From assembly GCA_021737785.1 (NCBI GenBank), contig JAIPDI010000039.1, positions 1 to 52,231 on the forward strand: DNA of 52,231 bases. Reading direction: 5' to 3'. The position numbers were made by a program, and so were the translations under genes. The notes under the pieces are model-generated. The model was not told where the DNA came from. It did no database searches and worked only from the letters and a program-made list of their open reading frames with translations. This DNA is from Deltaproteobacteria bacterium (GTDB taxonomy: Bacteria; Desulfobacterota; DSM-4660; Desulfatiglandales; Desulfatiglandaceae). Shown here piece after piece: positions 1 through 52,231 of the stretch; the stretch's first letter is position 1; each line of letters opens with the position of its first letter.

Positions 1-10
1 AGCCTGCTGT

Positions 11-136
11 GTTCTGATCCTGAATCTTTCTTTCAGGATCAGAACGAACCCATCAAGACCTCTTCGCGTTCTTTGCGCCTTCGCGGTTCACCAAAACTTC
101 TCCGCACGTTGCGTAGAAGTTACAGTCAAAGAGTCT
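11..136 (+). repeat. Dispersed intergenic repeat, copy 1, with 14-bp hairpin
   Basis: Non-coding stretch that recurs, in opposite orientation, at 6951-7126. It opens with a perfect 14-bp inverted repeat (GTTCTGATCCTGAA at 11-24 and its complement at 32-45, 7-nt loop), continues with a segment rich in TTCGCG and CTTCGCGG motifs, and runs into the thiolase stop codon at 135-137. The hairpin could terminate or stabilise thiolase transcripts arriving on the minus strand, but no T-run is evident on that side. The two-copy arrangement is seen directly; that it belongs to a mobile REP/MITE-like family is inference. Confidence 0.75.
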
Positions 137-1385
137 AAATCATTTCCAGGGCGCAGGCCATGGAGACGCCCCCGCCGCCGCAGAGAGTGGCCAGTCCCAA
201 CGACTTTTCTCTTTTTTTCAAGGCATAGAGCAGCGTGACCATGATGCGCACCCCGGTGGACCCGACCGGGTGACCCAGGCCGATTCCGGAGCCGTTCACA
301 TTGGTGATTTCCCGGTTGAGGCCCAGCTCCTTTTCACATCCCAGATACTGGGCCGCGAATGCCTCATTCAATTCGATGAGATCAAAATCGTCCAGCTTGA
401 GGTCCGGGTGTCGATCGAGAAGATTCCTGACCGCGGGGACGGGGCTCAAGCCCATGACCGAGGGATGACAGGCGCCCCGGCCGGTTGCCCGAATCCGCGC
501 CATCGGCTGGATTCCCAACTCATCTGCCTTGTCCGCGGACATGATGACCATGGCGCTGGAGCCGTCATTGATACCTGAGGAATTGCCCGCCGTGACCTTG
601 CCGGTCTTGGGGATGAAGGCCGGGGGCAACTTGGCCAGTTGCTCCATGGTCATTCCCGGACGGAAGTGTTCGTCCTTGTCAAATATAAGGGGCGGTTTTT
701 TCCTCTGAGGCACCTCCACCGGTACGATCTCATCCTTGAAATAACCCTCCAATGTCGCCCTTTCCGCGTTATTGTGACTGCGGAGGGCCACCTCGTCCAT
801 CTCTTCACGGCTGATATTGTGAAGCTGGGCCACGAATTCGGCGGTATGCCCCATGATATAGGGTTTACCCTTGAAGAGTTCCAGGGGCATCCCTTCTTTT
901 ACAGGACCTTCCTCGGGATGCGGCAGCAGATAGGACCCGCAGTGGAGGGCGTGAATCAAGGCATCTACAAAGACATGATCCTGAAGCCTGCAGCCCCAGC
1001 GGGCCCCGGGAACGGTATAGGCAACTCCGGACATATGCTCGGTGCCCCCGGCCAGGATAATGTCGGCCAAGCCCGCCTGGATCATGGCCATCCCTGAAAT
1101 CACGGCCTCCATGGCGGATGTGCACACCCGGTTGATGGTGACTGCGGTGACATGATCCGGTATGCCGGCCATCAAGGCGGCAACGCGGGCCACGTTGAGA
1201 GAGTCCGCGGGTTCCACACAGTTTCCGAATCGGACATCATCGATCATGTCGGGGGCGATTCCCGCCCGGGTAATGGCCTCTTTCATGCTGACGCTTCCGA
1301 TGACAGCCGCGTTCAGGTCTCGCAGGCTCCCGCCAAAGGCGCCGATTGCCGTTCTGCATGCAGAAACGATCACAACATCTTTCAT
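135..1385 (-). CDS. Thiolase (acetyl-CoA C-acyltransferase)
   Basis: Thiolytic cleavage of 3-ketoacyl-CoA (last step of beta-oxidation) or the reverse condensation of two acetyl-CoA, in the cytoplasm. All three catalytic elements of the family are visible: nucleophilic Cys88 in NRVCTSAM, His372 in GLGHPVGSTG, and Cys402 in the C-terminal CGGGG segment. At 416 residues it is somewhat longer than the usual 390 or so. The ATG is preceded by AAGGAG, which fixes the start. It lies 179 bp downstream of the ETF-beta gene on the same strand, so both may serve acyl-CoA oxidation. Degradative or biosynthetic direction cannot be decided from sequence. Confidence 0.93.
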   Translation of the reverse strand: MKDVVIVSACRTAIGAFGGSLRDLNAAVIGSVSMKEAITRAGIAPDMIDDVRFGNCVEPADSLNVARVAALMAGIPDHVTAVTINRVCTSAMEAVISGMAMIQAGLADIILAGGTEHMSGVAYTVPGARWGCRLQDHVFVDALIHALHCGSYLLPHPEEGPVKEGMPLELFKGKPYIMGHTAEFVAQLHNISREEMDEVALRSHNNAERATLEGYFKDEIVPVEVPQRKKPPLIFDKDEHFRPGMTMEQLAKLPPAFIPKTGKVTAGNSSGINDGSSAMVIMSADKADELGIQPMARIRATGRGACHPSVMGLSPVPAVRNLLDRHPDLKLDDFDLIELNEAFAAQYLGCEKELGLNREITNVNGSGIGLGHPVGSTGVRIMVTLLYALKKREKSLGLATLCGGGGVSMACALEMI

Positions 1386-1564
1386 AGTTGACTCCTTCGC
1401 TTTGAGATTGAGGAATTCAGGGGTTGAGGAATTCAGGAATTGAGGATTCAGCGTGTCGCTGGGTTTCGTTTCACCCTGCCCGACCTACCCGCTCATCCTT
1501 CCAAATCGTCCAACTCATTCAACCATCCGGCATCCACCCATCCAATCGTCCAAATCATCCGGCA

Positions 1565-2356
1565 TCAAATGAGCCTGTTCTCCTTCAACCGGCCCATCAG
1601 ACTCTCCACGGCTGTTTTTGCATCTCCTTCCAAAATTTCCCCTTCTCTCTTGAACTTGGGGGAAAAGGTCCTGATGACATGGGTTAAAGAACCCTCGAGT
1701 CCCACATCGCGCGTCTGCACGCCGATATCCGCGGCATTCCACAGGGTGATGGGCGCTTTTTCCTGACATGCCGCGATCAGTTCCCCGACCCTCGGATAAC
1801 GGGGCGTGTTGAGTTCGCCGATTACTGTAATGAGCGCCGGAAGGGTGCACTGAACACGCTCATATCCGTCTTCAAGCCGCCGCTTTACGATTATATTTTT
1901 TTTCTTTGTCTCCTCGATCCCGCATACATACGAAACATGGGGGATGCCGAGATATTCAGCCACCTGAGGCCCGATCTGGGCCGTATCCCCGTCAATGGCC
2001 TGGCGACCGCACAGGATCAGGTCGTATCCGTCCATTTTTTCAATGGCCTTTCCCAGGGTAAAAGAGGTTGCCCACGTATCCGCCCCTGCAAATGCCCTGT
2101 CGGACAGGAGTATCCCCTTGTCCGCCCCCATTCCGAGCGCCTCCGATACGGCGTCAATGGCCTGAGGCGGACCCATGGAGACGGCGGTCACCTTTCCGCC
2201 CAGGTCTTCTTTCAGGAGGATGGCTGCCTCAAGGGCGTGCTTGTCGTCGGGGTTGATGATGCTTTCAATCCCTTCCCTGATCAGGTTTCCGGTCTTGGGG
2301 TCCAGCTTGACCTCTGTGGTGTCGGGAACCTGTTTGATCAATACAATGATATTCAT
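1565..2356 (-). CDS. etfB: Electron transfer flavoprotein beta subunit
   Basis: Small subunit of ETF, which takes electrons from acyl-CoA dehydrogenases and passes them to the quinone pool or to bifurcating partners. The 263-residue protein has the family start (NIIVLIKQVPDT), the NPDDKHALEAA stretch at 35-45 and the ETF-beta signature at 116-136 (CGRQAIDGDTAQIGP...). GGGGAGG upstream of the ATG supports the start. Its normal partner etfA is not directly downstream; a thiolase follows instead. The alpha subunit may lie outside the window or be supplied in trans. Whether it is a bifurcating type cannot be told from this subunit alone. Confidence 0.93.
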   Translation of the reverse strand: MNIIVLIKQVPDTTEVKLDPKTGNLIREGIESIINPDDKHALEAAILLKEDLGGKVTAVSMGPPQAIDAVSEALGMGADKGILLSDRAFAGADTWATSFTLGKAIEKMDGYDLILCGRQAIDGDTAQIGPQVAEYLGIPHVSYVCGIEETKKKNIIVKRRLEDGYERVQCTLPALITVIGELNTPRYPRVGELIAACQEKAPITLWNAADIGVQTRDVGLEGSLTHVIRTFSPKFKREGEILEGDAKTAVESLMGRLKENRLI

Positions 2357-2535
2357 AACTGGCGCCTCCCCCTGAATTTCGGGCTCCGGGAACCGGGATC
2401 CCGGGAAACTTACCGCGAAAAGAGCCGATGGGCGGTTATCGGTTACGTGTTTCCGGTTTTCGGGTGTCGGTTCGAGGGCTTTCGGATGACAATTGACGGA
2501 TAACGGATAGCCCTTTCCTCAGATTACAGACATGT

Positions 2536-2552
2536 TTGTGTACTGTATACAA
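2536..2552. promoter_or_regulatory. Candidate operator: 17-bp near-palindrome upstream of etfB
   Basis: TTGTGTACTGTATACAA is palindromic apart from the centre and two mismatched pairs and contains the perfect 8-mer TGTATACA (2544-2551). It lies about 180 bp upstream of etfB and just past the end of mltG. GntR/FadR-type regulators often bind TTGT(N)ACAA-like sites, so an acyl-CoA-responsive operator is possible. No regulator gene is adjacent, and the assignment is weak. Confidence 0.25.
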
Positions 2553-2570
2553 GGAGCCCTGTCAAGAAAT

Positions 2571-3596
2571 TTATCCGTCCTTTCTGTGACCCTTCTTCTG
2601 ATAGGTATTGACTGCCCTGTTATGTTCCGACAAGGTCCTGGAAAACTGATGGGTGCCGTCGTTTTTGGATACAAAATAGAGATATGCTGTTTCGGCTGGA
2701 AAAAGCACGGCGTGAATCGACGCCCTTCCGGGGGAGGCGATGGGGCCCGGCGGCAGACCTCGGATAACATAGGTATTGTAGGGGGTGGATTGGGTCAGGT
2801 CCTTTTTCGTGAGGTTTCCGTTGAAGTTCCTGATGCCATAGATGACGGTCGGATCACTTTCGAGACGCATCCCCTTTTTCAGTCGATTCAAAAAAACACT
2901 CGCAATGATGGGACGTTCTTCGCCCATCCCGGTCTCTTTTTCAACTACAGATGCCAGGGTAATGATCTGTTCCAGGGTCATGTCCGATGCCTCTATTTCC
3001 TCTTGCAGTGAAGAAATGATCTCAAAGAACCGTTTCACCATGACATCGATGATGGATAATGGCGGCCAACCCCGGGAAAACCGGTAGGTATCAGGGTAAA
3101 GATATCCTTCGAGGCTGGGGCCGGTGAGGCCGTATTCCCGGGCGATAACCGGGTCTGTTGCAAGGGCCGTGAATTCCGTCCTGTCTGCCAGCCCCTTTTT
3201 CTCCAGTTCTTGCGCAATCTGCGTAATGTCAAACCCCTCGGGGATGGTCACGGAATATGTGAGGACCATCCCCTTGCTTAAAATATCGAGGATCTTTAGC
3301 GGCGGCATGTTGCTGTTGAGTCTGTATTCACCGACCTTTATGCCGGCCCCGTAACCTGTAATCCTGCACCACAACAGGAGGATGGTTTTATTGGAGATGA
3401 TCTCTTTTTTCTCAAGGCCGTCCGCAACCTCCCTCAGGGTTGCGCCTTCACGCACCAGAAAGACATGATCCGGCATCCCTGTCTTGGCGGGATGAACCAG
3501 GTAATGATAAAATGCAACGGAGACCAGGAGGCTGATAAAGACCAAGAGGATGAAACCGATGAAAATGCCCCGTTTGGCATGAATGGAAATAGACAT
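2571..3596 (-). CDS. mltG: Endolytic murein transglycosylase MltG (YceG-like)
   Basis: Inner-membrane lytic transglycosylase that cleaves nascent glycan strands and helps end peptidoglycan polymerisation. A single N-terminal membrane anchor lies at residues 10-30, followed by a LysM-like region (about 43-110) and the YceG catalytic domain. Glu219 in the ASVVEKETG motif matches the catalytic glutamate (E218 of E. coli YceG), and the family motif ESDPTVIYG lies at 246-254. Length, 341 residues, is normal. No clear Shine-Dalgarno sequence precedes the chosen ATG, so the start is less certain than the identity. Confidence 0.92.
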   Translation of the reverse strand: MSISIHAKRGIFIGFILLVFISLLVSVAFYHYLVHPAKTGMPDHVFLVREGATLREVADGLEKKEIISNKTILLLWCRITGYGAGIKVGEYRLNSNMPPLKILDILSKGMVLTYSVTIPEGFDITQIAQELEKKGLADRTEFTALATDPVIAREYGLTGPSLEGYLYPDTYRFSRGWPPLSIIDVMVKRFFEIISSLQEEIEASDMTLEQIITLASVVEKETGMGEERPIIASVFLNRLKKGMRLESDPTVIYGIRNFNGNLTKKDLTQSTPYNTYVIRGLPPGPIASPGRASIHAVLFPAETAYLYFVSKNDGTHQFSRTLSEHNRAVNTYQKKGHRKDG

Positions 3597-3925
3597 AATG
3601 GAATTTGGGAGCGCCCGATTCGGAAAATATTAACCCTGTCCGCGATAAGAACGTCTTTCCTTCAGGGCTTTCCACACCATGTGATGGTGCAGGATAAGCC
3701 TTGGTTTACATCTGTTTTGTAGCATTATCGTGCCTCAAGATCAAGCAGATAGATGTCCCGGGGGGAATCTCATGAGCCGGGTGAAGGGACTTTTCAGATT
3801 TCCGAGAACGGGTTTCAAATCCGCTGAAAAATCGGGTATACTATCGTATGGATTTGACATACAGTTGCCAACGTATCAAGTGTGATGTCACCGGTTAACA
3901 AAGGATTTGCATAAGGAGGTGCAAT
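3597..3925. other. Divergent intergenic region, mltG / membrane protein
   Basis: 329 bp between two divergent genes. A TATACT hexamer at 3837-3842 and a TTGACA hexamer at 3854-3859 could be parts of sigma-70 promoters for the rightward gene, but neither has a well-spaced partner. AAGGAGG just before 3926 is the ribosome binding site of the next gene. No RNA gene or repeat is evident. Confidence 0.4.
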
Positions 3926-4594
3926 ATGGAAGATGCTGAGGTCAAGTTCGGTGAGTGGATCGAAAACGGATTCAGGCTGTATAAGGAAAACTTTGCCACG
4001 TTGGTTTTAGCCTCCCTGATTGCCGTTGTTCTCAGCGCAGTCACCGTGGGAGTCCTGGCCGGTCCGATGGCAGCGGGCGTCCTTCTTATTACCCTCGGAC
4101 TGATTGACAAAAAGGATCCCGGACCGGAGGTGGGGACCCTGTTCAGGGGGTTTGACTATTTCCTGAATTCTTTTCTCTTTATGATCGTATGGGGAATCGC
4201 CTTGTTTGTGGTGTCCCTGATTGTGGGTCTGGTCCCCTGTATGGGGCAGCTCGCCTCTCTGTTCGTGGTCTTTGTCGCCCATGCCCTCCTCATGTTCGGC
4301 ATGTTTCTTATCGTGGACAGGCGGATGGAATTCTGGCCCGCCTCTTTGGAGAGCTTTAACAAGGTCAAACCCAGTTTCTGGCCTTTTTTGGGGTTTGCAG
4401 TTGTTTCGAATCTCATCGGGAGTATCGGCGCCATCGCCTGCGGCATCGGCGTGGTTTTCACCCTCCCGATCCAGGCCTGCATCCTGACAGTTGCCTATCG
4501 GGATTTATTTGGAAAAAATGGGCACGGCGATGTGGTGTTGAAAGATCCGAATGAGGGCGACAACCCGGTTGTTGAGCCGATCCAGCCTGTATAG
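3926..4594 (+). CDS. Polytopic membrane protein of unknown function
   Basis: 222 residues with an amphipathic N-terminal segment (FGEWIENGFRLYKENFATL) and about five hydrophobic segments at roughly 24-55, 80-100, 100-125, 150-170 and 170-195. The N-terminal 'long helix then glycine-rich hydrophobic pair' resembles DUF975/YciC-type inner-membrane proteins, but no catalytic motif is visible. A strong AAGGAGG site sets the start. The next membrane protein begins 15 bp downstream, suggesting a two-gene operon. Function unknown. Confidence 0.75.
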   Translation: MEDAEVKFGEWIENGFRLYKENFATLVLASLIAVVLSAVTVGVLAGPMAAGVLLITLGLIDKKDPGPEVGTLFRGFDYFLNSFLFMIVWGIALFVVSLIVGLVPCMGQLASLFVVFVAHALLMFGMFLIVDRRMEFWPASLESFNKVKPSFWPFLGFAVVSNLIGSIGAIACGIGVVFTLPIQACILTVAYRDLFGKNGHGDVVLKDPNEGDNPVVEPIQPV

Positions 4595-4609
4595 GGTCTG
4601 TCTCAATCG

Positions 4610-5104
4610 ATGGAAATTACACGGATACCTCGGGCTGAGGCAACAGGTGAGGGAAGAGGGAAGGGAAGCCGGGACCGGGTCTCCCGCTTATCGTGGACTC
4701 GGACTGATTCCTACTGGGAGGTGGTATGCGCGCACCTCCCGCTGGCTATTGTCACGGGGATCGCATTGATGCTGCCCCACGCGGTTTCGTGCGACGATCT
4801 TCCTCTGATACCCTGCACCTTTCTGACCCTCACCGGGTATCCCTGTCCATTCTGCGGCCTGACCCGGTCGTTCTGGGCGATTGCCCATGGAGACTGGGCC
4901 TTCGCTCTTCATAATGCGCCGATATCCTGTCTGATATATGTCGCGACCGCCCTCCTCTTTTCCTGGCATCTGACCGCGCTTATCACAGGCCTCAGGATCA
5001 GGAGCAGCCTGTTTTGTCTGCTGACATCTCCCCTTTTTGTCTGGCTCATGGTTTCGTTGGCAATCTCAAACTGGGCATACAGGCTCTTCTGGGGTTTTGA
5101 ATAG
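4610..5104 (+). CDS. DUF2752-type small membrane protein
   Basis: 164-residue membrane protein with the DUF2752 hallmark CPFCGLTRS followed by alternating hydrophobic segments and the HNAPIS stretch that usually reads N-P in this family. The CxxCG motif may bind a metal or form a disulfide; the family's role is unknown. It starts 15 bp after the preceding membrane protein gene with no obvious Shine-Dalgarno, consistent with translational coupling. About 40 polar N-terminal residues precede the first hydrophobic segment, so an internal GTG start near 4718 (after GGGAG) cannot be excluded. Confidence 0.75.
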   Translation: MEITRIPRAEATGEGRGKGSRDRVSRLSWTRTDSYWEVVCAHLPLAIVTGIALMLPHAVSCDDLPLIPCTFLTLTGYPCPFCGLTRSFWAIAHGDWAFALHNAPISCLIYVATALLFSWHLTALITGLRIRSSLFCLLTSPLFVWLMVSLAISNWAYRLFWGFE

Positions 5105-5138
5105 TCGGACGGGGGATGTTCGGTTGCCCATGGTTCTC

Positions 5139-5411
5139 TCAGCCTCCGGCCAGCATGACCGTCAGGTGAATCTCATCCCCGTCCGAGACCTTTTTTTTCA
5201 GTTCATCGGGATAGGCGCTCTTGGCATTAATGTATATTTCAATATTGCGGCGCAGTTTTCCTTTGGGGTCGAAAAGCGCCTCCTCCATGGCGGGGAATCG
5301 CCGGATCAGGTGAGCGAGGCAGGCCTCTACAGAGGTCCCCTCCACCTCCACCACCTCCAAGTTATCGGTATGCGGACGGTGGGTTTTGTGAACGTATATG
5401 CTGACGGACAA
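5139..5411 (-). CDS. MoaD/ThiS-like beta-grasp protein ending in Gly-Gly, TTG start
   Basis: 90-residue ubiquitin-like sulfur-carrier candidate. The C-terminus (GDEIHLTVMLAGG) is the family signature: a GDE turn followed by a strand and a terminal Gly-Gly that would be adenylated and thiocarboxylated by an E1-like partner. The start is TTG at 5411, spaced 6 nt from AAGGAG; the nearby ATG (5416) is out of frame and only 1 nt from that site. It is divergent, 57 bp away, from the radical-SAM-like gene. No ThiF/MoeB-type enzyme is in the window, so the substrate pathway (molybdopterin, tungstopterin, thiazole or other) is unknown. Confidence 0.82.
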   Translation of the reverse strand: MSVSIYVHKTHRPHTDNLEVVEVEGTSVEACLAHLIRRFPAMEEALFDPKGKLRRNIEIYINAKSAYPDELKKKVSDGDEIHLTVMLAGG

Positions 5412-5468
5412 ATCATACTCCTTTCGTAACCATTTACGGGTTCAAAGGTTGAGAGGTCTGAGTCTGAT

Positions 5469-6884
5469 ATGAAATACCAAAATATAAAAAAGATGGTCAT
5501 TATCGCCAGCTATTTCAAGGGGGAGACCTATGGTTTGCTGGGTCCTCAGATGGCCGCCACGGTTATCCAGGAGAACGCCTCCTGTGAATGCATTGTGGTG
5601 GGCGTGGCGCGGGAGGACACCTCCGCAGCCCTTAAAGAGTCTCTGGCAGCGTATTTCGGGGAGGAAAGAGCGGTGATCGGTTTTTCTTCCCTGAGCGCCA
5701 GGCCCGACCTCTTCGCTCTTGCCGGGGAACTCAAAGATGAAGGGGCCTTTACCCTCCTGGCGGGGCCCCAGGCGGATGTGGATTATATGGGAGAAGTCCG
5801 GCACGATGCCTGGCCCCATCGCTTCAAAGGGGTGTCAGACAGCTTTTCCCTTGCCCTCCACGGACCGGCGGAACAGGCAACTGACCTTCTGAAGGATCCG
5901 GACCGGGGGCATCGGCAACAGATCTCCGGTCTTCTTGTTTCAAACGGCGCGAAGGGTGTGATTCATCATCCCAGGAAATCGTGGGATGAACGGTTCCTGG
6001 GCAGGGTCAACTGGGACAATATCTACAGGGTGGAAGGGGGGACGTTTGTCCCCCACAGGATCCGTACGGGGCAAGTGCTCCAGCAGATCGGATGCCCCCA
6101 CGCAGCCAGGGAGAGATGGGTGGAGATCGACTGGCCGCAAACCCTGGCCCGGCGAAACAGGCAAGCGGTCAGAATTCTCTTGAAGGGGTGCAGTTTCTGC
6201 GATGTGGCCGTGGACAAGGGTTTTTATGGGGCGCTTCGATTGGGGACGGTCCTCAATCAGATCCGATGTCTGCCCCAAGGACCCGATGGGAGAAAGATAC
6301 CCTTTGAATTGATTAACGAGAACGCACTTCCAAGTCTTCCGCGGTTATTACAGGAGGCGGCAGAGACAGGACTCAGGCTCTCGCAGATCAACCTTACCCT
6401 TCGTGCCGACTGGTTCTTAAGGGGAGAGCACAGCTTGCGGGAGGCCCTGGGCCTGGCCAGGACTATGGGAATGCGCATCCTCCTCGCCTCGGTAGGTTTT
6501 GAATCCTTTGTTGATGCCATATTGCGAAACCTTAACAAGGGGCTTCGTGTGGAAACCAATCTGGAGGCGATTGCCCTGATGCGCCGGCTCAAGGAGGAAT
6601 TCCCGGATGAATGGGGGTATGCCAGAGGGGAGGGGGCCATACACGGATTCATTCATCCCACCCCGTGGGACACGGACGAGACCCGAACGAACATCCAAAA
6701 TGTCATCGAAAACCATGGCCTGGCCGCGGACATCCTTCCGGATCACAGCATCCCCCTCATCATCCATCATGCCTCAGGCCTGGGCGACTGGATTCGGGAA
6801 GTAGAGAGGAGGGAGGGGATTCAATACCCCCGGCTCGGCGCAATCATCGAATGGTGGCAGGAGATGGAAGAGGGTTCTGGTTGA
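5469..6884 (+). CDS. B12-type radical-SAM-like protein with incomplete cluster motif
   Basis: 471 residues laid out like B12-binding radical SAM proteins: an N-terminal Rossmann-like half (about 8-120, LLGPQMAATVIQEN) and a C-terminal barrel with SVGFESFVDAIL and NLNKGLRVETNLEAI, typical of the radical SAM core. The cluster region reads LLKGCSFCDVA with Cys241 and Cys244, but position 237, where the first Cys of CX3CX2C should be, is Leu. The B12 DxHxxG motif is also absent. It may use another cysteine (GCPHAA, about 46 residues upstream), be a divergent cluster family, or be inactive. Divergent from a MoaD-like gene. Confidence 0.6.
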   Translation: MKYQNIKKMVIIASYFKGETYGLLGPQMAATVIQENASCECIVVGVAREDTSAALKESLAAYFGEERAVIGFSSLSARPDLFALAGELKDEGAFTLLAGPQADVDYMGEVRHDAWPHRFKGVSDSFSLALHGPAEQATDLLKDPDRGHRQQISGLLVSNGAKGVIHHPRKSWDERFLGRVNWDNIYRVEGGTFVPHRIRTGQVLQQIGCPHAARERWVEIDWPQTLARRNRQAVRILLKGCSFCDVAVDKGFYGALRLGTVLNQIRCLPQGPDGRKIPFELINENALPSLPRLLQEAAETGLRLSQINLTLRADWFLRGEHSLREALGLARTMGMRILLASVGFESFVDAILRNLNKGLRVETNLEAIALMRRLKEEFPDEWGYARGEGAIHGFIHPTPWDTDETRTNIQNVIENHGLAADILPDHSIPLIIHHASGLGDWIREVERREGIQYPRLGAIIEWWQEMEEGSG

Positions 6885-6950
6885 CGCTGTATTTTGAATC
6901 TGCTAAAGGAGGGCCTATTTGTAAACCAGAAGAGCGATGACTCGCACAAT

Positions 6951-7126
6951 AGAATCTTTGACTGCAACTTCTGCGCAATTTGAGGAGAAGTTTTGTTGAA
7001 CCGCCAAGATCCGAAGGACGCGAAGAAGTCTTGATGGGTTCCTTCTGATCCTGGAAGAAAGACCCTAGTGAAATGCGCTTCGCTGTCATTTGCATGAATT
7101 TCACGAGACAGGTTCAGGATCAGAAC
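6951..7126 (-). repeat. Dispersed intergenic repeat, copy 2, with 51-bp hairpin insert
   Basis: Read on the minus strand this matches 11-136 over nearly its whole length, with about 10-15% substitutions. The hairpin loop of copy 1 is replaced here by about 51 extra bases (7062-7112), which contain their own inverted repeat (GTGAAAT 7068-7074 / ATTTCAC 7098-7104). The two copies bracket a block of genes from the thiolase to the radical-SAM-like gene in inverted orientation. Confidence 0.75.
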
Positions 7127-7222
7127 AGACCAAGCCCTGCCGGGCGGTAGTCCGTTGTCGGTAATCGCCTGTGGACAAAAAAAGCTTTGTGTCTTGGTGG
7201 CTTTGTGTGAAAATTTTTGGTT

Positions 7223-7238
7223 GCGGCCGTCAGGCCGC
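7223..7238. repeat. REP-like hairpin just upstream of a ribosome binding site
   Basis: GCGGCC-GTCA-GGCCGC: perfect 6-bp stem with a GTCA tetraloop, 3 nt before the GGGAGGAGG ribosome binding site of the HADH/ECH gene. The stem-loop type (GC stem, GTCA/TGAC loop) is the same as the second hairpin of the element at 14564-14624. It could affect translation initiation. The rest of 6885-7258 is non-coding repeat sequence, including a CTTTGTGT-rich stretch at about 7180-7208. Confidence 0.5.
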
Positions 7239-7258
7239 CTTGGGAGGAGGAATTGAGT

Positions 7259-9295
7259 ATGAAGAAGATTGGGATTATCGGCGCGGGGAATATGGGGAGC
7301 GGCATTGCCCAGAAGACTGCGCAGGAAGGGCTTTCGGTGGTATTGGTGGATGTAAAACCTGAGTTCGTGGAAAAGGGCATCGCCACCATCCGGACCACCC
7401 TGAACGAAGCGGTGGAACGGAAGATCATGAAACCCGAACAGGCAGAGGCGACCATGGCCCGGATCAGGGGCACCTCGGATCCGGCCGGGACCGGAGACTG
7501 CGATCTGGTCATAGAGGCCATATTCGAGGACATGGATGTCAAGAAGGACCTGTTTAAAAGGCTGGACCAGGGGTGCGGTCCAAAGACGATCCTGGCCACG
7601 AACACCTCTTCCTTCTCTGTGGATGAACTGGCCCAGGCAACAAATCGGCCGGATCGTTTCGTGGGCCTCCATTTTTTCTACCATCCGGCCAAGAACCGGC
7701 TCCTGGAAATTATTCCGGGGCCCATGACATCTCCTGAAACGGTTTCGGCATGCAGGCAGTTCGCCCAGCTTACCGGAAAGACCGATATCCTGGTAAAGGA
7801 CGCCCCCGGGTTTGCGGTCAATCGCTTCTTCGTCCCCTGGCTGAACGAGGCGACGCGGGTTCTGGAAGAGGGCATCGCCGATATCCCCACCATTGAAAAG
7901 GCAGCCATGGAAGGTCTGGGGATCGGCATGGGACCGTTCAAGCTGATGAATGTGACGGGGATCCCGATTGCCCATCATTCCTGCGAAGGGCTCGCAGCAA
8001 AACTCGGGGCATTTTACGCGCCTTCGGCCCGGCTCAAGGCCCAGTTTGAATCAGGGGAATTGTGGCCCCTGGATGGGGACGTGGATGAGACGGCCTTTGA
8101 AAGGGTATCGGACCGGCTTCTGGGGGCGGTTTTTTATGTGGCCACCTCGCTCCTGGAGGAGGGGGTAACCGATATGACCGATATCGACCTCGGGGCCAAG
8201 GTAGGCCTCAGATGGAAGGAAGGTCCTTTCGAGGTGATGAACCGGGTGGGTATTGAAAAGGCATATGCCCAGGTAAAAGACCTGTTGACGGCCTGGCCCG
8301 GGCTGAACCTGCCGGTCCACCTGGAGAACCAGTATCAGAAGAGGGCCCCCTGGGATATCCGCTACGTCAAATACACCCGCGATGGTGAACTGGCCCGGGT
8401 GATTCTGTCCCGGCCGGATGCCATGAATGCCCTTAATGAGACGGTGGTGAAACAGTTGGATGAGGCCTTTCAGGAGGCGCTGGCCGATCCCAAAACCCGG
8501 GCAATTATCCTGGAGGGGGCCGGAAAGGCCTTTGTCGCCGGGGCCGACATCGGGTATTTTGTGAAATGTATCCGTGAGAAGCGTCTGGATGATAATTACA
8601 GGTTTACGGAGTATGGCCAGTCCGTGTTCAACCGGATAGACGAAAGTGAAAAACCGGTGGTGGCCAAGGTGGACGGCCTGGCCCTCGGCGGGGGTCTTGA
8701 GCTGGCACTTGCCGCCGACATTATCGTTGCCACGCCCAAGGCGGTGATGGGGTTTCCCGAGACGGGGATCGGCATTTATCCGGGATTGGGCGGGACCCAG
8801 CGCACCAGCCGGTATATTGGAAAGGCCCTTGCCAAATACCTTATCTTCACCGGACGGCTGATGCCCGCGGATATCGCCCTTTCCATCGGTCTGGCGGATT
8901 ATGTTTTTGCCCCTGAAGAGATAGATGATAAACTCCGGGGGCTGATCGCAGAAGGAAGGCCGGTTCCTAAAAAGGGAAAAAAGGATGAAGAACTCCCCCC
9001 TGAATTCCGGCAACTCAAGAAGCTTTTTGAAGAGACGCCCATCGAGGAATGGCTGGAGGGGAGATATCTGGAAAGTGACGATCCCATAGCGGCCAAAACC
9101 GCCAAGATAATCGCAGGGAAGGCGCCTTTGGCCCTGAAGTTAGCCGACCGGATCATAGACAGAGGGTATGATCTGCCTCTAAAAGAGGGGCTCAGAGAGG
9201 AACTGGCCCATTTGAACGAGATTTTTTCAACGGCGGATGCCCTCACCGGACTCACCAGCGTGGGTAAGGGCCGACCGGTTTTTGAGGGTAAATAG
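7259..9295 (+). CDS. 3-hydroxyacyl-CoA dehydrogenase / enoyl-CoA hydratase fusion
   Basis: 678-residue bifunctional beta-oxidation enzyme, with domain order inverted relative to FadB: NAD-binding HADH first (GAGNMGSGIA at 8-17; Ser117, His138 and Glu150, the last two with the canonical 12-residue spacing), HADH C-terminal domains to about 360, then a crotonase domain with both hydratase glutamates, Glu481 (GGGLELA) and Glu501 (GFPETGIG), 20 residues apart. The usual HFFNP is HFFYHP here. ATG 7259 follows GGGAGGAGG; an upstream in-frame start at 7217 would add 14 unlikely residues. HADH-ECH order is known from archaeal and some anaerobic bacterial enzymes. Likely converts enoyl-CoA to 3-ketoacyl-CoA. 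Confidence 0.93.
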   Translation: MKKIGIIGAGNMGSGIAQKTAQEGLSVVLVDVKPEFVEKGIATIRTTLNEAVERKIMKPEQAEATMARIRGTSDPAGTGDCDLVIEAIFEDMDVKKDLFKRLDQGCGPKTILATNTSSFSVDELAQATNRPDRFVGLHFFYHPAKNRLLEIIPGPMTSPETVSACRQFAQLTGKTDILVKDAPGFAVNRFFVPWLNEATRVLEEGIADIPTIEKAAMEGLGIGMGPFKLMNVTGIPIAHHSCEGLAAKLGAFYAPSARLKAQFESGELWPLDGDVDETAFERVSDRLLGAVFYVATSLLEEGVTDMTDIDLGAKVGLRWKEGPFEVMNRVGIEKAYAQVKDLLTAWPGLNLPVHLENQYQKRAPWDIRYVKYTRDGELARVILSRPDAMNALNETVVKQLDEAFQEALADPKTRAIILEGAGKAFVAGADIGYFVKCIREKRLDDNYRFTEYGQSVFNRIDESEKPVVAKVDGLALGGGLELALAADIIVATPKAVMGFPETGIGIYPGLGGTQRTSRYIGKALAKYLIFTGRLMPADIALSIGLADYVFAPEEIDDKLRGLIAEGRPVPKKGKKDEELPPEFRQLKKLFEETPIEEWLEGRYLESDDPIAAKTAKIIAGKAPLALKLADRIIDRGYDLPLKEGLREELAHLNEIFSTADALTGLTSVGKGRPVFEGK

Positions 9296-9333
9296 CGTCT
9301 TGCTGCCTGCCGGTGCACAGGACAACCGGTTTC

Positions 9334-9849
9334 TCACGGATCACCGGGCTCCGGCGCTTCAATCGATTCAAAGAGCGAGGCCATCTGGGTCTTGAAGCCC
9401 GGCGGCAGCGAGGAGAATTTTTTTTCAGGGAGGGCGACGAATTCGGCCGCGCCCCGGACAAGGAGCCTTCCCTGATGGTCCCTGATTTCTCCCCTTGCCC
9501 GAATTTTGGGGGGAGCGGAGTCGTCCACCAGGCGACCGGTCACGATCAGGGGGGTCCCTACGGCAACATTCCGGATATATTTGATATCCATTTTCCGGGT
9601 CACGAGAAAGGTCTTTTTTGACACCATGACGGCCCATGACATGACCTCGTCGAGGAGCGTGGAGATGATGCCGCCATGGGCAATATCCTCCCATCCCTCA
9701 TGATACTTTCCTAATGTAATGTCCGAGCATACCGCATCCCCGATCCGATAGAATTGCAGGTTGAGCCCGATCGGGTTGTCGGTGCCGCAGGCAAAACAGC
9801 CATGCCCCTGGGGTTTTTGGATATCGATTTTCTTTTCTTCATCCACCAT
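9334..9849 (-). CDS. PaaI-type hotdog acyl-CoA thioesterase
   Basis: 171-residue single-hotdog protein. The central AHGGIISTLLDEVM is the classic PaaI-family helix with the HGG turn that holds the thioester, preceded by CFACGTDNPIGLNLQF, common in this subfamily. It would hydrolyse acyl-CoA to free CoA, possibly as a relief valve for stalled intermediates. It follows the crotonase gene on the same strand with a 108-bp gap and converges on the HADH/ECH gene. Substrate cannot be predicted. Only a purine-rich GAAAGAAAGA precedes the ATG. Confidence 0.85.
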   Translation of the reverse strand: MVDEEKKIDIQKPQGHGCFACGTDNPIGLNLQFYRIGDAVCSDITLGKYHEGWEDIAHGGIISTLLDEVMSWAVMVSKKTFLVTRKMDIKYIRNVAVGTPLIVTGRLVDDSAPPKIRARGEIRDHQGRLLVRGAAEFVALPEKKFSSLPPGFKTQMASLFESIEAPEPGDP

Positions 9850-9957
9850 ATTGTCTTTCTTTCGTCGTCATCATTCACTGGTTCAAGGCTGATGCCCGCA
9901 CAAAAAGTGCTTTTTACATGGATCCAGGGATTGCAGACACAGCGTCTACATCCTCAA

Positions 9958-10806
9958 TTAAACCTTCGGTTCCTTCCACCAGGGATAGAAATCAGGCATG
10001 TCCGTCGAGGCGGCCATGGTGAATCGCGGTGGCCGTTTTTCAAGGAAGCTTTGAACGCCTTCCTTTGCGTCTTTCTGCTTTCCCGCCCAGTAGAAACAGC
10101 GTGAATCCACCAGGTGGACGGATTGAGGATCCGGTTCCGCGAGTCCGTGCCAGAGGAGCGCCTTGCACAGTGCCACAGATACCGGGGAGGTGGTATCCGT
10201 TATCTCTCGGGCGATCTCCCCGGCCTTCGCAAGAACCTGGTCGTGTGCCACCACATGATTGAAAAGCCCGGAATTCTTTTCCTCAGCGGCCCGGAATATT
10301 CGGCCTGTATAGGCGAGTTCGGTCGCCTTGGCCATGCCGACGATGCGGGGGAGAAACCAGGAGGAACAGGCCTCCAACACCACGCCCCTTCTGGCGAATA
10401 CAAACCCGATCTTTGCGTCCTCAGCCGCGATCCGCATATCCATGGCCAATGTCATGGTGATGCCGACGCCCACTGCATGACCGTTGATCGCCGCGATAAC
10501 CGGCTTCCGGCACTTGAATGCGGCCAGGGCAACCTGGCCCCCTCCGTCACGATGGTCACTGATAGAGGAGACCTGGGTCCTGTCAAAGGTCGAACCGCCT
10601 CCGGAGAGGTCTGCGCCTGCGCAGAATGCCCTCCCGGCACCGGTCACCACCACCGCCCGGACGGCATCATCTTTATCCGCCTCGGCGAACAGGGCGATCA
10701 GTTCCCTGCGCATGGTGGGGGTAAAGGCGTTCAATTCATCAGGCCGGTTCAGGGTGATCGTCGCGACACCCCTGTCAATGTCGTATAATGTCTGGGTCAG
10801 TTCCAT
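9958..10806 (-). CDS. Enoyl-CoA hydratase/isomerase family protein
   Basis: Crotonase-fold acyl-CoA enzyme, 282 residues from ATG 10806, which has GGAGG 11 nt upstream. An in-frame ATG at 10938 would add 44 basic residues without homology character, so it was not used. The oxyanion-hole segment reads CAGADLSGGG and the second is INGHAVGVGITMTLAMD, where the first hydratase glutamate (GGGxE) is replaced; one acidic residue remains in RGVVLEACSS. This pattern suits a crotonase with one acid/base residue, such as an isomerase or a variant hydratase. Upstream of the thioesterase on the same strand. Confidence 0.82.
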   Translation of the reverse strand: MELTQTLYDIDRGVATITLNRPDELNAFTPTMRRELIALFAEADKDDAVRAVVVTGAGRAFCAGADLSGGGSTFDRTQVSSISDHRDGGGQVALAAFKCRKPVIAAINGHAVGVGITMTLAMDMRIAAEDAKIGFVFARRGVVLEACSSWFLPRIVGMAKATELAYTGRIFRAAEEKNSGLFNHVVAHDQVLAKAGEIAREITDTTSPVSVALCKALLWHGLAEPDPQSVHLVDSRCFYWAGKQKDAKEGVQSFLEKRPPRFTMAASTDMPDFYPWWKEPKV

Positions 10807-11003
10807 CTCTTGACTATCCTCCGGAAATGAATTTGGGGTTTGTCTCCGGTTGCTGTTCATTCGACCTTCCCGTCGCTCCCATCCGTGTCTTGCGGGCGCT
10901 GAAAACCGGTTGACTTTTCTTTTATGATTAGCCATCATTACGCCATATCTTCCAGATTTTCAACCACAGAATGCTCGCCTGAAAAAGAAAGGTTTTCTGG
11001 AAA

Positions 11004-11336
11004 ATGATTGAAAAACGGCCGGGAATCATGATCTACCGTCACCCCAACCTCGAGATACGTTCGTACTTGACATCTGCCGAAATCTCCAGATACCGGGTGG
11101 AAAGATTTACGGCCAACGGCGGGGAGGCCCTTGAGACCCAGCTCAGGACATTGGGAACCATCGGCGCATACGTGGTGCGTGAGATCCTGGCCATTCCGGG
11201 GGTCCGTGAAGTGGAAATTAAACCGCGAGAGCTTCGGGTAAGAAAAGAGGCATCTGTTTCATGGGACCTGATCGAGCCGAAAATCGTGCATGCCCTGAAT
11301 ACCGCCTTTCGAAGAAAGACCTTGCGGGTCGTTTGA
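11004..11336 (+). CDS. Nfu/NifU N-terminal-domain-like protein without cysteines
   Basis: 110 residues. The C-terminal two thirds (IPGVREVEIKPRELRVRK, then an acidic-aromatic turn SWDLIEPKIVHAL) has the pattern of the Nfu_N domain found at the N-terminus of Fe-S scaffold proteins. The CxxC-bearing NifU domain that binds the cluster is absent, and the protein has no cysteine at all, so direct cluster assembly is unlikely; partner binding is possible. Divergent from the crotonase gene. Weak AAGG site; an alternative start is Met9. Confidence 0.55.
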   Translation: MIEKRPGIMIYRHPNLEIRSYLTSAEISRYRVERFTANGGEALETQLRTLGTIGAYVVREILAIPGVREVEIKPRELRVRKEASVSWDLIEPKIVHALNTAFRRKTLRVV

Positions 11337-11717
11337 AACGATCCTTTTTATCCGCTCCAAAAAGTATCGTACTTCTAAACCTCCAACCCAGTCCCGTAGG
11401 TCCCCTCTTACAGTATTAGATATGTTGCGCGAGAAAGACGATGGGTGTGTTCATCAACTATTGACAGGCGTAATTAAGTTTTCTATCCTTGCACCTACTT
11501 TAAGACAGGTTAATACCGCTGTCTAGGAGCAAGTACAAAACGCCGGTGCACAGGGGCGAAAGGTATAAGTAGCCGATGGCTGACCAATCCCCAATCAATC
11601 AACCACCCACCAACCCGCCCATTCATCAGCCGTGCATTGTTCAGTCCCGGCAGATAGTCCCCTCATTCGCTACCCAATACCCACTACTCAGTCCCCGGCA
11701 ACGCTCAGGAGGTCAGG
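11337..11717. other. Intergenic region upstream of the CsgG-like lipoprotein
   Basis: 381 bp without a convincing gene. The part from about 11578 to 11700 is low in G on the plus strand and rich in CCAATC/CAACC/CCCATTC repeats, a pattern also seen at 1490-1560. AGGAGG at the right end is the ribosome binding site of the next gene. No hairpin terminator or riboswitch was recognised. Confidence 0.4.
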
Positions 11718-13745
11718 ATGAAAAAATCCATATTTCTTGTTGGCTGTCTGCTTTTTTGTCTTTCGGTTCCATTCCTTTCCGGCTGTGTACACCCGCCTGA
11801 TCATGCTCAATACGTTAAAAACGGAAAAGTCTATGGCCAGGTGCGTGGCACGTTCCGCCATAAGTGGTGGAACTACTATGAGCGGGGCCTTTCGTTTGCC
11901 GATGGCCGGTTCTTCGAGGAGGCCGCCCAGGACCTTAAGCATGCCATCGATAAAAGAGAAACAGATCAGCGCATGGCCAGGACCTATGGGATGCATTTTG
12001 TGGACTATTTTCCTCACAGGGAGCTGGGCGTCGTCTATTACCAGAAAGGCAATATGGAGGCGGCTCAAAAGGAGCTGTCCCTTTCTCTCAGTCAGTATCC
12101 TACCTCAAAGGCCCGGTTTTATCTGGATCGCGTCAGGAAGGGGTTGATGGAAAAGAAGGGCGGCGAGATTGCGCCCCCCCGTCTGACCGTGGATCTGCCT
12201 GAAGGCGATGTCTGGACCCGGGAGGATCCTGTCATGATTTCCGGGAATGTTCGGGACCCGCATTTTGTCTCTGCCGTTAAAATCCAGGGCAGTCCCATAT
12301 TTATGGAAGGTGCCCAGGATCAGATCTTATTCAGTAAACCCCTCCAACTCGATCACGGGCGCCACACAATTCAGGTGGAGGCCGTCAACCTGATGGGCAA
12401 GACCGCAAGCCGGCGCATGGTGATCCATGTGGACCGGCAGGGACCTGTCATCACAATCGAAGACGTGTCCCGTGAGACTGGGTCGTCGTCGCAACAGGGA
12501 CCTACCCTTCGGTGCTCCATATATGATGAGGCAGGCGTGTCTGAGCTGATTCTAAACGGGAGGGCTGTTCCTATTCAAAAGGATCGGGAAGTTCTCTTGA
12601 CAAGGCAGCTCCCGGCGGATTCCCGTGTCGTTGAGATAGTGGCCATTGACCGTCTCGGAAACCGGACATCGGCCCATGTGGATGCCGATATCCCTTCAAC
12701 AGGCGGGAAACCCCTTATGATAGCATGTGCCGGCTCGGATATGCGCGGGTTTTTGATGGCGGGCATTTTCGGCCCCAAAGATAAGGATCCCCCGCGCATC
12801 GTCCTCAAGGGATGGGGTGATTCCGTGGCTGAGACGGTCTATATGGACAGGGTATTTATCGATGGTCATGCAGCGGACGACAGCGCCATCCAAAGCCTCA
12901 TCCTCAATCAGGAACCGATCCTGCGACGGAAGGGGAAACGGATCTTTTTCAATCAGGTGGTGCGCCTCAAAGAAGGAAAGAACACGGTTACAATCGAAGC
13001 TAAGGATGAGGCGGGCAATGTGGCGACCCGGGAACTGATTGTCACGAGGCATATCCCGAAGGCGCTTCAGTTGGCCGAGCGCCTCAGCATGACGGTCCTT
13101 CCGTTCGGTCAGAAAGGAGAGGTTTCCAATGCAAGCCTGTCCTTTCAAAACAATTTGATAGACGCACTGGTCAATCGGAATCGTTTCCGGCTGGTGGAAA
13201 GGCAGAAGCTGGACCTGATCCTTCAGGAGCAGAAACTGAGCCGTTCCAGCCTGATCGACAAAAAGACCGCTCTTGCGTTAGGCAGGCTCACGGCGGCACA
13301 AAGCATTGTCACCGGAGATATCGTCGAGTCCGGCATGGGGATCGAGATCGTGGGTCGCGTGATCGATACTGACACTTCCGAGATTGTGGCTTCTGAAGAT
13401 GTTTACGATGAAGTCAAGGGCCTTGAGGACCTGCAGACCCTGGCCGAGGGAATGGCCATCCGGATTCATCGACGATTCCCCCTGTTGAACGGGACGGTTG
13501 TCCGACAGAAGGGAAAATGGATCTTTACGGATATCGGGGATGACAAGATCGGTCTCCAGGGCAGATTGATCGTCTATCGCGAAGAATTGGTCAAACATCC
13601 TGTAACTGGAAAATTGCTCGGATACGACAATGAAATCATAGGAAGGGCACGCGTGGTGCAGGTCATGCCCGGCATGTCCAAGGCAGAACTCTCAGATGGC
13701 GAACCTGCCTCTGTCAAACCGCTGGACAAGGTGATCAGCCAATAA
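11718..13745 (+). CDS. Lipoprotein with Ig-like modules and CsgG/FlgO-like domain
   Basis: 675 residues. Type II signal peptide with lipobox LSGC (Cys23); Val at +2 suggests outer-membrane sorting. Residues about 45-145 look TPR-like (GLSFADGRFFEEAAQDL, QKGNMEAAQKEL); about 150-445 holds repeated beta-sandwich segments with 'K.NTVTIEA.DEAGN' motifs; about 450-600 is a CsgG/FlgO/FlgT-type domain (LVERQKLDLILQEQKL, LTAAQSIVTGDIV), followed by a small beta domain. CsgG-like domains occur in outer-membrane secretion or flagellar-base lipoproteins. The same domain ends the cyclase-CHAT protein four genes on. AGGAGG fixes the start; the next gene begins 12 bp after the stop. Confidence 0.82.
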   Translation: MKKSIFLVGCLLFCLSVPFLSGCVHPPDHAQYVKNGKVYGQVRGTFRHKWWNYYERGLSFADGRFFEEAAQDLKHAIDKRETDQRMARTYGMHFVDYFPHRELGVVYYQKGNMEAAQKELSLSLSQYPTSKARFYLDRVRKGLMEKKGGEIAPPRLTVDLPEGDVWTREDPVMISGNVRDPHFVSAVKIQGSPIFMEGAQDQILFSKPLQLDHGRHTIQVEAVNLMGKTASRRMVIHVDRQGPVITIEDVSRETGSSSQQGPTLRCSIYDEAGVSELILNGRAVPIQKDREVLLTRQLPADSRVVEIVAIDRLGNRTSAHVDADIPSTGGKPLMIACAGSDMRGFLMAGIFGPKDKDPPRIVLKGWGDSVAETVYMDRVFIDGHAADDSAIQSLILNQEPILRRKGKRIFFNQVVRLKEGKNTVTIEAKDEAGNVATRELIVTRHIPKALQLAERLSMTVLPFGQKGEVSNASLSFQNNLIDALVNRNRFRLVERQKLDLILQEQKLSRSSLIDKKTALALGRLTAAQSIVTGDIVESGMGIEIVGRVIDTDTSEIVASEDVYDEVKGLEDLQTLAEGMAIRIHRRFPLLNGTVVRQKGKWIFTDIGDDKIGLQGRLIVYREELVKHPVTGKLLGYDNEIIGRARVVQVMPGMSKAELSDGEPASVKPLDKVISQ

Positions 13746-13757
13746 GGTGAAGCCCCG

Positions 13758-14363
13758 GTGACGGATTCTCTTCAGAAAGACCTGCGTCTGCTCTCCCGGT
13801 GTCTCGATGGAGACAGGGAGGCGTCCGAGCTTTTTGTTCGACGCTTCTCAGGTCTGATATATTATGCGGTTCGCTATGTGCTCACCTCCAAGTGCATTTC
13901 CTTCGGCCCCGAAGACCTCGAAGATCTCCACAATTCCGTATTCCTCGATCTCTTTGAAAACAAAGGCAGAAAACTGAGCCAGTATCATGGGAAAAACGGT
14001 TGCAGCCTCGCTTCATGGCTCAGGGTAGTGGCCGTGCGTCGGGTACTCAATCATATAAGAGACGGCCATATGCACACCGACCTGCCCCAGGAGAAACAGG
14101 TCCCTTTTGAAAATTTTTCGAGCCACGACCGGGAAGAACTGGGGCCCCTCGCACTCATGGAGCAGGCAGAGCGCGGGCGGTTAGTTCGGGACGCCGTGCA
14201 GTTCCTCTCACCCAGAGATCGTCTATTTATGAAATTATACTTTGAAGACGGCCTCGCCTTGGAAGAGGTGGCCGATACCCTTCGAATTTCCATCCAGAAT
14301 GCCTACACCATCAAACACCGCGCTGTTCAAAGACTCCGCTCGCATTTAAGCCGAGACACATAG
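13758..14363 (+). CDS. Sigma-70 family RNA polymerase sigma factor (ECF-like)
   Basis: 201 residues with region 2 at about 20-100 (FVRRFSGLIYYAVR, then ...SWLRVVAVRRVLNHIRD, the core- and -10-binding helices) and region 4 at about 140-195 (LSPRDRLFMKLYFEDGLAL, HTH with LEEVADTLRIS...YTIKHRAVQRLRSHL). No region 1 or 3, so ECF-like in layout. GTG start with AAGGTG 8 nt upstream, 12 bp after the lipoprotein gene, so the two are co-transcribed. A zinc-finger anti-sigma-like gene follows after a long 438-bp gap. Probably controls genes in this locus; target promoters unknown. Confidence 0.9.
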   Translation: MTDSLQKDLRLLSRCLDGDREASELFVRRFSGLIYYAVRYVLTSKCISFGPEDLEDLHNSVFLDLFENKGRKLSQYHGKNGCSLASWLRVVAVRRVLNHIRDGHMHTDLPQEKQVPFENFSSHDREELGPLALMEQAERGRLVRDAVQFLSPRDRLFMKLYFEDGLALEEVADTLRISIQNAYTIKHRAVQRLRSHLSRDT

Positions 14364-14459
14364 GAACCCTCCCGCTCCTGTGCACCTTTGCTATCGTTTT
14401 TCAAAAACAAAACATGGTGCAAAGACCGACCCCTCAACCTTGAACCCCTGAACCCTTAG

Positions 14460-14695
14460 ATTTTTCCAAACCGTTCATGGGGTCACGAATGAACGATTAT
14501 TCACGTTATACAAGACCCTGAAACGATTCCAAATCACGGTCCTGCAAGCCTGTTTCCCTGTTCGTAGTGACGCCGTGAGGCGTTTTCCGGATGCACCCCG
14601 GCCATGCCCTGACGGGCACACTACAAACTTTACACAAGGGCCCAGAGGGAGGCGCTTCACCCGTGAACGGTTACCATTTTTCCAAACCATTCATG
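14460..14695. repeat. Direct repeat pair flanking a REP-like element
   Basis: A 20-bp sequence (ATTTTTCCAAACC then G or A then TTCATG) occurs at 14460-14479 and 14676-14695 with one mismatch. The first copy overlaps a 7-bp hairpin (CGTTCAT 14472-14478 / ATGAACG 14489-14495). The pair encloses the twin-hairpin element at 14564-14624 and lies between the sigma factor and its anti-sigma-like partner. It could be a duplicated operator or promoter element, or a duplication left by insertion. Confidence 0.5.
14564..14624. repeat. BIME-like twin-hairpin REP element
   Basis: 61-bp element bounded by GTAGTG (14564-14569) and its complement CACTAC (14619-14624). Inside are two GC hairpins: ACGCC-GTGA-GGCGT (14570-14583) and TGCCC-TGAC-GGGCA (14605-14618), each with a 5-bp perfect stem and 4-nt loop. 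This is the layout of bacterial REP doublets mobilised by RAYT transposases. A possible RAYT-type remnant lies at 50509-50691. Confidence 0.65.
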
Positions 14696-14801
14696 TCTTC
14701 TGTAAGAAAACCAAAAAACCTGTGTCTATATGGGTAAAGGGCGGATGAAGCGCCCTGTATTCTTCTGCCCTAAAATGGGCATTCATATCCTGGAGGTCCT
14801 A

Positions 14802-15473
14802 ATGAAAACAGCATGTCCCAACGAAGAAGTGTTCGCGGCCTATCTTGAAGACCTGTTGCCTGAAAGTCAGAGGTCTCATATGGAGGCCCATCTATTCGAG
14901 TGCGACGCATGTTTCAGTGCATTCAGTCTGACGACCGATATGATTAGAGGAGAGGCATCGGCTGCGCTTGAAGCAGCGCCCCCGAAGGTCACTCAATCGG
15001 CATTGGAATTGATCAACAGCCGTGACGCAACAACCTCAGGCGGCCTGCTTCTAAAAAGGATCAGACGCTCGATCAGCGCGCTTCACGCCGGGCTGCTCCG
15101 TCGCCTGCCGTTGCCCATGGGGTCTGAATGGGAGCCTGCGCCCATCCGGGGGAGGCGGGAGGCGGTGCATGCAGACCTGTTTCGCGTTCAAAAGGGCTAT
15201 CGGGAGTTTGATGCCGACATCGAGATTGAGAAGATTGGGGTCAACACGGCCCTGATCCATCTGCGTTTGGTCGCTCGAAACGGCTTCAGCGAACGGATCC
15301 GGGTTACCCTGAAAAGGGGCGACCGGGAGATTTGTTCTTCTCTTTACTGGGGCGGCGATCTGATTTTTGAAGATATTTCTTTCGGGCCCTGCAAACTCGT
15401 GTTCGAGAGGGATGGGGTGGAAATTGGCGTCTATCTGTTTCATATCAAGGAGACCGGCAATGGGAAAAAATGA
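14802..15473 (+). CDS. Zinc-finger anti-sigma-factor-like protein
   Basis: 223 residues from ATG 14802, which has GGAGGT 4 nt upstream; an in-frame ATG at 14730 is less likely. The N-terminus is a ZAS/zf-HC2 motif: Cys5, His30, Cys34 and Cys37 (HLFECDAC). There is no membrane segment, so a soluble anti-sigma is implied. The C-terminal half (about 125-220) is predicted beta-sandwich (FDADIEIEKIGVNTALIHL, RIRVTLKRGDREI). It follows the sigma factor and overlaps the cyclase-CHAT gene by 14 nt, so the latter pair is translationally coupled. Binding to the sigma factor at 13758 is inferred from position and motif. Confidence 0.78.
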   Translation: MKTACPNEEVFAAYLEDLLPESQRSHMEAHLFECDACFSAFSLTTDMIRGEASAALEAAPPKVTQSALELINSRDATTSGGLLLKRIRRSISALHAGLLRRLPLPMGSEWEPAPIRGRREAVHADLFRVQKGYREFDADIEIEKIGVNTALIHLRLVARNGFSERIRVTLKRGDREICSSLYWGGDLIFEDISFGPCKLVFERDGVEIGVYLFHIKETGNGKK

Positions 15474-18400
15474 CCTCAAGGGCGAAGACGACCGTCCCAG
15501 GACCATCGAGCAGTTTCTCAGGGAACGCGAACGTATCGACAGCATTCTCCAGAAGGAGTTCAAGAAGGAGACTACCATCCTGTTTACGGATATCTGCGAT
15601 TATACATCCTATACGGAGAAAATGGGGGACCTCTCCAGCCGGGCGATGCTCCAGAAACACAATGATATCGTCCTCCCTGTCGTTTCTACGTATGAGGGTG
15701 TGGTTATCAAGACCATCGGTGATGCGGTCATGGCTACCTTTCCGAACTCCCTGGCCGCAGTAAAGGCCGCTTCGGACATTCAGAAGGGTCTGCACCAGCA
15801 TAATCGCATTGCGGGCACGGGTGACAGGATCCATGTCAAGGTCGGGATCAACACCGGCGAGGCCCTGGTGGACGGGGGCGACGTGTTCGGCGATGCAGTG
15901 AATTTGGCTGCGCGGATACAATCCAAGGCAGGAAAGGATGAGATACTCGTCTCCAAGAGGGTCTATGACGATGTGTGCGGCAGCGATGATGTGCTCTGCA
16001 GGATACATGAAAAGGTCCAGGTAAAGGGTAAGACCGAGCCCGTTCAGTTATACCGGGTGGTCTGGAAAGACGAAGATGTGGCGCCCGAGACCGAACCCAA
16101 GGTGAGGGCCGGGGGCGGCGTGACGCACCGCGAGGCCATACGTCCACTGGAGGTCCTTTATCTCGAGGTGGCCAGGGAAGGAGATCGCATCAAGCTCTGC
16201 GCATATGAGCAGAAGCCGGGCGAAACGAGCACCATTCAACACTACGAGGAGACGGATGTTTCCATGGACCGGGTCAAGACCCGGTGCCATGAAATGGTGG
16301 AGACCCTCAACAAGGTCAATCGCCGGGGCCTGGTCTCGCGTGAAAATTTAAAACGCCTGAGGGAGATCGGACAGGTTTTTTCGGATGAATTGTTTACCCT
16401 GAACGTCAAGGAAAAGCTCAAGAACTCCAAGGCCGACCACATGATCCTGAATCTGGACGACCAACTGGTCCATGTGCCCTGGGAACTCCTCTATGACGGT
16501 CAGCAGTTTCTCTGCCAGCGGTTCAGTATGGGTCGTCTGGTGAAGACTCGACAGCCGGTAGGCGCAAGGCGGAGCCGGGTCCTTGCCCGACCTCTGAAGA
16601 TGCTGGTCCTGGCCGACCCCGGAGGAGACCTGGAGGGCGCCTATACGGAAGGCACCCGGATTCGCGACACCATGGATTCGAAAAAGGACTTTGTCAATGC
16701 CACATTACGTTCCGGCAACATCACTCCGGACTTTATCAAAAAAAAGATCCGGAATTTTGATGTGGTCCATTTTGCCGGACATTCTGATTACGATCCGCAG
16801 CGTCCGGGCGAGAGCGGGTGGCGTCTCACCGGCGGGAATCTCAAAACTGAAGACATCGCCAGGATGACCGGCGCGAGCGCCATGCCGGCCCTCATCTTTT
16901 CCAATGCGTGTCAGTCGGGCCGAACCGAGGAATGGGGTCTCAGAGAGTCCTTTCAGGAAGAGATCTTCGGACTGGCCAATGTATTTCTCCTCGCAGGGGT
17001 CAAGCATTTTGTGGGGACCTTCTGGGAAATCATGGACGAACCCAGCAGCCGGTTTGCCATGGAATTCTATCAATGCTTCATGTCGGGCATGACCATGGGC
17101 GAGGCGGTTCGTGAGGCCCGGCATGCCCTGATTCGGGAATACGGTGAGGAGAACATCGTATGGGCGAGCTATCTCCTTTATGGAGATCCGACCTCCAACT
17201 ATATGGACCAGATCATGGCGGCCGAGCCTCGAAAAGAACCGAGACCATCTGTGACTGTTCTTCAAAAGGGACAGGTGCTGGGCGAGGTGCGGTCAAGGGA
17301 AGAACCCTTTGATTTTTCAAAGAGGGAGCCGACAAAAAGGAAATGGCCCTGGATGGCCCTTGCCGCTGGGGTGCTGCTGTTATCGAGTTTTGTGCTCTGG
17401 GGTTACCCCGGTTTGTTGCGAAAAGGGACGGGCGCATACGAAGAGGCGGCCCTGGCCTACTACCACCAGGGGGCCTTTGACGAGGCCCTCAGCGCCTGCA
17501 CGTCCATAGAGGCCAGGGACCCGCACCTCAGTCTGGCCTACCTGATTCGGGGAGATGTTTATTTCAGGCGGGGGGACCTGGATGCGGCGAAGGCCGCCTA
17601 TCAGAAGGCGATTGCGGCCAAAAAAGGGGCCGGGGTTCAGAAGGCCGGGGCCTATATCGGCCTGGGCCGCATTGCCTCCATTCGAAAAGAGACGGACAAG
17701 GCCCTTGGATATTATGAATCGGCCGCCAGGGTGGCCCCTGAAAGCGGCGTTGCCTATCTGTCTCAGGCCGTCCTTTTCGAGGACAAGGGCGAATACGGAA
17801 AGGCCCTGGAACTCCTGGAAAAGGCCCGGACCCATGCTCCGCAGGACCAGGCCCTGGTGGCGCTGACCAACGAGACACGCAAGAAGGCTGATCTGGCGAT
17901 CAACGAAGAGCGGCAGGCCCGCATTGACAGAATGGTCCAGGAACTGGTCGAGACCATGAAGTCGCCCCCCGCTCCCGTCCCTTCGGACGGCTGGACCTCC
18001 ACTCCCCTGACCCTGTGGGTGATGGATGTCGAGACTGATGGATACTCGCTTCAGGAGGGAGAGGAAAAACTCTTAGTCGCCGGCATTCAGGACCAGCTCC
18101 TTCAACACTGCCGGGCGCGTCTGGTGGAACGGGGCCTCCTGGACAAGCTCCTCGCAGAATTGAAGCTGGGGACATCCCAGCTGGTGGACAAACAGACCGC
18201 CCTGTCCCTGGGCAGAATCCTGGCCGCAAGGCTGATCCTGACGGGTCAGGTGGTCTATTCCGGCCCCCAGACCCAGGTCTCCATGCGCCTGATCGAAACC
18301 GAAACCGGGCGCATTACCGCTGCAGTGAACGAAACCTTTGGCAGCGCGGTTCCCGTATCTATAGTATCGGAAGAAGTATCCAAAAAAGTGATGGAAAAGG

Positions 18401-18642
18401 TGAATGAAAACTACCCCCTTCGGGGAAAAATATCGACAGTGGAAGGGAATGAAGTCACGTTGAACATCGGGCAGATGGCCGGGACTCGCAAGGGGCAGAA
18501 ATACAATGTGATAGACCAGGATGCGGATCTGGAGGTGATATCCGATCAGCTCGAGACCGCCACTGCAAAAATTGTCAAAGGGAACACGTCATTAGTAGAA
18601 GGGATGCGCGTGGAGGCCAGCAACGGCGCTCCTAAGGATTGA
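15460..18642 (+). CDS. Class III nucleotidyl cyclase - CHAT protease - TM - TPR - CsgG-like fusion
   Basis: 1060 residues. (1) Cyclase domain about 35-215 with metal Asp44 and Asp88, purine-selecting Lys84 and Asp145 (adenylate type), Asn148 and Arg152. (2) CHAT caspase-fold domain about 320-590 with His441 (HFAGH) and Cys484 (NACQSG). (3) Transmembrane helix about 627-650. (4) TPRs about 660-820 (ALAYYHQGAFDEALSA). (5) CsgG/FlgO-like domain from about 850 to the end, resembling that of the lipoprotein at 11718. Cyclase and protease should be cytoplasmic, TPR and CsgG parts periplasmic. ATG 15460 has AAGGAG and overlaps the anti-sigma-like gene; a longer reading from 15367 lacks support. cAMP output and protease targets are unknown. 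Confidence 0.9.
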   Translation: MGKNDLKGEDDRPRTIEQFLRERERIDSILQKEFKKETTILFTDICDYTSYTEKMGDLSSRAMLQKHNDIVLPVVSTYEGVVIKTIGDAVMATFPNSLAAVKAASDIQKGLHQHNRIAGTGDRIHVKVGINTGEALVDGGDVFGDAVNLAARIQSKAGKDEILVSKRVYDDVCGSDDVLCRIHEKVQVKGKTEPVQLYRVVWKDEDVAPETEPKVRAGGGVTHREAIRPLEVLYLEVAREGDRIKLCAYEQKPGETSTIQHYEETDVSMDRVKTRCHEMVETLNKVNRRGLVSRENLKRLREIGQVFSDELFTLNVKEKLKNSKADHMILNLDDQLVHVPWELLYDGQQFLCQRFSMGRLVKTRQPVGARRSRVLARPLKMLVLADPGGDLEGAYTEGTRIRDTMDSKKDFVNATLRSGNITPDFIKKKIRNFDVVHFAGHSDYDPQRPGESGWRLTGGNLKTEDIARMTGASAMPALIFSNACQSGRTEEWGLRESFQEEIFGLANVFLLAGVKHFVGTFWEIMDEPSSRFAMEFYQCFMSGMTMGEAVREARHALIREYGEENIVWASYLLYGDPTSNYMDQIMAAEPRKEPRPSVTVLQKGQVLGEVRSREEPFDFSKREPTKRKWPWMALAAGVLLLSSFVLWGYPGLLRKGTGAYEEAALAYYHQGAFDEALSACTSIEARDPHLSLAYLIRGDVYFRRGDLDAAKAAYQKAIAAKKGAGVQKAGAYIGLGRIASIRKETDKALGYYESAARVAPESGVAYLSQAVLFEDKGEYGKALELLEKARTHAPQDQALVALTNETRKKADLAINEERQARIDRMVQELVETMKSPPAPVPSDGWTSTPLTLWVMDVETDGYSLQEGEEKLLVAGIQDQLLQHCRARLVERGLLDKLLAELKLGTSQLVDKQTALSLGRILAARLILTGQVVYSGPQTQVSMRLIETETGRITAAVNETFGSAVPVSIVSEEVSKKVMEKVNENYPLRGKISTVEGNEVTLNIGQMAGTRKGQKYNVIDQDADLEVISDQLETATAKIVKGNTSLVEGMRVEASNGAPKD

Positions 18643-18764
18643 CGGAATCGCGCCCGAGTCACTCGATTTGTCATTGAAGACACGACAAAAAGGGTGTGAG
18701 TGGTGCATTACCCGTTTGAGGGAAATGACCAACGACAAAAGGATGAGGACTGTCCAACCTTGAC

Positions 18765-18789
18765 AAGAGCTACAGCGCTGACAGCTCTT
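18765..18789 (+). terminator. Possible hairpin terminator after the cyclase-CHAT gene
   Basis: AAGAGCT (18765-18771) and AGCTCTT (18783-18789) form a perfect 7-bp stem with an 11-nt loop, followed by TTG rather than a long T-run. It lies 123 bp after the cyclase-CHAT stop and 89 bp before the first NHL gene, so it may separate the two transcripts. Weak as an intrinsic terminator. Confidence 0.3.
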
Positions 18790-18877
18790 TTGCTTTCAGC
18801 TTCAGGGCTTTGAGCTTCAAGCTTTTGTGACCGTTTGCCTTTGGAGTAATCAAGTTGACACCATGCGGGAGGAAGAA

Positions 18878-21800
18878 ATGGAAAAGATTTCTGTCCGACG
18901 ATTCATCATTCCCATTTTTTTCAGCTTTGTACTTCTCGCCATTCTTTCTATCACTGGATTGGCTGCAGAAGCATACATGTTCGAGCGGATGTGGCCGGTC
19001 TTGGATCAGCCGTGGTATTTCATGCAACCTTCTGGGATCGCAACTGACAGAGAGGGCAATATATATGTGGCAGATACCGGTAACGACCGCATCCAGAAGT
19101 TCAGTTCAACGGGTGGTTTTATCACAAAGTGGGGGACTAAAGGCCCCGGTGATGGTGAATTCAGCTATCCATATGATATCGCCATAGACGGTCAAGGAAA
19201 CGTATATGTGGCGGATGCCGCTAACAACCGCATCCAAAAGTTCAGTTCAGCGGGTGAGTTTATCACGAAATGGGGAAATGAGGGTAGTGCTAATGGAGAA
19301 TTCAGCCATCCGTACGATATCGCCATAGACGATCAAGGCAACGTGTATGTGGCTGAATATATGAATAATCGAGTTCAGAAATTCACCTCTTCGGGAGCGT
19401 TTATCCTGAAGTGGGGCAGTACGGGCAGCGCTGATGGACAGTTTAGCGGTCCGCATGGTATTGCCATAGACGATCAAGGGAACGTGTATGTGGCTGAATA
19501 TATGAATAATCGAGTTCAGAAATTCACCTCTTCAGGGCTGTTTATCGAAAAGTGGGGGAATCCGGGCAGCGGTGATGGGGAGTTGCATAGTCCCACCGGT
19601 ATCACATTAGACAGCCAAGGTAACATTTATGTAGCTGATTTTGGTAACGATCGTATCCAAAAGTTCAACTCCTCAGGAGTATTTATCACGAAGTGGGGGA
19701 GTGAAGGCAGTGGTGATGGACAGTTTAATGGCACGGTCGATGTCGCCTTAGACAACCAGGGAAACATCTATGTGGCGGACTATCTTAACGATCGAATTCA
19801 GAAATTTGGCCCTTCAGGGGCGTTTTTTGCCAAATGGTCGAGCGGGGGTAGTGGCGATGGGGAGTTCTATTCACCCACTGACATCGCCCCAGATGGTCAG
19901 GAGAATATGTATGTAGCGGATAGAGGGAACCATCGAATCCAGAAGTTCGACTCATCAGGGGCGTTTATTACCAAGTGGGGGAGTAAAGGCAGCGGTGATG
20001 GACAGTTTAGTCATCCGAGTGATGTCGCTTTAGATAACCAGGGGAACATCTATGTGGCGGATGCATATAACCATCGAATCCAGAAGTTCACTTCAACAGG
20101 GGTGTTTATCACGAAGTGGGGTAGTGAAGGCAACAGTAACGGACAGTTTAATTCACCAGGAGGGATTTCAATAGACGAGCAGGGGAACGTCTATGTGGCG
20201 GATACGTATAACCATCGAATCCAGAAGTTCACTTCAACAGGGGTGTTTATAACGAAGTGGGGAAGTAGAGGCAGCAGTAATGGGCAGCTTAATACACCAG
20301 GAGGGATTTCAATAGACGAGCAGGGCAACGTCTATGTGGCGGATTCATGGAATTATCGAATCCAGAAGTTCGACTCATCAGGGGCGTTTATTACCAAGTG
20401 GGGAAGCGGCGGTATCGGAGATGGACAGTTTAGTAGCCCTAGTGATGTCTCTTTAGATAACCAAGGGAACGTCTATGTGGTCGAAATATGGAATAATCGC
20501 ATCCAAAAGTTCAGTTTGTCAGGGGCATTTATGACGAAATTCGGCTCGTTCGGCTCTGAACCTGGTCTCCTGAACTGCCCCGTTGGCCTCACTGTAACTA
20601 GCAGTGGAAAAGTATATGTTGCAGATCAGCGTAATAATCGAATTCAGGTTTTCGGCCCATCCACCTCAACAATCACCGATAGGAAGGCGATCGTTGTTGC
20701 GGGGAGCGGCCCTTATGCTACCAACGAACTATGGGATGCGACACAGATGTGCGCCAATTATGCGTATCGGGCACTGACCTACCAGGGTTACACGCGGGGT
20801 ACCATCTATTACCTGTCTGCTGATACGGATCTGGACCTGGATAATGACGGGTACCCGGACGTTGATGCGGATGCAACGAATGCCAATCTTCAGTATGCCA
20901 TTACATCCTGGGCTCAAGATGCGGACAACCTGTTGCTCTATATGGTAGGCCACGGGGGCGAGGGGACCTTCCAGATGGGACAGTTCGAGTTGCTGAATGC
21001 CACTGAACTGGATGCCTGGCTGGATGCAACCCAGCAGACCATCCCGGATTTTGTTACCCTTGTGTATGACGGGTGCCATTCCGGGAGTTTTGTGCCCTAT
21101 CTGATTCCGCCTGCGGGAAAAACTAGGATTCTTGCAACCAGTGCGGACGTTAATGAACCGGCGGTGTTCCAGGCGGATGGGGGGCTTTCATTCGGCTACC
21201 AGTTCTTTTCGTACCTGTTTAACGGGGGCAGCTTTTATGAGTCCTTTGTTCATGGGCAGAAGACCGTACAAGGGGCCTATGATTACAAGCAGACGCCCGT
21301 GATCGAGGGGAATGGAAACGGTATCGGCAACGAAAAGGCGGATAAGGAGATAGCCCAGGCCATCAAACTCGGTAACGAAACCAAATCCGCCGGCGACATC
21401 CCCCAGATCCAAAGCGTATCTCCCGCCCAGACCCTGGCCGAAGGAGTGACCTCTGCGGTCATTTATGCGCAAAAGGTGATGGACGTCGACGGCATCCAGG
21501 AGGTGTTTGCGGTCATCAAACCCCCGGATTATTCCAGCGGGTTTTCGGACAACCCGGTCACCGACCTTCCGACCATCCATCTGAAGGATACCGGGAACAA
21601 CACCTACAGCGGCACCTACAAAGGGTTTACGGTTGAAGGGACCTACAACATCGCTGTCTTTGCCCGCGACAGAAAAGGCACGCTGTCCCTTCCGGCTCAG
21701 ACCTCTGTAACGGTATCCGTAACCACAGACTGCCTCCCTGTTGCAGCTGACCTCAGCATCCGCGTTCCCTGCGCAGAATACATCGGCAATCCATACGGGT

Positions 21801-22045
21801 TTACGCTGGATTCCTATCGCAATCCCGACGACCCTGCCGGGCTTTACTGGAAGCTGGTCCTGGCCACTCTCACGACTGGACAAGGCGAGAACTGCCTTCT
21901 TATCGGCAGCGATCTGAGCATGCCGATACCGTGCGCATCCTATAATGGCGCACAATATGGCTTTACCCTGAACCTTTATCATAACCCCTATGATCCGTCA
22001 GGGCTGTACTGGAAGATGGATGTGAGCACACTGGTGGTGAAGTAG
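18878..22045 (+). CDS. Secreted NHL-repeat / C13-type caspase-fold protein, paralog 1
   Basis: 1055 residues. Sec signal peptide (about 1-31, hydrophobic core then GLAAEA); 12 NHL repeats of 47 residues (about 50-595; e.g. DQGNVYVAEYMNNRVQKF), enough for two six-bladed propellers; a clan-CD peptidase domain of C13/legumain type (about 600-820) with His692 (VGHGG) and Cys733 (DGCHSGSF); an Ig-like domain; and two copies of a roughly 52-residue C-terminal module (about 951-1055; VPCAEY...GLYWK). GGAGG 5 nt before ATG 18878 supports this start. Blades 3/4 and 8/9/10 are nearly identical in DNA, showing recent internal duplication. Probably a periplasmic or extracellular protease; substrate unknown. 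Confidence 0.85.
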   Translation: MEKISVRRFIIPIFFSFVLLAILSITGLAAEAYMFERMWPVLDQPWYFMQPSGIATDREGNIYVADTGNDRIQKFSSTGGFITKWGTKGPGDGEFSYPYDIAIDGQGNVYVADAANNRIQKFSSAGEFITKWGNEGSANGEFSHPYDIAIDDQGNVYVAEYMNNRVQKFTSSGAFILKWGSTGSADGQFSGPHGIAIDDQGNVYVAEYMNNRVQKFTSSGLFIEKWGNPGSGDGELHSPTGITLDSQGNIYVADFGNDRIQKFNSSGVFITKWGSEGSGDGQFNGTVDVALDNQGNIYVADYLNDRIQKFGPSGAFFAKWSSGGSGDGEFYSPTDIAPDGQENMYVADRGNHRIQKFDSSGAFITKWGSKGSGDGQFSHPSDVALDNQGNIYVADAYNHRIQKFTSTGVFITKWGSEGNSNGQFNSPGGISIDEQGNVYVADTYNHRIQKFTSTGVFITKWGSRGSSNGQLNTPGGISIDEQGNVYVADSWNYRIQKFDSSGAFITKWGSGGIGDGQFSSPSDVSLDNQGNVYVVEIWNNRIQKFSLSGAFMTKFGSFGSEPGLLNCPVGLTVTSSGKVYVADQRNNRIQVFGPSTSTITDRKAIVVAGSGPYATNELWDATQMCANYAYRALTYQGYTRGTIYYLSADTDLDLDNDGYPDVDADATNANLQYAITSWAQDADNLLLYMVGHGGEGTFQMGQFELLNATELDAWLDATQQTIPDFVTLVYDGCHSGSFVPYLIPPAGKTRILATSADVNEPAVFQADGGLSFGYQFFSYLFNGGSFYESFVHGQKTVQGAYDYKQTPVIEGNGNGIGNEKADKEIAQAIKLGNETKSAGDIPQIQSVSPAQTLAEGVTSAVIYAQKVMDVDGIQEVFAVIKPPDYSSGFSDNPVTDLPTIHLKDTGNNTYSGTYKGFTVEGTYNIAVFARDRKGTLSLPAQTSVTVSVTTDCLPVAADLSIRVPCAEYIGNPYGFTLDSYRNPDDPAGLYWKLVLATLTTGQGENCLLIGSDLSMPIPCASYNGAQYGFTLNLYHNPYDPSGLYWKMDVSTLVVK

Positions 22046-22072
22046 GCTTGGAATTAAAGAGGTATTTTCACA

Positions 22073-23408
22073 CAGTAGTGTCCGGTTAACATTCAAATAA
22101 ATTCAACTGGATAGGTCCGCTAGTAATCTCGTTTCTGTAATCGTTAGCCGTGAGGGCCTGTAAAATAGGCTTTTTCTCAAAGAGAGTAATACTCAGAATC
22201 TGTAAAATAGTGTAGAGAGTCAGGTCGATTTTCAACCTTTTTTTCATTATGGCGACCATGACATAGGCAGATACGGCAATCCAGATTTGCGTTTTGACAG
22301 CATTCTCCGAGGTGCCATAGAAGCTTTTGATACGTAAATGCTGCTTGATCCATTTGAAAAAAATCTCCACCCGGAACCTGTATCGATACAGCTCGGCAAT
22401 GATTATGGCAGGCAGGGTGAATTGGTTCGTGAGAAAGATGAACGATCTCCCTTTTTCGGCATCAAAGTATTTTATTCGCCGCAGCTTTTCCGGATAGTCT
22501 CTCTTGCTGTAGTAACCCGTTAAGGCAACTGTTTGATCGAATTTGACGCCAGTGGCTTTATTGATTCTGTGGGAATATATTCGGCGCAATCCCGTGTTTG
22601 TTTTTGAGCGCGTTACAAATACAGCCGAGCTTTGGTGCAATTGATAAAGTCGCTGAAAGTCCAAATAGGCGCGGTCCATGACATAGATTGCCCCTGGTTC
22701 TGGGATGAGATGGTCAAGGACGTTGACATCATGAACCTTGCCATCGGTGATCCATATGAAAGTTGGGATGTCACCCCTTAAATCCAAAAGGGTGTGCAGC
22801 TTCACAGCTCCCTTTGCTTTTCGAAACCGGGCCCATGGGAAGACCGATAAACACAGATCAATTGTCGATGAATCCAGAGCATAAACGGTCTCTTTCAGGT
22901 CAAGGCCAAAATCCTCATCAACATATAGGCGCCGAGCCTCGTCGATCAGGGTTTGAGCAAAGTCACTGTAGATCCGCCAATCCCGTGTCTCGTTTGCGTC
23001 GGCCAACGTGCTGCGAGATACTTTGCCCCTGATCCCCATATGGTAAAGTCTCTCTCGCATGGCTCGAAGGCAGCACTCGATATCGCGCAGGCTTTCACGG
23101 TAAGTCAGTTGGGCAAAAGCCATACACAGGAATTGATCGTAACATGTGAAAGAACGAACCCGATAATTGCCGCGATACCGATCGACACATTGGCTGAATT
23201 TTTTACGAGGGAGGAAGTCCATCACCTGAGAAAAAACGGTTTGCCCCTGATACATAGATGTACTCCTTTGGCTGGGTAAGTTTTCCGGCAAAGGAGTATG
23301 GGGCCAAACTCAGATGAATTTCAAGTCGATCCCTCCCGATATCGTCTATTTAATATGTTATATCAATTGGTTATACAATCTTTTAAAAACTTTAACCGGA
23401 CACCACTG
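22073..23408 (-). mobile_element. Intact IS4-family insertion sequence with 9-bp target duplication
   Basis: 1336-bp element with 17-bp terminal inverted repeats CAGTRGTGTCCGGTTAA (22073-22089 and 23392-23408, one mismatch). It is flanked by a perfect 9-bp direct repeat ATTTTCACA at 22064-22072 and 23409-23417, the target duplication. It contains one transposase gene on the minus strand. Undamaged ends, duplication and reading frame indicate a recent insertion, between NHL/C13 paralogs 1 and 2 and disrupting neither. Confidence 0.93.
22086..23255 (-). CDS. IS4-family DDE transposase
   Basis: 389 residues from ATG 23255 (AGGAG 7 nt upstream); a TTG at 23291 would add 12 residues. Catalytic acids are visible in order: Asp in YALDSST, Asp in VMDRAYLDF and Glu in the IS4 YREK signature Y-RFRVE-IFFKWIK. 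An N-terminal DUF4372-like segment (FSQVMDFLPRKKFSQCVDRY) is typical of this IS4 group. No frameshift or internal stop, so likely functional. It is the only gene in the element at 22073-23408. Confidence 0.93.
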   Translation of the reverse strand: MYQGQTVFSQVMDFLPRKKFSQCVDRYRGNYRVRSFTCYDQFLCMAFAQLTYRESLRDIECCLRAMRERLYHMGIRGKVSRSTLADANETRDWRIYSDFAQTLIDEARRLYVDEDFGLDLKETVYALDSSTIDLCLSVFPWARFRKAKGAVKLHTLLDLRGDIPTFIWITDGKVHDVNVLDHLIPEPGAIYVMDRAYLDFQRLYQLHQSSAVFVTRSKTNTGLRRIYSHRINKATGVKFDQTVALTGYYSKRDYPEKLRRIKYFDAEKGRSFIFLTNQFTLPAIIIAELYRYRFRVEIFFKWIKQHLRIKSFYGTSENAVKTQIWIAVSAYVMVAIMKKRLKIDLTLYTILQILSITLFEKKPILQALTANDYRNEITSGPIQLNLFEC

Positions 23409-23511
23409 ATTTTCACAACCAATGAAATAGTCGGATATTGAGTTCGAAAGGCCCGGCAGGTTTGAGCGTATAAATCTTCTTTACCGTTTTGCGATGTGCA
23501 GGAGGTGCGAT

Positions 23512-26500
23512 ATGAAATCGATGGCAACATATTTTATTAAATCGGTGGCGTGCCTCATTTGCCTATTCCTGAGTGTGGACTTGGGGCCTGCCTTTTCATT
23601 CTCCGAAGAGACCTACACATATGAACGGATGTGGCCCGAGATGCAACAGCCCTGGTATTTTTGCAAACCATCGGGAATAGCCATTGATAAGACAGGAAAT
23701 ATCTATTTGTCGGAAATGGGCGGACACTGCATTCAAAAATTGACATCAGGAGGACAATTCATAAAAAGGTGGGGAAAGGAAGGTGTAAATGATGGGGAGT
23801 TCGGCTGTCCTCTTGGGCTGGCTATAAGTGGAAATGAAAGCGTTTATGTGCTTGATTCTGCGCACAACCGGATCCAGAAATTTTCGACAGAGGGAGAGTT
23901 TGTTGCCAAATGGGGGAGTGAGGGGGCTGACGACGGACAATTTCAGTTCTATACCGGGTTAGATTCGCAAAAGCCATTCAATTTGATTGGAATAGCTGTA
24001 GATGCGGATGGATATGTGTACGTCGCAGATAGAGGCAACTGCCGGATTCAGAAATTCACATCTGACGGTCAGTTTATCGGAAAATGGGGGAGTCAGGGAA
24101 CAGCGGACGGGCAGTTCAGTGATCCTTCAGGGATAGGCATCGACGGAAGCGGAAATATCTATGTAGCGGATTATCATGCCAACCGGATACAGAAATTCAC
24201 ATCCGAGGGACAGTTTATCACGAAATGGGGCAGCCAGGGAAGCGGTGATGGGCAGTTCAACCAACCTGCAGGCTTAATCATAGATACGAACAGCAATGTC
24301 TATGTGTCGGATGCAGGCAACAATCGGATCCAAAAGTTCACTCAAGCCGGACAGTTTATTGACAAATGGGTTGTGGGGGGGATGCCGACTGGAATAGCTG
24401 CAGACGCAACCGGCCACATCTATGTGACGGACTCGGGAGCGGAACAGATACGGATCTATTCATCAACAGGCGAGTCAATTTCGAATTGGGGACCTGGAGA
24501 CGGGGATGAGGACCTGAGAGGGCCAGGCGGCGTGGCAGTTGACCAGGGCGGAAGTGTCCTCGTAGCGGATTCCGGGCATTGCGAGATCAAAAAATTTTCA
24601 TGGGACGGTGGTTTTATTTCCAAGATCGGAGGGTGTGGTTTAGAGGACGGCCGATTTACTTGGCCAAGTGGGATCGCCATAGCCACAAGCGGAAATTTTT
24701 ACGTGGTTGATACAGGCAATGGAAGAATTCAGAAATTTGACCCAGCCGGTCGATTTGTTGGCAAATGGGGGAGTGAAGGCTCTGATGATGGAGAATTCAG
24801 ATCCCCAGGGTCAGTAGCGGTTGATGGAGACGAAAATGTTTATGTGGTTGACGTTGGCAACCACCGCATCCAGAAGTTTACGTCTGACGGCCAGTTTATC
24901 ACCAAGTGGGGCAGTGAGGGAGCGGGGGCTGGGCAGTTTTTTTATCCGCGAGGAATAGCGATACATGAAAACACATACGTTTATGTTGCCGAGCCGTATA
25001 GCAACAGGGTTCAGAAATTTACCTTAGATGGGCAGTATGTGGAATTGCCGCCCCCGGGGTTTGATAACTGGGAGTTTGATGGCCCTTCGGATGTGGCTGT
25101 TGATGGTGACGGGAATCTGTATGTACTGAATTCGGGCGGACAAATTTTGAAGTTTACCTCAACTTGGGAGTTTATTGCACAGTTTGGTGAATTCGGATCA
25201 AATCCAGGTCAACTGAAAGCACCGAATGGCATAACTATTGCGCCTGACGGCAGGGTCTATGTGGCAGACAGCGGTAATCATCGTATTCAGGTCTTCAGCA
25301 AAGAGGGTGCACCGCTTGAAGGGAGCAATAAGGCCATCATCGTTGCCGGGGGTGGCCCCTATACAGGCAACACCCTGTGGGGCGCCACCGAGATGTGCGC
25401 CAACTATGCCTACCGGGCGCTTACCTATCAAGGCTATAACAAACAGACGATCTATTACATTTCCTCTGATACCGATCTTGATTTAGACGGCAACGGCAAG
25501 CTGGATGATGTGGATGCCGATGCCGCCAATGCCAACCTGCAATATGCCATTCAAACCTGGGCTTCAGACGCGGACACCCTCCTTATCTACATGGTGGATC
25601 ACGGTGGCAATGGGACCTTCCGCATGAGCGGCACCGAATTGCTGTATGCTACGGAACTGGACGGGTGGCTGGATACCCTCCAGCAGAGCCTTCCCGGTCA
25701 TGTGACCCTTATCTATGACGCCTGTGAATCCGGCAGCTTCCTTCCCTACCTCCTGCCTCCCTCTGGAAAAGAGCGTTTTGTGGCCGCCAGCACCTCACCG
25801 GGCGAAGAATCCATCTTTGTGGGTAATGGGACGGTGTCATTTTCGTTCCTCTTCTGGGGCCACATGTTCAATGGGGAGAGTTTCTATGATTCCTTTGTCA
25901 ATGCACAAAAGAGTGTGAGCACCACATACAAGCAGACCTGCCAACTGGATGCCAATGGCAACGGAATCGGCAATGAAAAAGAGGACAAGGAACTCGCAAA
26001 TCAGCTCCGGATCGGGAATGAAACCAAGTCGGCCGGGGATGTGCCGGTGATCGGCACGGTGTCGCCTGTCCAGTTTCTGCAGACCGGGACATCTGCCTCC
26101 ATCTATGCAGACCAGGTGATCGACGCGGACGGCATCAGCCGGGTATGGGCTGTCATCACGCCCCCCGGATATACATCAGGAGGAACAGATACCCCGGTGA
26201 CAGACCTGCCGACGCTTGATCTCAACTCCGTGAGCAATAATCGGTATGAGGGGACCTATACCAATTTTGCCACACCCGGCGCCTACAATCTCGCCGTATT
26301 TGCCATGGACCGAAAAGGGGTGCTGTCTCTGCCGGTCCAGACCAGTGTGACCGTGTCTGGAACTGGCGGCTGCCTGACTGTAGCAAGTGACCTCAGTATC
26401 CAGGTCCCCTGTGCCGAGTATTTGGGCAATCCATACGGATACCTTCTCGATTTCTACCGCCATCCGGACGATCCATCCGGCTTCTACTGGAAGCTGATAT

Positions 26501-26685
26501 TGTCCACTCTTACGACCGGGACGGGCACGAACTGCATTCCCATTGCCTCGGACCTGAGTGTGCCCATTTCTTGTGTATCCTATAATGGCGTGCAATATGG
26601 ATTCACCCTTGATTTTTACCCGATTCCCTATGATCCGTCGGGGCTGTACTGGAAGATGGATCTGAATACCTTGATGGTGAAGTAG
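23512..26685 (+). CDS. Secreted NHL-repeat / C13-type caspase-fold protein, paralog 2
   Basis: 1057 residues with the same layout as paralog 1: signal peptide (core IKSVACLICLFLSV), 12 NHL repeats (about 50-600; more divergent between blades), C13-type domain with His697 (VDHGGNG) and Cys738 (DACESGSF) 41 residues apart as in the other copies, an Ig-like domain (about 840-945) and two C-terminal VPCAEY/GLYWK modules (about 952-1057). ATG 23512 has AGGAGG at ideal spacing; the in-frame ATG at 23494 overlaps that site and was rejected. The catalytic domain is closer to paralog 3 than to paralog 1. Probable secreted cysteine peptidase. Confidence 0.85.
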   Translation: MKSMATYFIKSVACLICLFLSVDLGPAFSFSEETYTYERMWPEMQQPWYFCKPSGIAIDKTGNIYLSEMGGHCIQKLTSGGQFIKRWGKEGVNDGEFGCPLGLAISGNESVYVLDSAHNRIQKFSTEGEFVAKWGSEGADDGQFQFYTGLDSQKPFNLIGIAVDADGYVYVADRGNCRIQKFTSDGQFIGKWGSQGTADGQFSDPSGIGIDGSGNIYVADYHANRIQKFTSEGQFITKWGSQGSGDGQFNQPAGLIIDTNSNVYVSDAGNNRIQKFTQAGQFIDKWVVGGMPTGIAADATGHIYVTDSGAEQIRIYSSTGESISNWGPGDGDEDLRGPGGVAVDQGGSVLVADSGHCEIKKFSWDGGFISKIGGCGLEDGRFTWPSGIAIATSGNFYVVDTGNGRIQKFDPAGRFVGKWGSEGSDDGEFRSPGSVAVDGDENVYVVDVGNHRIQKFTSDGQFITKWGSEGAGAGQFFYPRGIAIHENTYVYVAEPYSNRVQKFTLDGQYVELPPPGFDNWEFDGPSDVAVDGDGNLYVLNSGGQILKFTSTWEFIAQFGEFGSNPGQLKAPNGITIAPDGRVYVADSGNHRIQVFSKEGAPLEGSNKAIIVAGGGPYTGNTLWGATEMCANYAYRALTYQGYNKQTIYYISSDTDLDLDGNGKLDDVDADAANANLQYAIQTWASDADTLLIYMVDHGGNGTFRMSGTELLYATELDGWLDTLQQSLPGHVTLIYDACESGSFLPYLLPPSGKERFVAASTSPGEESIFVGNGTVSFSFLFWGHMFNGESFYDSFVNAQKSVSTTYKQTCQLDANGNGIGNEKEDKELANQLRIGNETKSAGDVPVIGTVSPVQFLQTGTSASIYADQVIDADGISRVWAVITPPGYTSGGTDTPVTDLPTLDLNSVSNNRYEGTYTNFATPGAYNLAVFAMDRKGVLSLPVQTSVTVSGTGGCLTVASDLSIQVPCAEYLGNPYGYLLDFYRHPDDPSGFYWKLILSTLTTGTGTNCIPIASDLSVPISCVSYNGVQYGFTLDFYPIPYDPSGLYWKMDLNTLMVK

Positions 26686-26813
26686 GATTCATGCCAAGCC
26701 ATTGATAGACTATACGGCCAAAGGGGGGTCCGAAAGCCTTCAGAGATCAGAAGGCTCAGGCGACGGACGAAATGACAAGAGGGATTTACACAAAAGGGAG
26801 GCTATCTATTCTA

Positions 26814-27101
26814 TCAGAGTGTTTGGGCCGTTTGACTGACTTCTGTATCAATTTTTTGTCCGATCTTAGACTCGTCTTTGGCAAGCTCATATCGGGTCTG
26901 GAGATTCATCCAGAATCTGGCGCTCTTTCCGAGATAGCGGGAGAGCGGGAGGGATGTTTCAGCGGTCAGGTCGCGCTTGCCGTTCAGGATTTGGGTAATC
27001 CGGCCCGAGGGAACGCGGAGTTAAAGAGCAAATTTGTTGGCGGAAAGGCCACGTACCGTCATTTCGCGTTTGAGAATGCGTCCTGGGTGAATTGGTTTCA
27101 T
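26814..27101 (-). pseudogene. higA-type antitoxin gene with an in-frame TAA
   Basis: Reading 27101 to 26814 gives a 95-codon HigA/VapI-type XRE antitoxin: start MKPIHPGRILKREM, then LSANKFAL, a TAA, and in the same frame LRVPSGRITQILNGKRDL, followed by LGKSARFWMNLQTRYELA and a TGA stop. All helix-turn-helix and C-terminal family motifs are present, so the TAA at codon 27 is a nonsense mutation rather than a frameshift. No higB toxin precedes it; the hicAB pair lies 83 bp upstream on the same strand. Likely a decayed antitoxin, unless translation restarts downstream. Confidence 0.8.
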
Positions 27102-27184
27102 AAGGTCGGGGGTCTGCTGATAGAGGGTGTCTAAAAGCCAGCGAGGAGAAGCCGAATGGTACTTCAATCTTCAGACCAAGGAGG

Positions 27185-27523
27185 CTAAGAGACCTGATGG
27201 GTAGTTTGTTCGAGTTTTTCAATAACCCACTGATTGAGACTCTTGCCGGATCTGGCTGCTTGTTCTGCGAGACGGCCGTGGAGCTCTGGAGTGAGTCGGA
27301 GGTTGAATTTGCCGGAATAGGGTTTGTTTGGATCGACTCCCCTTTGACGGCAGTCTTCGAGGTATTCATCGATCACGGCATGGAAGCTTTTCAAGGCCTC
27401 GGAAATCGTTTCTCCGTCAAACCCGATGATGTCGCGGGTATTGATGACCCGGCCGACCAGAATGCCGTCGTCCAAGTCGGGTTCAATGGCGGCGATATAT
27501 CCTTTGTATGTGACTGTATTCAT
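27185..27523 (-). CDS. hicB: HicB-family antitoxin
   Basis: 112 residues: N-terminal HicB fold (YKGYIAAIEPDLDDGILVGR, GFDGETISEALKSFHAVIDEYL) and a C-terminal ribbon-helix-helix (GKFNLRLTPELHGRLAEQA, about 70-105) that would bind the operon's own promoter. It neutralises the HicA mRNA interferase. The start overlaps the hicA stop by 4 nt, giving toxin-first order and translational coupling. Autoregulation is typical of the family. Confidence 0.9.
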   Translation of the reverse strand: MNTVTYKGYIAAIEPDLDDGILVGRVINTRDIIGFDGETISEALKSFHAVIDEYLEDCRQRGVDPNKPYSGKFNLRLTPELHGRLAEQAARSGKSLNQWVIEKLEQTTHQVS

Positions 27524-27774
27524 GGGATATCTCCTGTTCGGATCAAAAGTTCCTTGACAAGCCGAACGGCGTATCGTTTCAGCTCCTTCTGCGGATGGGG
27601 GCTGTGGATGTTGACCGATTTATTCTTGAGATCGATGCGAACGCTGGAGCCATCGCCGTAGCGGATGTCGCCCCCAAGGGCCTCGATGAGAGAGGCCACT
27701 GACCGCCATTCGAGACCGGTTGGCGTTGGTTTTCTGAATATGGCGGTAAGCGTTCTACGCTGTTTGGCGTTCAT
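27520..27774 (-). CDS. hicA: HicA-family mRNA interferase toxin
   Basis: 84 residues, small and basic. The frame (WRSVASLIEALGGDIRYGDG, then NIHSPHPQKELKRYAVRLV) matches the subgroup of HicA toxins beginning MNxKQRRTL. The classical GSH catalytic motif reads GSSVR here, and the histidines sit in the IHSPHP segment as in other members of this subgroup. Followed by hicB with a 4-nt overlap. Expected to cleave mRNA and arrest growth when HicB is lost. No strong ribosome binding site. Confidence 0.82.
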   Translation of the reverse strand: MNAKQRRTLTAIFRKPTPTGLEWRSVASLIEALGGDIRYGDGSSVRIDLKNKSVNIHSPHPQKELKRYAVRLVKELLIRTGDIP

Positions 27775-27924
27775 GATGGGATGGTATCACCGGATGGTAC
27801 CCATGTCAAGAGCAGGAAAATGGTTTGACAGGTTCCCCTTAGCGTATTGTTTTTGAGTGCTTTCGCATTCCAAGACTGTTTGTGCATAGCCTGAAAATCG
27901 GATCAGAGGCAAGAGGAGAAAAAA

Positions 27925-30900
27925 GTGAAAAAGACGACCCTCTCGTGGTTCATGATGGCGTTGTTGAGCCTGATCATTCAACCCTTCCTTTCGGCCAGGA
28001 CATTGGCTGAAGAGACCTATAAATTCGAGCGCATGTGGCCTAACTTGCAGCAGCCGTGGTATTTTTATTGGCCGCTGGGTGTTGCGGTGGGCCCGAGCGG
28101 CTGCGTATATGTAGCGGAAGCCGGGGGCAACTGTGTCGTGAAACTGGATTCAAACGGGTCTCTGATTACGAAATGGGGTGGACCAGGCAGCACAGACGGG
28201 GAGTTTAGTTATCCTGAGGGCATTGCTGTCGACGCCTCAGGTAATGTCTATGTTTCAGAAAGGTACAACCATCGCATTCAAAAATTCAACGCCAACGGAC
28301 AGTTCATATCGAAAATGGGCAGCTATGGCAGCGGGCCGGGTCAATTTGATGGCCCCGGCGGCCTTGCCTTTGATTCCAAAGGAAATATGTATGTGACGGA
28401 TCGGAACAATCACCGCATTCAGAAATTCGATGCCAATGGCCGGTTTCTTCTCCAATGGGGGAGTGAGGGGAGTGGAGAAGGACAGTTCCTCAATCCCGTC
28501 TATATTGCCATAGACAGTAAGGATAATGTGTATGTGGGCGAGCAGGATTCCTATCCCAATTATCATGTGCAGAAATTTTCCTCGGACGGTCAGTTTATAA
28601 CCAAATGGGGGCCGGAAAAGTGGGTTTATGACAATTATAAGAATTTTAACTGGTATGCCGGGATCGGGATTGATAAGGATGATTATGTCTACGTGGCCTG
28701 GAGACCCAATCTGGATAAGTTTACTTCTGACGGGCAGCTGGTGTCGACTTTGAGCGGGCAGGAGTATGGAGGGGGCGGGAGTGTGGCCTTTCACGGGGAT
28801 CGTTTATATATAGGGAGCTATACGGGTGTCGCTTCGGTTTCTTTGAAGGGTGAGTTCCTGGAGTGGTGGGGTTCAAGTTATTTGCAAACGGAAGAAAAGG
28901 GCAATAGGATGAACTGGCCCGTGGGGGTAACGACGGACGGAGAGGGAAATGTATATGTCGTGGAATACGGCGCCAACTTGGCAAAATTTGATTCAGAAGG
29001 GGAACTGATCCAAAGATGGAGTGCGACTCTGGGTGATACCATGGGGAGCCCCTTGGATGTGGCCGTAGATAAGGACGGAAATATTTACCTGTCAATGGTT
29101 GAACATGTTCAAAAGTGGTCTGCGACCGGCCGACTTCTAAGTAAATTCGGGGAAAAAGGGATCGGTGACGGGCAATTCACCTGGTGCTCCGGATTGGCGC
29201 TCGATTTAAACTCAAACCTGTATGTCGTAGACGCCTGGAATCAACGCATACAAAAATTCGATTCAGACGGGAATTTCATTCTCAAATGGGGCAGCGCCGG
29301 GACCGGAGATGGACAATTTAATTTCACTTCAGGTTACCTGTTCGATATTGCCTTTGATAACTTCGGCAGCGTTTATGTGGCTGATACGGGCAATCAACGA
29401 ATTCAGAAGTTTACCGCTGACGGGCAATTTATAAAAAAGTGGCCGATTCGTACCGGGCAAGAAGGGTTCGGCTCACCCACAGGCGTAGCTGTCGATGGTG
29501 AAGGCAATGTATATGTGGTTGATAAAGGGAATTCTGTGATTCAGAAATACACCTCGGAAGGGGTCTTTTTGGCGGAATTCGGAAGTTGGGGCACGAATCC
29601 GGGCCAGATGCGAGATCCCGAGGGAATAACCGTAGATCCTACCAGTGAAAAGGTATATGTGACGGATTACGGTAACAACCGTGTACTCGTATTTAGCAAA
29701 GAGGGTTCACCTCCTTTTACAGGACCTGCCAAGGCCATTATCGTGGCGGGAGGCGGCCCTTATGCGGGCAATAACCTCTGGGACGCCACCCAGATGTGCG
29801 CCAACTATGCGTACCGAGCATTGACCTACCAGGGATATACCAAGGACACCATCTACTATCTGTCGGCTGACATGGATCTGGATCTGGATGGCAACGGCAA
29901 ATTGGATGACGTGGATGCCGATGCCACCAACGCCAACCTACAGTACGCCATCAATACTTGGGCTGAGGATGCAAATGACCTCCTCATCTATATGGTGGAC
30001 CACGGCGGAAATGGCACCTTCCGAATGAGTGGCACTGAACTCCTCTATGCCACGGAACTGGACGGGTGGCTGGATACCCTGCAACAGACCCTTCACGGCC
30101 ATGTAACTCTCATATATGACGCCTGCGAGTCCGGGAGCTTTCTTCCCTACCTCTTACCCCCTTCCGGCAAGCAACGTTACGTCGCTGCCAGCACCTCTCC
30201 GGGCGAAGAATCCATCTTTGTGGGGAATGGGACGGTATCGTTCTCCTTTCTGTTCTGGGGTCATATGTTCAATGGGGAGAGCTTCTACAATTCGTTCGTC
30301 AATGCACAAAAGAGTGTGAGCACCACCTACAGCCAGACCTGCCAACTGGATGCCAACGGAAATGGCATCGGCAATGAAAAAGAGGATAAGGATATGGCAA
30401 GTCAGCTCCGGATCGGGAATGAGACCAAGTCCGCCGGGGATGTGCCGGTCATCGGAGGGGTGTCGCCTGCCCAGTCATTGAGCAGCGGGACCTCAGCCTC
30501 CATCTATGCAGACCAGGTGATCGATGCGGATGGCATCAGCCGGGTATGGGCCGTGATCACGCACCCCGACTATACCCCCGGTGGATCGGATACCCCGGTG
30601 ACCGATCTGCCGACCCTCGATCTCACCTCCGCGGGCAATAGCCGGTATGAAGGGACATACACCGGTTTCACCATGCCCGGCGCCTACAATATCGCCATAT
30701 TTGCCATGGACCGAAAAGGTGTGCTGTCTCTGCCGGTTCAGACCAGTGTAACCATGTCTGCAACTGGCGGCTGCCTGACCGTAGCAAGTGACCTTAGTAT
30801 CAAGGTCCCCTGTGCCGAGTATTTAGGGGTACCCATACGGTTTCACTCTGGCCTTTTACCGAAACCCCGATGACCCATCAGGCTTTTATTGGAACCTGGT

Positions 30901-31087
30901 TATGGCAACCCTGACCACCGGGACGGGCACGAACTGCATTCCCATCGCCTCGGATCTGAGCATGCCGATACCGTGTGCATCCTACAACGGCGCACAATAT
31001 GGCTTTACCTTGGACTTTTATCAGAACCCCTATGATCCGTCAGGGCTGTACTGGAAGATGGATCTGAGCACGCTGGTGGTGAAGTAA
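27925..31087 (+). pseudogene. Secreted NHL-repeat / C13-type caspase-fold protein, paralog 3, frameshifted near the C-terminus
   Basis: GTG start (AGGAG 6 nt upstream). Signal peptide, 12 NHL-type repeats (the middle ones divergent), a C13-type domain with His693 (VDHGGNG) and Cys734 (DACESGSF), an Ig-like domain, then the first C-terminal module. After AEYLG the frame is lost: one extra base in GGGG at 30826-30829 ends the reading at 30873. Removing one G restores YPYGF and the rest, including the second module, to the TAA at 31087, for 1053 residues like its paralogs. The propeller and protease remain intact, so the 982-residue product may still be active. A sequencing error in the G-run is a real alternative. 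Confidence 0.8.
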
Positions 31088-31222
31088 GAATCAAATCAAC
31101 GAGGGTTAAGAGACTATTATGGAAAAGGGAGAGAAGAGCTGCGGGTTGTATGAATAATAAGGGAGCTTGGATCCGATTTTTTGATGAGTGGCTGCGTCAA
31201 CCGAATGAAAGGAGATATGATC

Positions 31223-31390
31223 TTGAAAAAATTGGTTTTTGTGATACTTTTGATAGGCGTTTCAGGGTTAATCGGGTGTGTGTCCACAAATGCAGAGCGT
31301 TGCCGGACCAGTGGGGATGATACGTGGGAAAGGCCTCCGAATATAGTTTTTGAAGGAACAGGGGTTCCTGACTATACCAGTGAACTGTAG
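31223..31390 (+). CDS. Small lipoprotein, TTG start
   Basis: 55 residues: a type II signal peptide (KKLVFVILLIGVSGLIGC) with lipobox LIGC, then a short polar tail ending VPDYTSEL. AAAGGAG is 8 nt before TTG 31223 but only 2 nt before ATG 31217, so TTG is preferred. No family recognised. It sits between NHL/C13 paralog 3 and the PPC protein and may be an entericidin-like or accessory lipoprotein; function unknown. Confidence 0.6.
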   Translation: MKKLVFVILLIGVSGLIGCVSTNAERCRTSGDDTWERPPNIVFEGTGVPDYTSEL

Positions 31391-31497
31391 GCCGGGTCCG
31401 CCTTCTGTTTTTCTGGCAGGTGAAGGCAGTCTCTGCTGTGCCCGGTTTCATGAAAACTATGGAATGAATGGGATGACAATTCCCGGAGGGTTTGAAG

Positions 31498-32832
31498 ATG
31501 GAACGTCAGTTATGTTACGGTTGGTTTCATGTGGTGGGTCTTATGGGCGTCTTACTGGCTTGGATCGTCCTGCCTTTGTCAATGGCATGGGCGGAAAAAC
31601 CCGGAACCGGATATGAGGAAGTGCTGTATATTCAATCTACAGATTTGAGAGATACCGCACCGGACGTCTATGAACCGGACAATTCCTGGACGAGTTCCAA
31701 AGTCATCCTATTGAATGATCAAAAGCCCCACCCTGAATGGAGCGACTACAAACCCATCCAGATCCATAATTTTCACAAAGCCGGGGACGAAGACTGGGTC
31801 CGGTTCTTTATTCTTGAAGGAGAGATTTACAAAGTTACTGTGGATTCTCCCGGGGAACGGTGCGATGCGGTCATCGGAATTTACGACATGGACGGCCAGA
31901 CCTTGATCAAGGAAATTGATGACACCTTTGCAGGAGAAAAGGAATATGCGGAATGGGAGTGCGAGACGTCTGGGACCTATTATGCGAGGATCAGGCAGTA
32001 CGATTCACAGGTTTATGGGGAAGGGACCGAATACCAGTTGAGTCTGACACAGCCCTACATGGCCTTCAATGGATTTATCAGAGGAACGTTGACGCCGCCT
32101 GTGGATGCCAGGGTTTTCACAAGTTATAGTTCAGCGTCGGCGGTTAATGGGGAATTTTTTCTGCCGCACATCGCTGGCGATTATACCCTTGAGGTGATTG
32201 CAGAAGGATGCATCGGCTATTCAGTACCTCTTACCGTGCCAGAATTAAAGGACCTGATAGTGGATATTGATCTTGACTGTCCTGGGGAGAGCGGGGCACT
32301 CTGTGTAACCTTAGGTCCAGCCGAGGCGAATAATGCAGGGGCCGGTTGGCGGGTGGACTGCGGCACCTGGAAAGAGAGCGGAGCAGCCGTTTCAGGGCTT
32401 GCCCCGGGTGGGCATACTCTCGAACTCAAGCCGCTGAATGGATGGTATGCACCAACAGAGCAAACTGTCAATATTGTCAGCGGCAATACAATGGATGCAT
32501 CAATATCATATCGGAAATCATGGGAAGCCTGTCTCCCTGTCGACAAGGCCATGAATATTTCAATTCCCTGCGTTGAATATGTCGGCATTCGGTATGGGTT
32601 TACACTTTCCTACCGGCCTGACGTCTGTCCTGGCCTTTGCTGGAAACTGGGAAATTTGACTCCGGCCGGCGACGGTGATTGTCTGGCTGTGGGCAGCGAC
32701 CTGAGTTTTCCTGTGTCCTGTGCGGAATACAATGGCGCGCAGTTCCAATTTGTCCTGGATTTTTATCCAAATGCAAACGACCCCTCGGGTCTTTACTGGC
32801 AGATGGATCCGGCAACATTCTCTTTTAAATGA
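31498..32832 (+). CDS. Secreted PPC-domain protein sharing the VPCAEY/GLYWK C-terminal modules
   Basis: 444 residues. Signal peptide (about 1-33, ending SMAWA), a bacterial pre-peptidase C-terminal (PPC) domain at about 55-190 (YEPDNSW, AGDEDWVRF, GTYYARIR), a carboxypeptidase-regulatory-like beta module, a PEGA-like segment, then two C-terminal modules (ISIPCVEY...GLCWK and FPVSCAEY...GLYWQ) matching those of the three NHL/C13 proteins. ATG 31498 has GGAGG 8 nt upstream; TTG 31492 is too close. No peptidase motif, so it may be a binding or accessory protein of the same export group. Confidence 0.78.
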   Translation: MERQLCYGWFHVVGLMGVLLAWIVLPLSMAWAEKPGTGYEEVLYIQSTDLRDTAPDVYEPDNSWTSSKVILLNDQKPHPEWSDYKPIQIHNFHKAGDEDWVRFFILEGEIYKVTVDSPGERCDAVIGIYDMDGQTLIKEIDDTFAGEKEYAEWECETSGTYYARIRQYDSQVYGEGTEYQLSLTQPYMAFNGFIRGTLTPPVDARVFTSYSSASAVNGEFFLPHIAGDYTLEVIAEGCIGYSVPLTVPELKDLIVDIDLDCPGESGALCVTLGPAEANNAGAGWRVDCGTWKESGAAVSGLAPGGHTLELKPLNGWYAPTEQTVNIVSGNTMDASISYRKSWEACLPVDKAMNISIPCVEYVGIRYGFTLSYRPDVCPGLCWKLGNLTPAGDGDCLAVGSDLSFPVSCAEYNGAQFQFVLDFYPNANDPSGLYWQMDPATFSFK

Positions 32833-32885
32833 GACATATATCGATTTTAGGGCAGCGTTAACCCTGGACGTCGGAGGAGATAGAA

Positions 32886-34217
32886 ATGAAAACAACACTG
32901 GCAAAAGGAATCGGAGCGATTGCAGTGCTGGTTTTCGGCGTCCTCATGTTTGTATCGTTGGTATGGGGTGCGGATCCCTTTGCTCGCCTTGAGATCCCTT
33001 CGTCTCCAAACCCGGTGGGCAGCGGGGCCAGGGCGTTGGGCATGGGAGGTGCGTTTATTGCCATTGCTGACGATGCCACAGCCGCATCTTGGAACCCAGG
33101 CGGCCTGATTCAGCTCGAAACGCCTGAGATATCCGCTGTAGGAGCCTACGTACATCGGGGGGAGGCCAATTCCTTTGGAAAGCTTCCGGAGGCTTCAGGG
33201 TCCCAGTCTGTGGACGAATGGAACCTCAATTACCTCAGCGGCGCCTATCCGTTCGAGGCTTTGGGACGGAACATGATCGTGTCCTTAAATTATCAGCGTC
33301 TGTACGATTTTAACCGTGAGTGGGATTTTGGCTATCGTGCAGCGGACGGTCCGGTAAATTTGAATTATGATCAGGAAGGGGGCCTCTATGCCCTGGGCCT
33401 GGCGTACAGCGTCGAGATCGTCCCTTCGTTATCAGCGGGCGTTACATTCAACTACTGGGGAGATTTTTTCTCCGACCAGAGCTGGACCCAGAAATATGAT
33501 TTAAACAGAAAACTGATGGTCGGCGGCCATTCTGTTTCCTATGTCGGCAACAAGAGGGAGAAGTACTCATTTTCCGGCTTCAACGCAACTATTGGGTTTT
33601 TATGGAACATTATGGGCGAGTGGACGGTAGGGGGCGTTTTCAAAACCCCATTTACAGCCGATATTACACATAAAATCAATGGGTTTGACGCAACTTCCTC
33701 GCCAACCGATACCAGTCTCAACACCTACAAGTCTTTTGACTATCGCTATGACGAGAAGCTGGAGATGCCCATGAGCTATGGCCTGGGAGTGGCCCACCGT
33801 TTCAGCGATGCCTTTACCATGGCCTTTGATCTTTACCGGACTCACTGGGATGATTTTGTGCACACGCACCAGAATGGAGGAAAAACCTCACCAATCAGCG
33901 GCAAGCCAATCGATCAGTCGGATATCGACCCCACCACCTGGGCCCGCCTGGGGGCCGAATACCTCTTTATTCGCGACAGCATGGTGATCCCCGTTCGTGC
34001 AGGACTCTTTTACGATCCGGCCCCGGCTGAAGGCTCTTCAGACAAATACTATGGCTGTTCTGTCGGTTCCGGGATCGCCTACGGCCCGTATGTATTCGAC
34101 ATTTCCTACCAGTTCCGTTTCGGCAACAACGTAGGCAAATCCAGCCTCGAAGGCGTTGGTTTCTCCCAGGATGTGCGGGAGCACACCTTCTATTTCTCGA
34201 TGGTGTATCATTTTTAG
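32886..34217 (+). CDS. OmpP1/FadL/TodX-family outer-membrane transporter
   Basis: 443 residues with a signal peptide (cleavage after SLVWG-A), then the FadL hatch-region pattern GSGARALGMGGAFIAIADD and ATAASWNPGGL, followed by amphipathic strands and the C-terminal aromatic SMVYHF typical of outer-membrane barrels. The family imports long-chain fatty acids or other hydrophobics, which fits the beta-oxidation genes nearby. GGAGGAG upstream of the ATG. Preceded on the same strand by the PPC-protein gene (53-bp gap). Confidence 0.9.
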   Translation: MKTTLAKGIGAIAVLVFGVLMFVSLVWGADPFARLEIPSSPNPVGSGARALGMGGAFIAIADDATAASWNPGGLIQLETPEISAVGAYVHRGEANSFGKLPEASGSQSVDEWNLNYLSGAYPFEALGRNMIVSLNYQRLYDFNREWDFGYRAADGPVNLNYDQEGGLYALGLAYSVEIVPSLSAGVTFNYWGDFFSDQSWTQKYDLNRKLMVGGHSVSYVGNKREKYSFSGFNATIGFLWNIMGEWTVGGVFKTPFTADITHKINGFDATSSPTDTSLNTYKSFDYRYDEKLEMPMSYGLGVAHRFSDAFTMAFDLYRTHWDDFVHTHQNGGKTSPISGKPIDQSDIDPTTWARLGAEYLFIRDSMVIPVRAGLFYDPAPAEGSSDKYYGCSVGSGIAYGPYVFDISYQFRFGNNVGKSSLEGVGFSQDVREHTFYFSMVYHF

Positions 34218-34231
34218 TGCAGTGTAGAAAC

Positions 34232-34250
34232 CCTGGCCCTCTGGGCCAGG
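34232..34250. terminator. Possible bidirectional hairpin between convergent genes
   Basis: CCTGGCCC-TCT-GGGCCAGG, a perfect 8-bp stem with 3-nt loop, 14 bp after the FadL-like stop and between the convergent FadL-like and citrate synthase genes. No T-run follows on either strand, so Rho-independent termination is not clear, but position and strength suggest transcript-end processing. Confidence 0.4.
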
Positions 34251-34319
34251 TCAGAGACCTTACGGCTCTGCCGCTTGGACTTCTCTTAAAATCGCGATTT
34301 TTTTACATCTGATACGCTT

Positions 34320-35609
34320 CTATTTTCTCTTCTCCAGGGGGACATAGTCCCTTTTTGAAAGGCCGGTATAGATCTGTCTCGGCCGATGAAGCTTCCATTT
34401 GGGGTCTTCCATGCTTTCTTTCCACTGGCTGATCCAGCCCGGCAGCCGTCCGATGGCGAACATGACCGGGAACATGTTGAGGGGGATCCCCATGGCCCGG
34501 AGCACGATACCACTGTAGAAATCCACGTTAGGATATAGATTGTGATCGATGAAATACGGGTCCTTGACCGCCACCTCTTCAAGTCGTTTGGCGATATCCA
34601 GCAGCGGATCATGAATTTTCAATTTTTTAAGGACCCTGTTACACGTTTTCTCCATAATCCGGGCCCTGGGATCATAGGTCTTATAAACCCGGTGACCGAA
34701 CCCCATTAGCCTGAACGGGTCGGACTTGTCTTTTGCCCTGGCAATGAACGGCGCCGGGTCGCCCCCATTCTCATATATCTCCTGAAGCATCTCGATGACG
34801 GCCTGGTTGGCCCCTCCGTGAAGCGGTCCCCAGAGTGCACAGATGCCTGCGGATATGGCCGCATATAGGTTGACCCGCGCGCTGCCCACCAGCCTCACCG
34901 CCGCAGTGGAGCAGTTCTGCTCGTGATCGGCGTGAAGTATCCAGAACACATTCAGTGCGTCTACCAGGTCATCGTCGATAACGTAGGGCTTTACAGGGGA
35001 GTCGAACATCATATTCAGGAAGTTGGCGCAGTAGCTCAGGTCATGCCGGGGATAGACCACCTTGTGGCCGCGAGAGATCTTGTAGGACACGGCCGCCAGT
35101 GTCCTCACCTTGGAGAGGAGCCTGGCAAAGGTGATATTGATTTCTTCCTCTTCGGAGCGCTCCGGGATCTCAGGATAAAACGCCCTCAGGGCGTTGACCA
35201 TGGAGGAGAGTATCCCCATGGGATGCGCCCTTCTGGGAAACTTCTCAAAAAAGATGCGCATGTCCTCATGAACGAGTGAATGATCGTTCAACATGACCGA
35301 GAACCGGCTAAGCTCTTTTTCCAGAGGAAGTTCGCCGTTGATCAGCAGGTAGGCGGTCTCTCGAAAGCTGGAGTATTCTGCCAGCTGTTCCACAGGGTAG
35401 CCCCGGTATCTGAGAATGCCCCTTTCCCCGTCCATGAAGGTGATGCTGCTCTTGCAGCTTCCGGTATTGGCGTAACCGGGATCCAGGGTGATGAGCCCGG
35501 TCTCCTGTCTCAGATTAGCGATATCGAGGGCCATCTCTCCCTCGGTGCCGATGACCAAGGGAAGTTCATAGGTATTTCCGTTCACAACAAGTTTCACCGT
35601 TTTTTCCAT
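34320..35609 (-). CDS. gltA: Citrate synthase
   Basis: Condenses acetyl-CoA and oxaloacetate to citrate, first step of the TCA cycle. 429 residues, the length of the hexameric type II enzymes. Catalytic residues appear in order: His in GPLHGGANQAV, His in GFGHRVYKTYDPRAR, Asp in PNVDFYSG. The N-terminal beta-rich extension (LVVNGNTYELPLVIG) is typical of this type. AGGAGAAATAG precedes the ATG. Divergent from aconitase and NADP-isocitrate dehydrogenase, completing a citrate-to-2-oxoglutarate set. A strong nested hairpin lies 26-65 bp upstream. Confidence 0.96.
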   Translation of the reverse strand: MEKTVKLVVNGNTYELPLVIGTEGEMALDIANLRQETGLITLDPGYANTGSCKSSITFMDGERGILRYRGYPVEQLAEYSSFRETAYLLINGELPLEKELSRFSVMLNDHSLVHEDMRIFFEKFPRRAHPMGILSSMVNALRAFYPEIPERSEEEEINITFARLLSKVRTLAAVSYKISRGHKVVYPRHDLSYCANFLNMMFDSPVKPYVIDDDLVDALNVFWILHADHEQNCSTAAVRLVGSARVNLYAAISAGICALWGPLHGGANQAVIEMLQEIYENGGDPAPFIARAKDKSDPFRLMGFGHRVYKTYDPRARIMEKTCNRVLKKLKIHDPLLDIAKRLEEVAVKDPYFIDHNLYPNVDFYSGIVLRAMGIPLNMFPVMFAIGRLPGWISQWKESMEDPKWKLHRPRQIYTGLSKRDYVPLEKRK

Positions 35610-35634
35610 CTATTTCTCCTGCATTGGTTAATTC

Positions 35635-35674
35635 GTGCCTGAACCAAAATCACGCCTTGGCGTGATTCAGGCAC
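35635..35674. promoter_or_regulatory. Nested inverted repeat upstream of citrate synthase
   Basis: Outer arms GTGCCTGA (35635-35642) / TCAGGCAC (35667-35674) and inner arms ATCACGCC (35649-35656) / GGCGTGAT (35659-35666), with a TT loop and a one-sided 6-nt bulge (ACCAAA), giving 16 paired bases. It lies in the 392-bp gltA/acn divergent region, in the presumed gltA leader. It could be a regulator site, a leader hairpin or an upstream terminator. The rest of 35610-36001 is A/T-rich (GAATATTCAAGAATTGAAAA type) with no other gene. Confidence 0.55.
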
Positions 35675-36001
35675 AATTGAATATTCAAGAATTGAAAATT
35701 GAAAATGACGGAACAACATCTGCATCAACAGAACCTCTTCTCATATTTCACTATTTCTTGATTTTCCGGGTTTCCGTTCGGCTACTAATAAAAAATAATC
35801 CATCATAATATCAGAAACAGGATTGCGAAACCAGGAAAAACAGAGGCGTTGCAACCAAAGATTCTGATGCAGCAGGTTGAACCCATGTGCTTTGATTTGA
35901 TTTTGTCATCATAATGTGTAAGATGGGGCTCGTGACAAGAACGGTCTCGGTCTGCGGGTTCGATTGGATCGAGAAGACCACATATGGAGGATAGAAAAAT
36001 T

Positions 36002-37942
36002 ATGGCTTACGAAGATCACATCACAGGGCAGATCCTTGCCTCTCATTGTATAGAGGGAAAACTGGCGCCCGGAGCTGAGATCGGCATTCGAATCGACCAG
36101 ACACTCACCCAGGATGCCACCGGCACCCTCGTGTATCTGGAATTCATGTCCATCGGGATGGACCGGGTCCGGACCCGATGCTCGGTCTCCTATGTGGATC
36201 ACAATACCCTTCAGACCGGTTTCGAGAATGCGGACGACCACCTCTTTCTCCAGAGCGCGGCCGCCCGCTACGGAGTCTATTTTTCACGGCCGGGAAACGG
36301 TATCTGTCATCAGGTCCACCTGGAGCGTTTCGGGGTGCCCGGACAGACGCTTTTGGGTTCGGACAGCCATACCCCCACTTCAGGGGGTCTGGGGATGCTG
36401 GCCATGGGGGCCGGGGGCCTGGATGTGGCCCTTGCCATGGCCGGTGCCCCGTTTTTTATGGTGGTTCCCCGGGTGACGCTCGTTCGCCTGACCGGTGTTC
36501 TCCCGCCGTGGGTGGGGGCCAAGGACGTGATTCTTTACCTCCTTCGGGACCTGGGGGTTAAGGGAGGTCTTGGCAGGATCATGGAATACGGCGGTCCGGG
36601 GATCGCATCTCTCAGCGTACCGGAGAGGGCCACCATCACCAACATGGGTGCGGAACTGGGGGCGTGGACCTCCATATTTCCTTCCGACGATGTGAGCCGT
36701 CGGTTTTTAAGGGCAGAGGGCCGGGAGTCGGACTGGATCCCCATGACCGCCAGAGAGGGGGCCGCATACGACCATGTCATTGAGTTGGATCTTTCAACCC
36801 TCGAACCCCTGGCCGCATGCCCTTCCAGCCCGGATGCGGTCAGGCCGGTACGGGAGCTGTCCGGCGTAAAGGTGGATCAGGTGGCCATCGGTAGCTGCAC
36901 CAATTCCTCCTACAGGGATCTCAGGATGGTTTCGCTGCTTCTCAAGGGAAAGCGGATCCATCCGGATGTGAGCCTGGTGATTTCTCCCGGGTCGAGGCAG
37001 GTACTGACCATGCTTGCGAAAGACGGCGGTCTGGCCGACATGATCGAGGCCGGGGCGCGCCTCCTGGAGGTGGCCTGTGGTCCGTGTATCGGCATGGGGC
37101 AGGCGCCGCCCTCCGGCGGGGTGAGCGTGCGTACCTATAACCGCAATTTCCCCGGGAGGAGCGGCACGCAGGATGCCCAGGTATATCTGTGCGGTCCCCA
37201 GACAGCGGTGGCCTCCGCACTCAATGGATACCTGACAGATCCGCGCGGGATGGGCGCCCCTCCTGTTGTTGAGGAGCCCAAGGAATTCTTGGTGGACGAT
37301 TCCATGATTCTTGCCCCTCCGGATGACGGTGGGGACATAAAGGTTCGCATGGGCCCCAACATAAAACCCCTCCCCACGCTCGACCCCCTCCCCGACAGCA
37401 TGGATCTCGATCTCCTGCTCAAGGTGGGGGATCATATCACCACCGACGATATCCTGCCAGGCGGGGCCAAGGTGCTCCCCCTTCGATCAAATCTTCCCGC
37501 CATATCCGAGCACGTCTATGCCCTGAAGGCCCCGGGATTTGCTGAAAAGGCAAAACAGCATGAGGCCGTGGCCATCTTAGGGGGAGAGAACTACGGCCAG
37601 GGCTCCAGCAGGGAACATGCGGCCCTGGCGCCCAGATACCTGGGGGTCCGAATGGTCCTGGCCAAATCCTTTGCACGGCTTCACCGAGCCAATCTGATCA
37701 ATTTCGGTGTGTTGCCCCTCCTGATTGAGGAAGACGCATACCAGCGACTGGAAGAAGGGGACCGCATCATGCTGTCAGACCTGCAAAGTTCCGTCGCAAT
37801 ATCGGATCGGGTGCCGCTAAAGAGTGAAAAGGCGGGGTTTGCCTTTGAAGCAAGACTGAACCTATCGATCCGGGAACGTCAAATTGTGCTTGCCGGGGGC
37901 CGCCTGAATTATGAACGGGACCGCGTCTTAGGGGAGGCATAG
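36002..37942 (+). CDS. Aconitate hydratase, 650-residue type
   Basis: Isomerises citrate and isocitrate with a [4Fe-4S] cluster. Cluster ligands Cys299 (GSCTNSS), Cys359 and Cys362 (CGPCIGMG) are present, as are IDQTLTQDATGT near the N-terminus, the SHTPTSGGLGMLAMGAGG stretch and the swivel-domain motif GENYGQGSSREHAA. At 646 residues it is the short 'Aquifex-type' aconitase found in many deltaproteobacteria, not AcnA (about 890) or AcnB. ATG 36002 aligns with family N-termini and has GGAGG 11 nt upstream; ATG 35984 is an alternative. Followed by isocitrate dehydrogenase, 30 bp on. Confidence 0.94.
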   Translation: MAYEDHITGQILASHCIEGKLAPGAEIGIRIDQTLTQDATGTLVYLEFMSIGMDRVRTRCSVSYVDHNTLQTGFENADDHLFLQSAAARYGVYFSRPGNGICHQVHLERFGVPGQTLLGSDSHTPTSGGLGMLAMGAGGLDVALAMAGAPFFMVVPRVTLVRLTGVLPPWVGAKDVILYLLRDLGVKGGLGRIMEYGGPGIASLSVPERATITNMGAELGAWTSIFPSDDVSRRFLRAEGRESDWIPMTAREGAAYDHVIELDLSTLEPLAACPSSPDAVRPVRELSGVKVDQVAIGSCTNSSYRDLRMVSLLLKGKRIHPDVSLVISPGSRQVLTMLAKDGGLADMIEAGARLLEVACGPCIGMGQAPPSGGVSVRTYNRNFPGRSGTQDAQVYLCGPQTAVASALNGYLTDPRGMGAPPVVEEPKEFLVDDSMILAPPDDGGDIKVRMGPNIKPLPTLDPLPDSMDLDLLLKVGDHITTDDILPGGAKVLPLRSNLPAISEHVYALKAPGFAEKAKQHEAVAILGGENYGQGSSREHAALAPRYLGVRMVLAKSFARLHRANLINFGVLPLLIEEDAYQRLEEGDRIMLSDLQSSVAISDRVPLKSEKAGFAFEARLNLSIRERQIVLAGGRLNYERDRVLGEA

Positions 37943-37972
37943 CCATCCAAATGATGGGGATCTGAATCTTGA

Positions 37973-39262
37973 ATGTTGAATCTGAAGAAGATAGGGGAAT
38001 CGGAAGTGGAAAAAGGAAGACGCATTGAATGGGATGGAGACGGAAGGCCGATAGTGACTGATACCCCTGAAATCGGATATATTGAGGGGGACGGGATCGG
38101 CCCTGATATATGGGCCGCGTCACGGCCGGTGCTGGACGCGGCGATTGAGTGTGCCTACGGTGGAAAGCGATCCATCGTGTGGAAAGAGATTCTTGCGGGC
38201 GAAAAGGCCCAGAGAAGATTCGGCCGGGAGAACCCCCTGCCCGATGAGAGCATTGAGGAGATTGCGCAATACGGGATCGCCATCAAGGGTCCCCTGACCA
38301 CCCCGGTCGGGGGCGGGTTCCGTTCCCTGAACGTGACCTTGAGACAACGGCTGGACCTTTATGCCTGTGTGAGGCCGGTCCGGTATTTTCCTGGGGTGCC
38401 GGCCCCAGTGGTTCATCCGGAGAGGGTCAATATCATCATCTTCCGGGAAAACACCGAGGATGTGTATGCCGGGGTGGAGTGGCCGGCAGGATCTGAGGAG
38501 GCCAGATCTGTGCTAAAACACGTGAACGAGAAGCTGAGAACGGCCGGCGCCGCAGAGCTCTCCCTGGAGAGCGGGGTGGGCATCAAGCCGATGAGTGCAT
38601 TCAATACGCGTCGTCTGGTGCGGCGGGCCGTTGTGTATGCCCTGGAAAACCGTTTTGAGAGCGTCACCCTCGTTCATAAGGGAAATATCATGAAGTACAC
38701 GGAGGGGGCCTTTCGGGACTGGGGGTATGAGCTAGCCGGAGAGGAATTTGCCGCACAAACCATTACGGAAACGGAACTCTACAAACAGTTCGACGGGCGC
38801 GTACCCGAAGGCAGGATTGTCATCAAGGACCGTATCGCGGACGCCATGTTTCAGCAGCTTCTGCTTCGGCCCGAGGAATACGGGGTGATCGCCACCCCCA
38901 ACCTGAACGGCGATTACCTCTCCGATGCCGCGGCAGCGCAGGTAGGCGGCTTGGGCATGGCCCCCGGGGCCAACATCGGGGATGGATGCGCCCTGTTCGA
39001 GGCCACCCACGGGAGCGCCCCCAAGTATGCGGGTATGGATAAGGTCAATCCCGGCTCCCTGATCCTCTCAGGCGCGGAGATGCTTCGTTTCATGGGCTGG
39101 GGAGAGGCCGCGGACCTTGTGGTGCGGGCCATCACCCGCACGATTCAACAGGGCACGGTCACCTATGACCTGGCCAGGCAGATGGCGGACGCAAGGGAGG
39201 TGAAATGCTCCGAGTTCGGCGCGGCCATTGTGGAGAATATCAGAACGGCGAGCCCGTTATGA
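37973..39262 (+). CDS. icd: Isocitrate dehydrogenase (NADP)
   Basis: Oxidative decarboxylation of isocitrate to 2-oxoglutarate. 429 residues. Substrate motif [20 protein letters not shown] with the serine that is phosphorylated in E. coli; metal-binding [17 protein letters not shown] selectivity shown by Lys-Tyr in [17 protein letters not shown] and by Tyr and Arg in VTYDLARQM, matching K344/Y345 and Y391/R395 of the E. coli enzyme. It follows aconitase as a two-gene unit divergent from citrate synthase. The start has only a weak GGGGA upstream. Confidence 0.95.
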
Positions 39263-39327
39263 TGGCGACGACCTGCATCGGTGAATCATGGTCATAGGGC
39301 CGTCGCGGGACCACGCGTTTTTGAATG

Positions 39328-40425
39328 TTACATATTTGGGTCGAGGACAACTTTCATCGGTGTTTCACCCGGGACTTTCCCTCCCACCAGTCTAATGGCC
39401 TCTTCAGCCTTTTCCAATGGAAGCCTGTGGCTGATCATTTGAACAAGAGGATATTTATCCCGGCCTGCCAATGCAATGGCAGCCTCGACCGCGGGAGAAT
39501 CATGGGAAAAAACACCCCTCAGTTTCAATTCCTTCAAGACTACCCGGTCCAGCAGCAACGGGACTTCCGTGCTCGGACCGTACAGGCCGGGAAGAATGAC
39601 CGTACCCCGCGTACCTGTGAGTGAAACGGCCAGGGAAGCGCCGGAGGGATGTCCGGTGACATCCATTGCCAGATCGGCCATGGCGCCATGGGTTTCATCT
39701 GAGATGATCTGCGCCGGGTCCTCCTTTTCCCCATTGATAAGAAAATCAGCCCCAAAGCGATGGGCCATTTCAAGCCGTTCCCTGTCTTTTGAAAGACCGA
39801 CCACAAAGATGGGGCCGGCGCCGGATTCCTTTGCCACGACCACTGCGGCCAGACCCTGCTGGCCGGGCCCGACAATCACCACACGCTGGCCTATAGAAAC
39901 GTTCCCGATTGTCCGCAGCCAGCGGACGGCGTTGCCCAGGACGGCACAGATCAGAACGCCTGTTTCCGGCGAGATGCCGCCAATTTTGTGGACCATGGCC
40001 CGTGGGTGAATGTACAGATAGTCGGCATATGCTCCAAATAAATGGGGCGGTTCCTTGCACGATATCATGGACCCGTAGGAATAATATTTCTCGCAGAGGG
40101 TGTAGGTCCCGGCCAGGCAGGCCTTGCATTCCCCGCATCCGAAGGCATATTCAATGATCACCCGGTCTCCTTCCCTGACGCCGTGCCGCTCTTGAGCCAT
40201 GGCCCCCATTTTTTCCACACGACCGACAATTTCATGCCCCAGAATGATGGGAAAAGGTCTGGGTGCCCCCCGGGTTTTCCCATTGTAGATCCCGGGATCT
40301 GAACCGCAGACGCCGATAAGCTCCAGCTTCAGGATACCGTCCTCCTTGCCTATCTCGGGCAGAACAAATTCCTGTAATTCCAGTTTGCCCGGACCTGTGA
40401 GAACCATGGCTCTTGTTTTCTTCAT
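39328..40425 (-). CDS. Zinc-dependent MDR alcohol dehydrogenase family protein
   Basis: 365-residue medium-chain dehydrogenase. Catalytic zinc ligands Cys40 (GVCGSD) and His64-Glu65 (LGHEIVG); structural zinc cysteines at 97, 100, 103 and 111 with canonical spacing; a nucleotide-binding motif VIVGPGQQGLAAVV. NAD(P) preference and substrate are unclear; in an operon with a beta-keto acid cleavage enzyme it probably oxidises or reduces a hydroxy/keto-acid intermediate. GAGGTG 5 nt before the ATG. Last gene of the minus-strand operon from 47386, 81 bp after BKACE. Confidence 0.88.
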   Translation of the reverse strand: MKKTRAMVLTGPGKLELQEFVLPEIGKEDGILKLELIGVCGSDPGIYNGKTRGAPRPFPIILGHEIVGRVEKMGAMAQERHGVREGDRVIIEYAFGCGECKACLAGTYTLCEKYYSYGSMISCKEPPHLFGAYADYLYIHPRAMVHKIGGISPETGVLICAVLGNAVRWLRTIGNVSIGQRVVIVGPGQQGLAAVVVAKESGAGPIFVVGLSKDRERLEMAHRFGADFLINGEKEDPAQIISDETHGAMADLAMDVTGHPSGASLAVSLTGTRGTVILPGLYGPSTEVPLLLDRVVLKELKLRGVFSHDSPAVEAAIALAGRDKYPLVQMISHRLPLEKAEEAIRLVGGKVPGETPMKVVLDPNM

Positions 40426-40506
40426 CTGAGCACCTCATTTTCAAATATCGGATCTTTTGTTCTCAATAGGAGATTACCTCAACAAAGGCCGACACGCAAA
40501 GGGCAT

Positions 40507-41385
40507 CTATGATTTCAAGCAGAGCATCTCTCTGGCTTCATCCGGGGATGCGGGCGCCCTGTCCAATGCCCTCAATACGGCGACCGTCTTTTCCACCAAC
40601 TGGGCATTACTTTTGGCTGGTGTTCCAGGGGTCAGATAGAAATTGTCCTCGAAACCCACCCTCACATTCCCTCCGAGCAATGCGGATTGGGCAATCATGG
40701 GAAAGCTGGCCGGGCCCACACCGAACCCCCCCCAGATGGCGTCCGAAGGGAGCACTTCCCGCATCAGGAGCATGTTTTTTGAGGTCGCGGGCATTCCCCA
40801 TGGGATTCCCAGACAGAGTTGAAAAACAGGCGGGCCCTCCACAAGACCCTTTGCGATCAGGCTCCGGGCGATTTCCACATGGCCCAGATCAAACACCTCC
40901 AACTCGGGTCGAACGCCTGCCTGTTTGATCCGTGCCGCCATCTCCTCGATATGGGGGAGGGGATTGGCAAAAACCCTGGCGCCAAAGTTCATGGATCCCA
41001 CGTCCAATGAACAGAGCTCCGGCTTGAGCCTCACCACGTGCTCGGTCCGCTTTTGGGGGGTGCTCCAGGTGGTTTCGGGCGCCAGACCCATGGGTTCGGC
41101 ATTGTCAGGGACAATGCGGGCCCCGGCGCCGGTAGTCAAATTGATCAGCATGTCGGAGGTTCCTCTGATACGCTGGACCGTCTCCTCATACAAGTCCAAG
41201 GACATGGACGGTTCGGCGGTTTCAGGATCTCTCACATGGATATGCACCACCGAAGCCCCGGCCGACCAGGCCTCCAGGGCGCTTTGTGCAATTTCCGCCG
41301 GTGTGACCGGGAGGGCAGGGTGCTTTGACTTGTCGCCGATAGACCCGGTGACCGCCAGGGTGATAACAGTTCTATTCTCGTTCAT
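40507..41385 (-). CDS. Beta-keto acid cleavage enzyme (BKACE, DUF849)
   Basis: 292 residues. Family enzymes use zinc to condense a beta-keto acid with acetyl-CoA, giving acetoacetate and a new acyl-CoA; the founding member is 3-keto-5-aminohexanoate cleavage enzyme. The zinc motif HIHVRD (His48, His50) and the opening AVTGSIGDKSKHPALPVTP are diagnostic. Substrate specificity varies widely and cannot be read here. The start (GGAGGAC before ATG) overlaps the TRAP permease stop by 14 nt, tying it to the transported substrate. Confidence 0.9.
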   Translation of the reverse strand: MNENRTVITLAVTGSIGDKSKHPALPVTPAEIAQSALEAWSAGASVVHIHVRDPETAEPSMSLDLYEETVQRIRGTSDMLINLTTGAGARIVPDNAEPMGLAPETTWSTPQKRTEHVVRLKPELCSLDVGSMNFGARVFANPLPHIEEMAARIKQAGVRPELEVFDLGHVEIARSLIAKGLVEGPPVFQLCLGIPWGMPATSKNMLLMREVLPSDAIWGGFGVGPASFPMIAQSALLGGNVRVGFEDNFYLTPGTPAKSNAQLVEKTVAVLRALDRAPASPDEAREMLCLKS

Positions 41386-43345
41386 GTCCTCCGCCTCTCG
41401 GGCTCTCGGTCTTGGATTCCCGATATCGTGATTGTATCAAATGGGAGTTTCGTTGTTGGTCGGGTGTTTTCTGCCTTCCCTTTTTCGCACTTATCCAGAA
41501 ATAAAGGGTAACAATAATAATAACAGCCATACTTGCCGTATTATAGAGCAGGCTCTTGGGGATGGTAAAGGGGATACAGACCAGGAGCACCAGCCTTTCA
41601 TAGAACTTCAATTCCCGGAATACGTATCCGCACGCTCCCCCTGCCAAGGCCCATATGCCGAAGAAGGACATGAGCAATGCAGCCAGCGCTTTTAACGGCG
41701 CCCCAAAGACCAGCATGATTTCAGGCGTGTAAATGATATAAAAGGGAACGACAAACTTTGCGATTCCCACACGAAACCCCACCAACGACGTCTTGAAGGG
41801 ATCGGTGCCCGCCACTCCTGCCGCAGCATAGGCGGCCAGGGCGACCGGCGGGGTGATGGTGGAGATGACGGCATAATAGAAGACAAACATGTGTGCCGCC
41901 AGGTCGGGCACGCCCATCCTGACGAGAACAGGAGCGACGATAATGGCTACAAGGAGGTAGGCGGCTGTTGTGGTGATCCCCATGCCGAGCAGTATGGATG
42001 CCATCATGGCCAGCAGCAGCAATACGGGAAGACTTCCGCCCGCTATTTCCACCAGGAGGTATGAAATCTTGAGCCCTAAACCGGTCAGGGTCAGTATCCC
42101 CACGACAATGCCGGAACAGGCACAGGCCGCGGCGATGGGCAGAACTGCTTTGGCCCCTTTCTCCATTGCCTCAAGGATGCGCTTGATGCCCATGCGGGTG
42201 TCCTTTTGAAAGGCGCTTACAAGGATCACGGATATGATGGCATAGAATCCTGCTTTCATGGCAGTATATCCCATGACAAGCATCGCCACCAGGACGACGA
42301 TAGGGAGGACCAGATGGCCTTTTCTTTTGAGAACCGGCCATAGTTTGGGCAGTTCCTCCTTGGGCAACCCTTTAATGCCATATCTTTCAGACTCAAAGTG
42401 CACGATTACATACACCGACATAAAAGAGAGGACAGCCGGAACAAAGGCTGCAACACAGATGGTCAGATAAGGCTTTCCCACGATGCTGGCGATGATGAAC
42501 GCTGCCGCACCCATGAGGGGGGGCATGATCTGCCCTCCGGTAGAGGCGGTACCCTCGATCCCGGCGGCCAGCAGCGCCGGAAACCCCATCTTCTTCATCA
42601 ATGGGATGGTGACGGATCCGGTAGTTACGACATTCCCGACCGCGCTTCCTGAAACAGACCCCATGGCTGCACTGGCTACGACTGCAACCTTGGCAGGCCC
42701 TCCGGTTTTATCGCCGGCTACGGCCGTTGCCGCATCCATGAAAAAGTCCCCGACCCCCGAATTGACCAGGAAAGAGGCAAAAATCACGAAAATGGCAATG
42801 AATGTCGCCGATACCCCCAATGGTACCGTAAAAAGCCCTTCAGTGCTCAGATAGGTGTATGCAATGAATCGGTGAAGGTCCATGCCCGAATGGGAAATAT
42901 AGGGGAGTTTGATATAAGAACCCAGAAAACCATAGGCAATGAATATGAGGGTAATGATAGGGAGTGCCCATCCCATGATCCTCCGGGTCATGTCCAGGAC
43001 CAGGACGATCAAAATGAGTCCGAGGATGATGTCGATATCGGTGGCGGCGCCCGCCCTTTCGTAAAGGACATAATAGACGATAAAGGCGATATTCCCGCAG
43101 GCGAGCAGAGCACCGATGGACGAGAGAAAATTAATGACAGCGCCCCATTTCCTGGATAACCCCTTTTTGGTGACCGGGAAAAGATAGAAGGTCAGAATAA
43201 GGGCAAAGGCCAGATGGATGGATCGCTGCTGAAGGGCTGGAAATCGGCCAAAGCCCGAGGTGTAGAGCTGAAACAGGGCCATGAGAATTGCCAGGCCGGA
43301 AGCGAACAGCGCGGTTTTTTTCCCAAAGTCTTTATTATTGCTCAT
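41372..43345 (-). CDS. TRAP transporter fused permease (4TM/12TM)
   Basis: 657-residue inner-membrane protein that fuses the small (DctQ-like) and large (DctM-like) TRAP permease subunits, the form used with TAXI binding proteins. About 16 hydrophobic segments; the DctM part has GMGITTTAAYLLVAIIVAP and ITPPVALAAYAAAGVAGTDP. Would import an organic acid by sodium or proton symport. Its start overlaps the DUF1850 gene by 11 nt and its end overlaps the BKACE gene by 14 nt. Confidence 0.92.
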   Translation of the reverse strand: MSNNKDFGKKTALFASGLAILMALFQLYTSGFGRFPALQQRSIHLAFALILTFYLFPVTKKGLSRKWGAVINFLSSIGALLACGNIAFIVYYVLYERAGAATDIDIILGLILIVLVLDMTRRIMGWALPIITLIFIAYGFLGSYIKLPYISHSGMDLHRFIAYTYLSTEGLFTVPLGVSATFIAIFVIFASFLVNSGVGDFFMDAATAVAGDKTGGPAKVAVVASAAMGSVSGSAVGNVVTTGSVTIPLMKKMGFPALLAAGIEGTASTGGQIMPPLMGAAAFIIASIVGKPYLTICVAAFVPAVLSFMSVYVIVHFESERYGIKGLPKEELPKLWPVLKRKGHLVLPIVVLVAMLVMGYTAMKAGFYAIISVILVSAFQKDTRMGIKRILEAMEKGAKAVLPIAAACACSGIVVGILTLTGLGLKISYLLVEIAGGSLPVLLLLAMMASILLGMGITTTAAYLLVAIIVAPVLVRMGVPDLAAHMFVFYYAVISTITPPVALAAYAAAGVAGTDPFKTSLVGFRVGIAKFVVPFYIIYTPEIMLVFGAPLKALAALLMSFFGIWALAGGACGYVFRELKFYERLVLLVCIPFTIPKSLLYNTASMAVIIIVTLYFWISAKKGRQKTPDQQRNSHLIQSRYRESKTESPRGGGHERE

Positions 43346-43853
43346 CTGAAAATATCCTGTTCAAGAATGTGGCCAGTCTGGATTGTCTGTTCACCGTGAC
43401 CCGGATGAGATCGCCCCCTTGCGCCACATGGTAAAGGGGTGTCCACTTACCGTTCACAAACAAAAGGTGTCTCGAATCGTATCCGGCGTAGAAGGTGATT
43501 TCCTCCATGAGGCGATCGCTCCCAGAGATCCTTGTCGTTCCCGGCGCGATCACCTCGCTTTTTTCGGAGTGGAGATATCCTGCGTAAGGCGCCTGATAAA
43601 TGGTTTCCGTAAACATGAGTTGATGCCTGTCGTTGACGACGAAGTGGTCGGCCACAGGGAGACGTTCTACAGAATTAATGAACACAATCCAGAGATTATC
43701 CCCGGGATGCGTTCCGACGCTCAGTACGGTGGTGTCGTTGCTCGCATCCCTGATGCATAAGACATATTGAGGATAGATGCATAAAGCGATGCCCGACACA
43801 AGGGCCAAGCTGAGAACTCCGAGGGCCAGGGGCCTTTTCTTGAATTTTTCCAT
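43335..43853 (-). CDS. DUF1850 protein of TAXI-TRAP operons
   Basis: 172 residues from ATG 43853: one N-terminal membrane segment (RPLALGVLSLALVSGIALC) then a beta-rich domain with the DUF1850 pattern FINSVERLPVADHFVV and HSEKSEV. These proteins recur between TAXI solute receptors and fused TRAP permeases; their role is unknown. No clear Shine-Dalgarno at this ATG; a TTG at 43925 in frame would lengthen it by 24 residues. Ends inside the start of the permease gene (11-nt overlap). Confidence 0.82.
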   Translation of the reverse strand: MEKFKKRPLALGVLSLALVSGIALCIYPQYVLCIRDASNDTTVLSVGTHPGDNLWIVFINSVERLPVADHFVVNDRHQLMFTETIYQAPYAGYLHSEKSEVIAPGTTRISGSDRLMEEITFYAGYDSRHLLFVNGKWTPLYHVAQGGDLIRVTVNRQSRLATFLNRIFSDEQ

Positions 43854-43934
43854 GGCCAAAAGCAATACACTGAACCACGCCCGCGGACCGCACCTCAGGC
43901 AGGTGGTCCCCTTCACATGAGACAAACCGCGTGT

Positions 43935-43969
43935 TCGCCCGTCCCGGACCCGTAAGGGGGGACGGGCGA
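43935..43969. promoter_or_regulatory. 11-bp hairpin between solute receptor and downstream operon genes
   Basis: TCGCCCGTCCC (43935-43945) pairs perfectly with GGGACGGGCGA (43959-43969), 13-nt loop. It lies 20 bp downstream of the TAXI receptor gene and 82 bp before the DUF1850 gene. Such hairpins after a periplasmic receptor gene often protect that mRNA segment from 3' exonucleases and let the receptor be made in excess of the permease, as the REP sequence does in malE-malF. No T-run. Confidence 0.55.
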
Positions 43970-43988
43970 GGACCCGCGATTTCGCCTG

Positions 43989-44966
43989 TTATTTGATGAG
44001 GCCGATTTCCTTCCAGAATCTGGCCGCCCCTGGATGCCAGGCGATTGACATCCCTGTTGCCATGTCATTTGTCGTCAGCTTCTTTGCTTGTGCGTGGCAT
44101 TCTTTGAACTCATCGATGTGATCCTTGCAGACCGTCTTGACAATCTGATAGGCGAGGTCGGGATCCAGGTCGTCATAGGTGATCACCAGTCCAACCCATT
44201 TGAGAGCCGGGGTATCGGTCTTGATCTGCGGATAGGCATTGGCAGGGATGACCGATTTCGCATAGTAGGGGTACTTCTTTACGATCTTTGACATCATCTC
44301 CTTTTCAATGGGGATCAGCCGGCACTTTGTAAGGGTGCAGAGATCTACGAATGTGGAGGCCGGCGTCCCGATCGTATACATGGCCGCATCCAGGGTCCCG
44401 TCCTTCAAGGCCTGGGATTGCTCTGTGGCTGAGATGAACTGGGGCTTCACGTCCTCATAGCTCAGCCCATATTCCTCCAGGATCTTCTGCGACATATTGG
44501 CACTCCCGCTTCCAGGGGGGCCGAAGCCGACCTTCTTCCCTTTGAGATCTTCGATCTTGTGGATGTCCCTGTCTGCACGGGCAATAATGAGAAGATCGAT
44601 TCCCCAGAACGAAAAAAGGCCTTTAATTTTTGCGGGCGGTTTCCCCTCGTACAACCCGGTCGCGCTTTCAGCAAAATAGGCGACACTTGGCATGACCATG
44701 GCCAGGTCGGTGTTCTTTTCCTGCAATAGCCGAATATTTTCTCTGCTGGCGGCAGATGGATGCGCGGACGCCTCGGTATTGGGCACGTATTTATTGATGA
44801 GACTGCTGATGGCGCCGCCCGCCGGATACCAACTGCCTCCGGTACTGGCTGTGGCGATGGACAGGAGACGCTTGTCACCGGCAAATGTCTGATTGGAAGT
44901 GACCCCTGCTGCCAATACTGTCATGCAAACACATGCAATGATCCAAAACATCGTTCGTCTTCTCAT
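43989..44966 (-). CDS. TAXI-family TRAP transporter solute-binding protein
   Basis: 325-residue periplasmic receptor. Signal peptide (about 1-29, MRRRTMFWIIACVCM...TFAG). The family opening TGGSWYPAGGAISSLINKY and the ENIRLLQ / LAMVMPSVAYFA stretches are typical of TAXI proteins. Delivers its ligand to the fused permease encoded downstream; ligand unknown. GGAGGGAGC 4 nt before the ATG is a strong start, consistent with high expression. Confidence 0.93.
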   Translation of the reverse strand: MRRRTMFWIIACVCMTVLAAGVTSNQTFAGDKRLLSIATASTGGSWYPAGGAISSLINKYVPNTEASAHPSAASRENIRLLQEKNTDLAMVMPSVAYFAESATGLYEGKPPAKIKGLFSFWGIDLLIIARADRDIHKIEDLKGKKVGFGPPGSGSANMSQKILEEYGLSYEDVKPQFISATEQSQALKDGTLDAAMYTIGTPASTFVDLCTLTKCRLIPIEKEMMSKIVKKYPYYAKSVIPANAYPQIKTDTPALKWVGLVITYDDLDPDLAYQIVKTVCKDHIDEFKECHAQAKKLTTNDMATGMSIAWHPGAARFWKEIGLIK

Positions 44967-45052
44967 GCTGCTCCCTCCTTGATCTTATGTTGTTGTTAAG
45001 TTTTTTGCTGAAAACCTTTTCAATCACCTCCTTTTGATTGGTCGATCCATAT

Positions 45053-46573
45053 TCAGTGCCCCTCTTCCCTCAAGACACGCTTCAGGACTTTCCCCAACGG
45101 ATTCTTGGGGATTGAACGGACAAAGACGACCGTCTTCGGTTTCTTGTAGCTGGCAAGAGACTTCCTACAGAATTCGATCACTCCCTGCGCATCAATTGAA
45201 CAGCCTTCTTCCGGAACCACATACGCCTTGACTGATTCTCCCCAATCTGCATCCGGGACCCCCACCACGGCTACATCGGCGATGCCCGGATGTCTGATGA
45301 GGATCTCTTCGATTTCCCTCGGATAAATATTTTCCCCGCCACTGACAATCATGTCCTTCTTGCGATCAACGATATAATAGTAACCTTCCTCATCCATTGT
45401 GGCCAGGTCCCCGGTATGGAGCCACCCATCTCGAATTGCTTCCCGGGTAGCCGCAGGATCCTGGTGATACCCCTGCATGATATTTGCCCCTCTGCAGACG
45501 ACCTCCCCGACTTCTCCGGGCGGCAGCGTCCGGTTATCTTGATCCACAACGCGCGCCTCCAGAAAAGGGAGGGCTTTGCCTACAGACATATCTTTTTTCA
45601 GGGAATCTCTGGCATTGAGAATGGTGATGCAGGGGGATGCCTCGGTGCAGCCATAAACATCATAAACACCTTTAATACTGGGAAAGAATTCCATGATCCT
45701 TTTTTTGGTTTCCATGGTCAGCTTATCGGCCCCGGCCGTGCATTTGGTAATGGACCTGACATCATATTTGTGGGCACCAGGGTGCCGGATAAGCATGTTG
45801 TAAAGCGCGGGAGCCCCTGACATGACGGTGGCCTTCTCCTTTTCGATGGTCCGGAGCAAGGCCTCCGGGTCAAATTTCCGCACCAAAATGCTGGTTCCCC
45901 CGAGAGCGACCTGGATGGTGAAGTGATTGTTCAATGCCGCGGTGTGAAAGAGGGGGCCCACAATCACGGCCTTTTCTTCAGGCTGATCTTCCCTCCCACA
46001 AATGGTATTGAAGAGGTTCCAGATGATATTGCGATGGGAAAGGACGGCGCCCTTCGGCCTGCCCGTTGTACCTGATGTGTACATGAGCTGGCAGGGATCG
46101 TCTTCGCAGACACGGGGAAGAGCGGACGCAGAGCCCCCTCCGCTGGAAATAAAATCCTCATAGGCTGTTGACGGTTTCGAACCGAGGTGGGGTGAAACAA
46201 AGGATTGCACGGTGTCCAGGCCTTCTTGCATATCAGCGAATCGGCCTTCAAACTCCGGGTCATAAAAGAGTATTTTCGCCTGGGAGTCATTGAGTATGAA
46301 AAGGATTTCCGGTGGGGCCAGTCGAAAATTTATTGGCGTGGCAACCAGTCCCGCCTTGACCGCGGCAAAGTAGGTTTCAGCGAAATAGGTGCTGTTAGGA
46401 AAGAGAATTGCTGCCCGATCCCCCTTTTTCAATCCGGCCTTGATCATGGCGACGGCGAGCCGATCGGTTCTATGGTTGAATGTCTTGAAGGTGGCCCGAC
46501 CCTCTTGAGAGATAATCGCAGGTCTGTCGGGGAACTTGTTGGCAGAATTCGTCAGCAGGTATCCAACATTCAT
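45053..46573 (-). CDS. Acyl-CoA ligase (AMP-forming)
   Basis: 506 residues of the ANL superfamily. Motifs in order: ATP loop LMYTSGTTGRPKGAVLSH, DVYGCTEASP, WLHTGDLATMDEEGYYYIVD, hinge RKKDMIVSGGENIYPREIEE and catalytic lysine in KNPLGKVLKR. Activates a carboxylic acid to its CoA thioester; as it follows the IclR regulator (21-bp gap) and precedes the TRAP genes, the acid is probably the transported one. Substrate cannot be deduced. Confidence 0.92.
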   Translation of the reverse strand: MNVGYLLTNSANKFPDRPAIISQEGRATFKTFNHRTDRLAVAMIKAGLKKGDRAAILFPNSTYFAETYFAAVKAGLVATPINFRLAPPEILFILNDSQAKILFYDPEFEGRFADMQEGLDTVQSFVSPHLGSKPSTAYEDFISSGGGSASALPRVCEDDPCQLMYTSGTTGRPKGAVLSHRNIIWNLFNTICGREDQPEEKAVIVGPLFHTAALNNHFTIQVALGGTSILVRKFDPEALLRTIEKEKATVMSGAPALYNMLIRHPGAHKYDVRSITKCTAGADKLTMETKKRIMEFFPSIKGVYDVYGCTEASPCITILNARDSLKKDMSVGKALPFLEARVVDQDNRTLPPGEVGEVVCRGANIMQGYHQDPAATREAIRDGWLHTGDLATMDEEGYYYIVDRKKDMIVSGGENIYPREIEEILIRHPGIADVAVVGVPDADWGESVKAYVVPEEGCSIDAQGVIEFCRKSLASYKKPKTVVFVRSIPKNPLGKVLKRVLREEGH

Positions 46574-46594
46574 TATCGAGCGACCCCCGGGAAA

Positions 46595-47386
46595 CTACGG
46601 AATGATCAGTGGATAGTCTCCTTCATAACCCAACAACTTCGATAAGTTGCGACCTTGTTCCACAATTTCCCGCTTAGCGTCGGCCAGGACAGTTCCCGTT
46701 GCCTCTTCTGAAGAGAGAGAAAGGTTTATTGCCGCAACTACTTTTTTTTCATGATTTAAAAGGGGAGTTGAAATTGAATAAAGGGCGAGAGAAAGCTCGC
46801 GATCGCACGTGCCGATCCCATTTGCCCTGGTCTTGAGGATTTCTTGGTAGAGTTTTTTCCTGTCTGTGATGGTGTGGCTTGTGGTTCCCTCGAGCTTCAT
46901 TTTTCGTATCCGCTGCTTCAATTCCTGATCATCGAGGGAGGCAAGGAGGACCTTACCCGAGGCTGTGCAATGGCTGGGCAGTCTGGAGCCGGCCCGAAGG
47001 TCATATTTCAAGAATCTGTGAACTTCTTGGCGGTAAAGGAATATGATGTCCGTGTTGTCAAGAATGGCCATGTTTACTGTCAATCCAACACGCTCGGAAA
47101 AATCTTTTAGATGAGAAGCGGCCAGGTTGGCTATTTCCGAGCCCTGAAGGTAGGTAAATCCGAGGGAGAGAATTTTGGGGCTAAGATAGAATTCCTTGTG
47201 TTTGTCCCTGCCAAGGAATCCCAGTTCCATCAACGTATCTGTAAAGCGTTGGATCGCTGTTCGGTTCATCCCTGTTATCTCGGCCAATGCTGTGAGTGTG
47301 AGCCTGTTTCGTTCAGAAGAAAACGCCTGAAGTACAGATATCCCCCGGGCCAGGGATTGAACAAAGTATTTGCGTTGACGGGCCAT
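46595..47386 (-). CDS. IclR-family transcriptional regulator
   Basis: 263 residues: N-terminal winged helix (SLARGISVLQAFSSE, LTLTALAEITGMNRTAIQRF; about 8-70) and C-terminal IclR effector domain (about 85-250; LPSHCTASGKVLLASL, GIGTCDRELSLALYSISTPL). Likely binds an aromatic or keto-acid-type ligand and controls the acyl-CoA ligase/TRAP/BKACE operon that follows, and perhaps the divergent hydratase gene at 47555. No strong ribosome binding site at the chosen ATG. Confidence 0.92.
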   Translation of the reverse strand: MARQRKYFVQSLARGISVLQAFSSERNRLTLTALAEITGMNRTAIQRFTDTLMELGFLGRDKHKEFYLSPKILSLGFTYLQGSEIANLAASHLKDFSERVGLTVNMAILDNTDIIFLYRQEVHRFLKYDLRAGSRLPSHCTASGKVLLASLDDQELKQRIRKMKLEGTTSHTITDRKKLYQEILKTRANGIGTCDRELSLALYSISTPLLNHEKKVVAAINLSLSSEEATGTVLADAKREIVEQGRNLSKLLGYEGDYPLIIP

Positions 47387-47398
47387 GATAAGATAAAA

Positions 47399-47417
47399 TA
47401 ACGAAGAGCGTTAACGA
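47399..47417. promoter_or_regulatory. Candidate IclR operator in the divergent region
   Basis: TAACGA occurs twice (47399-47404 and 47412-47417), the second overlapping the 8-bp palindrome CGTTAACG (47409-47416), within 31 bp of the IclR-type regulator start. Regulators of this family usually bind 14-16-bp palindromes near their own promoter. Position supports an operator; sequence alone is weak. Confidence 0.3.
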
Positions 47418-47554
47418 TGTTCATTTATCTGGATATTAGAAGGGGCTGTTCGAAAAGGCAAGCCATTTTTGAAGGACGGGCAAAAAAGATATGCCCGGGA
47501 GCGGTGAGCTCCGATTGCACAGGACAGAAATGAGAGAGGAGAAAGAAGAAAAAT

Positions 47555-48325
47555 ATGAGCTATCAGAATATCATTTTAGAGAACCGTGACGCCATCCGCA
47601 TTATTACCGTGGATCATCCGCCTGCCAATACCTGGGATCTGGTCACGATCGAGTCGTTCGAGCAGGCAATGAATGCGGTGGAAAACGATCCAGATGCCAG
47701 AGTCATAATCCTGACCGGGGCGGGGGACAGCTGTTTTTCAGCGGGCTTTGATGTGAAGGATGCGGCCAATGCCGCCCTGATCGGCCCGAAGGCCAGGGCA
47801 TTGTGGACCCGAATCGATCGCTTTGAGAAGCCGGTGATCGCGGCCCTCAACGGTTTTGCCCTGGGAGGAGGCCTGGAACTGGCCGTGTCTTGCCATTTCA
47901 GGATCATGGCGGACGCCCCCAAGGCCAAGCTCGGACTGACCGAGTTGAATCTGGGGATCATCCCGGGCTGGGGCGGGACCCAGCGTCTGCCCCGTCTCGT
48001 GGGCCGGGCAAAGGCCCTGGATATGATTCTGTTCAGCAAGACACTGAATGCCCGGGAGGCCCTTGAAATCGGGTTGGTGAACCAGGTGTCGACGCCGGAA
48101 AAACTGATGGATGATGCCCTGGAATTGGCTCTAAGACTGGCGGAACGACCCCCCATCGCAGTCGGTTGCGTGCTCAAGGCCATGTCGGCCGGTGATTACG
48201 AAGGACTTGAGAGGGGCCTCGAGGTGGAGTCCGAGGGGAGCGCCAGGGTCCGTAACACAAAAGACCGTATGGAAGGATTCCAGGCCTTTCTGGAGAAGCG
48301 AAAGCCTTTGTTTACCGGGGAGTAA
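47555..48325 (+). CDS. Enoyl-CoA hydratase
   Basis: 256 residues, standard crotonase length. Both hydratase glutamates are present: Glu108 (LGGGLELA) and Glu130 (LTELNLGIIPGWGGTQRL), with oxyanion segment CFSAGFDVKD. Adds water to trans-2-enoyl-CoA. Divergent from the IclR gene, so it may be co-regulated with the uptake operon. AGGAG upstream of ATG. Distinct from the crotonase domain of the fusion at 7259 and the variant at 9958. Confidence 0.92.
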   Translation: MSYQNIILENRDAIRIITVDHPPANTWDLVTIESFEQAMNAVENDPDARVIILTGAGDSCFSAGFDVKDAANAALIGPKARALWTRIDRFEKPVIAALNGFALGGGLELAVSCHFRIMADAPKAKLGLTELNLGIIPGWGGTQRLPRLVGRAKALDMILFSKTLNAREALEIGLVNQVSTPEKLMDDALELALRLAERPPIAVGCVLKAMSAGDYEGLERGLEVESEGSARVRNTKDRMEGFQAFLEKRKPLFTGE

Positions 48326-48394
48326 AGATCTTTGATCCGAGATTGTTCATCTGTGGCCTTAACAGGGAAGAAGATGAACGCAAAAGGGTGCCGA

Positions 48395-49012
48395 ATGAAA
48401 GAAATCCGGGTAGGTTTCCCATCGCAGGATCTGAATATAGAGGGTTTGGTCAGCGAAATTCACGGCCGGTACGGGGTGGTTGTGACCCATCCCCATCCCC
48501 TGTACGGCGGGTCCATGGACAACACCGTGGTTGAATCGATGGTGCGGGCTTATGGAAAAAAGGGGTATGCCACACTTCGGTTCAATTTCCGGGGTGTGGG
48601 CAGGAGTCAGGGGACATACGATAACGGGAAAGGGGAGCAGGAGGATGTCATGGCCGCAGTGGCGTATCTGGTTCAATTGGGGATAACGTCCATCGACCTG
48701 GCAGGATATTCCTTCGGGGCCTGGATCAATGCGAAATGCATTGAACGCCTGTCTTCAGTCAAACGTATGGTCATGGTTTCTCCCCCTGTCAATTTCATGG
48801 ATTTCTCCTTTTTGAAGTACTGTCCCGGAATCCGGCTGGTGATCACCGGGTCTGAAGACGATATTGCGCCTCCGGGTATGATCGAACAGATGCTCCCTCT
48901 CTGGAACCCCGATGCAGCATTCAGCATTGTTAAAGGAACCGATCATTTCTACGGCGGGAAGACCCACGAGATTGAGACGATGATCGGCGCTATGATCGAC
49001 CTGGAAGGGTAG
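48395..49012 (+). CDS. Alpha/beta hydrolase
   Basis: 205 residues from ATG 48395 (AAGGG upstream); ATG 48374 or 48332 would add 7 or 21. Nucleophile elbow GYSFG (Ser106), acid in TGSEDD (Asp155/156) and His184 in GTDHFYGG complete the triad; the HPHPLYGG motif (31-39) and FRGVGRSQG (66-73) mark the small serine hydrolase group. Probably esterase- or thioesterase-like. Follows the hydratase gene on the same strand, 69 bp on. Confidence 0.85.
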   Translation: MKEIRVGFPSQDLNIEGLVSEIHGRYGVVVTHPHPLYGGSMDNTVVESMVRAYGKKGYATLRFNFRGVGRSQGTYDNGKGEQEDVMAAVAYLVQLGITSIDLAGYSFGAWINAKCIERLSSVKRMVMVSPPVNFMDFSFLKYCPGIRLVITGSEDDIAPPGMIEQMLPLWNPDAAFSIVKGTDHFYGGKTHEIETMIGAMIDLEG

Positions 49013-49075
49013 GAGGTGGGGTGAACAAATGAACATCAAACATCGAATGCAAAAGGACCGTTTCAAAAGAGCCAG

Positions 49076-50290
49076 ATGAATAAGATTGCTCTGCTGAAGA
49101 ACCCGATTCTGGAATATGCGTGGGGATCCAGGACAGCCATCCCATCACTGCTGGGTCTGCCGGTCCCGTCTGAAAGGCCGGCTGCCGAACTCTGGCTGGG
49201 GGCCCATCCCAAGGCCCCATCGCGCGTGCTGGTGGATGGCGTGTGGCAGTCGCTGGAGACGGTGATCGAAAAGGATCCGATTTCACTATTGGGCAAAGAC
49301 GTTGCCGAACGGTTTTCAAATAGGTTTCCGTTCCTGTTCAAGGTCCTTGCGGCCGAACGTCCGCTCTCTATTCAGGTCCACCCCGACCTCGAACAGGCCC
49401 GCGCCGGATTTGAAAAGGAGAATTGTCTCGGAATTGCCCTGGACGCGGCCCGGCGCAACTACAGGGATTCGAATCACAAACCTGAGATCCTGTGCGCGGT
49501 CACGCGGTTTGAGGCGCTCAAGGGATTTCGACCACCCGAAGATGTGTTGAGCCTCTTGGAGAGGGTTGCCGGCGGCACGCTTTCGGATGAACTTGACCTG
49601 TTGAGAAGAGATCCTGACAGCCGCGGATTGCGACGGTTTGTTACCTCACTGCTCTCCATGGATGCCTTTCGCAAAGGAGATGTGGTCGGGCAGGCGGTGG
49701 AGGGCGCCGGACCATTAACCGATATGGACCGGGCATTCTGGTGGATGGTGGCGCTTCATGGGGCCTATCCCGGAGACATCGGCGTCTTATCTCCCCTTTT
49801 TCTCAACCTGGTGACCCTGGATCCTGGGGAAGCCATCTATATTCCGGCAGGTCAACCCCATGCCTATCTTCAGGGAATGGGAATGGAACTGATGGCCAAT
49901 TCCGACAATGTGTTGAGAGGGGGACTCACCCCGAAACATATAGACGTCCCGGAACTGCTCAGGATTGTGGATTTCAGATTCATGCATCCTCAAAAACTCC
50001 AGTCGGAACCCGGACGACAACCGGCCGAGAGGATCTATGAGACGCCCGCAGCAGAGTTTCAATTGGCCGTTATTACGGTTTCCGACGGCATTTCTTTCCA
50101 GAGCGAAAGGGATCGAAGCGTCGATATCCTAATCTGTATGGAAGGATGCGTCCGGATGCAAGGCCTGAAAAACAGCGATTCCGGGAGCGTAGAAAAAGGC
50201 ATGTCCGTGCTGATTCCTGCGGCCGTCGGTCCCTATCAGATTGCGGGGGAGGCAACCCTATACAGGGCCACAGTCGGCAGGCATACCTGA
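49076..50290 (+). CDS. manA: Mannose-6-phosphate isomerase, class I
   Basis: 404 residues. Zinc ligands of the type I enzyme: Gln100 and His102 (SIQVHPD), Glu137 (HKPEIL) and His262 (PAGQPHAYL), plus the signature MELMANSDNVLRGGLTPK. Interconverts mannose-6-P and fructose-6-P, feeding surface glycan synthesis. Not functionally linked to its neighbours. Only a weak AAAAGAG upstream of the ATG. Confidence 0.93.
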   Translation: MNKIALLKNPILEYAWGSRTAIPSLLGLPVPSERPAAELWLGAHPKAPSRVLVDGVWQSLETVIEKDPISLLGKDVAERFSNRFPFLFKVLAAERPLSIQVHPDLEQARAGFEKENCLGIALDAARRNYRDSNHKPEILCAVTRFEALKGFRPPEDVLSLLERVAGGTLSDELDLLRRDPDSRGLRRFVTSLLSMDAFRKGDVVGQAVEGAGPLTDMDRAFWWMVALHGAYPGDIGVLSPLFLNLVTLDPGEAIYIPAGQPHAYLQGMGMELMANSDNVLRGGLTPKHIDVPELLRIVDFRFMHPQKLQSEPGRQPAERIYETPAAEFQLAVITVSDGISFQSERDRSVDILICMEGCVRMQGLKNSDSGSVEKGMSVLIPAAVGPYQIAGEATLYRATVGRHT

Positions 50291-50296
50291 AAACGG

Positions 50297-50480
50297 TCAA
50301 TACCCCCTTTTAAAATCAACCACGTATTGAAGCGATCTTTCGGCCACGAACCGGCGATAGTTCTCGGCGAAGATTTCCACGACGCGATCCGGAAAACCGA
50401 CTGCTGCATGGCGTGGCGTGATCAAGAGGTGGGCGCTTCCCACAGAGGGCTCTCTTCGGGGAGAGGCTCCGTTTCATTTT
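50297..50480 (-). pseudogene. C-terminal remnant of a D-2-hydroxyacid dehydrogenase
   Basis: On the minus strand, 50431 to 50297 reads HLLITPRHAAVGFPDRVVEI and then AENYRRFV to KRGY-stop, the C-terminus of the NAD-dependent D-isomer 2-hydroxyacid dehydrogenase family. Just upstream the expected EPLPEESPLWEAP is in the next frame (about 50433-50471), so one base, probably a C in a C-run, has been lost. The nucleotide-binding domain is missing altogether; about 60 residues survive. A gene fragment, not a functional gene. Confidence 0.7.
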
Positions 50481-50508
50481 CCTGATGCCTGACGCTATGT
50501 GATGAACC

Positions 50509-50691
50509 GTGGATGGACCGCGTCATGTGGCGATCTTTCTCATGAGAATTCTGCTGGGAAGCAGACTGGCGGAAATTGGTCAAGAGGTCGGCATCAGGAA
50601 TTATAGTTCTGTCAGCACGACAGGGACAAAGGGACGGGACCGTTTGAATTGCTGGACCGCTCTGTTTGGCCTTGACTTACCTTCCTTATAA
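50509..50691 (+). pseudogene. DnaA-C-like HTH remnant, possibly from a RAYT-type transposase
   Basis: 60 codons from a GTG. The first 35 read PRHVAIFLMRILLGSRLAEI and then GQEVGIRNYSSVS, which matches the C-terminal DnaA helix-turn-helix (R-x-VAIYL-R, L-x-EIG, YSSVS). In deltaproteobacteria this domain is often fused to Y1/REP-associated tyrosine transposases. No Y1 domain is seen upstream and no ribosome binding site, so it is probably a truncated remnant. Alternative: a fragment of a DnaA-like gene. Confidence 0.45.
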
Positions 50692-51983
50692 GGTGTACGA
50701 GCACCCTTCAGCAGAACATTTGCGCAATTTCTCTTCTTTAAACCCCTGGCCCTGGTCGATCTGAGGCGATGCCTGAAGTGAATACCCCGCCGTTTCGAGA
50801 ATCGCGAATAGCCTCTGATAATTCAATCAAAGCCGTTCCAGAGCAGACCCGAGAGGGAAAGAGGATGCAAAATGGTCCATGGCCACCCCGAAACCCTGTT
50901 GCTCCATAAATATGGAGAGCGGGGTTTTGTATTTTGCGGCCCCCGGAAAATTGCGCTGGCAATGACCCGCGTCCGGAACACAACCAAGGAATAGGCAACA
51001 TAACCAGACTCGCAACATGGTAAGGCATATATCAAGGTTTTGGTGAGTCAAAATCTTTGAGACTTCCAAAACATACATGCTATTTCACGCAGTTGTTATA
51101 GGAATCGCATTTCAAGGTCCACTTAACCCATTCGGCCGATGGATATCACAGGCTTTTTGAGCTTGACCCCATTTTGGGTTTTAAGATATACGACGGGGTA
51201 GATTGAGTGAGGCATCTTTAGGTTTCGGGGGAATTCTTTCGGCAAGGAAGTAGGCATATGTCACGTTTTTGGTGACCCGAAATCTGTGGGCTTTCCAAAA
51301 GATACATTTTGTAGCCTTCACGAATTGGCGAGTGCTCAGAGACGATGATTATTCACGTAGGTTTTCTTTTCTAAGCAATTGGTTTAATTGAGGAATAATT
51401 GTTGCAAACTTCACACGCTTGAATTTTAATGTTTCATTTGGTAAGGTTGAATAAATGGGGTAATTTGGGCGGGGTGATTATGCACGAATGGTTGAAATTT
51501 TAATCAGAATCACCAGCGTATCCATAATTCGGGTAGGGTTGACATCTGCAACCCTGAAAATGCGATTTGTAAGGTATACCTCAAGGTTTCGGCCGTCAAA
51601 ACGTGCTTTCAGTTTCTGCCAACCAAAATTCGACGACTATTTTTGCCAAGTCTTGTACCAGTCACAAGACTTTTAACTTCCTTTAACCGGAAGCAAAACA
51701 AAAAAATTAATTTTTGACCTACAAGGTAATTTTCTATAGTCTACCCTTTTTAAAAATGCCAATGTCTTTTCACTTAGAAGCCCTTTTGCTGCATCCTGTC
51801 TTCCGTGCCGAATCGGACATTCATAGGGACATACGATCTGGGCCATATTGAGTAACAGCAGGGCAGAGCGCATTTCTGCAACTAAGGGTTCTTCAACGGG
51901 TACTGGGAGCAATGTGCCCGGTTACCGATTTAAGCTTTTCTGTTTGTCTTGAACAGGAATGGTCATTCAAAGGAGGAGAGTTC
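50692..51983. other. Gene-poor region with structured repeats
   Basis: About 1.3 kb with no convincing protein gene on either strand; short open frames here lack ribosome binding sites and family motifs. It contains the paired stem-loop repeats at 51022-51310 and a related weaker copy near 51570. From about 51360 base composition is A/T-rich compared with the rest of the window. AGGAGGAG at the right end serves the next gene. Confidence 0.5.
51022..51310. repeat. Two imperfect direct repeats able to form a conserved stem-loop
   Basis: Copy A (about 51022-51080) and copy B (about 51251-51310) share GGCATATRTCA, TTTTGGTGA, AAATCTKTG and TTCCAAAA in order. In A, GTTTTGG (51037-51043) pairs with CCAAAAC (51066-51072) and AGTC (51046-51049) with GACT (51061-51064). 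In B, TTTTGG pairs with CCAAAA (51267-51272 / 51295-51300) and the inner arm is CCC (51276-51278) / GGG (51288-51290). The inner stem changed on both sides while pairing was kept, which suggests a selected RNA or DNA structure. Confidence 0.5.
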
Positions 51984-52231
51984 ATGTTGTTAACAAAAAA
52001 GTTTCTCATGATGTTTGCGTTGATTTTGGCAGGGCTCTTTCTGGCAAGCTGCAGTGATGATAGCAATAATGCAACCAATCCCAAGGTGGTGTCCCTGTCG
52101 CCGGCGAATACTGCCAGCGGTGTGAATCCGAACCCCATTCTGACCATTGAGTTCGATCGGACAGTGTCCGTTGAACAAGGCAACATTACCATAAAGAACA
52201 TAGGGGACGATTCAACGGTAGAAGTCATTGA
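51984..52231 (+). CDS. Lipoprotein with Ig-like (Big_5-type) domain, partial
   Basis: The gene runs off the right edge; 82 codons are visible. ATG 51984 has AGGAGGAG 5 nt upstream. Type II signal peptide with lipobox LASC (Cys22) and Ser-Asp-Asp after it, then KVVSLSPANTASGVNPNPIL, the start of a bacterial Ig-like domain of the Big_5 type ('SPANGATGV.PNP.I.I.F'). Probably an exported surface protein. An opposing open frame at 51893-52228 is a shadow of it. Confidence 0.82.
   Translation, partial: MLLTKKFLMMFALILAGLFLASCSDDSNNATNPKVVSLSPANTASGVNPNPILTIEFDRTVSVEQGNITIKNIGDDSTVEVI

Follow-up and report, generated by a model that had tools for sequence, protein, structure and literature searches.

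Gene content and layout of the locus

The window, i.e. the whole stretch of DNA that was analysed (52,231 nucleotides), is the entire contig C39 of a 5.3 Mb genome. A preliminary description, made from the sequence alone, had correctly located four genes on one strand, namely those for a lipoprotein of the CsgG type, a sigma factor of the ECF class, a zf-HC2 protein and a fusion protein. The locus extends beyond these four genes, up to position 34217, with genes for NHL/C13-like secreted proteins followed by one for a PorV-like barrel. The features are as follows (evidence in brackets).

11718..13745, +: lipoprotein with LSGC lipobox, TPR-like part, Ig-like domains (Glucodextran_B/Big_13) and C-terminal CsgG/LpoB domain (Pfam; homologs)
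13758..14363, +: ECF sigma factor of 201 aa with regions 2 and 4, GTG start (profiles)
14802..15473 (alternative start 14730), +: candidate anti-sigma factor of the zf-HC2/ZAS type, soluble, with a C-terminal Ig-like domain (profiles, model)
14814..14912, +: ZAS zinc motif, Cys5 and His30-x3-Cys34-x2-Cys37 (invariant in 21/21)
15147..15149, +: Arg116 codon in the linker between ZAS and Ig-like domains, putative CHAT cleavage site (conservation, model)
15460..18642, +: cyclase-CHAT-TM-TPR-CsgG fusion, 1060 aa (profiles, model)
15553..16074, +: class III nucleotide cyclase domain with D44, K84, D88, D145, N148 and R152 (Pfam, residues, model)
16096..17199, +: CHAT protease region, separase/Csx29-like fold; His441 codon at 16780, Cys484 codon at 16909 (Pfam, residues, model)
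17350..17406, +: transmembrane segment (hydropathy)
17437..18009, +: TPR repeats, predicted periplasmic (Pfam)
18058..18525, +: CsgG/LpoB-like domain, predicted periplasmic (Pfam)
18827..22045, +: secreted protein with NHL beta-propeller and C13-like (clan CD) parts, a candidate for an output or a partner (Pfam; profile matches)
23494..26685, +: second NHL and C13-like protein
27925..30873, +: third NHL and C13-like protein
32886..34217, +: PorV/BamG/FadL-like outer-membrane beta-barrel (family present at 19 loci, counting this one)

The fusion gene (ATG 15460) overlaps the 3' end of the zf-HC2 gene by 14 bp, a layout that is typical of translational coupling. The arrangement of the locus as a whole is not due to chance, as it recurs across many genera. 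Upstream of the operon, at position 11461, there is a sigma70-like promoter match (TTGACA-17-TATCCT; match to the consensus only). For the anti-sigma candidate the start at ATG 14802 (223 aa) is likelier than the alternative that yields 247 aa, because it is preceded by a GGAGG site. The 438-bp gap between the sigma and ZAS genes (14364-14801) probably contains an insertion, since the corresponding gap measures 66 bp in the nearest relative (G033) and that of the window harbours two near-identical 20-mers, 216 bp apart. A DDE transposase gene (DUF4372/DDE_Tnp_1; 22086-23291, reverse strand) lies between the first and second NHL-C13 genes.

A membrane-spanning CHAT protein

Searches with Pfam, NCBIfam and PDB profiles back every domain of the four genes. 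Pfam recognises CHAT (3e-36), Guanylate_cyc (5e-17), TPR and LpoB/CsgG domains in the fusion protein, the CHAT domain being PF12770 of clan CD (125.7 bits versus a curated cut-off of 24). The six cyclase residues and the CHAT pair His441/Cys484 that had been named at the outset are all found at those very positions. Among the relatives, the CHAT His is present in 24/24 and the Cys in 23/24 sequences, with the complete dyad in 23/24. Residues 1-614 were modelled with a pLDDT of 79 and a pTM of 0.80, and in this model the CHAT region (213-580) fits both separase (5fby, with Z 24.3 over 312 residues) and Csx29 (7y9x, with Z 24.1 over 313 residues). The loop past the catalytic Cys (484-502) has low model confidence, which may reflect an inactive state. 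In separase, which cleaves its substrates behind an Arg, an Asp is located in S1, and the invariant Asp526 of the fusion protein may correspond to this residue.

A single transmembrane stretch (residues about 631-649) separates CHAT from the TPR repeats. In the window protein its mean hydropathy is 1.68, weaker than in most relatives. A positive-inside count over 21 relatives gave 83 K/R on the CHAT side versus 49 on the TPR side, an excess that favours a cytoplasmic location of the cyclase and CHAT, with the TPR and CsgG-like end predicted to be periplasmic. This layout agrees with the earlier placement of the cyclase and CHAT across the membrane from the TPR and CsgG-like domains.

The sigma factor and its candidate anti-sigma factor

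The sigma factor matches TIGR02937 (sigma70-ECF) with 70.2 bits versus a cut-off of 42.9 and consists of regions 2 and 4 only, region 2 scoring below its own Pfam cut-off. In the case of the neighbouring protein the zf-HC2 profile score is barely over the cut-off, and there are matches to the profiles RsiW (3e-5) and ChrR (1e-3); its zinc motif Hx3Cx2C (with Cys5) is invariant in all 21 sequences. The model of this protein (pLDDT 82) has ZAS helices at 8-49 and 61-74, a further helix that runs to 101, and a linker of low confidence at 102-118 (residues 102-116 have a pLDDT <50); the Ig-like sandwich starts at 119.

Within the linker, Arg116 is the sole nearly invariant column (19/21; missing in G474/G475) and is flanked by columns of high entropy. 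A preference for basic residues is common among clan CD proteases. Arg116 is therefore a candidate for the CHAT cut site, being a conserved residue of this basic type where a disordered stretch connects the sigma-binding part with the folded tail, and we regard the assignment as doubtful; the residue may instead be structural, at the border of the first sandwich strand.

Three related arrangements were encountered. At locus L131 (8856-18520) a sigma-ZAS pair of the same family, with the ZAS linker sequence ALRSS, has downstream of it, in place of CHAT, two large repeat proteins that are secreted and contain MopE, beta-helix and FGE-sulfatase domains. At L067 (11546-16162, reverse strand) a 1538-aa frame with a C-terminal ECF sigma domain lies beside a weak ZAS match. 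Residues 7-41 of PDB 8rot chain B, a solved 991-aa CHAT-domain protein, show a very weak match to the ZAS profile (E 0.49), so that CHAT may there be fused to an N-terminal zinc finger of the anti-sigma kind.

Recurrent linkage of the sigma/anti-sigma pair to CHAT

We scanned 395 genomes of the phylum, 85 of the order, 17 of the class of G071 and 140 of the class of G198, and the public genomes once, and neighbourhoods were read with profiles made from the window proteins. This yielded 18 cyclase-CHAT fusion loci and a similar number of CHAT loci without cyclase, among the latter L034 of Desulfonema magnum, a relative that can be cultured. The locus recurs in the Desulfobacterota (within the order in 7 of 85 genomes), and the sole match outside the phylum, from the public-genome scan, lies on a short contig of the Nitrospinia (L033). 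Linkage of the fused form was counted over the 17 loci with enough upstream DNA, L033 being left out.

The ZAS gene adjoins CHAT at 8/17 cyclase-CHAT loci and 13/17 CHAT-only loci, and is adjacent in none of the three cyclase-TM loci without CHAT (L057, L058, L069), where it should be kept in mind that the loci are related by descent and are not independent trials. Sigma and ZAS genes are found together directly upstream of CHAT in 21/34 sampled CHAT-TM loci. The ZAS and CHAT genes usually overlap or lie within about 100 bp, the spacing being 380 bp at one locus with a truncated CHAT frame. The co-occurrence that the preliminary description had put forward as a check is thus found in both forms of the locus, and the 13/17 CHAT-only versus 0/3 CHAT-less loci imply that the sigma/anti-sigma pair tracks CHAT better than it tracks the cyclase.

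The linkage on which that description had staked its reading does recur, but the pair has also been lost repeatedly: 9/17 fused loci are without an adjacent pair, nearly all with the CHAT dyad kept (intact without the pair in G314, G042/G078, G026, G160 and G446). Because CHAT residues stay intact after several such losses, the sigma/ZAS pair is not the only partner of CHAT. A whole-genome search recovered no full-length ZAS ortholog in G314, G294, G042, G026, G255, G160 or G446, some of these genomes being incomplete (G042, like G078, is only 60-70% complete), and in G077 the pair is present, unlinked to CHAT, beside secreted repeat proteins. A CHAT tree of 39 rows, with many forks open, requires at least 7 changes for the cyclase and at least 8 for the ZAS linkage; the cyclase and the sigma/ZAS pair are therefore modules that move, while the CHAT-TM or TM-TPR-CsgG frame stays constant.

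The shared site next to recJ is informative. G071 and G034 carry sigma, ZAS, cyclase-CHAT, barrel and lipoprotein genes there. In G294 the sigma/ZAS pair is absent and the fusion gene is split over three frames, and in G388 the pair is likewise absent and the gene at this site encodes a CHAT-less cyclase-TM-TPR-CsgG protein. This pattern is the expected outcome if the sigma/ZAS pair serves CHAT. At two other loci (L051, 10916-19899; L111, 10927-15687) two or three more TPR-CHAT genes stand in tandem downstream of the CHAT-TM gene.

The same data bear on a different explanation, namely that the pair only drives expression of the operon, switched by zinc or thiol redox or by a ligand of the Ig-like domain, while the CHAT protein is the output and acts on other substrates (itself or host proteins). 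The cysteines of ZAS are invariant (21/21), as in redox-sensing RsrA-type factors, CHAT is retained where the pair is gone, and the pair is unlinked in G077, all of which would fit. Nevertheless, the absence of the pair from the CHAT-less variants (0/3) would be unexpected if it merely drove expression of the membrane sensor, and the operon in the window has the sigma70-like match (consensus only), whereas no self-control motif was found in three related genomes, in which no pair of regions upstream of the operon, barrel and NHL genes shared an ECF promoter motif beyond shuffles. We consider this explanation rather unlikely.

The cyclase as an optional module

The window protein scores 62.5 bits with the cyclase profile PF00211, has the full DKDDNR residue set, and its model fits the class III cyclase Ma1120 (Z about 27). 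Judged by these residues the cyclase is probably active. Lys84 and Asp145 suggest ATP as the substrate, although Lys84, which specifies the base, has given way to other residues in the three fused proteins nearest to that of the window (D in G033, D in G450, N in G446), and the chances that the product is cAMP seem slightly better than even. All six residues are retained in 11/17 fused proteins and changed in 6/17, while the cyclases of G026, G314 and L033 are degenerate at sites other than Lys84. Since the residues are lost in these six, nearest relatives included, the cyclase is not essential to the system. Widespread loss of active-site residues had been named beforehand as evidence against the original reading; the CHAT dyad withstands this (23/24), the cyclase set less so (11/17).

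In family f8 (G042, G005) cNMP-binding proteins adjoin the system, one type being a kinase-cNMP-binding fusion, and with these proteins next door a cyclic-nucleotide messenger that is read locally is suggested for this family. At L045 a cNMP-binding protein (2501-3217) and a Ser/Thr kinase-cNMP-binding fusion (8681-10117) flank a cyclase-CHAT/lipoprotein locus without sigma/ZAS.

One could therefore see the cyclase as the main output, with CHAT as a regulator that processes the protein and with the cyclic nucleotide acting on cNMP-binding proteins, in line with the neighbours of the system in G042 (both types) and G005 (the kinase type) and with the existence of CHAT-less cyclase forms (G350, G388). 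Yet half of the CHAT-TM loci are without cyclase, its residues have changed in the nearest fused relatives of the window, and neither in the window nor at most loci was a cNMP-binding gene recognised next to the system, which renders this view improbable.

Partners in the cell envelope

The lipoprotein combines a CsgG domain (1e-12) with Ig-like domains according to Pfam and has homologs in at least 16 loci. The barrel is a further core part, its family accompanying the system at 19 loci (counting the window). Together with the predicted periplasmic TPR-CsgG end, barrel and lipoprotein could plausibly form an outer-membrane sensor. Between the fusion and the barrel the window has the three secreted NHL plus C13-like proteins; the profile of the first one has matches that adjoin the fusion gene in G042 and lie 1.4 kb away in G450, the latter match falling in BACON/Ig-like parts (Pfam). 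At L059 (8784-10736) and L060 (8284-10296) a TPR-CsgG protein is fused to a thioredoxin/peroxiredoxin-like N-terminus and adjoins a Ser/Thr kinase and a small CsgG lipoprotein.

The cyclase and CHAT could also be toxic effectors that serve in conflict or cell suicide and respond to phage or to envelope damage, on the lines of Pycsar or TPR-CHAT defence. This would accord with weak PADLOC matches to PycC (33.8 bits, best 5.6e-9, no cut-off given) and BovA and with the patchy distribution (7/85 genomes of the order), but is likewise improbable, as the partners that are conserved, barrel and lipoprotein, belong to the envelope, the neighbourhood has no recognised effector of the PycTM kind, and the recJ site common to several genera is not a defence island.

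A proposed mechanism and its relation to known systems

To the observed gene content, topology signals, intact active sites, folds and recurrent linkage we add a proposed mechanism, to which we give nearly even chances: a CRISPR-independent, envelope-facing module in which CHAT cleaves the ZAS anti-sigma factor and frees the sigma factor. The barrel, the CsgG-type lipoprotein and the periplasmic TPR-CsgG end would sense a putative envelope or surface cue, and clustering via the membrane helix would switch on the cytoplasmic CHAT, which would cut the soluble ZAS protein in its flexible linker, with the position after Arg116 as the candidate site, and thereby release the ECF sigma factor. In some lineages an intact cyclase would, from the same clustered state, produce a cyclic nucleotide as a second output. 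Cleavage is plausible because of the topology, the linkage and the precedent of Csx29/Csx30 (PMC10028731), the predicted topology placing CHAT and its proposed substrate together in the cytoplasm. The initial reading, in which envelope sensing switches on the cyclase or CHAT, finds support in part: the checks set for it, on linkage and on the CHAT dyad, mostly favour it, while the incomplete conservation of the cyclase set (11/17) and the frequent absence of the pair weaken it.

In the DegS/RseA/RpoE and RsiW systems, envelope signals likewise lead to proteolysis of an anti-sigma factor, which there is a membrane-spanning protein and the target of proteases of the DegS/RseP type. In the window the anti-sigma candidate is soluble and the protease membrane-spanning.

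With the CalpL/CalpT/CalpS system of type III CRISPR, in which an oligomerisation-activated protease cuts an anti-sigma factor to free an ECF sigma factor (PMC11417357), the proposed module would have this logic in common. CalpL, however, is a Lon protease with a SAVED sensor of cA4 and a cytoplasmic nucleic-acid trigger, whereas the present system is CHAT-based and, as proposed, envelope-facing. In ECF54 the sigma gene lies near CHAT-domain genes and proteolytic control was proposed, and the group is described without an anti-sigma factor (PMC8999054); the ZAS gene adjacent at 21 CHAT-TM loci sets our system apart from that description.

The closest likeness is to the type III-E Craspase of Desulfonema ishimotonii, where a CHAT protease of the same fold is likewise found beside an ECF sigma factor and a protein inhibitor: Csx29 cleaves Csx30, the inhibitor of CASP-sigma, in a flexible loop, which relieves the inhibition (PMC10028731). 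Csx29, a TPR-CHAT protein, is soluble and depends on Cas7-11 and target RNA for its activation, whereas the CHAT protein of the window is membrane-spanning with a periplasmic sensor and a cyclase, and the inhibitor would be the ZAS-Ig protein instead of Csx30. The fusion protein falls outside the Csx29 family (NCBIfam NF041237: 11.9 bits versus a cut-off of 300), and Cas7-11, Csx30 and Csx31 were not recognised among the neighbours as annotated. As proposed, the system works like Csx29/Csx30/CASP-sigma but differs from it, being a CHAT-linked control of a sigma factor to which an envelope sensor and, optionally, a cyclase have been joined. The most specific form of the proposal, a CRISPR-independent cellular counterpart of Craspase in which a transmembrane CHAT cuts a zinc anti-sigma factor at a linker Arg with a fused cyclase acting in parallel, is put forward tentatively. 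In the open-access literature we found no description of a cyclase-CHAT fusion with a sigma factor.

If the proposal holds, CHAT-controlled release of sigma factors would not be specific to CRISPR but part of bacterial envelope signalling, including in the phylum that gave the characterised Craspase. It would provide a CHAT protease from nature for which both the substrate and the cut site are predicted, a single polypeptide would link the periplasm to cytoplasmic proteolysis, and cyclase fusions of this kind would gain a testable role.
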